Shown here: positions 1 to 64,000 of the stretch, one piece after another
How positions within the stretch are numbered: the first letter of the stretch is position 1
Layout of the letters: every line of letters starts with the position of its first letter
Assembly: GCA_905250025.1 (NCBI GenBank)
Contig: CAJNOJ010000256.1
Coordinates: forward strand, 1-64,000
Direction: 5' to 3'
Length of the DNA: 64,000 nucleotides
Origin: Adineta ricciae
Lineage: Eukaryota; Rotifera; Eurotatoria; Adinetida; Adinetidae
Position numbers and translations under genes: made by a program
The notes under the pieces: generated by a model
Told to the model about the DNA's origin: nothing
The model's input: only the letters and a program-made list of their open reading frames with translations
Databases searched by the model: none

Positions 1-174
1 ATAATGATACGAACAAAGATTGTCCGTTGCGTCGTACAGCTGATACGTGTGTATTCGCCAAACTTTATCCAACATTTCGAATGACATCACTCTCTCTCGG
101 AATTCAGAAGACAATCGAATGGTTCCGAAATCAGTCGAGATATGTTTGACTTCGAAAAGTTTCAATATGATCAT
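1..174 (-). CDS. Hypothetical protein exon, cut by the window edge
   Basis: On the minus strand a frame stays open from an ATG at 172-174 to base 1 and runs out of the window (58 codons). The peptide is well mixed and charged, with stretches such as SEFRERVMSFEMLDKVWRIH, and does not look like random AT-rich translation. I do not recognise a family. The sequence belongs to haplotype A and has no counterpart in the B copy, whose similarity to A starts only around 785. It could be one exon of a longer gene or a decayed fragment. Confidence 0.3.
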   Translation of the reverse strand, partial: MIILKLFEVKHISTDFGTIRLSSEFRERVMSFEMLDKVWRIHTYQLYDATDNLCSYHY

Positions 175-1203
175 AGTCACGGATTTGATTGCCTTGATAA
201 GTCAATGGAGGATCAATCCAGAATGATTGTAGTGTTGATGATAAACGAAAATAAATAATTCTGTAGAAAATCTGAATTCTGAAAGTCGTTTTTCTGTATT
301 TGAAGTTGTTCGATCAGTGCTCGAGCTGAGCATGGTGTTAATAGGTAAGCATGTGTCCATCGTGATGCATTGAATTTTTGTGTGATAACAGTGAAAAAGC
401 ATAGAATGAAGATTTTTGAAAATGTTCATCTTCGAGAATTAATGATTAAACAGATGTTTTGTTCAGCCATTTCGTACCAAGTATCGACATGCTCCATAGT
501 GATTGCACATCGTCATTGTTGGTCATGAGTTAAAGATCGATTTTTCAAATTCAATCGTTCATAAACATGTGAAAGAGATGAATGGTATGTCGTTCGATTC
601 CATTGATAGACGGTTTTTAATTGCTGAAGTTCAGTTTTCGAATAATAATCATACGCGATACCGTCGTGATGATAAACTGAATAACCCCTGTTGATGGAAC
701 TCTCCAATTCGTTCAGTAGAACTAAATAAACATTGACAAGTTCACAAGAACCTCAGTTTAATCAATATACGAACCAAGGTTGAAGTCTTGAGGGTGTGAT
801 ACATCTGTGAACAAGGTCTTATTATTTGCCAAAGTATGGACTTGAAGTAGACTGTTTTCGTTGGATTCTATATGATCCTTCGAAATAAAAAGAAAGAAAG
901 GTTTTCGATCAGATTAAAGTCTGATGCTTCGAAAATTATATTCATGACTGAGTTGTACTTTTAATGAGAATCTTGTTACAATCATGTGTTTATGATTAGA
1001 ATAGCAAAAAATGGTTCCAATGAGTATTTATCCCAAGACAAGAGAATCTTTTTCATTCCCTTTTACAAATATGCATCGATTGGAAATGTAGTAATTACCG
1101 ACATGTCCCAGTTTTTTATTTCATAGGAAAAATCGAGACAAAATCATCGTATTACAATAGAAGTACTCATAGTAATCTTTTCGATAATGAATCAGTGTTC
1201 TTT
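175..1203. other. Intergenic, haplotype A, no confident gene
   Basis: I see only short open frames. One minus-strand frame of 64 codons (513-707) has ordinary composition but no recognisable motif; it might be an exon of the gene leaving the window at base 1. From about 785 to the wax synthase stop the sequence matches 9470-9895 closely. Upstream of 785 the two copies are unrelated. Confidence 0.5.
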
Positions 1204-2187
1204 TCAAAGACAAAAATCAGGTATGGGCACTTTTGGTATCCACTCTATGTTTATCAGTGGTGGTGGGTTCAGCACCAAAAATTCGGATCCTTGTCGAATA
1301 AATGGTGCAAGCATCAACGGCGCTGTTATGATCAGAAACACATGTGTGGTTAACCATCCAATATATCCAGGAAGTGGACGATTTAGATTCGCTTCGAAAC
1401 AACAAACTAAGCCATGCACGAAGAAAAACATAAATGCTGGAAATAATGCTGAGTAATCATCGAACAGAACCAATGCGAGATGAGCATGTAGGAGACCACT
1501 AACACTAAAAGTCATCAATCCAGCCATAGTCGGAGCTGAGAATTGTGTACAGATTGGTTGAAAGATAGATTCTTTGAGAACTGTATTCACAATCTGATTG
1601 TATCTTCGACCCCAAAACTCTCGTAAAGAAGTGCTTAAGATTGGTAAATTAGTAAATGATTCTAACGTATATTTGTTCCAAGTGAGTAGTCGAATGAAAA
1701 CAGCTTCGGAATCAAGGAAATAAGATATGCTTATCATTGACGAGTAAAACAAGAGAATTCTTGCAAAACTAACTCGTGTTTCACAACTGATTGACCATCG
1801 ATAAGTCCAATGGTTGACGAACAATTTCAGGACGATTAGAATAAGTTGTGTACTGATCGGCCACTGATTTCTCAGGGACTGTTGGGATCGAATAGGAAGA
1901 AAAGTCCAAAGAATTTTCGCGAGATATGATTGAAATGTTAATGGTGAATTCATTGTACAAACAGTTAGTTGAATCAAACGTATAAATGTCAACCAAGCTA
2001 TGGCTAAAATGATCACTGATGACGCGTAAAATGTTGGTAGATCTTGACAAGTGATCCAAGTTAATAAGCCACATGGAAATAATGTGAGGAGAAATCGAAG
2101 AAAACCATATGGAATAGGACGAATGACATAGTAAGAGATGATTATATATGCAATCCAGCTGAGAAGAATTGACGAGGACAGAGTCAT
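1204..2187 (-). CDS. Wax synthase-like membrane O-acyltransferase, copy A
   Basis: A predicted polytopic membrane enzyme expected to transfer a fatty acyl group from acyl-CoA to a fatty alcohol (wax ester synthesis, ER membrane). The chain is dominated by hydrophobic segments. It carries REFWGRRYNQIV (about residue 188 from the chosen start) and, some 43 residues on, SGLLHAHLAL with the likely catalytic His, the arrangement of wax synthase/MBOAT_2 proteins. An upstream in-frame ATG at 2274 would add 29 residues, but the B copy is out of frame there, so I take the shared Met at 2187 (MTLSSS). At about 327 residues it has normal family length, and it is intronless. It is transcribed divergently from GT61, 231 bp away. 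Substrate is not deducible; another MBOAT-type acyltransferase is possible. Confidence 0.75.
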   Translation of the reverse strand: MTLSSSILLSWIAYIIISYYVIRPIPYGFLRFLLTLFPCGLLTWITCQDLPTFYASSVIILAIAWLTFIRLIQLTVCTMNSPLTFQSYLAKILWTFLPIRSQQSLRNQWPISTQLILIVLKLFVNHWTYRWSISCETRVSFARILLFYSSMISISYFLDSEAVFIRLLTWNKYTLESFTNLPILSTSLREFWGRRYNQIVNTVLKESIFQPICTQFSAPTMAGLMTFSVSGLLHAHLALVLFDDYSALFPAFMFFFVHGLVCCFEANLNRPLPGYIGWLTTHVFLIITAPLMLAPFIRQGSEFLVLNPPPLINIEWIPKVPIPDFCL

Positions 2188-2418
2188 GGTATAGTAAAAT
2201 GCACTGATTTCTTTCTTTTGTATATTTATTATCTTTTCAAAGATATGCTCATTTGATAACCTTGAATGAGTCATTGTTCGTTTGCAAAGAATAGAACAGT
2301 GTGGTTGTTACGAACATCGCTTTTTTTCTGTCAGAACGAAAAAAGAAAAAGGCACGTATGTAAACAATTCTGTTAAATTTTACAATCGAACGGATGACGG
2401 TAAAAATCAGAAGTTTAA
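2188..2418. promoter_or_regulatory. Shared head-to-head promoter interval (wax synthase / GT61)
   Basis: The start codons of the two divergent genes are only 231 bp apart, so both promoters must lie here or overlap. The same spacing and most of the sequence recur in haplotype B (10880-11106). I see no clear TATA box in either direction. The bidirectional role is inferred from geometry. Confidence 0.45.
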
Positions 2419-4014
2419 ATGTTAACCAAACGACGAATCTTAGCATTACTCAAATTGATCGCAGTTTCATTTTGCATTGTTTTACTGCAAAAAAGTTACG
2501 TTCCACTATGGAATCATTCGACGCCAATAGATCAAACAAATAGAACATTGGAAACACGAATTCGTTGTATAGGTCCACTGATCAATCAATCCTGTTTATT
2601 CGAAAATCTCTATTATATCAATGGCGAATTTATCATTTTAACAGTCAACGGAACGTCGCTACCAGATTATTCTGTTCGAACGAATTCGCTTCAGCTTTGG
2701 CCAAAAGTACGACAAAAGCGTGTTTTTGATTCTTATTCGTCTCTGGAACATTTCGTTCGAACAATTGCTGAACCGACAAGTATTCCTGATGTCACTGTTT
2801 ATTTTATTCAAGATTGGCAATACAATATTGGTCATGCATTATTTGACGGACTGTACCCTGCTTATCTTGCTTTGATTCGTTTCTCTCCTCGACATCTTCA
2901 TCCATTTCGACTATTTACAGATTTTCGTGATTGTGATAAATGTTGGACTGAAGACATCTATCAACGATTCTCTGGCCTGCCAATTATCAAAGAGCTTCAG
3001 TTCATGCAGACGTCCACGCGGCGATGGTTTATGTTCGAAGAGATCATTATGGGAAGTGGAATGATGTGTCAACGTTGTACGCAAACAAATTTTCAATTAC
3101 CTGGTGGAATTGAACTGGACGGCTCACGGCTCTTTCGTGATCGAATGTATCGCCAGCATGGATTATTACCACCAAGAGTTCGACATCGATCGTCATCTGA
3201 ATATCGAACATCAAATGATGTTCTTCGCACTTATGTGATTCATAATAAACGTTTTCACGAGGATGATATTCAACAGATTCAAGACGCCATCGCTGAGATC
3301 AACAACTATACGCATTTCTTTAAAAAGGAACAACAGCAGCAGCAGCACCCGTTAATTCACATATCTTATCTTCACTATGAAGATATACCACTTCGCAATT
3401 TGACTCCGTCACTATTTCAAGATAACAAATTCATTGCACAATTACGTCTCTTACGACAGATGGACATTCATATAAGTGCGCCGGGGACAGGTCAAATGTA
3501 TCAAACGTTTTTACCGGACGGTTCTATTCATATCAATCTCGGTGGTTTAAAACCCGATGGGTCAGATAAAACAAAGAAAGTGTTTACTTCGTTCGGCGAA
3601 CAATATATGACAAGCGGGACACCGTATATCAAAGGTCTTTATTACCCAATTAATGAACGAGTAAAAGGGATTCGACAAGATGAGGTTGTGCGATTAGTCC
3701 GACAAGCAGCGAAATTAATCCTTGATGGGTTCGCCATACCAGTGAATCCATATGATAACTTGGCGAACGATGGACAATTGTTTATAGAAATGTGTGCTAA
3801 AGATCCAGTTTTTTGTTCGTTAGTAACAACAAGACCTGCACAAACACATTTTCCGTGTTTTAACTTTTGGATTGAAGAGCTTATTCATGAGTATCGACAA
3901 TGGAAAGTGGGAGGAGTAGTTGACAATCAAAAAAATCTCACTTGTACATACGATCAAACTTTACTACGACAACTAAGACAGAAGTACAGAATTACACACA
4001 ACTGTTCGTTTTGA
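2419..4014 (+). CDS. GT61-family glycosyltransferase, copy A
   Basis: A 531-residue type II membrane protein, probably Golgi or ER lumenal. After a short basic N-terminus there is one hydrophobic anchor (about residues 8-25), then NxT/NxS glycosylation sites and the catalytic region. Family-like blocks are QDWQYNIGHALFDGLYPAYL (from about residue 130) and HISAPGTGQMYQTFLPDGS (from about 352), characteristic of the DUF563/GT61 fold shared by EOGT and plant xylosyl- and arabinosyltransferases. Donor and acceptor cannot be read from the sequence. The gene is intronless. A glutamine run near residue 310 is longer than in B. An AATAAA signal lies at 4062-4067. It converges on the glutamate receptor with a 75 bp gap. 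Confidence 0.8.
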   Translation: MLTKRRILALLKLIAVSFCIVLLQKSYVPLWNHSTPIDQTNRTLETRIRCIGPLINQSCLFENLYYINGEFIILTVNGTSLPDYSVRTNSLQLWPKVRQKRVFDSYSSLEHFVRTIAEPTSIPDVTVYFIQDWQYNIGHALFDGLYPAYLALIRFSPRHLHPFRLFTDFRDCDKCWTEDIYQRFSGLPIIKELQFMQTSTRRWFMFEEIIMGSGMMCQRCTQTNFQLPGGIELDGSRLFRDRMYRQHGLLPPRVRHRSSSEYRTSNDVLRTYVIHNKRFHEDDIQQIQDAIAEINNYTHFFKKEQQQQQHPLIHISYLHYEDIPLRNLTPSLFQDNKFIAQLRLLRQMDIHISAPGTGQMYQTFLPDGSIHINLGGLKPDGSDKTKKVFTSFGEQYMTSGTPYIKGLYYPINERVKGIRQDEVVRLVRQAAKLILDGFAIPVNPYDNLANDGQLFIEMCAKDPVFCSLVTTRPAQTHFPCFNFWIEELIHEYRQWKVGGVVDNQKNLTCTYDQTLLRQLRQKYRITHNCSF

Positions 4015-4042
4015 AAAGCCTAGATCCTATATAGTTATTTCT

Positions 4043-4067
4043 TTTATTTGTACTAAATAACAATAAA
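4043..4067. terminator. Crossed poly(A) signals of two convergent genes
   Basis: AATAAA for GT61 is at 4062-4067 on the plus strand. The reverse complement TTTATT at 4043-4048 serves the receptor on the minus strand. Each signal lies beyond the other on its own transcript, so the two 3' ends should overlap by some tens of bases. In B the plus-strand signal is the weaker form ATTAAA (12742-12747). Confidence 0.5.
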
Positions 4068-4089
4068 AAACATCTTTTAAAAGAAAAAG

Positions 4090-6762
4090 TCATGTATGAC
4101 GATGCGACGGAACGAAAGGCAAATGGTCTGAATATGAAAGACTAGGGCCAGGAGTAGGCGGTGGAGGAGTATCAAGCGCTATGTCGCTTGAGATAACTAC
4201 TTTCGATCCGTAATGTTTGTGTAATATCCTTCCTATGTACATTAGTAACGATAGAAGACTAATAACTCCAAAGACAGCAAACAAATCAGCGATGGCTTCA
4301 AATGGTAAATCTGTTGGATCTGATGTTCCTGAGTCCTGTGCACATGTTGTTGCCTGAAACCATTTTCTTTGCAACTCATTGAACACATTTGCTTCACGGA
4401 ATGATAATACGGTGACATCCAGGATCTGTTCATATAACCACTTCTTTGGATACATGATTCCGAATGAACTATGATCGAAACCGGCACCGACGAGAGTCAA
4501 ATTGCAATAGACGGCACTGGTCGCGTACTCGACGACACCTGAATCCATGATTGATGCATCGATAACTTTATTTAATAACTTTTCGTACATATCTTCTTTG
4601 GTTGTTAACGGATAATAATTTCGACTACCACCAGTGATTTCTCGAAGAAAATAATCTTCAATCGAAGTACCTACAAGAATGCCAATTCGATTGTATGGAA
4701 CTTTTCCATTTTTAATATCGTCAATGCCGGCGATGAAATCTTGTGATTGAGAGAGAGTTAACTTCGCTGTTAACGTTGCTTGATATGCGGCAATGAGAAC
4801 GACGCTGACGACGTATATACCGCTTGTCAGGATGCGACCAGGTGATGTTTTTGCTTGGAAGTCAACACCGTATCCAATAAGTGTCCCAATTGCATACCAA
4901 ATGCTCATTCCAATGCGAGAAATTACTGGCTTCTTTCTGAGTTCTGCATGGCGTACTTCATAGAAGTAAATTAGCAAAGCAGACCAAAGAACGACGAGTG
5001 CGATCATGATCCAGAGAATTACTGGAAATGGTTTCAAAAAGGCGAAACGACCATAACTTTCGGAAGTTTTCTTTCGAATGATTAACCGTAATGTGTTGTC
5101 AAAGATTGACTCAGAAAACGACACTTTTTCTCTTCGGACGGCTAAAATTGTGATATCTCCAACTATCACATCGAATTGGTCATTTACTATTAAATCAGGC
5201 AGACTGCTATATGTAACATTTTGAGGTATTAAAGTGACATTTGCGATAAATCCCATTTTTTCTTGTAGACGATAAACCAAATCAACGGCATAGCCGACTA
5301 ATTTTGCTTTCTTATTTCCATATTCATCTGTAATTTCTTTCTCCATAGCAAATGGAACTGTTTCTTTAACACCAATACGTAATGTAACGCCGTGAATGGA
5401 TGCGTAACCGGTTGGTATAGTTAAAGATTGACCAGGCCAAACAATAATGTTTTTTTCAGCATGTTGGGTCCAGTCAGCTGATCCGGTCGATACTAGGACT
5501 GGAACAAAGTTAAGAGTTTTGGAAAAACGTTGAACATTTTTCACAATGTAATAGGAACCGTTGATTCGATCTGTTGTATTGGTAAAAAATTGAACAGAAC
5601 CTGTCACACCCAGGAAAGTATTTGTATTAAGTATATCAAATATTGAATGCATATTTAGAGCACGTCGGTCGAAACAAAACGAAGTATTCGTAAATCCAAT
5701 GCACGATGAAAAATTGCTGTTGGAGCACAATCGTGAAAATGATTCAATCAACGCCCATGTTGCATCAAATGCAAACAATGTGTAATAATCAACGTTTGCT
5801 GTGCCAGGAAACGATTCAGGTTCATACGTCTTCCAGATGGTATACGCATCATTTAACAATGTTTGATTTACTGGTGCGCCTGCCAGATTTCCTACCACAG
5901 GACTAATGGATAATATTCCAACTAAGCGATCATACCAAGTGTCGTTGAAATCTGTTAATGCAACATCGCCGCCCAATATCCATGTAAATAATGGGCCAAC
6001 TACATCTGCTTTGAGACCGCTTTGTAGAATTAGTGTTGCATAAGTCGAATCAGCCCAAACGATTACGGTTCGTGCTAAACTGTGTGTCAATATACCTTTC
6101 AAATCACCCCGAATGGCCAATGTTGTCATATCGAAGATCATCGTGTCTGTAACAGTTATATTGCTATCAGCAAACGCATCAGAAAGGGCTTTAACGCCTC
6201 CCGTTCCAAATTCATCATTTTGGTAAATAATGATACACATTGTCCAATTGAATCGCACAAACAGTTTAGCCATAGCCAAAGCTGCGTCATTATCCGAAGG
6301 TACTGTACGATAAAAACTGGGATATTCTATTCGATCGGACAGTTTAGGGTCAGTTGCACCATAGGATATGATGGGAATATCGATATCTTCAGTAAATGGT
6401 GCAAGTACATGTGCTTCTCGCGAAACTGACGGTCCAACAATACCGACAATATTGGAAGTCGACACTGCTTCACACGTCATACGAAGAGCGTTCATGGGAC
6501 TACCTGACGTTGTTTCAAGACGCCAGCCCAAATATTCACCTCCGACAGTTATACCGTATTGATGAGAAAGCAGTATAGCCGAGTAGAACATCGCACGAGT
6601 TTGATAATACCATGACTGAATATTAGTGATATCAGTGATATTTTGTGAAAGATATAGTAGCTGAACTGCTGATGAATTCGCTGAAGGCCAAGTTCCTTCT
6701 ACTTGTCGTTGAACAAAAAGGAAATACAAACATAAGCACTGAAACTTCCATACGAACGTCAT
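4090..6762 (-). CDS. Ionotropic glutamate receptor with K+-channel-like GYG pore, copy A
   Basis: An 890-residue ligand-gated channel subunit for the plasma membrane. Order: signal peptide (about 1-24, ending near QVEGTWP), amino-terminal clamshell domain of the ANF-receptor type (IVGIVGPSVSREAHVLAPF, IPIISYGATDPKLSDR), ligand lobe S1 (LRIGVKETVPFAMEKE; AVRREKVSFSES with the conserved amino-acid-binding Arg), M1, re-entrant pore loop, M3 (AAYQATLTAKLTLSQ, cognate of SYTANLAAF), S2 (GTSIEDYFLR, MDSGVVEYATS), M4 and a short Pro-rich tail. The pore loop reads TLIGYGVD at 627-634, close to the TTVGYGD filter of potassium channels and unlike the Q/R/N-site loop of animal AMPA or NMDA receptors. 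A K+-selective bdelloid receptor with a GYG signature (AvGluR1, Adineta vaga) is known, so this is probably a relative. Intronless. Confidence 0.9.
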   Translation of the reverse strand: MTFVWKFQCLCLYFLFVQRQVEGTWPSANSSAVQLLYLSQNITDITNIQSWYYQTRAMFYSAILLSHQYGITVGGEYLGWRLETTSGSPMNALRMTCEAVSTSNIVGIVGPSVSREAHVLAPFTEDIDIPIISYGATDPKLSDRIEYPSFYRTVPSDNDAALAMAKLFVRFNWTMCIIIYQNDEFGTGGVKALSDAFADSNITVTDTMIFDMTTLAIRGDLKGILTHSLARTVIVWADSTYATLILQSGLKADVVGPLFTWILGGDVALTDFNDTWYDRLVGILSISPVVGNLAGAPVNQTLLNDAYTIWKTYEPESFPGTANVDYYTLFAFDATWALIESFSRLCSNSNFSSCIGFTNTSFCFDRRALNMHSIFDILNTNTFLGVTGSVQFFTNTTDRINGSYYIVKNVQRFSKTLNFVPVLVSTGSADWTQHAEKNIIVWPGQSLTIPTGYASIHGVTLRIGVKETVPFAMEKEITDEYGNKKAKLVGYAVDLVYRLQEKMGFIANVTLIPQNVTYSSLPDLIVNDQFDVIVGDITILAVRREKVSFSESIFDNTLRLIIRKKTSESYGRFAFLKPFPVILWIMIALVVLWSALLIYFYEVRHAELRKKPVISRIGMSIWYAIGTLIGYGVDFQAKTSPGRILTSGIYVVSVVLIAAYQATLTAKLTLSQSQDFIAGIDDIKNGKVPYNRIGILVGTSIEDYFLREITGGSRNYYPLTTKEDMYEKLLNKVIDASIMDSGVVEYATSAVYCNLTLVGAGFDHSSFGIMYPKKWLYEQILDVTVLSFREANVFNELQRKWFQATTCAQDSGTSDPTDLPFEAIADLFAVFGVISLLSLLMYIGRILHKHYGSKVVISSDIALDTPPPPTPGPSLSYSDHLPFVPSHRHT

Positions 6763-7714
6763 CGCAATCTGAAAAGAAACTATTTGTCATAAAGGCTCTG
6801 ATTTTTCTTTCGTTTTATGTATACACGTAAAGGTTAATATCGAATATAAAGAAAAACATTATGCATGGTTAATTCTGAATAGGTATTAAATTATATACAT
6901 ACATGTGTCTGTAGGAGAAAACCAAGCGCATGCACTTCCTCTTTATTTTCGAATATAATACATCGAATAACACTACATCATAGTGACACAACGCATAACC
7001 TAACTGCATTATTTTTTCACCTGGGTAAACAATTTTCTCCAACCATTTCAAATCATGATATTGTACCATTTCATACTTTTCTTCATAATTAAATATCGAT
7101 TCTCTCTACTCGAATATAACATAGCAGTGAAGACATCACACGGATTTCGTAAAGTTACCTTTGACGACTAGAAATGAATATATGCGTGTGCTATGGAGAA
7201 TACAAATCATATGCATGTAGTAGCGTTCCAGTATCACAGATAATCAGTGAAATAATACGATCAAACAGAATCATCTCACCCTCAAGCACCGCTTGAGATC
7301 TGAAAACGACTGGGTCGGTATTGAAAAATTTTCAATTTATCAGTTCTGAAACATAATTCTGATAATTCTTTATAGAGAAGTTTGATGAATATTTCCTTGC
7401 CTCTCTGTTCGTTGCGCAATATTTTTATTTGATGTATTTTAGATTTATTGAATACGACAAGATGATTATAAGGTATAATTTTTTTGCAATATCTACGTGA
7501 AAAATTGATCTGCCTCTAATTTGTTTAATCTAAGCTTATGGAGGATAGGCTGTTGCTGGAAGGCATCTACAGAAAGTTTTTCTATAAGCAAGAAGCCATG
7601 TTTAAGAGTGTACTAGAGAAAGGTCACTACAGTTGCAGTTGCGGGTTCAGTTGAAACATGATGTAACTTTGGTTAGCAGGAATAACAAAGAGCAGAAGTC
7701 ATCTGCCTTTAATA
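6763..7714. other. Intergenic between glutamate receptor and deaminase-like gene, copy A
   Basis: This stretch holds the receptor's upstream region and the deaminase-like gene's 3' side. It is alignable with 15446-16417 over its whole length, with scattered substitutions and small indels. No open frame or RNA gene is convincing. A small perfect hairpin (TCAAGCACCGCTTGA, near 7293) is present in both copies. Confidence 0.5.
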
Positions 7715-8794
7715 TTATAATTGGGTATTTTTCTTGCTATTAATATGTGTATCATCGTCATCATCCGAACGTGATCGCTCAAGAATCGAAGCAACCGGAG
7801 CAGCACCAATAGGCGGATTAGTATCCGACTGATTTGAGTCATTAGTAGGTTGTTGCCGGATATTGTGAGCAGGTATTGTTGCACCACTTGCAATAGAAGC
7901 AATAACAGTTTGCTCAGATTCAGCCATAGATGGACTTGATTTGAATTTCAATAGTTGCCGATATATTCCATGAACAGCAGCTGTAGCGGCGCTAGCATGA
8001 GGACAAAGAACATACAAGAAATGTTGATCGCTATCCCCACGCACTTTAGGACTTGGATTCACTCGAAGATTGCACTGGCCAGTCAGACTATATGCGAACG
8101 CATATGTGTACTTATTAGTGTTTGTATACAACACTAAAGTGCGCTCCGTGGAGTCTTTATTATTAGTATCACCCGATGCTTTCAAGGCCTTCGCCACTTC
8201 TTCACCATTCACATTGACTGCATAGGCGCGAATATCAATTGGGTCTTTTAGCTTGCGTATGTCGTTAAAAAAGTCTCCTGGATCCGTGGACCGTGAGTCC
8301 ATCGAGTAAATTACAGTACGGTCAAATTCTAATTTAATTTCGTGTTTAAGAGCTTCATTAACTGCTGTATCATTCTTACAAAGGACAAAAGTAGATAAAA
8401 TACTTTTCCAGTTATCATAAATAAAATCGAATTTCTTCTTTGATTCCTCATTTTTTGCCTTCGACTCTTCATTTGAATTTCCGAATTTCGTACTATAATC
8501 TTCATAAAGTCTTTCCTTGTCCCACTCTTCGTGAGTAACGGTCTGACAAACAAATGCTATATGCGCCATAACATCTGTAGTCCAGTTGGCAGTACTTTCC
8601 TGGGTAGGAGTCTTGTCTTCGTCTTCATTCGTATTTTCACCAGTAGGTACAATTGTATTTTGATCGCGTAGTAATTGTTCGACGTCTGGATGAACAATAA
8701 CATATCCAGTTGAATACGTTTCTTTTAAATCCACATTTTCTAATGGTGGATCTAAGTTTGAGTTGTTTACATTCCAAAAACAATACTTTTTCAT
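7715..8794 (-). CDS. Deaminase-like protein, C-terminal domain only, copy A (truncated by the assembly)
   Basis: This is the haplotype A version of the last third of the gene intact at 16418-19756. It starts at MKKYCFWNVNNSN, an internal position of the full protein, because the sequence folds back on itself just upstream (8817-8976) and then meets an N. The matching N-terminal piece is at 20794-21416; about 1.4 kb between them is not represented in A. The region carries no catalytic motif and belongs to the unknown C-terminal domain. Its tail differs from B: ILERSRSDDDDD here against ILKRPRSDDDDD there, and here it extends further to THINSKKNTQL. Treat as one allele of the B gene, not a separate gene. 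Confidence 0.8.
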   Translation of the reverse strand: MKKYCFWNVNNSNLDPPLENVDLKETYSTGYVIVHPDVEQLLRDQNTIVPTGENTNEDEDKTPTQESTANWTTDVMAHIAFVCQTVTHEEWDKERLYEDYSTKFGNSNEESKAKNEESKKKFDFIYDNWKSILSTFVLCKNDTAVNEALKHEIKLEFDRTVIYSMDSRSTDPGDFFNDIRKLKDPIDIRAYAVNVNGEEVAKALKASGDTNNKDSTERTLVLYTNTNKYTYAFAYSLTGQCNLRVNPSPKVRGDSDQHFLYVLCPHASAATAAVHGIYRQLLKFKSSPSMAESEQTVIASIASGATIPAHNIRQQPTNDSNQSDTNPPIGAAPVASILERSRSDDDDDTHINSKKNTQL

Positions 8795-8976
8795 CGCTGC
8801 AAAATAATTAATTCAAAGGTGCATCTCGAGTGTATTTTTGCAGCGATGAAAAAGTATTGTTTTTGGAATGTAAACAACTCAAACTTAGATCCACCATTAG
8901 AAAATGTGGATTTAAAAGAAACGTATTCAACTGGATATGTTATTGTTCATCCAGACGTCGAACAATTACTACGCGA
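8660..8976. repeat. Fold-back (inverted) junction in the deaminase-like gene
   Basis: The sequence 8817-8976 is the reverse complement of about 8660-8800, so the gene reads inward from both sides. The right arm continues with the true upstream sequence (compare the reverse complement near 17470-17515) for about 20 bases before turning. It ends at the N at 8977. Such inverted chimeras are typical of amplified DNA or mis-assembly; a real palindrome is less likely. Confidence 0.75.
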
Positions 8977-8977
8977 N
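8977..8977. other. Scaffold join (single N): haplotype A to B
   Basis: One ambiguous base separates the folded-back deaminase sequence from unrelated sequence that leads into the second (B) copy of the wax synthase cluster. The other single-N joins are at 19111, 20793, 31786, 33473 and 56914. At each, unrelated or overlapping sequence abuts. Confidence 0.85.
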
Positions 8978-9365
8978 AAGAAGCAGACAACTAGCACGAT
9001 GGGTCATTGCAGCCGTGATTGTTTTAACACTACTTTCACATGTTCACGATCCATACTATCGGCGGCTGATCACCGATGTGGATGAGAATGATCAGAGAAT
9101 CTGGTGTTTTGCTGATTACCCGCCAATAGTTCATACCTACAACTATCTCGTCAACCTCGTTCACTTTCTTGATCCTCTGAGCATCTGAAAGAGCAATTAT
9201 ATCGACATAAACATCTGTTGATATCTCCACTAACATTAGTTGTGGTGAGCACACCTCGTCTAATTCTGTTATTTCTGAGTGGATGAATGTTCTTGGATAT
9301 TTTGTATCATTTGTACCTCCGATCTTGACATTTGTACTGCCATCTACCAATTATCGGAAAGAATT
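8978..9365 (+). pseudogene. Rhodopsin-like (FMRFamide-receptor type) GPCR fragment
   Basis: The first frame reads a transmembrane helix 4 and second extracellular loop: RQLARWVIAAVIVLTLLSHV, then WCFADYPPIVHTYNYLVNLV. After a short break the next frame gives an intracellular loop and helix 6-7 like piece: KEQLYRHKHLLISPLTLVVV, PRLILLFLSE and NVLGYFVSFVPPILTFVLPS, ending YRKEF. This order is common to the large bdelloid GPCR family. The end of helix 5 and part of the helix 6-7 link are missing and the frame shifts, so it is non-functional as given. The 5' part is lost at the N join. It is found only in haplotype B. Confidence 0.6.
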
Positions 9366-9895
9366 CTAGAGCGCAATTCGGAAACAGTTGATTCGATTTC
9401 GATCAGGACATTGACTGAACTATTTGCATGCTTTGCTACTTAACTCTTCACGCAAAACCCTTGTCTATGGCCATTGAGGGTGCGATACATCTGTGAATAA
9501 AGTCCTATTATTTGCCAAAGTATGAACTTGAAATAGATTGTTAACAATTTTTGTTGGATTCTATATGATCCTTTGAAATAAAAAGAAAAAAGGTTTTCAA
9601 TCAGATTAAAGTCTGATGCTTCGAAAATTATATTCATGATTGAGTCGTACTTTCAATGATAATCCTGCTACAGTCATGTGTTTATGATTAGAATAGCAAA
9701 AAATGGTTCCAATGAGTAATTATCTCAAGACAAGAGATCATTTTTCATTCCCTTTTATAAATATGCATCGATTGGAAATGTAGTAATTGCCGACATATCC
9801 TAGTTTTTTATTTCATAGGAAAAATCGAGACAAAATCATCGTATTACAATAAAAGTGCTTGTAGTAATCTTTTAGATAACTGATGAGTGTTCTTT
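9366..9895. other. Intergenic, haplotype B, upstream of the second cluster
   Basis: No gene is seen. Similarity to haplotype A begins at about 9470 (A: about 785) and continues into the wax synthase gene. Between 9366 and 9470 nothing matches A. Confidence 0.5.
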
Positions 9896-10879
9896 TCAAA
9901 GACAAAAGTCAGGTATGGGCACTTTTGGTATCCATTCTACGTTTATCAATGGCGGTGGGTTCAGCACCAAAAATTCGGATCCTTGTCGAATAAATGGTGC
10001 AAGCATCAACGGAGCTGTTATGATCAGAAATACATGTGTGGTTAACCATCCAATATATCCAGGAAGTGGACGATTTAGATTCGCTTCGAAACAACAAACT
10101 AAACCATGCACAAAGAAGAACATAAATGCTGGAAATAGTGCTGAGTAATCATTGAACAGAACCAATGCGAGATGAGCATGTAGGAGACCACTAACACTAA
10201 AAGTCAGCAATCCGGCCACAGTCGGAGCTGAGAATTGTGCACAGATTGGTTGAAAGATAGATTCTTTGAGAACTGTATTCACAATCTGATTGTATCTTCG
10301 ACCCCAAAACTCTCGTAAAGACGTGCTTAAGATTGGTAAATTGGTAAATGATTCTAATGTATATTTGTTCCGAGTGAGCAGTCGAATGAAAACAGCTTCG
10401 GAATCAAGAAAATAAGATATGGTCATCATTGACGAGTAAAACAAGAGAATTCTTGCAAAACTAACTCGTGTTTCACAACTGATTGTCCATCGATAAGTCC
10501 AATGGTTGACGAACAATTTCAGAACGATTAGAATAAGTTGTGCACTGATTGGCCACTGATTTCTAAAGGATTGTTGGGATCGAATGGGAAGAAAAGTCCA
10601 AAGAATTTTCGCGAGATATGATTGAAATGTTAATGGTGAATTCGTTGTACAAACAGTTAGTTGAATCAAACGTATAGATATCAACCAAGCTATGGCTAAA
10701 ATGATCACTGATGACGCGTCAAATGTTGGTAGATCTTGACAAGTGATCCAAGTTAATAAGCCACATGGAAATAACGTGAGGAGAAATCGAAGAAAACCAT
10801 ATGGAATAAGACGAATGATATAGTAAGAGATGATTATATATGCAATCCAGCTCAGAAGAACTGACGAGGACAGAGTCAT
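9896..10879 (-). CDS. Wax synthase-like membrane O-acyltransferase, copy B
   Basis: Allelic partner of 1204-2187 with the same REFWGRRYNQIV and SGLLHAHLAL blocks and the same C-terminus (PKVPIPDFCL). A 2-bp difference upstream puts the long N-terminal extension possible in A out of frame. The open frame here begins MHFTTMTLSSS (10894); the Met at 10879 is the shared start. Amino-acid differences are few and mostly conservative in the membrane segments, so both alleles look functional. Confidence 0.75.
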   Translation of the reverse strand: MTLSSSVLLSWIAYIIISYYIIRLIPYGFLRFLLTLFPCGLLTWITCQDLPTFDASSVIILAIAWLISIRLIQLTVCTTNSPLTFQSYLAKILWTFLPIRSQQSFRNQWPISAQLILIVLKLFVNHWTYRWTISCETRVSFARILLFYSSMMTISYFLDSEAVFIRLLTRNKYTLESFTNLPILSTSLREFWGRRYNQIVNTVLKESIFQPICAQFSAPTVAGLLTFSVSGLLHAHLALVLFNDYSALFPAFMFFFVHGLVCCFEANLNRPLPGYIGWLTTHVFLIITAPLMLAPFIRQGSEFLVLNPPPLINVEWIPKVPIPDFCL

Positions 10880-11106
10880 GGTAGTAAAATGCACTGATAA
10901 CTTTCTTTTGTATATTTATTATCTTTTCAAAGATATGCCCATTTGATGACCTTGAATGAGTCATTGTTCGTTTGCAAAGAACAGAACTGTGTGGTTGTTA
11001 CGAACATCGTCTTTTTTTCTGTCAGAACGAGAAAAGAAAAAAGCACATATGTAAACAATTTTGTTAAATTTTGTAGTCGAACGAATGACGGTAATCAGAA
11101 GTTTAA

Positions 11107-12696
11107 ATGTTAACCAAACGACGAATCTTAGCATTACTCAAATTGATCTCAGTTTCATTTTGCATTGTTTTACTGCAAAAAACTTACGTTCGACTATGGA
11201 ATCATTCGACGCCGATAGGTCAAACAAATAGAACATTGGAAACACGAATTCGTTGTATAGGTCCACTCATCAATCAATCCTGTTTATTCGAAAATCTCTA
11301 CTATATCAATGGCGACTTTATCATTTTAACAGTCAACGGAACGTTGCTACCAGATTATTCTGTTCGAACGAATTCGCTTCAGCTTTGGCCAAAAGTACGA
11401 CAAAAGCGTGTTTTTGATTCTTATCCGTCTCTGGAACATTTCGTTCGGACAATCGCTGAACCGACAATTATTCCTGATGTCACTGTTTATTTTATTCAAG
11501 ATTGGCAATACAATATTGGTCATGCATTATTTGATGGGCTGTATCCTGCTTATCTTGCTTTGATTCGTTTCTCTCCGCGACATCTTCATCCATTTCGACT
11601 ATTTACAGATTTTCGTGATTGTGATAAATGTTGGACTGAAGACATCTATCAAAGATTCTCTGGCCTGCCAATGATCAAAGAGCTTCAGTTCATGCAGTCG
11701 TCCACGCGACGATGGTTTATGTTCGAAGAGATCGTTATGGGAAGTGGGATGATGTGTCAACGTTGTACACAAACAAATTTTCAATTACCTGGTGGAATTG
11801 ACCTAGACGGCTCACGGCTCTTTCGTGATCGAATGTATCGGCAGCATGGGTTATTACCACCAAGAGTTCGACATCGATCGTCATCTGAATATCGAACATC
11901 AAGCGATGTTCTTCACACTTATGTCATTCATAATAAACGTTTTCACAATGATGATATTCAACAGATTCAAAACGCCATCGCTGAAATCAACAACTATACA
12001 CATTCCTTTAACAAGAAACAACAGCAGCAGCCGTTAATTCATATATCTTATCTTCATTATGAAGATGTACCACTTCGCAATTTGACTCCGTCATTATTTC
12101 AAGATAACAAATTCATTGCACAATTACGTCTCTTACGACAGATGGATATTCATATAAGTGCGCCGGGGACAGGTCAAATGTATCAAACATTTTTACCGGA
12201 CGGTTCTATTCATATCAATCTCGGTGGTCTAAAACCCGATGGGTTAGATAAAACAAAGCAAGTGTTTACTTCGTTCGGCGAACAATATATGACAAGCGGA
12301 ACACCGTATATCAAGGGTCTTTATTACCCAATTAATGAGCGAGTAAAAGGGATTCGACAAGGTGAGGTTGTCCGATTAGTCCGACAAGCGGCGAAATTAA
12401 TCCTTGATGGGTTCGCCATACCAGTGAATCCATATGATAACTTGGCGAACGATGGACAATTGTTTATAGAAATGTGTGCTAAAGATCCCGTCTTTTGTTC
12501 GTTAGTAACAACAAGACCTGCACAAACACACTTTCCCTGTTTTAACTTTTGGATTGAAGAGCTTATTCATGAGTATCGACAATGGAAAGTGGGAGGAGTA
12601 ATTGACAATCAGAAAAATCTCACTTGTATATACAATCAAACTTTACTACGACAACTAAGACAGAAGTACGGAATTACACACGACTATTCGTTTTGA
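11107..12696 (+). CDS. GT61-family glycosyltransferase, copy B
   Basis: Allele of 2419-4014, 529 residues. The membrane anchor and both family blocks are identical to A. The main length difference is a shorter polyglutamine stretch (NKKQQQQPL against KKEQQQQQHPL). Flanking geometry is the same: 227 bp from the divergent wax synthase start and a short convergent gap to the receptor. Intronless, complete. Confidence 0.8.
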   Translation: MLTKRRILALLKLISVSFCIVLLQKTYVRLWNHSTPIGQTNRTLETRIRCIGPLINQSCLFENLYYINGDFIILTVNGTLLPDYSVRTNSLQLWPKVRQKRVFDSYPSLEHFVRTIAEPTIIPDVTVYFIQDWQYNIGHALFDGLYPAYLALIRFSPRHLHPFRLFTDFRDCDKCWTEDIYQRFSGLPMIKELQFMQSSTRRWFMFEEIVMGSGMMCQRCTQTNFQLPGGIDLDGSRLFRDRMYRQHGLLPPRVRHRSSSEYRTSSDVLHTYVIHNKRFHNDDIQQIQNAIAEINNYTHSFNKKQQQQPLIHISYLHYEDVPLRNLTPSLFQDNKFIAQLRLLRQMDIHISAPGTGQMYQTFLPDGSIHINLGGLKPDGLDKTKQVFTSFGEQYMTSGTPYIKGLYYPINERVKGIRQGEVVRLVRQAAKLILDGFAIPVNPYDNLANDGQLFIEMCAKDPVFCSLVTTRPAQTHFPCFNFWIEELIHEYRQWKVGGVIDNQKNLTCIYNQTLLRQLRQKYGITHDYSF

Positions 12697-12772
12697 AAAG
12701 CCTAGATCCCAAATGGTTATTTCTTTTATTTGTTCTAAATAATTAAAAAAAAACATTTTTTAAAAGAAAAAT

Positions 12773-15445
12773 TCATGTATGACGATGTGAACGAACGAAA
12801 GGCATATGGTCTGAATATGAAAGACTAGAGACAGGAGTAGGAGATGGAGGAGTATCAAGTGCTATGTCATTTGGGATAATCGCTTTCGATCTGTAATGTG
12901 TGTGCATTATCCTTCCTATGTACATTAGTATCGATAGAAGACTAATAACTCCAAAGACAGCAAACAAATCAGCGATGGCTTTAAATGGTAAATCTGTTGG
13001 ATCTGGTGTTCCTGAGTCCTGTGCGCATGTTGTTGCCTGAAACCATTTTCTTTGCAACTCATTGAACACATTTGCTTCACGGAATGATAATACGGTGACG
13101 TCCAGAATCTGTTCATATAACCACTTCTTTGGATACATGATTCCGAATGAACTATGATCGAAACCGGCACCGACAAGAGTCAAATTGCAATAGACGGCAC
13201 TGGTCGCGTACTCGACGACACCTGAATCCATGATTGATGCATCGATAACTTTATTTAATAACTTTTCGTACATATCTTCTTTGGTTGTTAACGGATAATA
13301 ATTTCGACTACCACCAGTGATTTCTCGAAGAAAATAATCTTCAATCGAAGTACCTGTAAGAATGCCAATTCGATTGTATGGAACTTTTCCATTTTTAATA
13401 TCGTCAATGCCGACGATGAAATCTTGTGATTGAGATAGAGTTAACTTCGCTGTTAACGTTGCTTGATATGCGGCAATGAGAACAACGCTGACGACGTATA
13501 TACCGCTTGTCAGGATGCGACCAGGTGATGTTTTTGCTTGGAAATCAACACCGTATCCAATAAGTGTTCCAATTGCATACCAAATACTCATTCCAATGCG
13601 AGAAATTACTGGTTTTTTTCTGAGTTCTGCATGGCGTACTTCATAGAAGTAAAGTAGCAAAGCAGACCAAAGAACGACGAGGGCGATCATGATCCAGAGA
13701 ATTATTGGAAATGGTTTCAAAAAAGCGAAACGACCATAACTTTCGGAAGTTTTCTTTCGAATGATAATTCGTAATGTGTTGTCAAAGATTGACTCAGAAA
13801 ACGATACTTTTTCTCTTCGAACGGCTAAAATTGTGATATCTCCAACTATCATATCGAATTTGTCATTTACTATTAAATCAGGCAAACTGCTATATGTAAC
13901 ATTTTCAGGTATTAAAGTGACATTTGCGATAAATCCCATTTTTTCTTGTAGACGATAAACCAAATCAACGGCATAGCCGACTAATTTTGCCTTCTTATTT
14001 CCATATTCATCTTTAATTTCCTTCTCCATAGCAAATGGAACTGTTTCTTTAACACCAATACGTAATGTAACGCCCTGAATGGATGCGTAACCGGTTGGTA
14101 CAGTTAAGGATTGACCAGGCCAGACAATAATGTTTTTTTCAGCATGTTGGGTCCAGTCAGCTGATCCAGTGGATACTAGGACTGGAACAAAGTTAAGAGT
14201 TTTGGAAAAACGTTGAACATTTTTCACAATATAATAGGAACCATTAATTCGATCTGTTGTATTAATCGAAAATTGAACAGTACCGGTGACACCCAGAAAA
14301 GTATTTGTTTTGAGTATATCAAATATTGAATGCATATTTAAAGCACGTCTGTCAAAACAAAACGATGTGTTCGTAAACCCAATGCACGATGAAAAATTGC
14401 TGTTGGAGCACAATCGTGCAAATGATTCAATCAACGCCCATGTTGCATCAAATGCAAACAATGTGTAATAATCAACGTTCGCTGTGCCAGGAAACGATTC
14501 AGGTTCATACTTCTTCCAAATAGTGTACGCATCATTTAACAATGTCTGATTTACTGGTGCGCCTGCCAGATTTCCTACCACAGGACTGATTGATAGTATT
14601 CCGACTAAGCGATCATACCAAGTGTCGTTGAAATCCGTTAACAAAACATCACCGCCCAATATCCATGTAAATAGTGGACCAACTACATCCGCTTTGAGAC
14701 CACTTTGTAGAATTAGTGTTGCATAAGTCGAGTCGGCCCAAACGATTACGATCCGTGCTAAACTGCGTGTCAATATACCTTTCAAATCACCCCGAATGGC
14801 CAATGTTGTCATATCGAAGATCATTGTGTCTGTAACAGTTATATTGCTATCAGCAAACACATCAGAAAGGGCTTTAACACCTCCCACTCCAAATTCATCA
14901 TTTTGGTAAATAATGATACACATTGTCCAATTGAATCGCACAAATAGTTTAGCCATAGCCAAAGCTGCGTCATTATCCGAAGGTACCGTACGATAAAAAC
15001 TTGTATATGCAATTCGATCGGACAGTTTAGGGTCAGTTGCACCATAGGATATGATGGGAATATCGATATCTTCAGTAAATGGTGCAAGTACATGTGCTTC
15101 TCGCGAAACTGACGGTCCAACAATACCGACAATATTGGAAGTCGACACTGCTTCACATGTCATACGAAGAGCGTTCATGGCATTACCTGACGTTGTTTCA
15201 AGACGCCAACCCAAATATTCACCTCCGACAGTTATACCGTATTGATGAGAAAGCAGTATAGCCGAGTAGAACATCGCACGAGTTTGATAATACCATGACT
15301 GAATATTAGTGATATCTGTAATATTTTGTGAAAGATATAGTAGCTGAATTGCCGATGAATTCGTTGAAGGCCAAGTTCCTTCTACTTGCCGTTGAACAAA
15401 AAGGAAATACAAACATAAGCACTGAAACTTCCATACGAACGTCAT
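12773..15445 (-). CDS. Ionotropic glutamate receptor with K+-channel-like GYG pore, copy B
   Basis: Allele of 4090-6762, 890 residues from the shared start MTFVWKF. An in-frame ATG seven codons upstream (15466) exists only in this copy because of a small difference before the start, so I do not use it. The pore signature TLIGYGVD, the S1 Arg, the M3 block and the S2 Asp (MDSGVVEY) are identical to A. Differences concentrate in the amino-terminal domain and the cytoplasmic tail (for example PSPTPVSSLSYSDHMPF here). Conservation of the pore in both alleles argues against a sequencing error. Confidence 0.9.
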   Translation of the reverse strand: MTFVWKFQCLCLYFLFVQRQVEGTWPSTNSSAIQLLYLSQNITDITNIQSWYYQTRAMFYSAILLSHQYGITVGGEYLGWRLETTSGNAMNALRMTCEAVSTSNIVGIVGPSVSREAHVLAPFTEDIDIPIISYGATDPKLSDRIAYTSFYRTVPSDNDAALAMAKLFVRFNWTMCIIIYQNDEFGVGGVKALSDVFADSNITVTDTMIFDMTTLAIRGDLKGILTRSLARIVIVWADSTYATLILQSGLKADVVGPLFTWILGGDVLLTDFNDTWYDRLVGILSISPVVGNLAGAPVNQTLLNDAYTIWKKYEPESFPGTANVDYYTLFAFDATWALIESFARLCSNSNFSSCIGFTNTSFCFDRRALNMHSIFDILKTNTFLGVTGTVQFSINTTDRINGSYYIVKNVQRFSKTLNFVPVLVSTGSADWTQHAEKNIIVWPGQSLTVPTGYASIQGVTLRIGVKETVPFAMEKEIKDEYGNKKAKLVGYAVDLVYRLQEKMGFIANVTLIPENVTYSSLPDLIVNDKFDMIVGDITILAVRREKVSFSESIFDNTLRIIIRKKTSESYGRFAFLKPFPIILWIMIALVVLWSALLLYFYEVRHAELRKKPVISRIGMSIWYAIGTLIGYGVDFQAKTSPGRILTSGIYVVSVVLIAAYQATLTAKLTLSQSQDFIVGIDDIKNGKVPYNRIGILTGTSIEDYFLREITGGSRNYYPLTTKEDMYEKLLNKVIDASIMDSGVVEYATSAVYCNLTLVGAGFDHSSFGIMYPKKWLYEQILDVTVLSFREANVFNELQRKWFQATTCAQDSGTPDPTDLPFKAIADLFAVFGVISLLSILMYIGRIMHTHYRSKAIIPNDIALDTPPSPTPVSSLSYSDHMPFVRSHRHT

Positions 15446-16417
15446 CGCAATCTGAAAAGAAAACATTTGTCATAAAGACTCTGATTTTTCTTTCGTTTTA
15501 TGTGTACACGTAAAGGTTAGTATCGAATATAAAAAAAACATTATGCATGGTTAATTCTGAATAGGTATTAAATTATATATGTACATGTGTCTGTCGGAGA
15601 AAATCAAGCGTATTCACTTCCTTTATTTTCGAATAGAATACATCGAATAACACTACATCATAGTGACACAATGCATAACCTAACTGCGTTATTTTTTCAC
15701 CTGGGTAAACAATTTTGTCCAATCTTTTCAAATCATGACATTGTACCATTTCATACTTTCTTTCATAATTAAATATCGATTCTCTTTACTCGAATATAAC
15801 ATAGTAGTGAAGACATCAGACGGATTTCGTAAAGTTACCTTAGACGACTAGAAATGAATATATGCGTACTATGAAGAATACAAATCATATGCATATAGTT
15901 GCGTTCCAGTATCACAGATAATCAATGAAATAATACGATCAAACAGAACCCTCTCACCCTCAAGCACCGCTTGAGATCTGAAAACGACTGGGTCGGTGTT
16001 GAAAAAGTTTCAATTTATCAGTTCTGGAACATAATTCTGATAATTCTTTGTAGAGAAGTTTGATGAATATTTCCTTGCCTCTCTGTTCGTTGCGCAATAT
16101 TTTTAGTTTATGTATTTTAGATTTATTGAATACGACAAGATGATTATAAGGTATAATTTTTTTGCAATATCTACGTGAAAAATTGATCTGCCTCTAATTT
16201 GCTTAATCTAAGCTTATGGAGGATGGGCTGTTGCTGGAAGGCATCTACAGAAAGTTTTTCTATAAGCAAGAAGCCATGTTTAAGAGTGTACTAGAGAAAG
16301 GTCACTACAGTTGCAGTTGCGGGTTCAGTTGAAACATGATGCAACTTTGGTTAGCAGGAATAACAAAGACCAGAAGTCATCTGCCTTTAATATTATAAAT
16401 GGGAATTTTTCTTGCTA
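15446..16417. other. Intergenic, copy B (partner of 6763-7714)
   Basis: Alignable throughout with the A interval. No coding or RNA feature is visible. It contains the receptor's upstream region and the 3' side of the deaminase-like gene. Confidence 0.5.
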
Positions 16418-19400
16418 TTAATGTGTATCATCGTCATCATCCGAACGTGGTCGCTTAAGAATCGAAGCAACCGGAGCAGTACCAATAGACGGATTAGTAT
16501 CCGACTGATTTGAGTCATTAGTAGGTTGTTGCAGGATATTGTGAGCAGGTATTGTTGCACCACTTGCAATAGAAGCAATAACAGTTTGCTCAGTTTCAGC
16601 CATACATGGGCTTGATTTAAATTTCAATAGTTGCCGATATATTTCATGAACAGCAGCTGTAGCGGCGCTGGCATGAGGACATAGAACATACAAGAAATGT
16701 TGATCGCTATCCCCACGCACTTTAGGACTTGGATTCACTCGAAGATTGCACTGGCCAGTCGGGCTATATGCGAACGCATATGTGTACTTATTAGTGTTTG
16801 TATACAACACTAAAGTGCGCTCCGTGGAGTCTTTATTATTAGTATTACCCGATGCTTTCAAGGCCTTCGCCACTTCTTCACCATTCACATTGACTGCATA
16901 GGCACGAATATCAATTGAGTCTTTTAACTTGGATATGTGGTCATAAATGGCTCTTGGATCCGTGGACCGTGAGTCCATCGAGTAAATTACAGTACGGCCA
17001 AATTCTAATTTAATTTCGTGTTTAAGAGCTTCATTAGCTTTTGTATCATTCTTACAAAGGACAAAAGTAGATAAAATACTTTTCCAGTTACCATAAATAA
17101 AATCGAATTTCTTTTTTGATTCCTCATTTTTTGCCTTCGACTCTTCATTTAAATTTCCGAATTTCGTACTATAATCTTTATAAAGTTTTTCCTTGTCCCA
17201 CTCTTCGTGAGTAACGGTCTGACAAACAAATGCTATGTGCGCCATAACGTCTGTAGTCCAGTTGGCAGTACTTTCCTGGGTAGGAGTATTGTCTTCATCT
17301 TCATTCGTATTTTCACCAGTAGGTACAATTGTATTTTGATCGCGGAGTAATTGTTCGACGTCTGGATGAACAATAACATATCCAGTTGAATACGTTTCTT
17401 TTAAATCCACATTTTCTAATGGTGGATCTAAGTTTGAGTTGTTTACATTCCAAAAACAATACTTTTTCATCGCTGCAAAAATACACTCGAGATGCTCCTT
17501 TGAATTAATTATTTTGCTTGAAATTGCGTGGCAGTATTCGGCAGCTAATGAATGATGGCCAGGATGCACGGATGAACATTGATCGATAGGCCAAATTCCA
17601 TCATCATCAGTTCCGAGAACGATCGGTATCTTATTGTCAAACAATCTTTTAAGGCATAACATCTTTGAATCATCTTCTGAGCGTATTGTTGGCCCAAGTA
17701 AATATCTATTACTAGTAATATTCACTTCGAAAGCAATGTTTTTCAATAAATCACCCGCAAGATGACGCATTTGTGCCACGAGTACAGATGATTTACGAAC
17801 TCTACACGACCTCGTAGGTTCAGCCAAAATTTTATTAAACGCGATACCATGACCAATTCGAATACCACGCTTAAGTTCTTGTTGAAGAAAATGTAAACAA
17901 CGAAAGACAATATACATATGTGCCACGAACAGTCGGTAAGCCGGACTCTCATCATCAATATATTTCACATTTTCACCGCAATGAATACGAACGCCGAAAT
18001 AAGAGTTTTTAGCCCTTTGATCTTTAATAAACTTGATGAATGGACGCGCAATAAACGGACAGTAAGGAAATCCGAGTTCATCACCAAAAAGGTCGAGTCC
18101 AACGACCCACTGGGAAAAACAAGGTGTAGTTTCGCTGACGTCTTTTAATTTTTCTAACTGTTTCAGACATGGACCAAAAGCTAGGTTTTCTTCGCATTTG
18201 CTAAGTTTACGCGGCTCTGTTTCTGTCAACATACTACGACTCTCTTCAATTTTTTCGTTCATTAACATTATTGCTTCGTGTGGCTTAATATATAAGAATT
18301 GAAGCGCTTTATCTTGATCAAGTGGAAAAGGCTCTTTGATGTTTTGCCGATTGAAACCAGCCAGAAACTTATAAGTAACAGTGGGTGTAGTAGAGGTTGT
18401 GCTTTCACCATTCGGCTTAATGCGTCCTTTGAAAGCAACTTGAAGATGAGGGAAATAGCCGTTAAGAACGAGTTGTGAAAAAGAACTGCATTCATCTTGT
18501 GCTTCATAGACAGATGATGATGAATTCTTGTTGATATCCTTAATTTTCTGGAGGCCATAAACTTGAACACTGCGAAGTACATCAAACACCCATGGACAGC
18601 AAAGGTCATTGACGCTGACTGATATCTCACAATATCGAACGGGAGGTAAGCAAGTCTGGTAACGTTCGATAATGTGCGCAAGAAGCGTGGCTAGAATATC
18701 TAGTCTTTGCGAATAAATCGAATCCTTAAGAGCAAATCGGCGTGGATAAAAATCAGGCGTGAAAGAACCGTGAAAACTATGAAAGTCAATAGGACGAGCA
18801 GGTGTTCCTGAAGCATCGCACATTGAAAAGGCGTTGACAAGATGGCCACGTGCTAATTTCGCTGCTTCAACTGATGACGTCGTCGACTCAGTACTAAGCA
18901 GATTTCGTAACTGTGCAACTTCGATGCCATAAACTACATCGAATTTTTGTTTTCTAGCATTAAAAATAATCCAATGTTTAAAATGGATTTTCCGATTTGC
19001 CAGATGGCCGCCTAGCTTTTCACTGATAGCCAATTCGACAAATCCTTGACACGATGAATCCTTGATGTTTAGACCTTTCGCCAAATCAGATAATTCCAAG
19101 ATAACGTCACNAGTACTAAGCAGATTTCGTAACTGTGCAACTTCGATGCCATAAACTACATCGAATTTTTGTTTTCTAGCATTAAAAATAATCCAATGTT
19201 TAAAATGGATTTTCCGATTTGCCAGATGGCCGCCTAGCTTTTCACTGATAGCCAGTTCGACAAATCCTTGACACGATGAATCCTTGATGTTTAGACCTTT
19301 CGCCAAATCAGATAATTCCAAGATAACGTCACATGAGAAATCATGTTTAAATGTCAGCTGATAATGAATTATTTTGTGATACAGTTCTTCATCTATAAGT

Positions 19401-19756
19401 TCGACTGGCACTTCAGGACAACCCTCTTGTTTTAATTGGTCTGTTATTTTTGTTCGTAATTGTTCAAGAGTTAGTAGAGTAGTTTTCCCGTCCCTTTCTT
19501 CATCAAGTGACGTCTCCATAAGTGTTCGGAAAAATTTTGCAGCGATCTTCCCATTTATAAAGCCTTTACCAAACCAAATGAGTGGACATAAAGCTTCAAC
19601 GAAGTCCTTTGAATGTCTTGGCATAATGGATTCATCCATCAAAATAGTATCAATCCAAAAGCCAGAATTACCCATACCAAGTAAATGGGTATGTAGATCA
19701 TACAGGAAAGGTTGTTCTTTCAAGATCATTGCCAAAGATTTTGTACCTTCAGTCAT
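16418..19756 (-). CDS. Adenosine/AMP deaminase-like hydrolase with unknown C-terminal domain, copy B
   Basis: The open frame is 1112 codons, but 74 come from an unmerged 221-bp overlap plus the N at 19111; the true protein should be about 1038 residues. The N-terminal part has the metal and base-deamination motifs of the adenosine deaminase superfamily in order: DLHTHLLG (His22, His24), HCGEN (His592 as given), RIGHGIAF (636) and GTDDDG (717). This suggests zinc-dependent deamination of an adenosine-type substrate. The last roughly 330 residues (from about MKKYCFWNV) match nothing I recognise. They include an acidic/polar linker, a Lys/Glu-rich helical stretch and a tail ending KRPRSDDDDD that resembles a nuclear localisation signal. 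At twice to three times the size of ADA or ADGF, the architecture is unusual. No signal peptide. Intronless. A conserved TATATAAG lies upstream at 19864-19871. Confidence 0.75.
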   Translation of the reverse strand: MTEGTKSLAMILKEQPFLYDLHTHLLGMGNSGFWIDTILMDESIMPRHSKDFVEALCPLIWFGKGFINGKIAAKFFRTLMETSLDEERDGKTTLLTLEQLRTKITDQLKQEGCPEVPVELIDEELYHKIIHYQLTFKHDFSCDVILELSDLAKGLNIKDSSCQGFVELAISEKLGGHLANRKIHFKHWIIFNARKQKFDVVYGIEVAQLRNLLSTXDVILELSDLAKGLNIKDSSCQGFVELAISEKLGGHLANRKIHFKHWIIFNARKQKFDVVYGIEVAQLRNLLSTESTTSSVEAAKLARGHLVNAFSMCDASGTPARPIDFHSFHGSFTPDFYPRRFALKDSIYSQRLDILATLLAHIIERYQTCLPPVRYCEISVSVNDLCCPWVFDVLRSVQVYGLQKIKDINKNSSSSVYEAQDECSSFSQLVLNGYFPHLQVAFKGRIKPNGESTTSTTPTVTYKFLAGFNRQNIKEPFPLDQDKALQFLYIKPHEAIMLMNEKIEESRSMLTETEPRKLSKCEENLAFGPCLKQLEKLKDVSETTPCFSQWVVGLDLFGDELGFPYCPFIARPFIKFIKDQRAKNSYFGVRIHCGENVKYIDDESPAYRLFVAHMYIVFRCLHFLQQELKRGIRIGHGIAFNKILAEPTRSCRVRKSSVLVAQMRHLAGDLLKNIAFEVNITSNRYLLGPTIRSEDDSKMLCLKRLFDNKIPIVLGTDDDGIWPIDQCSSVHPGHHSLAAEYCHAISSKIINSKEHLECIFAAMKKYCFWNVNNSNLDPPLENVDLKETYSTGYVIVHPDVEQLLRDQNTIVPTGENTNEDEDNTPTQESTANWTTDVMAHIAFVCQTVTHEEWDKEKLYKDYSTKFGNLNEESKAKNEESKKKFDFIYGNWKSILSTFVLCKNDTKANEALKHEIKLEFGRTVIYSMDSRSTDPRAIYDHISKLKDSIDIRAYAVNVNGEEVAKALKASGNTNNKDSTERTLVLYTNTNKYTYAFAYSPTGQCNLRVNPSPKVRGDSDQHFLYVLCPHASAATAAVHEIYRQLLKFKSSPCMAETEQTVIASIASGATIPAHNILQQPTNDSNQSDTNPSIGTAPVASILKRPRSDDDDDTH
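18890..19332. repeat. 221-bp direct repeat across an N (assembly overlap)
   Basis: Bases 18890-19110 are repeated as 19112-19332 with a single difference noticed (AATT against AGTT in a GCCARTTCG context). The repeat unit plus N is 222 bases, so the reading frame survives and inflates the protein by 74 residues. This is what two contig ends with an unrecognised overlap look like. Confidence 0.85.
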
Positions 19757-19863
19757 ATATAATAAGGTCTCTGTCGTAGTTTACAGCGAATCGAGTTCGT
19801 GAATAATCTGAAGCAAATTTTCAGTAGTAAAGAGAAAACAATAGAAGAGTTTTCCAATTTATA

Positions 19864-19871
19864 CTTATATA
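19864..19871 (-). promoter_or_regulatory. Probable TATA box of the deaminase-like gene
   Basis: On the minus strand the sequence reads TATATAAG, about 110 bases upstream of the start codon. The same octamer sits at 21524-21531 before the A copy. It is inferred from sequence and position only. Confidence 0.4.
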
Positions 19872-20242
19872 GTGCGCAATTTTCTGCGTTACTCAGGAAT
19901 GGTGTAAAGTCCTGTACATTGTGAGCCTGTCTGCGGGTTTCTGGAGTGATATATATCAACAAGAACAAAGAAAGTATGGTATCGAAGATAATATTCCTTC
20001 TCGAAAAACAGACGAAAGAGAGGTCTGGAACAATCGATGAACAGAGAGATGAGGAGGAATGTATTCAGACGTGACACAGTAGAGAGGAAGAGAGAGAAAC
20101 AGTAACGAGAGTACTCATCATCGTTGATGTATATCGATTTCTTAGATAAAAGAATGTTCGATTGTCTTTCTCGGTTTTATCTCACTGGTATTAATGTAAA
20201 TAGTAATGCAAGAGCATGCGAAGCAGAAGAACATATATATAT

Positions 20243-20380
20243 GTCGCAGTACAAATTAAAATTCAGGACAATTTAAAATTGTCGTAGGAATAATTAAAAT
20301 TTTTACACAGACATTTTAATTTTTCCTAGGCAAGTCTAGGACAATTTTAAATTGTCCTGAATTTTAATTTTTCCTGCGAC
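20243..20380. mobile_element. 138-bp MITE, present in B only
   Basis: The ends are inverted: GTCGCAG...AAATTAAAATTCAGGACAAT on the left and its reverse complement on the right, with about 45 matching positions per arm and a short unique middle. It sits within an AT dinucleotide run. The homologous A stretch (about 21890-21912) has the same flanks and AT run but no insert, so this is a clean filled/empty pair. It is too short to encode anything. The superfamily is not certain; insertion in TA repeats fits a TA-targeting family. Confidence 0.8.
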
Positions 20381-20665
20381 ATATATATATATATATATAT
20401 ATGTTTATTTATTTAAATACGCAGACTAAGTCGTCGTTGTTGTTTGTTTGATACATTTTTATTTTGTTGCGTTCGCACGGTATAACGATTCTTTCGTAAG
20501 CGAGGTGTGGGTGAGTGAAGTCGTAGAAGTTTGAAAGTTTAAAACGAAGAAGGTTTAATACTCGAATCGAGTTAACGATTTCTACACTGCTCGACTATCT
20601 TACTTCCTTCTATGTCGATGTGAAGCTATTGACATGATGTTATAGCTTCACATAGATTATGTATA

Positions 20666-20792
20666 TAGGGTATGTCAAAATTGTAGACCCCCCTTTGTGA
20701 TTGTTTTTTTACTATGAAAACGAATAGTTAGATCAAATGTAAATAGTGATTTTGATAGCTCTCGAAGTTCTCTATCGAATCGAATATATTGT
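20666..20792. mobile_element. Left end of a long-TIR DNA transposon (B only)
   Basis: Beginning TAGGGTATGTCAAAATT after a TA target duplication (664-665), this 127-bp stretch is the reverse complement of 32088-32214 with two mismatches. The rest is lost at the N at 20793. Its left flank ends ...ATTATGTATA, which continues directly into TTCAATGACG at the empty A site (22165-22185). Thus the piece here and the one ending at 32214 are the two ends of one insertion. A TA duplication and a TAGGG terminus suggest Tc1/mariner-like transposition. Confidence 0.75.
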
Positions 20793-20793
20793 N

Positions 20794-21416
20794 TGTGCAA
20801 CTTCGATGCCATAAACTACATCGAATTTTTGTTTTCTAGCATTAAAAATAATCCAATGTTTAAAATGGATTTTCCGATTTGCCAGATGGCCGCCTAGCTT
20901 TTCACTGATAGCCAATTCGACAAATCCTTGACACGATGAATCCTTGATGTTTAGACCTTTCGCCAAATCAGATAATTCCAAGATAACGTCACGTGAGAAA
21001 TCATGTTGAAATGTCAGCTGATAATGAATTATTTTGTGATACAGTTCTTCATCTATAAGTTCAACTAGCACTTCACGACAATCCTCCTGTTTTAATTGGT
21101 CTGTTATTTTTGTTCGTAATTGTTCAAGAGTTAGTAGAGCAGTTTTCCCGTCCCTTTCTTCATAAAGTGGCGTCTCCATAAGTGTTTGAAAAAATTTTAC
21201 AGCGATCTTCCCATTTATGAAGCCTTTACCAAACCAAATGAGTGGACATAAAGCTTCATCAAAGTCCTTTGAATGTTTTGGCATAATGGATTCGTCCATC
21301 AGAATAGTATCAATCCAAAAGCCAGAATTACCCATACCAAGTAAATGGGTATGTAGATCATACAGGAAAGGCTGTTCTTTCAAGATCATTGCCAAAGATT
21401 TTGTACCTTCACTCAT
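20794..21416 (-). CDS. Deaminase-like protein, N-terminal part, copy A
   Basis: Haplotype A counterpart of the first 207 codons of the gene at 16418-19756, starting MSEGTKSLAMILKEQP and including the metal site DLHTHLLGMG. It breaks off at the N at 20793 within the GIEVA region. Together with 7715-8794 it represents the A allele, with the middle missing from this scaffold. The substitutions relative to B are scattered and leave the frame open, so the A allele is probably intact in the organism. Confidence 0.8.
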
Positions 21417-22617
21417 ATATAATAAGGTCTCTGTCGTAGTTTACAGCGAATCGAGTTCGTGAATAATCTGAAGCAAATTTTCAGTAGTAAAGAGAAAACA
21501 ATAAAAGAATTTTCCAATTTATACTTATATAGTGCGCAATTTTCTGCGTTACTCAGGAATGGTGTAAAGTCCTATACATTGTGAGCCTGTCTGCGGGGTT
21601 CTGGAGTGATATATATCAACAAGAACAAAGAAAGTATGGTATCGAAGATAATATTCCTTCTCGAAAAACAAACGAAAGAGAGGTCTGGAACAATCCATGA
21701 ACAGAAAGATGAGGAGGAATGTATTCAGACGTGACACAGTAGAGAGGAAGAGAGAGAAACAGTAACGAGAGCACTCATCATCGTTGATGTATATCGATTT
21801 CTTAGATAAAAAAATGTTCGATTGTCTTTCTCGGTTTTATCTCATTGGTATTAATGTAAATAGTAATGCAAGAGCATGCGAAGCAGAAGAACACACATAT
21901 ATATATATGTTTATTTATTTAAATACGCAGACTACGTCGTTGTTGTTTGTTTGATATGTTTTTATTTCGTTGCGTTCGCGCAGTATAACGATTCTTTCGT
22001 AAGTGGGGTATGGGTGAGTGAAGTCGTGGAAGTTTGAAAGTTTAAAACGAAAAAGGTTTAATACTCGAATCGAGTTAACGATTTCTACACTAGTCCTTAG
22101 ACCCAGACTATCTTACTTACTTATATGTCGATGTGAAGCTATTATCATGATGTTAACCTCACATCGATTATGTATATTCAATGACGTCAGTTGTTTTTTT
22201 CAAATAATATCTGATTGCATAAATCAATCAAGCGTGCTATGTAATACATGGTTTGATAAGATGCATATATATTTCTATATATGAATATTTTTCGTATACA
22301 ACGTTTTCGCCGAGCAATACCATAACTGACATAGGTTTTAGAGGAAAATATTAGTCGAATGGGAGCCCAGAACCAAATGAACATAATTCGCTAATTTCTT
22401 GTGAACATAGCGATTTTAATCAAATGTGTTCGAGATTCTGAAAAATAATGATGGCTTTAACTTTTATCTTATTATTTAGTCGTATCTTAGCTCATATCCG
22501 TAGCAACTGCTTCACTTGCATCGAGTTCGGTTGAAGATAATGAGTAGTTCATTTGACTGAAACGTACTCTTCGCATCTTTCTGCAAATGAATATGTTAAT
22601 TACAGTAAATAGATATA
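21417..22617. other. Intergenic, haplotype A, with two empty transposon sites
   Basis: Corresponds to 19757-20665 in B and then to the sequence beyond 32214. It lacks the MITE (empty at about 21890-21912) and the long-TIR element (empty TA near 22175). No clear gene is seen. A minus-strand frame at 22487-22687, preserved at 32530-32730, ends DASEAVATDMS and is preceded by a plausible acceptor, so a terminal exon of an unrecognised gene is possible. Confidence 0.45.
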
Positions 22618-23761
22618 TTGATTTTAGCCAAAGATGATTTTTGTTTGGTACAAACAAGAATAGTTCAAATGGGGTACTGTACCCCAAAAACGGGCACGGA
22701 TGGCAGCCCTGCTACGAAACTAAAAACTCTTTTAAATAAAGCTAAACCTTCTATTCAATACGAAGTGTGCAAGAAAAAACCTCAACCAACAAGTGAATTT
22801 CTTAAGTTTGCGAAAGAAGCTGAAGAACTTATGCAATTATCAAATTTAACCTTTCCTACCGCTCTTGGTATATCTCATGAGTCCTTCTCGCAATCTACAC
22901 CTACATCTATCGTTCCTTCGTATTCTGCTTCTCAGAATAATTACCCTTATACAAATTCTCGTAACTCTAATCATAGGAACCAAAGTTCGAACAGTCGCAA
23001 CTATTCTCCTCAACGACGAAGTTTTCCTTCTCAATCTAGAGCTTTTTTCTCATTCATCAGCTCTATCATCACAAAATCGGTCGACTCCTGGTACCACCTT
23101 TTCACAACAATCTCAACCACGTAATTCAGCCCCTACGCATGCTACTAGTAATCGTCCTAGCCCTCGTATAACAAACTCGAATACTAACAATATCACGCCT
23201 CCTCGGCAACCTACTGTTAATGTTATTGATCTCCCTCAGTCAGCTAACCACGTTGATCTTCTATCACATGAACTCTCATCCATTCTCCGTAGTCGTTGTA
23301 ATCAACTTGGACATGAGGCTTCGGTCTGTTCAAGTTTCTAGACCCGTAGGAGACATCGATAGACGGTGTTATCTCGGGAAATGTTTTTTTCAAAATCTTC
23401 CCTAATTTATTTCAGTGCTTATGTCAATCAACTGTCTACGCCAATTCTACTTGATACCGGAGCAACTACAACTTTCATTCATAAACATGTATTAGAACAA
23501 TTTCCCCATTATCAGATGATTGACAGCATCCATTCTTCTTTCGTTTTAGCTGATGGAGTCGCACCTTTTCATGTATCAGGCACGGTTTTTCTAACTCTTC
23601 AATTTGCTCACATGATAACTACAGTAACCGCTCAGATAGCTGATAATCTATGTACCAGTATGATTTTAAGCATGAATTATATAAATCAGTATATCATTGT
23701 AATGTATTACAGATGTTTCTTGACTTTCATTGAAATTCTTCATGAGCAAATTCTATGTTAA
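22618..23761 (+). mobile_element. Fossil gag-protease stretch of an LTR-type retroelement, copy A
   Basis: A capsid/gag-like polar region rich in Ser, Asn, Arg and Pro is followed by an aspartic-protease core containing LLDTGATTTFIHKHV, then a segment resembling the end of a retropepsin. The arrangement is that of Ty3/gypsy-type elements. No reverse transcriptase, integrase or flanking LTR is visible before the AKR gene begins at 23897. It is broken, with a few interruptions. The same remnant at the same position in B shows that it entered before the two haplotypes separated. Confidence 0.6.
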
Positions 23762-23896
23762 TAAGTTTTTCAAAGGAATACACTGATATCATACGCCATC
23801 TTTCGAAGATGCTTATGATAGGAGAAATGCTAGCTACTTTCTGGTCAGCGACGATGAAGCAAATTTTGCCTTGTTTCCAGTAGCATATCAGCACGT

Positions 23897-24850
23897 ATGA
23901 TGTCGAAAGTAAAGAGAGTATTTGGTACTGCCACTTTTAACAAAAATGGGCCTGGATTTAAAACAAAAGAAGAACTATCCAAAGTTCTTAGTTTTCTTAA
24001 AGCAGATGGAATCGATGAACTCGATACAGCAAGAAGATATGGAGATGGAACTAGTGAGGAATTACTTGGTGAAACGCCAGATTTCGAAGGATTTAGTGTT
24101 GCCACGAAAGCAAGTCCGTATGTGAACAAACTGACGAAAGAAAATACAATTACACAATGCGAGACAAGTTTAAAAGTATTGAAACGATCTTCGGTTGACA
24201 TCTTCTATATTCATGTACCAGATCGTTCGACTCCGTTTGAAGAGACGGCCGAAGCAATACATGAACTTTACCAACGCGGATGTTTTAAAAGATTTGGTCT
24301 ATCAAATCTTACTGCTGAAGAAGTCCAACGAATGTACGACATTTGCAAACAGAATAATTATGTCCTTCCATCGGTGTATCAAGGAAATTACAATTTGATG
24401 ACGCGAAAGAATGAACAAGAATTATTTCCATTATTGAGAAAATTAGGAATGAAATTTTATGCCTATTCACCACTTGCCGGAGGCTTCTTGATTAAAACAC
24501 CAGACCAAATTAAAAATGCTCAGGTTAATTCACGATTTGATGTTTCTACTCGCTATGGTCAATTATATTCCAGTTTGTATTGCAAAGATAGTCTCTTCTT
24601 AGCTTTAGAGAAATTCCAAAATAGTTGCAAGGAGTCCAATATTAAACCTTCTGAAGTTTGTTTTTCCTGGCTTCTGAATCATTCGGCATTGGAAGAAGGA
24701 GATGCAATCATTTTGGGCGCATCCAACATGCAACAACTTCAAGAGAATCTGAGCGATTCAAAAGCAGCTCCATTAAATGTGGATATGATTCAAATATTGA
24801 ATGATTTGTGGAACATAGTCAAAGACGAAGCTCCGGCATATCATGTCTAA
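23897..24850 (+). CDS. Aldo-keto reductase, AKR7 (aflatoxin aldehyde reductase) type, copy A
   Basis: A 317-residue cytosolic NADPH-dependent reductase expected to reduce reactive aldehydes to alcohols. Typical AKR sites are in order: LDTARRYGDG (Asp43, catalytic Tyr48), ATKASP (catalytic Lys), DIFYIHVPDRSTPFEET (His; AKR7 enzymes read FYLHAPDHGTPVEET) and the substrate/cofactor blocks FGLSN, VYQGNYN and YSPLAGGFL. Length and block spacing match AKR7 and no intron is needed. It lies just downstream of the fossil retroelement, so its promoter may include remnant sequence. A potassium-channel beta-like AKR is less likely given the AKR7-like blocks. Confidence 0.88.
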   Translation: MMSKVKRVFGTATFNKNGPGFKTKEELSKVLSFLKADGIDELDTARRYGDGTSEELLGETPDFEGFSVATKASPYVNKLTKENTITQCETSLKVLKRSSVDIFYIHVPDRSTPFEETAEAIHELYQRGCFKRFGLSNLTAEEVQRMYDICKQNNYVLPSVYQGNYNLMTRKNEQELFPLLRKLGMKFYAYSPLAGGFLIKTPDQIKNAQVNSRFDVSTRYGQLYSSLYCKDSLFLALEKFQNSCKESNIKPSEVCFSWLLNHSALEEGDAIILGASNMQQLQENLSDSKAAPLNVDMIQILNDLWNIVKDEAPAYHV

Positions 24851-25334
24851 GCTATTAAACAATCACTGCAACATGTGCCACGTGACATATTTCTTTTTGT
24901 TACTTTTTTAATATGCGTGATAGAATAAAAATGCTTTTTTTTTCTGTCCGTGCCTACTCTTTGGTCTTGCAGGCACTGGAAAACGAGAAATCTGAGTTCG
25001 ATATCAAGTTTTTACAGTTGTTTCTGTGTAGTTAACTCGCTAATGTTGTAAGATGATCACATTTTAACCGATGTTTACTATTCTATCATCCTCAAATAAT
25101 CGAATACAGGTTGAACATTCATAGACCTTTAGACAAGGAAGAAGAATGCTACAATATGCTCCACGTCGATAATTCTCTTATCGCGTCCAAAGTGTTTCTG
25201 AACACGCATAAAGTCATACCATTATCCTCAAGACCGTTACATTGATCACACACTGTTATATTGGATGCAGCCAATAAACTTGCTGCGGTTTAGTTTATTG
25301 ATAAAAATATCCATCAAACCAAAACAACAAAATT
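24851..25334. other. Intergenic between AKR and astacin genes, copy A
   Basis: Contains the AKR 3' side (AATAAAA near 24926) and the convergent astacin 3' side. No gene is seen. The B copy (35112-35618) has a small extra stretch near 35470-35500. Confidence 0.5.
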
Positions 25335-26425
<1,091 letters not shown>

Positions 26426-26837
26426 AAAACGTCGATCTCAATCGAATGAAAATATTAATTTTGATGTTTGTCGCTTCCAAACCGTTCTTGGTTGACTTTA
26501 TATACCAGCTAAACGAATCTCATATTACACAATTATAGTACGAGATTAACACTACTGCTGCATCATCAAAAACAAAGAAAACTGTGATCGAAACACCTAC
26601 ATACACAAAGGGAAATATCAGATCCGTTTTTTTTTAATTGAATGAAAACAAAAAAATAAAGAGGCATATCAGGTCTACCAAAGGCATAACTTTCCCCGAC
26701 GAGGCTTTATTATAATCATCAGCTTTCGATTGTGGTTCGTCACTCTCTTTTACATACGTTTATTCCATGATCAAATCACCAAAAAATAAGAAATCACTTT
26801 ATCGAAATGAAAAATTTAAAACATATCAAGAGGAAAA
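26426..26837. other. Intergenic, upstream of astacin and downstream of acyl-CoA oxidase
   Basis: No gene. A TATA-like TTTATATACC (plus-strand orientation, near 26500) lies about 75 bases upstream of the astacin start and recurs in B near 36790. Confidence 0.4.
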
Positions 26838-29445
26838 CTAAAGTTTCGAGAGTGTCCCTTGTTTTATTGCTTTCCAAACAGGAGGAACCTAAGTGAACAC
26901 GGCACGTACTTTCACACTATTCAAAGTCAATGTGTCCTACCTTTTGTTGATTGGCTGGATTAAGTCGAGCACGTTCCATTAAAGCTTCATATGCTTGCCC
27001 ATCGTATCGTCCCAAACAAGAGTCTAAATCAAGAAAGAACGCATAAATCAGCCAAGAAACAAGAGAAACTGTAAGGGTTACCAAGTTCCACATCGTGAAA
27101 ATCGAATGCATCAACTAGTGGAACAAGATTCGGACGAAGTCGTGTATACAAATCCGGTAATAAACGGTTTTCAAGTTCATAGATTTGCTCGGCCGTCAGA
27201 AGATTCAACTGAAAATCGAATGAAAGTGTATGGGGTGAGAGAAGCAAGGTATAGATACTCGAATAAAATCCTTTGACTCATTGCGTAACGTATGAATCGC
27301 AAAGACATAAAAAAGTTGTTCGAGAATCACTGAGAATTCCAGATGGTGAGCAGCTTTATTCACTTGTTCCAAGAATGATCGCATTAAGTATGTTTCCACA
27401 TGCGCCTAGAAAAAAAAGAACATGATAATCATGCCGATTAAACAAATAATTGCTCGTATAACCTTAGCCAACTGTACTAGTTGAATAGAATTCTTCAAAA
27501 ATGTTGCATACGGAGATAGTGATGATTCAAACATCTGTGCCAACGCTTCTTTTGCCAATCTACATTGAATACAGGTAGACAAGAAAAGATCTGCTAACAG
27601 TTTCATATTTACAATTGTGCACGACTTTCGAAAAGATGACAGTAATCGTCAAGGTTGATCATCGTCTTTCCAGACCATAATTTTGCTCGCAGATAAGTCG
27701 TAGACGCGTCAACACCTTTCTCGCTGTCTTCTTCCACACGTTGAATCATTTTCAAGATATATCTAGATTCATCCATCAGTTCAAAACGAATGAAAATGCA
27801 AAAGTCAAACCTTGCTGTCTGTTGATACAGCACAACAGTGTCACCTTCAGCACTCGATGACGCATCAAGGAAATTTCGTATTCCAATAATGCCACTTGCG
27901 AATAAAAATCCATGGCCACCACATGATACACGGCAGTTTTGAGTTAATCGTTCACCAACTGACGATGTATATGCTTTCAAACCAGAAGCTAATGCGTGAA
28001 GCTAAATATGTAAAATCGGTTACGAGAGTGAATCTATGAGATTATTCTCTCTACTTCTGGTAGTTGGCGGAAAAACATCGTTTCATTTGTTTTTAAATCG
28101 TTGAAATAATTATTCAAATTTAAAAAGGTGACGAGAAAAGCATAGGCTGATGCTAAACATGGAACAAGCTTTTCTTGTTGTAACGGATAGTCAAGTATGC
28201 GTGTTTCATTTCTAGGTATATGAATGAACGTAGTTAAATTATTCTATTCGTCAAATAGAGCATACCCTTGTGGATTGGATCCTTGGAACCGAACAGCAGA
28301 GTAGCGCATAGCAATGGTAATAGCTTGAGCAAGCGATACGGAAAATGAATAGCTAAGATGGATACGCATATGAACCATTGCACCATACAAAACACGAGCA
28401 TCGCCGCAGCGATGAAAATTACCATCCCGATCGACCTGAAACGTATCTATGTCGTAGATAATACATTGATTTCTGTGAGAAAAATTTTACTTCAGCTGCT
28501 TTCATTAACATATTTGTGCGAGGAACACGTACATTGGTCAATCGTAGATAACCATTATCACCGGCACAATCATTGAATCTCGTACTTATCGCACCTGCTT
28601 CAACTCCTAAACGAGGAATTCGTTCATTTTCATTTCTTCATCGATGATGATGAACATGTAACGAACAACAACCTGGCAAGAGTTCGTGTGTATCCAAATC
28701 TCGGAGTTGCACTAAAAACATCTGATTTCCACACGGATGATTGCGATCAGGTGTATACAAATGTGCCATAAGAAGCGCATAATTTGCTGAACGTGCCAAT
28801 GCTCCCGGCCAAAACTTTGTCGATGTCAATGTCGGTGTATTAAATATGAACGAATCTGTTTCTCGATCAAAAATCGCTTCCGTTTCTAGTCGTCGCAAAT
28901 CTGTTCCATGACCAAGTTCAGTTTGGGTATAGGCAGTTGTCATGCGATAGGACTTGACCAATGGTAAAAACTTTCGCTTTTGTTCTTCATTCGACATCGT
29001 TTCGATCGCATATGTACACATCACCGCATGAATATAGAATGCAAATCGTCCACTAGAAAATATATGTAAAAACCATTGACGATGTTTATCATTGGTGATT
29101 TTTAGACGGTTGGCTTCTTCGATCGCTAGTAGACTTTTACGGATCACTAACGAATAGTATTCGTCAGCGTTAAGGTATTCAAATGGTAAATGTGTTTGAT
29201 GAATCGGATGAGCAAGAGCTAAACGAACTGAAAAGAAAAAAATCATTATGAAGAAAAGACAGATGAATTTGTACGAAACTGATTTCTCGTCGAGCGTTAA
29301 TTTCATAATAATTATCTGATTGACCAAACATAAACTGGGTGAATTTTTCAACATTAAATGTTGCAGATTGTCGTTCTTCTAATAGATGAACATTTTTTGT
29401 ATCATTGATTTCATAATGTGGTTTAGCGACAGAAGATTCATCCAT
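26838..29445 (-). CDS. Peroxisomal acyl-CoA oxidase, copy A
   Basis: Twelve exons rebuild a 669-residue flavoenzyme, the first step of peroxisomal beta-oxidation (acyl-CoA + O2 to trans-2-enoyl-CoA + H2O2). Exons: 29280-29445, 28673-29227, 28491-28606, 28266-28435, 28055-28211, 27811-28001, 27613-27762, 27463-27559, 27259-27404, 27081-27208, 26941-27023, 26838-26888; total 2010 bases. Family blocks: TAYTQTELGHGTDLRRLETE, FNTPTLTSTKFWPGALARSA, ARVLYGAMVHMRI, LHALASGLKAYT, CRVSCGGHGFLFASG and LVDAFDFHD. The last small exon ends GTLSKL, a canonical PTS1 peroxisomal signal. Length is normal for ACOX. It lies head-to-head, at a distance, with the B-box gene. Confidence 0.92.
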
Positions 29446-30940
29446 GATGTATATTCTGATGTTCGAACTTGAATCAAGTATCCTAGTTCTTTTTGTTGTT
29501 GTTCGAGTGGCGAATAAAGTGTAACGATAAGCGAGAAAGAGAAAGAAAGAAAGAAAGAAAAGACGACCACGTGCAAACGATTAGAACAGAAAAAGAATGT
29601 TTATGTATTTCTGCAGGTGTGCATGTCAGCACAGGCGGCGTGCCAAATTATTCTCAGGGTAGAACCAGAACGATCTGTAGAATAGTTTTATGCTTCAAAC
29701 ACGCAGGAGAGAACAGCATAACGTGCGGATATTGATTGTTTGTGGAGCACAATTAGAGAAGATCATTTCGAAACGAAAAACTCCTTATCAAGGGTTAGAT
29801 ATAGGCATATTTTCAAATGAAATTCATGAATACGATTCGTTTCTTATACCGTATCCGACTGATCATGAGATTGATAAGGTGGCCACGAACGATTTCTTAG
29901 TGACTAAGGTTTTGGAAAGTTAAAAAAACAAATTCCATACATAAGTACTAGTAATGTCAAGATTGAGTGCCAAATATTCTCAATATTTATACTCATGTGG
30001 AACACGTGACGTCATAGTAAAAGGGAAACGACGTCCTACTTTATAGGTAAATATAGAACGGTGAACGCTATCCTACGGCATAGAAAAGAAAGAAAAATAG
30101 GTGCACGGATTTGTGATATGTTGGATTATTTGCCATTTTCTCAACGTTTCTCTCCATATGAGTCATTCTAGCAGTCTATAAGTGTGTAAAACAGAAATTT
30201 CATCATATCACCATGCGTCTTGTTTCATTCTAAACGCAATAAAAAACACAATCTATAAACTATTTTTTAGCTACCGATCGCCTAATTATCACAAGATGTA
30301 ACTACATGCACAGAACTCACTCTGTTCTTACACTTGCGTTCCGCCAATTCTACTTATATTTTTTCCGATGGTCTCCTTATCAGTGAACTCTACTATTACT
30401 CAGCAGTACCTTACCGCACAACTTTTTGCATCGTGGATAACTAAGCAACCCATCACTAGGAGACTCGTGAATATTCTCATATAGTAGTCATATATATGTG
30501 TTTGGTCTCTAATTCTGTGCAAACAGACACACAAACTATTCTTTTTGATCCAAGATAAATCTTCTATCATCGTAGACATGCACTCTCCAGCACACAATCA
30601 TCTGGGTGAAATCTCACCCAGGTTACCTTCACCCACATCCTAATACAATGCATATTCAAGCGGAGAATCTATTAATTTTACATAAAACCTATAGAAAATT
30701 TTGATTTATTCAGCATGAATCAGCAAAGATAATCTTTATTATTCATATAGAATGATGAAGAACTACGTCAAATAATGTCATTTTAACGTATACACGTTTT
30801 ATTTCATCATTTTCTTTCACTTATGATGTTATTTGATATACTGTAGTCTTACAGAAATATTTGTTTTTATTCGAATATATAAGAAAAAACATTTTTTTCA
30901 TTGTTAACTCATTTAAGTAAGATTTTTTATTCAAATCAAT
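29446..30940. other. Intergenic, acyl-CoA oxidase to B-box gene, copy A
   Basis: No gene recognised. It contains a short GAAA tract (near 29540) and a roughly 195-bp stretch (about 30455-30650) missing from B. A TATATAAG box at 30876-30883 precedes the B-box start by about 60 bases. Confidence 0.5.
30876..30883 (+). promoter_or_regulatory. Probable TATA box of the B-box/coiled-coil gene, copy A
   Basis: TATATAAG lies about 60 bases before the start codon. The same box is at 40957-40964 in B at the same distance. Confidence 0.45.
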
Positions 30941-31785
30941 ATGTCTCAATCATGTATTATTGAATCTTGCTGCTCTACATTAGGTATTCTATGTCATTGT
31001 TGTGATAAAACATTTTGTCCCGATCATCTGGACGAACATTATGAATCAATTAATGAACAATTAAAACCTTTAGTTGAGGAAATTAATCTTCTTAATGATC
31101 AAATAATGAATAAAACAAAAATGAAATTAATTGGAAATTGTCTTGATAAACTCAATCAATGGCGTAATGAATCGTATAAAACAATAAATCATTTTTATGA
31201 AAAAAAATGTCAAGAACTTGAAGAATATTATATGAAACATACAGAAAATCAACAAATAGAAATAAATGAAATTGAACCCAAACTCAACAAACTTATTCAT
31301 GAACAAAATACTACGGAAGAAGATATTAAATTATTGAAATCAACTATTGACATTCTTAAACAACAAATAAAAGAACTTCATCAAATATCTTATCATATTA
31401 ATATTCGTTCATTCGAATTAAATGAAAATTGTCTTTCTATTGAGCAAATTCAAACCAATGAAATTGATTTTACAGTTCTTTTATCTCCATTTAAAACAAT
31501 TGATTGTTCAAATTATAGTCGTTTAATATGTTCCAATGGTGAAAATATGTTATTAATGCATAAGAACTCCGAATTACATTTATTTAATAAAGAATGTACA
31601 ATTATAAAAAAGATTTTATGGAAAAATGGTTATATTCATCATGTATGTTGGTCATCAACTTTAGAGAAATTTATTTTAATCATTTTTAATAAAGGAATTT
31701 CTCTTACCGATGAAAATTTTCAATCCATTGAACAAATTAACATCGATCCTGAGAAAAAATGGCAGCTTTGTGCATGTTCGGAAAC
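30941..31785 (+). CDS. B-box-like zinc finger / coiled-coil / propeller protein, copy A N-terminal part
   Basis: 281 codons before the N at 31786; the C-terminal end of the same allele is at 56915-57087. Residues 5-33 have a Cys/His-rich knuckle (CCSTLGILCHCCDKTFCPDH, then HYE) like a minimal B-box. Next comes a Lys/Glu-rich coiled coil (about 40-155), then a region with short aromatic strands (ELHLFNKECTIIKKILWKNG, YIHHVCWSS) suggesting a WD/NHL-like propeller. It resembles a TRIM-like protein without a RING, a type common in bdelloids. The function is unknown; protein-protein scaffolding is a guess. Start chosen at the first ATG after the TATA box. Confidence 0.65.
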
Positions 31786-31786
31786 N

Positions 31787-31945
31787 TGCGACTCTGAGTC
31801 ACTCTCCAGTAAAAATTTATGACAATAACAAAAGTCGAAAATATCGTGTTTTTAGTCGATTTTCACGGTTTTTTCTCATTTTTTGGCTTTTTCCCGACTT
31901 TTGTTATTGTCATAAATTTTTACTGGAGAGTGACTCAGAGTCGCA
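31787..31945. repeat. Perfect 51-bp inverted repeat with 57-bp loop
   Basis: Left arm 31787-31837 begins TGCGACTCTGAGTCACTCTC; right arm 31895-31945 is its exact reverse complement. The loop is T-rich. It directly abuts the N at 31786. It may be a nested MITE, a fold-back centre of the surrounding transposon or an assembly fold-back. Confidence 0.85.
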
Positions 31946-32214
31946 GAACCACTTATTTTGCTCAGAATTCTGAGCTCTATCTGCTGGTTACATTCAAAAC
32001 AATATTTAAAAAACCGTTCGACAGGTCAAAAATGGAGCTTTTCGTATTTAGAAAAATGTTACATAACAAAGTTAACGTTGGAAGTCTACAATATATTCGA
32101 TTCGATAGAGAACTTCGAGAGCTATCAAAATCACTATTTACATTTGATCTAACTATTCGTTTTCATAGTAAAAAAACAATCACAAAGGGGGGTCTATAAT
32201 TTTGATATACCCTA
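31787..32214. mobile_element. Right end of the long-TIR DNA transposon (B)
   Basis: The terminal 127 bp (32088-32214) are the inverted copy of 20666-20792, ending ...CCCTA before the TA duplication (32215-32216) and the flank TTCAATGACG shared with the empty A site. The internal part (31946-32087) has no transposase I can recognise. At its inner edge is a perfect 51-bp inverted repeat (separate entry). It is probably a non-autonomous element, although the middle is missing between the two joins. Confidence 0.75.
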
Positions 32215-32660
32215 TATTCAATGACGTCTTTTGTTTTTTTCAAATAATATCTGATTGCATAAATCAATCAAGCGTGCTATGTAATACATGGCTTGATAAG
32301 ATGCATATATATTTCTAGTATATATGAATATTTTTCGTACACAACGTTTTCGTCGAGTAATACCATAACTGACATAGGTTTTATAGGAAAATATTAGTTG
32401 AATGGGAGCCCAGAACCAAATGACCATAATTCGCTAATTTCTTGTGACCATAGCGATTTTAATCAAATGCGTTCGAGATTCTAAAAAATAATGATGGTTT
32501 TAACTTTTATCTTAGTATTTAGTCGTATCTTAGCTTACATCCGCAGCAACTGCTTCGCTTGCATCGAGTTCGGTTGAAGATAATGAGTAGTTCATTTGAC
32601 TGAAACGTACTCTTCGCATCTTTCTGCAAATGAATATGTTAATTACAGTCAATAGATATA
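32215..32660. other. Intergenic, haplotype B
   Basis: Matches 22176-22617 in A. No confident gene; the same minus-strand frame (32530-32730) with the conserved DASEAVAADVS end is present. Confidence 0.45.
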
Positions 32661-34013
32661 TTGATTTTAGCCAAAGATGATTTTTGTTTGGTACAAACAA
32701 GAATAGTTCAAATGGGGTACTGTACCCCAAAAATGGGTACGGATGGCAGCCCTGCTACGAAACTAAAAAATCTTTTAAATAAAGCTAAACCTTCTATTCA
32801 ATACGAAGTGCGCAAGAAAAAACCTCAATCAACAAGCGAATTTCTTAAGTTTGCGAAAGAAGCTGAAGAACTTATGTAATTATCAAATTTAACCTTTCCT
32901 ACCGTTCTTGGTATATCTTATGAGTCCTTCTCGCAATCTACACCTACATCTATCGTTCCTTCGTATTCTGCTTCTCAGAATAATTATCCCTATACAAATT
33001 CTCGTAACTCTAATCATAGGAACCAAAGTTCGAACAGTCGCAACTATTCTCCTCGACGACGAAGTTTTCCTTCTCAATCTAGAGCTTTTTCTTATTCATC
33101 AGCTCTATCATCACAAAATCGGTCGACTCCTGGTACCACCTTTTCACAACAATTTCAACCACGTAATTCAGCCCCTACGCATGCTACTAGTAATCGTCCT
33201 AGCCCTCTTATGGCAAACTCCAATACTAACAATATCATGCCTCCTCGGCAACCTACTGTTAATGCTATTGATCTCCCTCAGTCAGCTAACCACGTTGATC
33301 TTCTATCACATGAACTCTCATCCATTCTCCGTAGTCGTTGTAATCAACTTGGACATGAGGCTTCGGTCTGTTCAAGTTTCTAGACCCGGAGGAGACATCG
33401 ATAGACGGTGTTATCTCGGGAAATGTTTTTTCAAACCCTTCAAAATTTTCCCTAATTTATTTCACTGCTTGTNTCTCCCTCAGTCAGCTAACCACGTTGA
33501 TCTTCTATCACATGAACTCTCATCCATTCTCCGTAGTCGTTGTAATCAACTTGGACATGAGGCTTCGGTCTGTTCAAGTTTCTAGACCCGGAGGAGACAT
33601 CGATAGACGGTGTTATCTCCGGAAATGTTTTTTCAAACCCTTCAAAATTTTCCCTAATTTATTTCACTGCTTGTGCCAATCAACTGTCTACGCCAATTCT
33701 ACTTGATACCGGAGCAACTGTAACTTTCATCCATAAACATCTATTAGAAGAATTTCCTCATTATCAGATGATTGACAGCGTCCATTCTTCTTTCGTTTTA
33801 GCTGATGGAGTCGCACCTTTTCATGTATCAGGCACGGTTTTTCTAACTCTTCAATTTGCTCACATGATGACTACAGTAACCGCTCAGATAGCTGATAATC
33901 TATGTACCAGTATGATTTTAAGCATGGATTATATAAATCAGTATATCATTGTAATGTATTGCAGATGTTTCTTGACTTTCATTGAAATTCTTTATGAGCA
34001 AATTCTATGTTAA
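32661..34013 (+). mobile_element. Fossil gag-protease stretch of an LTR-type retroelement, copy B
   Basis: Same remnant as 22618-23761: polar gag-like region, then an aspartic-protease-like part. Around 33473 an N join carries an unmerged overlap, so part of the element (about 33280-33470) is repeated as 33474-33664; this lengthens it artificially. It is broken at several points and lacks reverse transcriptase and LTRs. Shared position with A dates the insertion before allelic divergence. Confidence 0.55.
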
Positions 34014-34154
34014 TAAGTTTTTCAAATGAATACACTGATATCGTACGCCATCTGTCGCAGATGCTTATGGTAGGAGAAATGCTAGCTATACTTTCTGCAT
34101 GGTCAGTGACGATGAAGTAAATTTTGCCTTGTTTCCAGTAACATATCAGCACGC

Positions 34155-35111
34155 ATGATGTCGAAAGTAAAGAGAGTATTTGGTGCTGCCACTTTTAACA
34201 AAAATGGACCTGGAGGATTTAAAACAAGAGAAGAAGTATCCGAAGTTCTTGGTTTTCTTAAGGCAGATGGAATCGACGAACTAGATACAGCAAGAAGATA
34301 TGGAGATGGAACTAGCGAAGAATTAATTGGCGAAACACCAGATTTCGAAGGATTTACAGTTGCCACGAAAGCAAGTCCGTATGTGAACAAATTGACGAAA
34401 GAAAATACAATTACACAATGCGAGACAAGTTTAAAAGCATTGAAACGATCTTCGGTTGACATCTTTTATATTCATGTACCAGATCGTTCGACTCCGTTTG
34501 AAGAGACAGCCGAAGCAATACATGAACTTTACCAACGCGGATGTTTTAAAAGATTCGGCCTATCAAATTTTACTGCTGAAGAAGTCCAACGAATGTACGA
34601 CATTTGCAAACAGAACAATTATGTCCTTCCATCAGTGTATCAAGGAAATTACAATTTGATGACGCGAAAGAATGAACAAGAATTATTTCCATTATTGAGA
34701 AAATTAGGAATGAAATTTTATGCGTTTTCACCGCTTGCTGGAGGCTTCTTGATTAAAACACCAGACCAAATTAAAAATGCTCAGGCTAATTCTCGATTTG
34801 ATGTTTCTACTCGCTATGGTCAAATGTATTCCAATTTGTATTGCAAAGACACTCTTTTCTTAGCTTTAGAAAAATTCCAAAATAGTTGCAAGGAGTTCAA
34901 TATCAAACCTTCTGAAGCTTGTTTTTCCTGGCTTCGAAATCATTCGGCATTGGAAGAAGGAGATGCAATCATTTTGGGCGCATCCAACATACAACAACTT
35001 CAAGATAATCTGAGCGATTCCAAAGCAGCTCCATTGAATGCGGATATGATTCAAATATTGAATGATTTGTGGAACATAGTCAAAGACGAAGCTCCGGCAT
35101 ATCATATCTAA
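34155..35111 (+). CDS. Aldo-keto reductase, AKR7 type, copy B
   Basis: Allele of 23897-24850, 318 residues (one extra Gly in the N-terminal GPGGF loop). The catalytic Asp, Tyr, Lys and His and all cofactor blocks are unchanged. Differences are scattered, for example YSPLAGG to FSPLAGG next to the active site and VCFSWLLNH to ACFSWLRNH. Complete and apparently functional. Confidence 0.88.
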   Translation: MMSKVKRVFGAATFNKNGPGGFKTREEVSEVLGFLKADGIDELDTARRYGDGTSEELIGETPDFEGFTVATKASPYVNKLTKENTITQCETSLKALKRSSVDIFYIHVPDRSTPFEETAEAIHELYQRGCFKRFGLSNFTAEEVQRMYDICKQNNYVLPSVYQGNYNLMTRKNEQELFPLLRKLGMKFYAFSPLAGGFLIKTPDQIKNAQANSRFDVSTRYGQMYSNLYCKDTLFLALEKFQNSCKEFNIKPSEACFSWLRNHSALEEGDAIILGASNIQQLQDNLSDSKAAPLNADMIQILNDLWNIVKDEAPAYHI

Positions 35112-35618
35112 GCTATTTAACATGTGCCACGTGATATATTTCTTTTTGTTGCTTTTTTAATATGCGTGATGGAATAAAAATGTTTTTTTTTCTGTCCGTG
35201 CCTACTTTTCAGTCTTGTAGGTATTGGGAAACGAGAAATCTGAGTTCGATATCAAGTTTTTTTTAATTGTTTCTGTGTAATTAGTTCGTCAATGTTGTAA
35301 GATGATCACGTTTTAACCGATGTTTATGAGTCTATTATCCTCAAGTAATCGAATACAGGTTGAACATTTCTGGACCCTTAGAAAAGGAAGAAAAGTGTTA
35401 AAATATGCTCCACGTCAATAATGCTCTTATCGCGTCCAAACTGTATCTGAATACGCAGAAAACCATTATCAATAGGATGTTGGGGAACTCAGGAAAAGAA
35501 CACCCTTATCCTCAAGGCCCTTACATTGATCACACACTGTTTTATTGGGCGCAGTCCATAAACTTGCTACGGTTTATTTTATTGATAAAAATATCCATGA
35601 AACCAAAACAGCAAAATT
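35112..35618. other. Intergenic between AKR and astacin genes, copy B
   Basis: Partner of 24851-25334. No gene is seen; small indels relative to A. Confidence 0.5.
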
Positions 35619-36713
<1,095 letters not shown>

Positions 36714-37121
36714 AAAACGTCGATCTCAATCGAATGAAAATATTGATTTTGATGTTTGTCATTTCCAAACCGTTCTCGTTTGACTTTATATACCAGCTAA
36801 ACGAATCTCATATTACACAATTATAGTACGAGATTAACACTACTGCTGCCTCATCGAAAACAGAAAACTGTGATCGAAACACCTACAATACGCAAAGGGA
36901 AAGATCAGATCCATTTTTTAATTGAATGAAAACAAAAAAATAAAGACGCATATCAGGTCTGCACAAAGACATAACTTTCCCCGACGAGGCTCTATTATAA
37001 CCAGCAGTTTTAGATTGTGGTTCGTTACTCTCTTTTACATACGTTTATTCCATGATCAAATCACCAAAAATCAAAAATCACTTTATCGAAATGAAAATTT
37101 TAAAACATATCAAGAGGAAGA
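36714..37121. other. Intergenic, copy B (partner of 26426-26837)
   Basis: No gene. The TATA-like box upstream of the astacin gene is conserved. Confidence 0.4.
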
Positions 37122-39728
37122 CTAAAGTTTCGAGAGTGTCCCTTGTTTTATTGCTTTCCAAACAGGAGGAACCTAAGTTAACATGACATGTACTTTCACA
37201 TCGTTAAAAATCAATGTTTCTTACTTTTTGCTGATTGGATGGGTTAAGTCGAGCACGTTCCATTAAAGCTTCGTATGCTTGCCCATCGTATCGTCCCAAA
37301 CAAGAGTCTAAATCAAGAAAGGACGCATAAATCGGTCAAGACACAAGAGAAACCATAAGGATTACCGAGTTCCACATCGTGAAAATCGAATGCATCAACT
37401 AATGGAACAAGATTCGGACGAAGTCGTGTATACAAATCCGGTAATAAACGGTTTTCAAGTTCATAGATTTGCTCGGCTGTCAGAAGATTCAACTGAAAAT
37501 CGAATGAAAGTGTATGGGGTTAGAGGAGTAAGATATAGATACTCGAATAAAATCCTTTGACTCATTGCGTAACGTATGAATCGCGAAGACGTAGAAAAGT
37601 TGTTCGAGAATCACTGAGAATTCCAGATGGTGAGCAGCTTTATTCACTTGTTCCAAGAATGATCGCATTAAGTATGTTTCCACATGCGCCTAGAAAAAAA
37701 GAACATGATAACCATGCCGATGAAACAAATAATTGCTTGTATAACCTTAGCCAACTGTACTAGTTGAATAGAATTCTTCAAAAATGTTGCATACGGAGAT
37801 AGTGATGATTCAAACATTTGTGCCAACGCTTCTTTTGCCAATCTACATTGAATACAGGTAGACAAGAAAAGATTTTCTCAGCAGTTCCATATTTACAATT
37901 GCGCACGACTTTCGAAAATATGACAGTAATCGTCCAGGTTGATCATCGTCTTTCCAGACCAAACTTTTGCTCGCAGATAAGCCGTCGACGCGTCAAGACC
38001 TTTCTCACTGTCTTCTTCCACACGTTGAATCATTTTCAAAATATATCTAGATTCATCCATCAGCTCAAAACGAATGAAAATGCAAAAGTCAAACCTTGCT
38101 GTCTGTTGATACAACACAACAGTGTCACCTTCGGCACTCGATGATGCATCAAGGAAATTTCGTATTCCAATAATGCCACTTGCGAATAAAAATCCATGGC
38201 CACCGCATGATACACGGCAGTTTTGAGATAATCGTTCGCCAACTGACGATGTATATGCTTTCAAACCAGAAGCTAATGCGTGAAGCTAAATATGTCAAAT
38301 CGGTTACGAGAGTGAATCTATGGGATTATTCTCTCTACTTCTGGTAGTTGGCGGAAAAACATAGTTTCATTTGATTTTAAATCGTTGAAATAATTATTCA
38401 AACTTAAAAAGGTGACGAGAAAAGCATAGGCTGATGCTAAACATGGAACAAGTTTTTCTTGTTGTAACGGATAGTCAAGTATGCGTGTTTCATTTCTAGG
38501 TATATGAATGAACGTAGTTAAATTGTTCTATTCGCCAAATAGAACATACCCTTGTGGATTGGATCCTTGGAATCGAACAGCAGAGTAGCGCGTAGCAATG
38601 GTAATAGCTTGAGCAAGTGATACGGAAAATGAATAACTAAGATGGATACGCATATGAACCATTGCACCATACAAAACACGAGCATCGCCGCAGCGATGAA
38701 AATTTCCATCCCGATCGACCTGAAACGTACCTATGCCGTATATAATACATTGACTCCTGTGAGAAAAACGTTTACCTCAGCTGCTTTCATTAACATATTT
38801 GTGCGAGGAACACGTACATTGGTCAATCGTAAATAACCATTATCACCGGCACAATCATTGAATCGTGTACTTATCGCACCTGCGTCAACTCCTAAATGAG
38901 GAATTCGTTCATTTTCATTTCTTCGTCGATGTTAACAACATATAAGGAACAACAACCTGGCAAGAGTTCGTGTGTATCTAAATCTCGGAGTTGCACTAAA
39001 AACATCTGATTTCCACACGGATGATTGCGATCAGGTGTGTACAAATGTGCCATAAGAAGCGCATAATTTGCTGAACGTGCCAATGCTCCCGGCCAAAACT
39101 TTGTCGATGTCAATGTCGGTGTATTAAATATGAACGAATCTGTTTCTCGATCAAAAATCGCTTCCGTTTCCAGTCGTCGCAAATCTGTTCCATGACCAAG
39201 TTCAGTTTGGGTATAAGCAGTTGTCATACGATAGGACTTGGCCAATGGTAAAAACTTTCGTTTTTGTTCTTCATTGGACATCGTTTCGATAGCATATGTA
39301 CACATCACGGCATGAATATAGAACGCAAATCGACCACTGGAAAATATATGTAAAAACCATTGACGATGTTTATCATTGGTGATTTTTAGACGGTTGGCTT
39401 CTTCGATTGCCAGTAGACTTTTACGGATCACTAACGAATAGTATTCATCAGCGTTAAGGTATTCAAATGGTAAATGCGTTTGATGAATCGGATGAGCAAG
39501 AGCTAAACGGACTGAAAAGAAAAAATCATTATGAAGAAAAGACAGGTGGATTTGTACGGAACTGATTTCTCGTCGGGCGTTTATTTCATAATAATTATCT
39601 GATTGGCCAAACATAAATTGGGTGAATTTTTCAACATTAAATGTTGCAGATTGTCGTTCTTCTAATAGATGAACATTTTTTGTATCATTGATTTCATAGT
39701 GTGGTTTAGCGACAGAAGATTTCTCCAT
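37122..39728 (-). CDS. Peroxisomal acyl-CoA oxidase, copy B
   Basis: Allele of 26838-29445 with corresponding exons. The start is MEKSSVAKPHYEIND (39728). The first intron happens to be in frame here, so the open frame reads through it (SVQIHLSFLHNDFFFS); splicing as in A is expected because donor and acceptor are conserved. The ELGHGTDLRRLETE, SPTLTST-type and CGGHGFLF blocks are intact. The small last exon again ends SKL (PTS1). No disabling change was seen. Confidence 0.9.
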
Positions 39729-41021
39729 GATGTAACTATATTCTGATGTTCGAACTTGTATCAAGCGTCCTGGTTCTTTTTGTTGCTATTGTTCGAGTGG
39801 CGAACAAAGTGTAGCGATAAGCGAGCGAGAGAGAGAAAGAAAAGAAAAGATGACCACGTGCCAACGATTAGAACAGAAAAGGAATGTTTATGCATTTCTT
39901 CAAGGTGTGTATGTCAGCAGAGGCCGCGTGGCGAATTATTTTCAGAGTAGGACCAGAACGATGCGTAGCATAGTTTTATGCTTCAAACACACAGGAGGGA
40001 GCAGCATATAACGTGCGGATATTGATTGATTGTGGAGCACAATTAGAAGATCATTTCGAAACGAAAAACTCCTTATCAAGGGCTAGGTATAGGCAAATTT
40101 CCAAATGAAATTCATGCATATGATTCGTTTTTCATACTGTATTCGACTGATAATGAGATTGATGAGGTGGCGACGAACGATTTCTTAATGACTAAGGTTT
40201 TGGAAAGTTAAAAAACAAATTCTATAAATAAGCACTAGTAATACCAAGATTGAGTTTCGAATATCCTCAATATTTATACTCATATGGAACACATGACGTC
40301 GTACTTCAGAGGTGAATATAAAATGGTGAACACAATCCTACGGCATCAAAAACAAAGAAAAGAAGGTGCACAGATTTGTGACATGTTGCATTATTTACCA
40401 TTTTCTCAACGTTTCTCTCCATATGAGCCATTTTAGCAGTCTATATGTGTATAAAACAGAAATTTCTTCATATCACCATGCGTCTTGTTTCATTCTAAAC
40501 GCGATAAAAAACACAGACTATAAACTATTTTTTAGCTATCAATCGCCTAACCATCACAAGATGTAACTATATGCGCAGGACTCACTCATTTCTTGCATCT
40601 GCGTTCTCCCAATTCTTCTTATATTTTTTCCCGATGGTCTCCTTATCAGTGAACTCTACTATTACTCAGCGGTACCTTACTGCACAACTTTTTCAACCGT
40701 GGATAACCAGCAATACATCACAAGGGGACACCCTATTCAAGCGGAGAATCTATTAAGTTTACATAAAACCTATTGAAAATCTTGATTTATTCAGGATGAA
40801 TCAGCGAAGATAATCTTTATTATTCATATAGAATGATGAAGAACTACGTCAAATAATGACATTTTAACGTATACACATTTTATTTCATCATTTTCTTCTA
40901 CTTACGACGTTATTTGATATACTGTAGTCTTGAAGAAATATTTGTTTTTACTCGAGTATATAAGAGAAAACATTTTTTCCATTGTTAACTCATTTAATTA
41001 AGATCTTTTATTCAAGTCAAT
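39729..41021. other. Intergenic, acyl-CoA oxidase to B-box gene, copy B
   Basis: Partner of 29446-30940 without the roughly 195-bp A-specific stretch. No gene recognised. TATATAAG at 40957-40964 marks the likely B-box gene promoter. Confidence 0.5.
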
Positions 41022-42285
41022 ATGTCTCAATCATGTATTATTGAATCTTGCTGTTCGACGTTAGGTATTTTATGTCATTGTTGTGATAAAACTTTTTGTC
41101 CCGATCATCTGGATGAACATTATGAATCAATTAATGAACAATTAAAACCTTTAGCTGAGGAAATTAATACTCTTAATGATCAAATAATGAATAAAACAAA
41201 AATGAAATTAATTGGAAATTGTCTCGACAAACTCAATCAATGGCGTAATGAATCTTATAAAACAATAAATAATTTTTATGAAAAGAAATGTCGAGAACTT
41301 GAAGAATATTATTTGAAACATACAGAAAATCATCGAAAAGAAATAAATGAAATAGAATCCGAACTCAACAAACTTATTCATGAACAAAATACTACGGAAG
41401 ACGATATTAAATTATTTCAATCAACTATTGATATTCTTCAGCAACAAATAAAAGAACTTCATCAAATATCTTATCATATTAATATTCGTTCATTCGAATT
41501 AAATCAAAATTGTCTTTCTATTGAGCAAATCAAAAGCAATGAAATTGATTTTACACTTCTCTCATCTCCATTTAAAACAATCGATTGTTCAAATTATGTT
41601 ATTAATGCATGAAAACTCCGAATTACATTTATTTAATAAAGAATGTACAATTATAAAAAAGATTTTATGGAAAAATGGTTATATTCATCATGTATGTTGG
41701 TCATCAACTTTAGAGAAATTTATTTTAATCATTTCTAATAAAGAGATTTTTCTTACCGATGGAAATTTTCAATCCATTGAACAAATTAACATCGATCCGG
41801 AGAAAAAATGGCGGCTTTGTGCATGTTCGGAAACATCTTTATATCTTTTATCATCTCAATGTAGTACAGAAATTTTCGAATTTGATCTTTTATCATCTTT
41901 TCAATTAATTCAACGATCGAAACTTTCCCATTTATCTCAAGAACATGATTATATAACAGATATCATTTATAACAATGAAACACTTGCTTTGGCAATTAAA
42001 AGTCGACATAAAACACATATAGAATTGCGATCTTGTAAAACATTTGATCGACTTTGGTTAATTCAACTTGATTCTAAACCTTTTAGTTATTATTCAATGT
42101 GTTTACTCAATTGTAATGATTGGCTTGTATTAGATCATAAGAATTCACTTCTTATGCATATAACATCAAATGGAAATATTAAATCAACTGTTGGATATAA
42201 AGAACCACCCATGGCTGCACTTCTTTTGCATTCGAATATTTTAGCTATTAAAACTGAAAACTATTTGAATTTTTATAAAATTTAA
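41022..42285 (+). pseudogene. B-box-like / coiled-coil / propeller protein, copy B, frameshifted
   Basis: Allele of the gene at 30941-31785 + 56915-57087. It covers the whole gene and shows its natural end (NYLNFYKI). After codon 193 (TIDCSNY) a 32-bp segment present in A is missing, which shifts the frame and would stop translation three codons later; the downstream frame (from about 41590) is otherwise open to 42285. As given, this allele would make only the zinc finger and coiled coil. An intron that restores the frame is not apparent. Alternatively the missing 32 bp is an assembly slip. The C-terminal half has repeated strand-like blocks (LRSCKTFDRLWLIQL, HKNSLLMHITSNGNIKSTVG) fitting a propeller. 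Confidence 0.65.
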
Positions 42286-43405
42286 TAATTCAAGTACGTA
42301 GTTTTTTTATCGCCTTTGGTTATTTAATATTCAAGAAATTGAATAAAATACAAATATCTTGAGATTTCTGTGACGGTTTGCGTATTGAATCTTATTTCTT
42401 ACACATAGAGTGGCAAATTGGAAATTTATAGTTCTGATTTGGATTTCTCTATGTTAAAATTCTCAAAATTTGGAGATCTTAATATTTTCGAGTACCATGC
42501 GAATCATTAAAAAATTTCAAGGAAGCTTTATCCGAAATGAAGAGATAAGATACATTCTCTTACCCATCAAAACCAGCGGACGTCGCAGAATTTCACTCTT
42601 GCAATATCAAATACACTCATGGTCACTTCCATTCTTAATATCTCATCCTTGTTCTCATCTCAATCATTCAGACTGCTTCTGGACTACTTACGATTTTAAT
42701 CACTGGCGAGAGTTTGCAGTGACGTGCACCCATTTTCCAAGAATCATCAGAATTGGAAATAGTGGCGTGTTCTGAAATTAGACTTCGCAGAAAATTTGCC
42801 GTGCACTCATTAATCGAAAGGAACTCGTAAATTGTATGTCATATATTTCTGTCTTAATTCACGTGATTGAATCTGTTTTGAGAGTATGATTAAAATGTGA
42901 TAGATCGTAAATCCTTTTTTGACCATCGAAGACTTTTGAACCGGACAATGTTCCCATTAAACTGCAGCTTGATGTGAGAGTAACTGTGCAATACTTTTAG
43001 CATGACGTTATCTTGTATCGTCTGCATACTCACAATCATAGTTTTTTCTTCATTGGATACAACGTATATAATTAGAAGTGCTCACACATCCTCAAATAAA
43101 GGGAGAGGTCCGTGCTCGACGAGAAGGCTATGAAGGTGAACTATATAAGCCAATAAACGTCGAAATAGCCTTTCCTTCACAATGTGCATTATTCCAGATT
43201 TTTCTTAACTGGGGATTTCGATACCATTTGTATATTTCTCTGACTGGTGCAAGATACAATTTTGGTAGTTAAAAACATACTGAGTCAACTTTCTCCCAGC
43301 AGTATTGCACAACGCGTCGATATAAATAGAGGAAGAAAGCGCAAAAAAAAATTCACCTTGCGCACGACGATCAGAAATACAGCACACATTTTTTTTCTTC
43401 ACAAC
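42286..43405. other. Intergenic, B-box gene to AAA+ gene, copy B
   Basis: Partner of 57088-58196. A 101-codon plus-strand frame (42470-42775) is not preserved in A, so I do not call it. A TATAAATAG box sits at 43321-43329, 77 bases before the AAA+ start. Confidence 0.45.
43321..43329 (+). promoter_or_regulatory. Probable TATA box of the AAA+ ATPase gene, copy B
   Basis: TATAAATAG, conserved at 58106-58114 in A at nearly the same distance from the start codon. Confidence 0.45.
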
Positions 43406-45007
43406 ATGAGTGTCAAAGAAGAAATTATTCCTATTACTTTAAAAGGAAAATATGCTGGTGGAAGTGAAAATAGTCCGTTGACAAATGATGATATTTTGCG
43501 ATTAACAAATCAACAATCAAGTATTATTTACGGGCCGACACAATTTGCGATGAAGTATCGAGTTCTTCCTTGCATCATGACTGAAAAATTAGAGCAAGGA
43601 ACTTACAATGCTCAGGAGATGTTTTCTCCTGGTCTCAACAGTATCTATGGACGTGCAAATCGACATCTACGGACTTCGAAACGCAAAAAAAACGGTTGGC
43701 GGCACATGACAAGGTAACTCAAATAGATCTCCTATGGTTTTTATATCTCAATTCCTCATTTTAGCACGATCGATTTTCTTGTTAATGAATACCAACTCGA
43801 TCCTGATACATTTTTCTACGAATCAAGTTACGATACAACCGAGAACAAGTCTTTATTCACAAAACTTTACATTGATCTTGAAAATTACGTTTCTAGTAAA
43901 CATTTCTTAGCTGTTAGTCACTATGAAATTCCGATTCTGTTTTTAGTTGAACTTCTAAATGGCTTCACAAGTTATGGCGATGTCGATAATCCGAACAATT
44001 TAGAAAAAGATAATGAAGATAAAAGTTTCAATTGTTTTAGTTCACTTCAAGTAATGATCATCGAGCAAATAATGAATTACTTTCAATGCTTCTTTAGATT
44101 TTTCATGTGCCACAAACAGCCGAGCGAGCTCGAACGCTTCTTCAACAATTATCCAAATTCAAAATATTTCCTGTTTCCGAAGCTACTTTACAAATGGTTT
44201 GCCATGACGAACGACGTGGTTTCTACACGTCATCGATTCACATGAAGGAACCGCACATTCCCGATCTGAAACTTCATTATGGAGATGACTTTCCAGAGAT
44301 TCACGAAGAACTTATTGAAACGCTCCAAGAAGAAGACTCAACGGGTATCACTCTATTGCATGGCCCGCCGGGCACTGGAAAAACCTATTATCTTCGTTAT
44401 CTCATCAACGAAATCAAAGATAAGAGTTTGATCTATGTTCCACCAGATATGGTTAAAGTGAGCGAACTAAAATGATTGATCATCAATCACCTTTGATTCT
44501 GTTGTACATTTCTAGGACATGACTAAACCTGGTTTTCTGCCATTCCTGATGAAAAACCCGAATTCCATTCTGATTGTTGAAGACGCTGAAAACATCATCC
44601 GTGATCGACAACACGATTCCGTCTTTGCCAATCAAGCTGTTTCGAATTTGCTTAATTTATCTGACGGTTTGCTTGGCGATGTGATGCATCAACAGATCAT
44701 TTGTACATTCAATTGTGATATGACAGGAATAGATCCAGCACTTCTGCGTGATGGGCGACTGGTGCTGGAACATAAATTTGATAAACTGAGCATCCAGAAT
44801 GCTCGTCGTCTCTGTGTGGAATTAGGAATAGCGAACAAAGGCGAGGATATCGCTGAATCGATAACAATCGCTGAAATCTATGCGCGAAAGAATGCACTAG
44901 TGGAAGTCACGGCAAATAATACAGAGAATGGCGAAACAACAACAGTTCGAACAAAACGGCAGAAGAAAAAGAAAGCACAAGACCCTTTGTTTGGCTTTTA
45001 TTCATAA
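43406..45007 (+). CDS. AAA+ ATPase of bacterial type, copy B
   Basis: Four exons (43406-43713, 43765-44050, 44098-44457, 44516-45007; 1446 bases, 481 residues). The N-terminal half (MSVKEEIIPITLKGKYAG...) is unrecognised. The C-terminal half is a compact AAA+ module: HYGDDFPEIHEELIETL, Walker A LLHGPPGTGKTYYLRYL, Walker B SILIVEDAE, sensor-1-like IICTFNCD, then LLRDGRLVLEHKF. The block order and wording (VPPDM, FLPFLMKNPNSILIVEDAEN, NLLNLSDGLL) recall ATPases annotated in Bacteroidetes and phages more than animal Bcs1 or proteasomal ATPases. A Lys/Arg-rich patch (KRQKKKKAQD) near the end could be a nuclear signal. Spliceosomal introns show that it is host-resident. Substrate unknown. Confidence 0.75.
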
Positions 45008-45095
45008 TTGTTTCTAGGTAAATGACACACAGATTATTCGAAAACTTCTTTTCTTCATCAGAAAAATAAAGAGAAAGCATTTCACTGTTGTAACA

Positions 45096-48000
45096 TCATT
45101 GAGCCGTTGATCGAGCAGCCGCTGACTGATTCGGGATGCCAACAGTTAGATTCCTATCGATTCCCATCAAAGGTCTTAACGGTTTATTACTTTGTTCGAC
45201 TTTTTTAGCTTTTTTATTATTCTTATTGGCAGACTTTTCTACGGGTTTATAGATCCTCTCGGGACAGAGAAAATTCACATCAAATAAGTATTTCTAAAAA
45301 AACAAAGAGCTTATTCATCTGACATATATGAATAAAACCTAACCTGTATCCAACCAAGTTTATATTGATGAATAGTAGTGTCATTCAATTGTGTGGAGAA
45401 TTGTATTTTAGCTCGAATAAACACGCGACGAATAAAAGTCCATTCTATAGTTCAAAAAGGATAAAAGTAAGATTCCATTTCGGAACTTACTTTGCAACGA
45501 CAGTCTCTCGGCTAAATTATGCGTCAGTATGAATGGATCTTCAATGGCAATCGTTCGATGAAACCATCCTTTTTCATCACGTGTCAACGGTTCAATTTGT
45601 CGTATGGCAACAACATGTTTTTCGTAATCAAATTGATCAGCGTAGTATCGTAAAAAGGCAATCCATAGTTCACCGGTTGTTAATGTATTTGGCCCATACT
45701 TATTTATCCAAACCTGTCTCTAAAATTGCATTAATAAGATAGAAACGTTCAATTAAATGAATAATTACTAAGTTTGATATGTTATCGTAGAAATATACAT
45801 TCCATCTGTTGCCGTCTCGAATAACGATATTTTCCTTGGAATTCTTGTCGCTTAACTAAACTTTTACATTCATCACAGTAACAGAAATTAAACAAGTCAA
45901 ACTTGTTGAAGAACAGGAAGGACAGGTGGTTGAATTTGTTGTAGAAAATGTATTAACATAATAATATACGCATAGCTTGATAACGTTCCGAATTTTGCAT
46001 CTCCAATGTCACATATCTATGATAAACAATGATGAGCAAACGAAGTCAAATGTGATCCGCTGCTTTCATACCTTGACCAGATGTTTCACCATATATCCAA
46101 GTTGAGGCACACGTGAATCGATCATCGAATAGACTCTCAGTAGACGAGTGTTTTCCATCGCCTGAATCACTAGTAAATAGTCGCAGATAGAACGAGAATG
46201 AAATACGTACAAAGACATTATGAAGAGTAACGTCAATTTCAATATTCAATGGAGAATGTATCGATCGAATAATAGGCACTCTTGTATCGCGTACGAATTC
46301 CACATCTCTGAACACATGAGGAGTTGAACGCATAATTTGAAATAACTTCTCCAAAATACCAATGTCCAACTCTTCGTACTAGAGCAAAAAAGTCAAAATA
46401 GGATAGTAGCCAAGCGAACAACAAACATTGTCTGTCAATAGAACACAGATATCTAGATCACTCTGTCGAAGCCCAAATCCATTAAGAGATGATCCGTACG
46501 CATGAACAGAACAAGAAGGATAAGATTTTCGAAACTCAGTTTGCAGATAATTCAAAATGTCTTGACGATTTTTTGCGTCTTGTTTCGTCGGTTTACATTG
46601 ACCTACAGAATGGATTTACACAATACTGATTTACTTGTAAACACGAATACCAGTCACTTGTTGACATATACGCGAAAGTGTATCAAGCCATTCTCTACTA
46701 TTTGCAGGACAATTAACCATTTCGGGCAGAATTAATTCCGGACAATCAGATTTAGTATGATCACTCTCATGACATATCGTACATACAGGTGGTGCACCCT
46801 TAAAAGGAGAAAATGACGTGCTCGGAAAGGTGTCTTTTTTTTTTTGATAAAGAATCTCGAACTTGGCGAGCGCCAAAATTTTGCGCTTGCATATCATACA
46901 AAAGTGTCGTAGGTTCTGTTATTGATTTGATATTATTTACTATCTGTAGGATTGCAGCATTGAACAGTTTAACTGTGATAAAATGAAAAATGTAACTTTT
47001 CTCCTGAGATTCCTTTTTGTATACCTTGCTGTTCGTATTCTTTACATAGAATTTCTTTCTGAGTTCTATTGAGATCTATGCAAAGATCTTTTAGTGAAAG
47101 TAATTTTTCGCCGTAAGAACTCTCCAATTCACTGAAACACTCGATTTGAGATGATATTACTTGAATAAAGTTATATTCCTTACGATTTAAACGACTGATC
47201 CTCTTCAACTGGATTATTTGTAGACGAAACTTTTTCTTTGTCGTTCGGTTCGTGTAATGAATGCTCTATATGGTCGAACCTTCTCTTATAATCTTCTCGT
47301 ATATCTTCTTGTTGTACACGATCCCAGTAACTGTTTTCTTTTGGAAAATGTTCAATAAGTAAGCTGTAGGATTTCTCTATCGCGCGAAGTAGTTCTTTCG
47401 GCGGAATGTCAGCACCATCTACATCCTTTCGTTGTTGGCAAAAGTAGTTGAGAGCTGTTTTAAGTGTATGTTGAAAGTATTGAAATGAACGATTCGCTTT
47501 CATGGTGTAGCATAAATTTCGACTGAGTGATGTCGGATCTGTATGGAAGGATAATCATGCAGGCTTTCGCTGTACCAAGTTAAAAACTTACCCAAGCAAA
47601 AGAGTTTTTGGTTGTGTATTTGTCTTGCAATTTTTTTAACAGGCATTCGTGTTTGTATACAAACAATGAATCGTTTTTTATGGAATTTTTCAGTGTAGAA
47701 GGAGAGTAATTGAAGAAAGAGCAGCTCGGTAGATGCGCTATTTTTTGATTTCCATTGATCGACGTATGCATTGCATTTTTGAAAAAAATCCGGATATTGG
47801 TCATTGTTCAATATGAATGGCACTTTCTCTATGCCGTATACCTTGTTTCCCCAATGAATAACAACAGATTTACTTTTTTCAGCAGAAAAAATTCACTTAC
47901 ATATTCATGAAGGCATGGGACAACGCATGGATCGAGTTGTTGAAGAAAATAAATGGCCAGAAAGTCAAAGACCATTGGATGAAAAGTTCCAAGATCAGGT

Positions 48001-49209
48001 TTGTCTGTATTACATATCTGAATAGTTAAAATAGTGAGAGTTAGTATCTTTCTTTCGATTCAGTAGGACTGACTTTTGCTAGGATTCGAAAGAGACGCAG
48101 TAATGGAAGTACACGTTCATCAAACTTTGTATAGATTTGAATTATTTGGGACAATCGAACGGCGCGTGTATTATTTGCCGTCAATCGCACTAGGATATTT
48201 GAGTTGATCACCGATAGATCTACTGATAACGGGTCGCAATCGGTGTTGAGATGAACATTTTTGAAGTGTACTAAAAGTTGCAGATGATAATTTGATTGTT
48301 AGACAAAACGACATTAATTCTATACCTGAACGACGAACAATTTCGAGTAATTCTTTTAAGGTTTCATAAGGTAAAGTTTCCTTAAATTCAATATCAATCT
48401 CGATAGTATTCTCCTCTTTTAAACAACATTCGCATGATGATGGGCCATATAAAATGATCCGTGCGTCTGTTGCAATAGTTAATGGTTTATTGATTAATAG
48501 AAGAGAACTCTTTGCTCTTAATTACCTGGTCTTTCGCTAAGGATAATCTCCCGTAAACGATTGTAAATGATCATATGTTGCTCGTGATCCGTCTTCGGCA
48601 AGCAATGTTCATGAAGAGCTCTCTCAAAAGTAGCTTTTATTGCTCCAAGATGTTCCGTGCTTAGTTCTCTCAACACGGTCAGCGGCTTCTTCTTTTTATT
48701 CTACAATGCAGGGAAATATTCTGTGTTAAGCTCAATATGGAATGCATTCAATGACATACTGTAGAATCTTGTGAAGTGGTATTCTTGACCTTTGACTGAC
48801 TTTGCTTCGGCTGTGCTATAGTACACGAACAAATGACAATATAGATACATGGCTTTTTAGATAGATTTATACCCGAAACTGGTCTTTCGTTTTCATTTCG
48901 CATATCTGTGTGATGGTGTGGTATATTCGATGCTTCATTTGGTACGGATATTGGAATTGACGATGGTGTAGGGATAACGATCGACGGCTCTCTGATCACT
49001 GGTATGGATTGTGTTAATGGAGGATGCTGATTATAATAGTTGAATTGCCATTGATGGTGGGGATCATTAATCGGAAAGTTGCTTATAGGCTGCTGAATAG
49101 GGTACAGAAGCACACCATAATTATTGGTGTTTATCTCGCTCGGCGAACTCATCATATATCTTTGATTAGTGTATGTTCGTGATGGGTGGTTTGCAAAGGA
49201 ATTATTCAT
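45096..49209 (-). CDS. TUT4/7-like terminal uridylyltransferase, copy B
   Basis: A many-exon gene with the two-lobed architecture of metazoan TUT4/TUT7 (3'-uridylation of RNAs such as pre-let-7 and mRNAs). From the start at 49209: Gln/Pro/Asn-rich leader; degenerate nucleotidyltransferase lobe ([10 protein letters not shown]...NTIEIDIEF near 48.45 kb; [16 protein letters not shown] near 47.95 kb; [14 protein letters not shown] near 47.7 kb; [13 protein letters not shown]); linker; CCHC knuckle [14 protein letters not shown] (about 46.8 kb); catalytic lobe [20 protein letters not shown] (46.5 kb) with its third Asp in EIDVTLHN (46.2 kb); [20 protein letters not shown] (46.0 kb); PAP-associated [20 protein letters not shown] and [14 protein letters not shown] (45.6 kb); Lys-rich tail. 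The catalytic GS and DxD are intact; the first lobe lacks a proper DxD. Convergent with the AAA+ gene (88 bp gap). Exact exon ends were not all resolved. Confidence 0.82.
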
Positions 49210-51130
49210 TAGTGAGATGGATATGATTGGTAGTAAAATAATCAGAAATAAAACCTGGCTATACTATTTAATGGACGTTTGCGAGTAACTCAAGTTTCAA
49301 GTTGCTTTTGCAATTGACGTGTAGAAAAAAAAACAGCAGTATTGGATGAGGGAAAATACACAGTGTAAGAAAAATAAATGTCATTACTTTATCGTCTATT
49401 CAGATAAAAACACAGCTTTTTTTTCTGTTCTGTCACGTGGCATAGTTTTCATGTTGTTCTTGCATACCAACGTGCAGCTATTATAGTAGATGATGATGAA
49501 TTTTGTCACTATTGAACTTTACCCATCCGACAGCAGATCCAATCGTTTCACATAGTCATAGAATTCTAGCGACCGATTGATGCTAAATTATGTTCGGAGA
49601 AATGTCAATTCTTTGCTGTTAATGTTATGTGCGTTACGACTTTACGCATCTATGAAACAAATCAACCTGCAGTCATAAGAAGAAATCATTCATTCCGTGC
49701 AAAACTGCTTTTACGGATATTTTCCTTGTGTTACTTTTGGTGCTATACATTGTTTTCAAAACGGGCTATGTTTCTCAAGTAACAAAGGCCATCCATGACA
49801 AGGACAGAGGGTATTTAAACAGGTGTTTAATTAGATTTTTCATCTGTTTGAGGTGACACTTAGGAAACTGTTAGAGAAATATACTTGTGATGCTTTCTGA
49901 GTTGATATAGAGCATCAAAGTATAATGTATATTCTTGTATATATGTCAAAGGAAAAGGAGGAATGAAACAAAGAGATAATATACGTTGGAGAGTGATAAG
50001 CGCGTGTTCGATTATGACGCGAGCATCGATTCAAAGACGATTAGAAAAGAAGAGAAGATCGAAAATGGAAGTATTTTGACTATAAATAGTGAAATATATA
50101 GAAAAAGGAAAAGATAAAGCGTACAATCATTTAAGTGACCTCAATATCGAGAAGAACATACAAACACTGCTTTTCACTGTGCTAAAGAACGGCAATGAAC
50201 AGCGCGATACATTTAGTTTTCGCGTAATCGTACGGTAAACATCTGCCATAGGCAATATTAAACTTAGTCAAAATCCATTCATTATAAGAGATGCAAAGTT
50301 AGAATAGAAGAAAAACAAAGCTCTCTGTTGGTTCCATAAGATTCTCAACACAATTTATTTCATCCACTTTCTCATTGACATCTATCTCTAGTGCACGAAT
50401 CGTTAATGATACGAAGAAAAACACGGACCATCTTGAGGGTGAGGGTGACAGGGAATCATTCCCCTTGGGCTTAATCCGGGTCCCAACAGCAAATGTTGCT
50501 AGTACATCTTTGACGGATTCACTGGAAGAGTTAGCGGATTTTATCAATTGATGTGTAAAATGTATCCTGGGTGAAAACAAAGTACACTGTAGTGAAATAT
50601 AACCGTTCTTTATTAACCAATGCTTTTTTCCATCGTTCTAATTTAACAAAAGCGCATCATAATCGATGGAAAAGTTGTCAGTTTATGTGAATAATAATAC
50701 TTTTTCATACATCGAAGTGTTTTTTTTCGAAGCATAGAAGAAGAGGAGGAGAGACAGAGAAAGTATGGCATACTAAAATGAGAACTCTATCTTATTAATT
50801 AACGGAAAAACTCTGTTTAACTATTGATTGTTATACAAAATTGTTTGAAGTCCTGTAGAAAAAATGTAAATGCTTTTATAATAGACAACTGTTTTATATT
50901 CTATCAGTTATTTTTTTTGAAACGTCTTGTATTGTGTTATGAAAACTCTATCTATTGTAACGACGACACAATCATTCCGCTTGAATATACAAGAAATAAT
51001 GAGAAGAGCAGTCTGAATAACGACAAAGAATTATTAATTCATAACTCCTGACAAAACAATCATGTCTTTTTTTCTTCATTAGGTTAAAAGAACGTTGCAA
51101 AATAGAGACAATTTTTTTCCAACTAATATT
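49210..51130. other. Intergenic, haplotype B
   Basis: No recognisable gene. A 93-codon minus-strand frame (50299-50580) has no motif and no second copy to test it. The sequence is AT-rich with small purine runs. Confidence 0.4.
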
Positions 51131-52012
51131 GAGGACAATTCAAAAGTAGTGAGGGAGGTACCTTATTTTGCGAAGTAAACGGTCGAGGACAATTCCGTTT
51201 TTCACCAGTAGATAGAGCGTGCTTCGCTCTATTTATCTATTGTATTCGATAGGTCTTCGCTCTCTCCTACGTGAGAAAAATTTTATGAAAAAGTACTTTT
51301 GCCCAGAACTCGCTGGCGTAAAGGCTGATTCTTTTCTTTCGTTTTTATTTTCTTATGATTGTCCTCAAATGTTAAAAATAATGTCTGTGATTATCGACAC
51401 AGAGCTGCATTTTTTCGATTCATCTCTCGATGATTTATGGAGTGTATGAAATTGACCGTAGCATTATGTAACGAATCTGAATTGTCTTGCTTGATCGCAG
51501 ATTATCATTGATAAAATCGAATAATCAGAAGTATCAAGGCGATAAATCTAGAGAACTTCGTGGATGAGGAATTGATGCAAGACCGTAAGATTCCATATAA
51601 TCGGCTACATTACTATGCACATGTGGTCTAACATTATGAAAAATAGGTTTTAATACAATCAGTATCGCACGAAGGTATTTGCTGCTTGATTTTGGTCAAT
51701 CAAAGGTCCTAAACATTAGTTGACACATAGGGATGATCAATGATGTGACCATGTTGGACGCGACGGATTAACACAGACCTGGTCGGTTTGGGCAAAAATC
51801 GAAGAAAAATCAGTTTTTGTATCAGCGAGTTCTGGGCAAAAGTACTTTTCACAAAATTTCACTACCATAGAAAAGAGAACCAGGACTTATCGAATACGAT
51901 AAATAAATAGAATGGAGCACGCTCTATTTACTGGTAAAGAAAGAAATTATCCGCGATCTTTTTCTCGTGAAATAAAGCATCTTTATGCTTCGCTACTTTT
52001 GGATTGCTCCAA
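51131..52012. mobile_element. Decayed mariner-like transposon with imperfect ~200-bp terminal inverted repeats
   Basis: The left end (GAGGACAATTCAAAAGTAG, 51131) and right end (CTACTTTTGGATTGCTCC, up to about 52012) are inverted partners. The match continues inward imperfectly for about 200 bp, including GTACTTTTGCCCAGAACTCG on the left (51293 on) and its complement near 51830. Between the arms, the minus strand from about 51690 to 51480 reads a mariner transposase remnant: YLRAILIVLKPIF, HNVRPHVHSNVADYMESYGL and IPHPRSSLDLS, then FDFINDNL. These match the region around the second catalytic Asp (family form DNARPH...LPHPPYSPDLSP). The first Asp has become His and stop codons and deletions are present, so it is an old inactive copy. 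Confidence 0.7.
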
Positions 52013-52274
52013 GTATTTCGCAGCGGTTTACTTAGAAACAGGACTAAATCAAGTAATTTCTTTTTGAAACTCAATGCTTGTAGAAACTAATTTTCTGATT
52101 GAATGAGAACTTTTCAAATTACAGCTTTTTTGCATGTGACTTTGTAGGAATCAAAGTTTAAAAATAAGAAAGCACTCATAGTAAATAAAATTTTTGCTTT
52201 GATTTAAATATACGATGTATTTCTTACACAAACCGTCATTATTTCTTTTCAACACTTGGTGAACGTCCTATACA

Positions 52275-53843
52275 ATGAGACATTTTCACCAAACATGCTC
52301 ACTTCTTGTTGGACTATTGTTTCTGGTACAATCAAGTATGCAAATTCAGTCGGTATATGATATCAGTAATATGGGTACAGAGTTTATACCTATAAACAAT
52401 TCTTTTCCTCCTTTCCTGACACTTCAGGCAAAAAGTTTCATAAGATGTGGCATTCAATGTAATATACGCATAGATTGTCGAGCATTCGACTTTGATGTGG
52501 ATTCACAGCAATGTCGTTTGTGGAACGCTGATTTAACGACTGGTACTATTAGTCTATCGTCTTCAAAACCTCGATCATCTGTTGGTAGTGTTAAATTATC
52601 ACCCAGCATCTATGCTAATAGTCACAACCAATCATGTGATAAATGTTTTCAAAGCCGATACGAAATATGTAATATGAACAGTAGTACTTGCCAATGTCCT
52701 TCGAACACATTCTGGAATGGTTTAGTATGTCAATCACAACTTTTTCAAAATCAAATTTGTGCACAGGCAGATGCATGTCGACCAGATCTTAATCTTACTT
52801 GCCAACCAAGTTGTGATTTCACATATCGATGTTCAATCCGTAAGTGAATTTAATTTAACTTTTATCCGAGAATTTCTTCTTTATTATCAGTATAATATTT
52901 TTTTTCTTTCATTATTGTAGTTCCTGCCATAGGTATTGGCCAAACAGTGGCCGGTTATTGTAATAATACTAGTGGTAATGCCACCATATTGAATGGACCT
53001 TGGGGAATGTACGTTTCTCCAGTGGATGGAACTCTGTACGTTGCCGATGAATATAATCAAAGTTTTTTAGCTTTCTCACCATTTTCGCGCAAAGAACGTA
53101 TACTATTGTCCAGCGGTTTAAGTCAACCTATGGATATATTTGTTGATAACTCGAATACCATTTATATGACCGATCGACAGCTTAACGGTGGCACTCTGCT
53201 TGTTCAACAAAAAGGGACTATCGTTAAAAGCTTTCCAGCCTCTGGATATTCGACAAGTTCTTGTCTACTCAACGGGCTCTATCAAGCGTACGGTGTAGCA
53301 GTCGATCGTTCTGGTAATATATTTGTAGCATCGTGGACGTGCTCTGCAGTGGTAAAATTGGCACCGAATGCTACGAATGTAACGGTCGTTGCGGGAAAAA
53401 TGGGAACTTCAGGCTCTACGAATAATCAACTCTCTAATCCTCGCTTTGTGCATTTAGACGAGGATCGAGGTGTATTTTATGTCAGTGATTCCGCCAACCA
53501 TCGAATTCAGAAGTTCATTATCGGTGGTAATGGAACGGGAACGACAGTAGCAGGTGGTAATGGTGCAGGAACAGGTTTGAACCAGTTGTATAGCCCTGCA
53601 GGACTTTGTATCACTCGTGACGGTCAAACTATCTACGTTTCTGACCGTAACAATAATCGTGTCATGAAATGGACGATCGGTGCCAATGCAGGATCACTTG
53701 TAGCTGGCGATATAAATGGAGCGTCAGGTTATAGTGATCGGCTTTTGAATGGTTTGGGTGATGTGGCTCTTGATCCTAGCGAAACTTATTTATACGTCGC
53801 AGATGAGGATAATCATCGAATTCAGCGATTCCGTCTTCAATAA
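52275..53843 (+). CDS. Secreted PAN/Apple + NHL-repeat protein
   Basis: Two exons (52275-52839 and 52921-53843, intron GTAAGT...TTGTAG), 495 residues. Signal peptide about 1-23 (CSLLVGLLFLVQSSMQ). A PAN/Apple-like domain follows (about 30-115: FIRCGIQCNIRIDCRAFDFD, QQCRLWN), then a Cys-rich segment (about 120-190: CDKCFQSRYEIC, CQCPSNTFWNGLVC), then a six-bladed NHL propeller (GPWGMYVSPVDGTLYVADEY; QPMDIFVD; AYGVAVDRSGNIFVA; NPRFVHLDEDRGVFYVSDSA; SPAGLCITRDGQTIYVSDRN; GLGDVALDPSETYLYVADED). No membrane anchor, so extracellular. Many bdelloid genes have this build; the ligand is unknown. Only one haplotype is present here. Confidence 0.85.
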
Positions 53844-55132
53844 TTGCTTACAAAATTGGTGACATCATCACATGCAATAAAACTAATTACAAGTAACGCT
53901 CGTCGAGAACGATTCGCTTTGCCTTCGATTGAATGCTTTTCAAAATAAACGTCACGTAATGGAATATTCTTTCAAAACGCTTTTTATATTGAGAAATTCA
54001 AGATAGTATTTGCATAAAAAATAAGGCTAGTTTACAACTGACAGTACGAATTACACGAGACAAAAATAAGTTTGACAATGACGAATGGATAGCTCCTTTA
54101 CCTGTGACTACACATAGAAATTAAACAACACTTGTCGAAGCAGACTCATTTAGTCCTTCACAGATTTTCTTGTCACTCAACGGATTTTATAAAAAAACTT
54201 TTCAAAAGATGAATCAAAACATTCATCTCGCAGTCGGCTGTTGGCGTCTCTTCGGTTCGCCACTCCCGACAGCTCGATATAGCGCATTTCATAGACATTC
54301 GATCTGAAAGGTATGCTTCTTTCTCACTGGGCACATCGTAAACAATCAAGCTACTTCAACACCATCAATGAAAACTTTCAGTTGGAAACGAGCTTTCATT
54401 TACTAGGGATTATAAGAGAAAACTCGTGCTGGTTGATTCATTCATCGTAGATATCCAATTTGTCAGCTTACGTGTTAGATCACTTTTAGAGTTCACTATA
54501 GTTATTCCCTTTATCTAAAATCAATTTGAAGTTTTGCAATACGAAAGCACTTTCATTCATACCTTTACATTCATTATAGACAATAATTCCGCACCTAACG
54601 CCATCAACATTATCTTAAATGTCACCATGATTTACTTGAGAATACCCACGACGAGTCTACTACTTTTGAAAACATCGATAACTAAAAGGCATGTGTACTT
54701 AGAAGAAGAAAACTTTCGAGTTATAAATCTGTTCTTCTGTGTCTTATACGAATGCGTCGAAGGCGGCAACGTGGTGTGTTAATGTCGCGCATATCGGAAA
54801 GAACTGGAATAAATCGAGCATTTCTCGATCGACTTGTTTAATTGATTGAGAAATTCATTTTGTGTGAATCTGATCGATCGAGAATAATCATAGCAGAAGG
54901 ATATACTGGATGGCACTGACTCTGTGTGATAAAGATCCAAAAATAATCAGCATCAGGGAAGGAAGAGTTTGCTGAAAATTCCTTTCGCGAATCATAAATG
55001 AGAACGATAAATTAAACATTCTTCATATCTATGTGAATGCAGAATTTACACAATATTTTCATATGTAGTCAAATTAAAAGGCGACTATTCTTGAACAATC
55101 TGTCACTTCATCGTTTCGATTGATACATCACA
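53844..55132. other. Intergenic, haplotype B
   Basis: No gene recognised. An 82-codon plus-strand frame (54534-54782) lacks motifs. A GC-richer hairpin-prone patch around 54230-54280 was looked at, but it does not fold as a tRNA. Confidence 0.4.
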
Positions 55133-55879
55133 ATGTTAAACAGTACGATGATAAGCGAACTGTTCGCTCCTGTCATCACTGTTTATTTATTAGCATACGA
55201 TCAGTACAAATATGCTTTCAAAGAAACCGTAGCATCGACCAATGTCATAACATCCTATTGTCGAATAATAATATTTCGTTTAATTTCCCAGAAACTTACA
55301 CAAAGAACTGTAATGCATTTCTTTCGATATGCTTCGAATAACCGGTGCTCTGTATCATGTAAATTTCACCTTCTAAACCTCGCTTGAAGAAATATCTTCA
55401 AGCATATCGAAAGCAAACTACAGTAAAGTTTGAAGAATCTGAAATACTTGTCTACAGCCAGGGTTCATCTTTAATTTCAATAGTCCTTTCTCAAACTGAT
55501 CTCTTTGTTCTCGATATTGTACTATGTCACTATTGCACGCAACTTACTGTTAATGACATCATCACTTCCATTTTTTTCTTCAGTTGTCTCTTATCGACGA
55601 ATTCCTTCGTCTTTCTATGGATTAATTGCTTCAATAGTTAATAATATCGATATTCGAAATAGCCTGACAATTTGTATTGTCAGTGTAGCTTATGGGCTTA
55701 ATTTAATATTTAGTTCACAAATCTGATGTCAAATACAATATTATCGCTGTCTCACATTCTACGCTCTCGGCCTTCTGCTTGGAATTCCAGTGATTATTCT
55801 GTTTACATTTGTGTATCTAACCCACAAAAACATTCATCAAATACGGTTTCTACGTAAAACACATGTCGATCGTCAATGA
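55133..55879 (+). pseudogene. Probable decayed seven-transmembrane receptor
   Basis: Several frames of a hydrophobic protein interrupted by stops. The clearest piece is near the end: YALGLLLGIPVIILFTFVYL followed by THKNIHQIRFLRKTHVDRQ, which looks like helix 5 plus third intracellular loop of the bdelloid GPCR family. Earlier pieces (SLTICIVSVAYGLNLIFSS; LIDEFLRLSMD) could be helices 4 and 3. Too degraded for a firm call, and no second copy is in the window. Confidence 0.35.
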
Positions 55880-56140
55880 ATTAAAATAATTTCCTTCCCG
55901 TTGATTCTCCATATTAAAAACATTGCCCCCATCGAGATGTTTAGTCTATATCTTAGCTACCAATAATTTCCCGAAAAGCTGTTCACTTTTGTGTGAAACG
56001 AGGTGCATTGTTGGATAGTTTTGTGGAAAATATGCTGTCTCTATAGTCGACAAAATCAAATCAATCCCATTTTAAGCTGTACACGAGTACAACTTAGAGA
56101 TGAAGTTTTCAACTAGGTTCACATTTATTCAAAATCAATT

Positions 56141-56913
56141 CTACAACCATAAATACAATTTTCCATTAAAAACTTTAAGAACATAATCACGAAGAAGCTT
56201 TTTTGATTTAATCAAACTTTGTAATGTTGTCACTAAGTCATTACGTTGTTTGGAAATACATAAAGCAGACAAATGACGCGCATTTGTAAGTAAATATTGA
56301 GCTATAGGTTTCAAATCTGGAAAAAATAAATTAATCGTAAGATCTTCCAAACGAGGAAAAGCGGCAATGACCAATCGCATTTTTTCTAATGTAATCTCTT
56401 TACTGATGGTTAGTTTTCGTACTGAATTGGCTTTCGATACCGACTGAAAGACTTCATTTCGTTGAATTGAACTTGCATCAGCTCGATAAAGAACTATAGA
56501 ATCGAGTGTCAACGTCTGGACATTCGTTGTAAACCGAAAAAGTTCGATTAATTGATGAAAAGCAAAATGATGACATTGGATCGATAAGTTCGTTAGTTGT
56601 CGCAGTGGAAAAGCGCGATTTAAGTCATTTACAATCGGTAGCCGTGGTACTTCAAAAGTTTCGCACAGTGTTAGCTTAGTGGCATATGGAAATCGATCTA
56701 TAGGTTTGTCGAGTATCGATGTCCGATGAACACAAATATGATGAGTCGGATCTGCATTCAAATCAAAACGAGTTGACCAGATATTTTCGGTTAGTTCACC
56801 GTGTAGTACATAGTTTTTCCATCTAAAAATAAACACTAGACGAGAATCACATTGGAAAAATTCAACTTTACTGGTAGGGATTTCGTGAGTAGAAGATGAC
56901 AGCGTTGGACCAT
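56141..56913 (-). CDS. F-box/LRR-type bdelloid protein, C-terminal part
   Basis: 257 codons read from the N at 56914 to a stop at 56141. The text has the rhythm of the large bdelloid F-box/leucine-rich family: FPYATKLTLCETFEVPRLP, LRQLTNLSIQCHHFAFHQLI, NVQTLTLDSIVLY, VRKLTISKEITLEKMRLVIA and FPRLEDLTINLF, i.e. irregular LRR-like strands. The N-terminal F-box is not present because the piece is cut by the scaffold join. Likely a substrate adaptor of an SCF-type ubiquitin ligase if an F-box exists; that is inferred from the family only. Confidence 0.6.
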
Positions 56914-56914
56914 N

Positions 56915-57087
56915 GTAATGATTGGCTTGTATTAGATCATAAGAATTCACTTCTTATGCATATAACATCAAATGGAAATATTAAATCAACTGTTGGATAT
57001 AAAGAACCACCCATGGCTGCACTTCTTTTGCATTCAAATATTTTAGCTATTAAAACTGAAAACTATTTGAATTTTCATAAAATTTAA
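56915..57087 (+). CDS. B-box-like protein, C-terminal end, copy A
   Basis: The last 57 codons of the gene that begins at 30941, starting inside NDWLVLDHKNSLLMHITSNG and ending NYLNFHKI. It matches 42115-42285 in B almost exactly. About 275 bp of the A allele between the two pieces is absent from the scaffold. Confidence 0.8.
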
Positions 57088-58196
57088 TAGTTCAACTAGT
57101 TTTTTTTTATCGCCTTTGGTTATTTGATATTCAAGAAATTGAATAAAAGATAAATATCTGGAGAATGTGAGTGTTTTAATCCGAATATCGAAACAGAGAC
57201 TGTATAATCATTTTTTCCAGTCGCAATAAGAATTCAGAAGTACTTTCTGTGATGGTTTGCGTATTGAATCTTATTTCTTACACATAGAGTGAAAATTGGA
57301 AATTAGTTCTGATTTGGATTTCTCTATGTTAAAATTCTCAAAATCAGGAGATTTTAATATTTTCTAGTACCATGCAAATCATTAAAAAATTTTAAGGAAG
57401 TTTTATCCGAAATGAAGAGATAAGATACATTCTCTTACCCATAAAAACCAGCGGATGTCAGAAAAGTAGAGAGCAGAATTTCACTCTTGTAATATCAAAT
57501 ACGCTCATCGTCACTTCCGTTCTTAATATCTCATCCTTGTTCTCATCTCAATCATTCAGACTGCTTCTGGATTACTTACGATTTTAATCACTGGTGAGAG
57601 TTTGCAGTGACGTGCACTCATTTTCCAAGAATCATCAGAATGATAGATCGTAAATCCTTTTCTGACCATCGAAGACTTTTGAACCGGACAATGCTCACAT
57701 TAAACTGCAGCTTGATTTGAGAGATTTTATCAGCATCAGTTCAATGAATGTTCAGCAACATTGTGAGAGTAACTGTGCAATACTTTTAGCATGGTGTTAT
57801 CTTGTATCGTCTGCACACTCACAATCATAGTTTTTTCTTCATTGGATACAACATATATAGAAGTGCTCACATACAATAAAATAAAGGGAGAGGTCCGTGC
57901 TCGATGAGAAGGCTATGCAGGTGAACTATATAAGCCAATAAACGTCAAAATATCCTTTCCTTCACAATGTGCAATATTCCAGATTGTTCTACACTGGGGA
58001 TTTCGATGCCATTTGTATATTTCTCGGACTGATGCAAGATACAATTTTGGTAGTTAAAAACATACTGAGTCAGCTTTCTCCCAGCAGTATTGCACAACGC
58101 GTCGATATAAATAGAGAAAGAAAACGCAAAGAAAAAAAGAGTAATTTCATCTTGCGCACGACGATCAGAAATACAACACACATTTTTCTTCACAAC
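57088..58196. other. Intergenic, B-box gene to AAA+ gene, copy A
   Basis: Partner of 42286-43405, with an extra roughly 85-bp stretch near 57165-57250 and other indels. No gene. TATAAATAG at 58106-58114. Confidence 0.45.
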
Positions 58197-59798
58197 ATGA
58201 GTGTCAAAGAAGAAATTATTCCTATTACTTTAAAAGAAAAATATGCTGGTGGAAGTGAAAATAGTCCATTGACAAATGATGATATTTTGCGATTAACAAA
58301 TCAACAATCAAGTATTATTTATGGGCCAACACAATTTGCGATGAAGTATCGAGTTCTTCCTTGCATCATGACTGAAAAATTAGAGCAAGGAACTTACAAT
58401 GCTCAGGAGATGTTTTCTTCTGGCCTCAACAGTATCTATGGACGTGCAAATCGACAGCTACGGACTTCGAAACGTAAAAAAAACGGTTGGCGGCACACAA
58501 CAAGGTAACTCAAGTAGATCTCCTATGCTTTTCATATTTCAATTCCTCATTTTAGCACGATCGATTTTCTTGTTAATGAATACCAACTCGATCCTGATAC
58601 ATTTCTTTACGAATCAAGTTACGATACAACCGAAAACAAAACTTTATTCACAAAACTTTACATTGATCTTGAAAATTACCTTTCTAGTAAACATTTCTTA
58701 GCCATTAGTCACTATAAAATTCCGATTCTGTTTTTAGTTGAACTTCTAAATGGCTTCACAAGTTATGGCGATGTCGATAATCCGAACAATTTAGAAAAAG
58801 ATAATGAAGATAAAAGTTTCAATTGCTTGGGTTCACTTCAAGTAATGATCATCGAGTAAATAATGAATTTCTTTCAATGTTTCTTTAGATTTTTCATGTG
58901 CCACAAACAGCCGAGCGAGCCCGAACCCTTCTTCAACAATTATCCAAATTCAAAATATATCCTGTTTCCGAAGCTACTTTACAAATGGTTTGCCATGACG
59001 AACGACGCGGTTTCTACACGTCATCGATTCACATGAAGAAACCACACATTCCCGATCTGAAACTTCATTATGGAGATGATTTTCCAGAGATACACGAAGA
59101 ACTTATCGAAACGCTCCAAGAAGAAGATTCAACTGGCATCACTCTATTGCATGGCCCACCGGGTACTGGAAAAACCTATTATCTTCGTTATCTCATCAAC
59201 GAAATCAAAGATAAGAGTTTGATCTATGTTCCACCCGATATGGTTAAAGTGAGCGAACTAAAATGATTGATCATCAATCACATTTGATTCTGTTGTACAT
59301 TTCTAGGACATGACTAAGCCTGGTTTTCTGCCATTCCTGATGAAAAACCCGAATTCCATTTTGATTGTTGAAGACGCTGAAAACATCATCCGTGATCGAC
59401 AACACGATTCCGTCTTTGCCAATCAAGCTGTTTCGAATTTGCTTAATTTATCGGACGGTTTGCTTGGCGATGTGATGCATCAACAGATCATTTGTACATT
59501 CAATTGTGATATGACAGGAATAGATCCAGCACTTCTGCGTGATGGGCGACTGGTGCTGGAACATAAATTTGACAAACTGAGCATCCAGAATGCTCGTCGT
59601 CTTTGTGTGGAATTAGGAATACCGAACAAAGGCGAAGATATCGCTGAATCGATAACAATTGCTGAAATCTATGCGCGAAAGAATGCACTAGTGGACGTCA
59701 CGGCAAATAATACAGAGAATGGCGAAACAACAACAGTTCGAACAAAACGGCAGAAGAAAAAGAAAGCACAAGATCCTTTGTTTGGCTTTTATTCATAA
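58197..59798 (+). CDS. AAA+ ATPase of bacterial type, copy A
   Basis: Allele of 43406-45007 with identical exon lengths (58197-58504, 58556-58841, 58889-59248, 59307-59798). Walker A GPPGTGKT, Walker B and the sensor block are unchanged. The last 162-residue exon differs from B at only two residues (IANKGE to IPNKGE, VEVTANN to VDVTANN), while introns and flanks differ more, a pattern of purifying selection. Confidence 0.75.
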
Positions 59799-59889
59799 TT
59801 GTTTCTAGGAAAATGGCACACACAGATATATTTGAAAACTTCATTTCTTCGTCAGAAAAATAAAGAGAAAGCATTTCATTGTTGTAACA

Positions 59890-62800
59890 TCATTGAGTCG
59901 TTAATCGAGCAGTCGCTGACTGATTCGGGATACTAACAGTCAGATTACCATAGGTCCCCATCAAACGTCTTAACGGTTCATTACTTTGTTCGAGTTTTTG
60001 AGCTTTTTTATTATTCTTATTGGGAGACTTTTCCACAGGTTTATACGGTTTATAGATCCTCTCAGGACAGAGAAAATTTACATCAAATAGGTAATTCTAA
60101 AAAAACAACGAGCTTATTCATCTGACATATATGAATAAAATCTAACCTGAATCCAATCAAGTGTATATTGATGAATAGTAGTGTCATTCAATTGTGCGGA
60201 GAAGTGTATTTTAGCTCGAATAAACACGCAACGAATAAACGTCCATTCTATAGTTCAAAAAGGATAGAAGTAAGATTCCATTTCGGAACTTACTTTGCAG
60301 CGACAGTCTCTCGGCTAAATTATGCGTCAGTATGAATGGATCTTCAATGGCAATCGTTCGATGAAACCATCCTTTTTCATTACGTGTCAACGGTTCAATT
60401 TGTCGTATGGCAACAACATTCTTTTCGTAATCAAATTGTTCAGCATAGTATCGTAGAAATGCAATCCATAGTTCACCGGTTGTTAATGTATTTGGCCCAT
60501 GCTTATTTATCCAAACCTGACTCTAAAATTGCATTAGTGAGAAAGAAACGTTCAATTAGATAAATAATTACTAAGTTTGATATGTTATCGTAGAAATACG
60601 CATTCCACCTGTTGCCGTCTCGAATGAAGATATTTTCCTTGGAACTCTTGTCGCTTAACTAAACTTTTGAATTCATCACACAATAATAGAAATCAAACAA
60701 ATCAAACTTGTTGAAGAACAGGAAGGACAGGTGGCTGAATTTGTTGTAGAAAATGTATTATCATAATAATATACGCATAGCTCGATAATGTTCCGAATTT
60801 TGCATCTCCAATATCACATATCTATGATAAACAATGATGAGCAAACGAAGTCAAATGTGATCCTCTGCTTTCATACCTTGATCAGATGTTTCACCATATA
60901 TCCAATTTGAGGCACACGTGAATCGATCTTCGAATAGACTCTCAGTAGACGAGTGTTTTCCATCGCCTGAATCACTAGTAAATAGTCGCGGATAGAATGA
61001 GAATGAAATACGTACAAAGACATTATGAAGAGTAACGTCAATTTCAATATTCAATGGATAATGTATCGATCGAATAATGGGCACTCTTGTATCGCGTACG
61101 AATTCCACATTTTTGAACACATGAGGAGTTGAACTCATAATTTGAAATAACTTCTCCAAAATACAAATGTCCAACTCTTCATACTAAAGCAAAAAAAGTC
61201 AAAATGGGACAGTAGCCAAGTGAACAACAAACATTGTCTTCCAGTAGAACACAGATGTCCAGATCACTCTGTCGAAGTCCAAATCCATTAAGAGATGATC
61301 CGTATGCATGAACAGAACAAGAAGGATAAGATTTTCGAAATTCAGTTTGCAGATAATTCAAGATGTCTTGACGATTTTTTGCATCTTGTTTCGTCAGTTT
61401 ACATTGATCTACAGAATGGATTTACACAATACTGATTTACTTGTAAACACGAATACCAGTCACTTGTTGACATATACACGAAAGTATATCAAGCCATTGT
61501 CTACTATTTGCAGGACTATTAACCATTTCCGGCAGAATTAATTCCGGACAATCAGATTTAGTATGATCACTCTCATGACATATCGTACATACAGGTGGTG
61601 CACCCTTAAAAGGAGACAATGACGTGCTCTAAAAGATGTCTTTTTTTGGATAAAAAAATCTCGAACTTGATGAGCACCAAAATTTTGCGCTTGCATATCA
61701 TACAAAAGTGTCGTAGATTCTGTTATTGATTTGATATTATTCACTATTTGTAGGATTGCAGTATTGAACAGTTTAACTGTGATAAAATGAAAAATGTCAT
61801 TTTTCCCCTAAGATTTCTTTTTGCATACCTTGCTGTTCGTATTTTTTACATAGAATTTCCTTCTGAGTTTCACTGAGATCTATGCAAAGATCTTGTAGTG
61901 AAAGTAATTTTTCGCAGTAAGAACTCTCCAATTCACTGAAACACTCGATTTGAGATGGCATTACTTGAATAAAGTTATATTCCTTACGATTTAAACGACT
62001 GATCCTCTTCAACTGGATTGTTTGTAGACGAAACTTTTTCTTTGTCGTTCGGTTCGTGTAATGAATGCTCTATATGGTCAAACCTTCTCTTATAATCTTC
62101 TTGTATATCTTCTTGTTGTACGCGATCCCAGTAACTGTTTTCTTTTGGAAAATATTCAATAAGTAAACTGTAGGATTTCTCTATTACGCGAAGTAGTTCT
62201 TTCGATGGAATGTCAGTACCCTCTTCATTCTTTTGTTTTTGACAAAAGTAGCTGAGAGCTGTTCGAAGTGTATGTTGAAAGTATTGAAATGAACGATTCG
62301 CTTTCATGGTGTAGCATAAATTTCGACTGAGTGATGTCGGATCTGAATGGAAGGATAATCCTACAAGTTTTCTCTGTCCCAGTTAAAAACTCACCCAAGC
62401 AAAAGAGTTTGTGGTTGTGTATTTGTCTTCCAATTTTTATAACAGGCATTCGTGTTTGTATACAAACGACAAATCGTTTTTTATGGAATTTTTCAGTGTA
62501 GAAGGAGAGTAATTGAAGAAAGAGCAACTCAGTGGATGCGCTATTTTTTGATTTCCATTGATCGACGTATGCATTGCATTTTTGAAAAAAAACCGGATAT
62601 TGGTCATTATTCAATATGAATGGCACTTTCTCTATGCCGTATACCTTGTTTTCCCAATAAATAACAACAGATCTACTTTTTCAGCAGACAAAATTCACTT
62701 ACATATTCATGAAGGCATGGGACAACGCATGGATCGAGCTGTTGAAGAAAATAAATGACCAGAAAGTCGAAGACCATTGGATGAAAAGTTCCAAGATCAG

Positions 62801-64000
62801 GTTTATCTGTATTACATATCTGAATAGTTAAAATAGTGAGAGTTATTATCCTCCTTTCGATTCAGTAGAACTGACTTTTGCTAAGATTCGAAAGAGACGC
62901 AGTAATGGAAGTACACGTTGATCAAACTTTGTATAGATTCGAATTATTTGGGACAATCGAACGGCTCGTGTATTGTTTGCCGTCAATCGCACTAGTATAT
63001 TTGAGTTGATTACCGATAAATCTACTGATAACGGGTCGCAATCGGTGTTGAGATGAGCATTTTTGAAGTGTACTAAAAGTTGCAGACGATAATTTGATTG
63101 TTAGACAAAACGACATTAATTCTATACCTGAACGAGGAACAATTTCGAGTAATTCTTTCAAGGTTTTATAAGGTAAAGTTTCCTTAAATTCAATATCAAT
63201 CTCGATAGTATTCTCCTCTTTTAAACAACATTCGCATGATGATGGGCCATATAAATTGATCTGCGCGTCTGTTTCAATAGTTAATGGTTTATTGATTTAT
63301 AGAAGAGAACTCTTTGTTCTTAATTACCTGGTCTTTCGCTAAGGATAATCTCCCGTAAACGATCGTAAATTATCATATGTTGCTCGTGATCCGTTTTCGG
63401 CAAGCAATGTTCATGAAGAGCTCTCTCAAAAGTAGCTTTTATTGCTCCAAGATGTTCCGTGCTTAGTTCTTTCAACACGGTCGGCGGCTTCTTCTTTTTA
63501 TTCTAGAATGCAGGGAAAGATTCTGTGATAAGCTCAATATGGAATGCATTCAATGACATACTGTAGAATTTCGTGAAGTAGTGTTCTTAATCCTTGGCTG
63601 ACTTTGCTTCGGTTGTGCTATAGTACGAACAAATAACAATATAGATACATGATTTTTTTAGATAGATTTATACCCGAAACTGGTCTTTTGTTTCCATTTC
63701 GCCTATGTGTGTAATGGTGTGATATATTCGATGCTTCATTGGGTACGGATATTGGAATTGACGATGGTGTAGGGATAATGATCAACGGCTTTCTGATCAC
63801 TGGTATGGATTGTATTGATGGAGGATGCTGATTATGATAGTTGAATTGCCATTGATGGTGTGAATCATTAATCGGAAAGTTGCTTATAGGCTGCTGAATA
63901 GGATTCAGAGGTACACCATAATTATTGGTGTTTATTTCGCTCGGTGAACTCATCATATATCGTCGATTAGTGTATATCCGTGATGGGTGATTTACAAAGA
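59890..64000 (-). CDS. TUT4/7-like terminal uridylyltransferase, copy A (start lies just outside)
   Basis: Allele of 45096-49209. The window ends about four codons after the predicted start (B begins MNNSF; A is readable from FVNHPS). The same domain order is visible: degenerate first lobe (62.2-63.3 kb), CCHC knuckle [14 protein letters not shown] (61.6 kb), catalytic [20 protein letters not shown] (61.3 kb), EIDVTLHN (61.0 kb), PAP-associated region (60.3-60.5 kb). The Lys-rich C-terminal tail differs in several residues, including a small KPYKP-type insertion. The catalytic residues are intact. Confidence 0.8.

Follow-up and report, generated by a model that had tools for sequence, protein, structure and literature searches.

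The receptor gene at positions 4090 to 6762 of the window, by which we mean the whole 64,000-nucleotide stretch of Adineta ricciae contig CAJNOJ010000256.1 analyzed here, probably encodes a subunit of an amino-acid-gated, K+-preferring cation channel of the AvGluR1 family, tetrameric and with a modified gate. Judging from comparisons at the sequence level, its selectivity filter is typical of the rotifer-type family, and the real divergence of the receptor resides in the M3 gate motif, not in the filter.

A full animal-type receptor, with amino-terminal domain, S1/S2 clamshell and M4, had been proposed for this locus in a previous sequence-only reading. This architecture is confirmed by the Pfam domains of copy 1 (ANF_receptor at residues 78-407, Lig_chan-Glu_bd at 460-565, Lig_chan at 583-833 and SBP_bac_3 at 480-803) and by the helices of an AlphaFold2 monomer model (mean pLDDT 83.4, with only moderate confidence in the pore loop). 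The octet TLIGYGVD, described in the same reading for residues 627-634 of both copies, is likewise present in the two translations. The features of the receptor locus, all on the reverse strand, are the following.

4090..6762, reverse strand: receptor gene copy 1 (P0001), a single unbroken ORF of 890 amino acids plus stop
12773..15445, reverse strand: receptor gene copy 2 (P0002), 890 amino acids, 95.2% amino acid identity to copy 1
6691..6762, reverse strand: probable signal peptide, residues 1-24 (limit judged by the hydrophobic N-terminal stretch; model helix 2-17)
5443..6690, reverse strand: amino-terminal (ANF_receptor) domain, about residues 25-440 (Pfam and structure comparison)
5065..5400, reverse strand: S1 half of the ligand-binding clamshell, residues 455-566, including R543
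4957..5022, reverse strand: M1 helix, residues 581-602 (AlphaFold2 model)
4876..4926, reverse strand: M2 pore helix, residues 613-629 (AlphaFold2 model)
4861..4884, reverse strand: selectivity filter T-L-I-G-Y-G-V-D of copy 1, residues 627-634 (G630, Q/R/N site; D634, +4 site)
4741..4845, reverse strand: M3 helix, residues 640-674 (AlphaFold2 model)
4756..4788, reverse strand: M3 gate motif AYQATLTAKLT of copy 1, residues 659-669, replacing SYTANLAAFLT
4342..4734, reverse strand: S2 half of the ligand-binding clamshell, residues 677-807, including D740
4198..4302, reverse strand: M4 helix, residues 821-855 (AlphaFold2 model)
13544..13567, reverse strand: selectivity filter of copy 2, all eight residues identical to copy 1
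13439..13471, reverse strand: M3 gate motif of copy 2, AYQATLTAKLT, identical to copy 1

In copy 2 an in-frame ATG further upstream would extend the frame to 897 amino acids, up to 15466. The receptor ORFs are under purifying selection between the copies (dN 0.024, dS 0.12-0.13, dN/dS 0.18-0.20), and only two of the 98 residues spanning M1-M3 (575-672) differ. The 890 codons form one intronless ORF, and metagenome contigs too yield predicted relatives of nearly full length (P0009, P0015, P0028 and others), which suggests that much of the rotifer receptor family is intronless; intronless glutamate receptor genes are unusual among animals.

The comparison set was drawn from three protein searches, which returned 113, 339 and 278 matches and contributed, respectively, all 113, the best 120 of 339 and the best 120 of 278; two of the three scored only the 7997 candidates with the most shared words. 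With P0001 it comprises 236 proteins, namely 233 rotifer-type proteins (both window copies counted) and three from plants or molluscs. The organisms named among the 233 are Adineta, Rotaria and Didymodactylos, many metagenome-derived entries being called rotifer-type by similarity. Counts out of 233 refer to the alignment of all 236 proteins, and counts out of 193 to an earlier alignment of 196.

The closest solved structure to the receptor is that of AvGluR1 from A. vaga (PDB 4IO2-4IO7; 4IO2, E 2.6e-80). The A. vaga protein I4U23_015259 (P0124), with pore sequence GTIVGYGADF and M3 sequence ASYTANLASELT, matches the ligand-binding domain of 4IO2 at 99.1% over 111 residues and at 100% over 131, and on this identity we regard it as AvGluR1 itself or an almost identical protein. 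The window receptor shares with it the order of domains, a GYG at the Q/R/N site, the Arg/Asp ligand pair, an aliphatic second filter position and Asp at +4; it is closer to AvGluR1 than to other solved receptors and is placed among bdelloid relatives. On the other hand, overall identity to AvGluR1 is 45.7% and falls to 34.7% in M1-M3 (98 columns), where the M3 sequence SYTANLASE is replaced by AYQATLTAK, with T3, N5, A7 and F9 among the changed sites; the low identity in this region and the departure of the gate from AvGluR1 count against the assignment proposed here. So do the whole-chain TM-scores with solved ionotropic glutamate receptors, modest among the matches listed (0.32-0.57 by model length), and the moderate confidence of the modelled pore loop. 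The VIA-align structural matches cover mainly model residues 26-504 and barely reach the pore, so that the absence of K+ channels among them is uninformative. AvGluR1 and three A. vaga relatives (I4U23_015093, 015095, 015244 and 015259) bear nearby locus numbers and share a longest contig of 20.4 Mb, which suggests a gene cluster.

Placement of the GYG at the selectivity-filter position, also put forward previously, is upheld by several alignments that agree in register. The phmmer alignment with GluN1 sets the Asn-Ser-Gly of the NMDA loop opposite G630-Y631-G632, and G630 pairs with the first Gly of the AvGluR1 GYG. The mollusc receptor P0113 has a Gln opposite G630, which in turn lines up with the leading Gln of MQQG in the GluK3 and GluK2 loop, a position that we take to be the Q/R site. 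Aligned pairwise without MAFFT, each of the five sequences compared matches the filter region without a gap, namely AvGluR1, its relative P0126 from A. ricciae, a second A. vaga receptor, the mollusc receptor and one from a plant. The motif thus falls on the Q/R/N site; this placement is not due to chance, given that 209 of the 233 rotifer-type proteins carry GYG or GFG there and that dN/dS between the copies is as low as reported above. The acidic residue, which had been described as shifted by one relative to K+ channels, has to be reinterpreted. K+ channels carry an Asp directly after GYG, which the receptor lacks. Since the filter matches ungapped to other receptors, D634 corresponds instead to the +4 acid of glutamate receptors, a site that is also acidic in GluK3 and for which acids have been described across metazoan receptors and in plants, with an equivalent aspartate in GluR0 (PMC12226733).

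Within the rotifer-type family this filter is an ordinary one. The core at residues 630-632 reads GYG in 188 proteins, GFG in 21 and something else in 24. Position 628 is I in 138, L in 60, V in 16, M in 13, F in 2, A in 2, C in 1 and T in 1, so that Thr or Ser occupies the position of the second Thr of K+ channels in a single protein out of 233. Position 627 is T in 111 proteins, N in 97 and another residue in 25, and position 633 is V in 115 and A in 93 and never acidic, whereas an acid is found at 634 in 214. The least common of the filter residues in the window is Ile629 (15/193 in the earlier alignment); otherwise its single residues are common and differ only by aliphatic exchanges. Hence, the description of a K+-channel-like GYG with Leu in place of the second Thr was accurate as to the residues, but an aliphatic residue at the second position is shared by nearly all of the proteins compared rather than special to this gene.

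With KcsA-type K+ channels the receptor shares a GYG core ending a pore helix (model helix 613-629), but its pore lies inside a ligand-binding domain, M4 is present and the TXXTVGYG signature of K+ channels (PMC6385376) is not matched, Leu628 standing for Thr and Ile629 for Val. GluR0 of Synechocystis is likewise ligand-gated and endowed with a K+-channel-type filter (PMC12332018), but is described as devoid of the amino-terminal domain and M4 (PMC11479355), both of which the receptor has. The overall fold and the ligand-binding domain are those of AMPA, kainate and NMDA receptors, from which the receptor differs in having Gly630 as its Q/R/N residue and AYQATLTAK for SYTANLAAF. A scan of genome contigs for a prokaryotic source yielded seven loci, all of which match only the amino-terminal part of the query (residues 83-355 taken together) and none the pore; both patterns used lie in the amino-terminal domain, which makes the scan uninformative about origin.

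The ligand pair is almost invariant in the earlier alignment, with R at position 543 in 192 of 193 proteins (the remaining one having a gap) and D at position 740 in 191 of 193. We take R543 and D740 to be the pair that in ionotropic glutamate receptors holds the alpha-carboxyl and alpha-amino groups of the ligand. Among neighboring residues, S700-I701 replace the Ala-Gly of AvGluR1, the agonists of which are reported to be glutamate and hydrophobic amino acids, with chloride as a co-activator (PMC12226733); concanavalin A is reported to reduce the desensitization of AvGluR1 (PMC11188076). By analogy with these relatives, an amino acid ligand would close the clamshell and pull M3 open, GYG would favor K+ through its backbone carbonyls as in AvGluR1, and opening would tend to hyperpolarize the cell, as expected of an inhibitory glutamate receptor. 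In the M3 motif, the exchange of T for Q, A for T and F for K would alter gating or conductance rather than the choice of ion.

How strongly such a pore prefers K+ is disputed even for AvGluR1, and a cation channel that, in spite of GYG, is only weakly selective or passes Na+ is a possible, though doubtful, alternative. Nearly the whole family lacks the Thr found at the innermost K+ site of K+ channels (Thr or Ser at 628 in the one protein mentioned above), so that its pores may discriminate less strictly than those of genuine K+ channels, and a review presents AvGluR1 as permeable to Na+ (PMC3483616). Two later papers, however, report AvGluR1 as K+ selective, favoring K+ over Na+ (PMC11479355, PMC12226733), and weak selectivity would in any case be a property of the family rather than of the window gene. 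A looser filter may thus fit the missing Thr layer, but as a question that concerns the family as a whole.

The unusual part of the receptor is the M3 gate. In the M3 motif by which the channel is shut, animal receptors such as GluK3 have SYTANLAAF, where the receptor has AYQATLTAK. Position T3 (residue 661) is T in 215 of the 233 rotifer-type proteins, Q in 17 and I in one. All 17 Gln proteins read YQA at the gate and carry Thr at A7, a residue shared by only 22 of the 216 others. Lys at F9 (residue 667) occurs solely in the two window copies, whereas 159 of the 233 have Asp there; hence, YQA and the Thr at A7 are common to the Gln-gate subfamily, but Lys667 sets the window receptor apart within it. 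In AMPA receptors T3, A7 and T11 face the closed gate, for which reason a Gln/Thr/Thr combination would be expected to change gating.

The 17 Gln-gate proteins come from A. ricciae (the window copies, P0003-P0005 and P0216), A. steineri (P0008, P0010, P0011 and P0197-P0199) and A. vaga (P0229), with P0200, P0201, P0217 and P0236 as further entries. All of them appear to belong to one clade, a 20-protein group with SH-aLRT 100 in which P0006, P0007 and P0204 are the three members with Thr. This larger tree comprises 116 of 231 sequences, after removal of two of the 233 that had low coverage and thinning of closely related ones, and was built without the filter and gate columns; like the earlier tree (160 of 196 sequences), it is a quick search with SH-aLRT support only. 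A single gain of Gln, compatible with the one change seen on the earlier tree (eight Gln sequences, support 88), was discarded once members were added, since the larger tree with its 17 Gln sequences requires three changes, among which gain and loss are indistinguishable.

The altered gate could also mean that the receptor is a silent or obligate partner, the Gln/Thr gate and an outer ring of four Lys preventing a conducting homotetramer, so that it would work only with other subunits. The restriction of Gln at T3 to 17 of 233 proteins, its invariable company of Thr at A7, the Lys at F9 unique to the window copies and the lack of a GYG/GFG core in five of the 17 Gln members all speak for this alternative. 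Yet the filter in the window is unbroken and does not differ between the copies, and the near identity of their M1-M3 regions (two changes in 98 residues) also argues against a silent subunit, which we regard as unlikely.

The previous reading had presented the receptor as a variant in which an altered filter may change selectivity, and this we find highly improbable. Relative to the TIVGYGAD of AvGluR1, the window filter does carry three exchanges, Ile to Leu (628), Val to Ile (629) and Ala to Val (633), and the exact octet is rare, being found only in P0001, P0002 and P0004 (3/233). All three exchanges are aliphatic, though, Leu at 628 (60/233) and Val at 633 (115/233) are common, and the A. 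ricciae protein P0126, near AvGluR1 (77.9% and 88.6% in the ligand-binding domain), itself reads TLVGYGAD. The aliphatic second position and the later acid on which the claim of an altered filter rested are thus already present in AvGluR1 and in nearly all of the 233 proteins, and nothing in the filter residues predicts a selectivity unlike that of AvGluR1. A shared filter motif has been given as TXVGYG in a review (PMC3483616); the receptor does not match this exact string, having Ile for Val at 629, but neither do most of the proteins compared (23 of 233 match), and we do not take it as defining AvGluR1-type receptors.

The origin of the two copies is tied to the structure of the window (GC content 36.3%, compared with published values of 35.6% for A. 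ricciae and 30.8% for A. vaga, PMC5916493; no tRNA found in a scan), which is interrupted by single Ns at 8977, 19111, 20793, 31786, 33473 and 56914 and contains the following duplicated stretches and further genes.

788-8804 with 9474-17480: duplicated stretch 1
19134-20242 with 20794-21902: duplicated stretch 2
22173-31516 with 32213-41597: duplicated stretch 3
42110-49198 with 56912-63999: duplicated stretch 4, the second copy starting two bases before a single N
23897-24850 and 34155-35111: aldo/keto reductase, two copies (Pfam)
28638-29354 and 38892-39764: acyl-CoA oxidase N-terminal part, two copies (Pfam)
1204-2274: MBOAT acyltransferase (Pfam)

The duplicated stretches are 89-97% identical in pieces, and the two copies of each flank single-N joins. 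Haplotype contigs set head to tail are a likelier explanation than four tandem duplications each breaking at a join, and the two receptor copies are likely to lie on contigs joined in this way; in the published A. ricciae assembly, nevertheless, only two linked homologous blocks are described, both of them tandem (PMC5916493), which counts against such a reading. The same source mentions SSPACE scaffolding and suspects that some of the structural breaks located at gaps arose from errors in this step. The previous description of the copies as two alleles is therefore sustained as regards two copies flanking a single-N join, while their allelic status is likely rather than proven. At 18890-19332, 221 bases of a contig end are repeated at 99.5% past the single N, and a 1112-aa ORF (16418-19756) reads this stretch twice, in what looks like an unmerged contig overlap and not a real protein repeat. 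Over 8664-8976 a contig end folds back on itself (inverted repeat, about 313 bases), which probably reflects either faulty assembly or a break at a genuine palindrome. Although the scaffold consists of contigs that meet at single Ns, with an overlap between at least two of them, it is hardly conceivable that the receptor is a pseudogene or assembly artefact, since the 890-codon frame is uninterrupted in each copy, dN/dS is 0.18-0.20 and relatives with 61-63% identity (P0003 and P0004) exist in named A. ricciae records.

The 24 rotifer-type proteins without a GYG/GFG core show GKS, ACA, KRG, GNA, THG and other sequences in its place (e.g. P0206, P0208, P0211, P0217, P0221 and P0229), and some of them may be poor gene models. 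On the larger tree, into which all 24 were put by choice while proteins with intact filters were thinned, GYG/GFG and other cores are separated by 13 changes of state. The core is missing in five of the 17 Gln members versus 19 of the 216 others, so that pressure on the filter may be weaker in the Gln subfamily, a further point against a K+-preferring receptor. A link between the Gln gate and broken filters is nonetheless not supported beyond shared ancestry, since only one (starred branches) to three (all branches) independent pairs are available on this tree, with a sign test p of 1.

Where a bdelloid glutamate receptor is named in the relevant passages of the literature (PMC3483616, PMC11479355, PMC12226733, PMC12332018, PMC6385376, PMC6307864, PMC5916493, PMC11188076, PMC10450912), it is AvGluR1, which one paper treats as intermediate between the K+-selective glutamate receptors of bacteria and those of vertebrates (PMC12332018). 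A search of titles and abstracts of open-licence papers found no survey of the bdelloid receptor family or of its M3 gate, which is weak evidence that none exists. We would propose only tentatively, and at somewhat less than an even chance, an undescribed bdelloid subfamily with a rebuilt M3 gate (T3 to Gln, A7 to Thr and, here, F9 to Lys), the K+ filter having been broken repeatedly both there and elsewhere in the family. If this is true, bdelloids would hold a natural series of glutamate receptors ranging from K+-type to non-K+ pores, together with a gate chemistry absent from the other ionotropic glutamate receptors compared. The family offers a ready natural set for finding out what residues confer K+ selectivity on a glutamate-gated pore and how the gate in M3 operates, with at least 209 GYG/GFG proteins in the databases, at least 13 filter changes and one subfamily in which the gate Thr is altered; the window gene itself is a member of this set with an ordinary filter.
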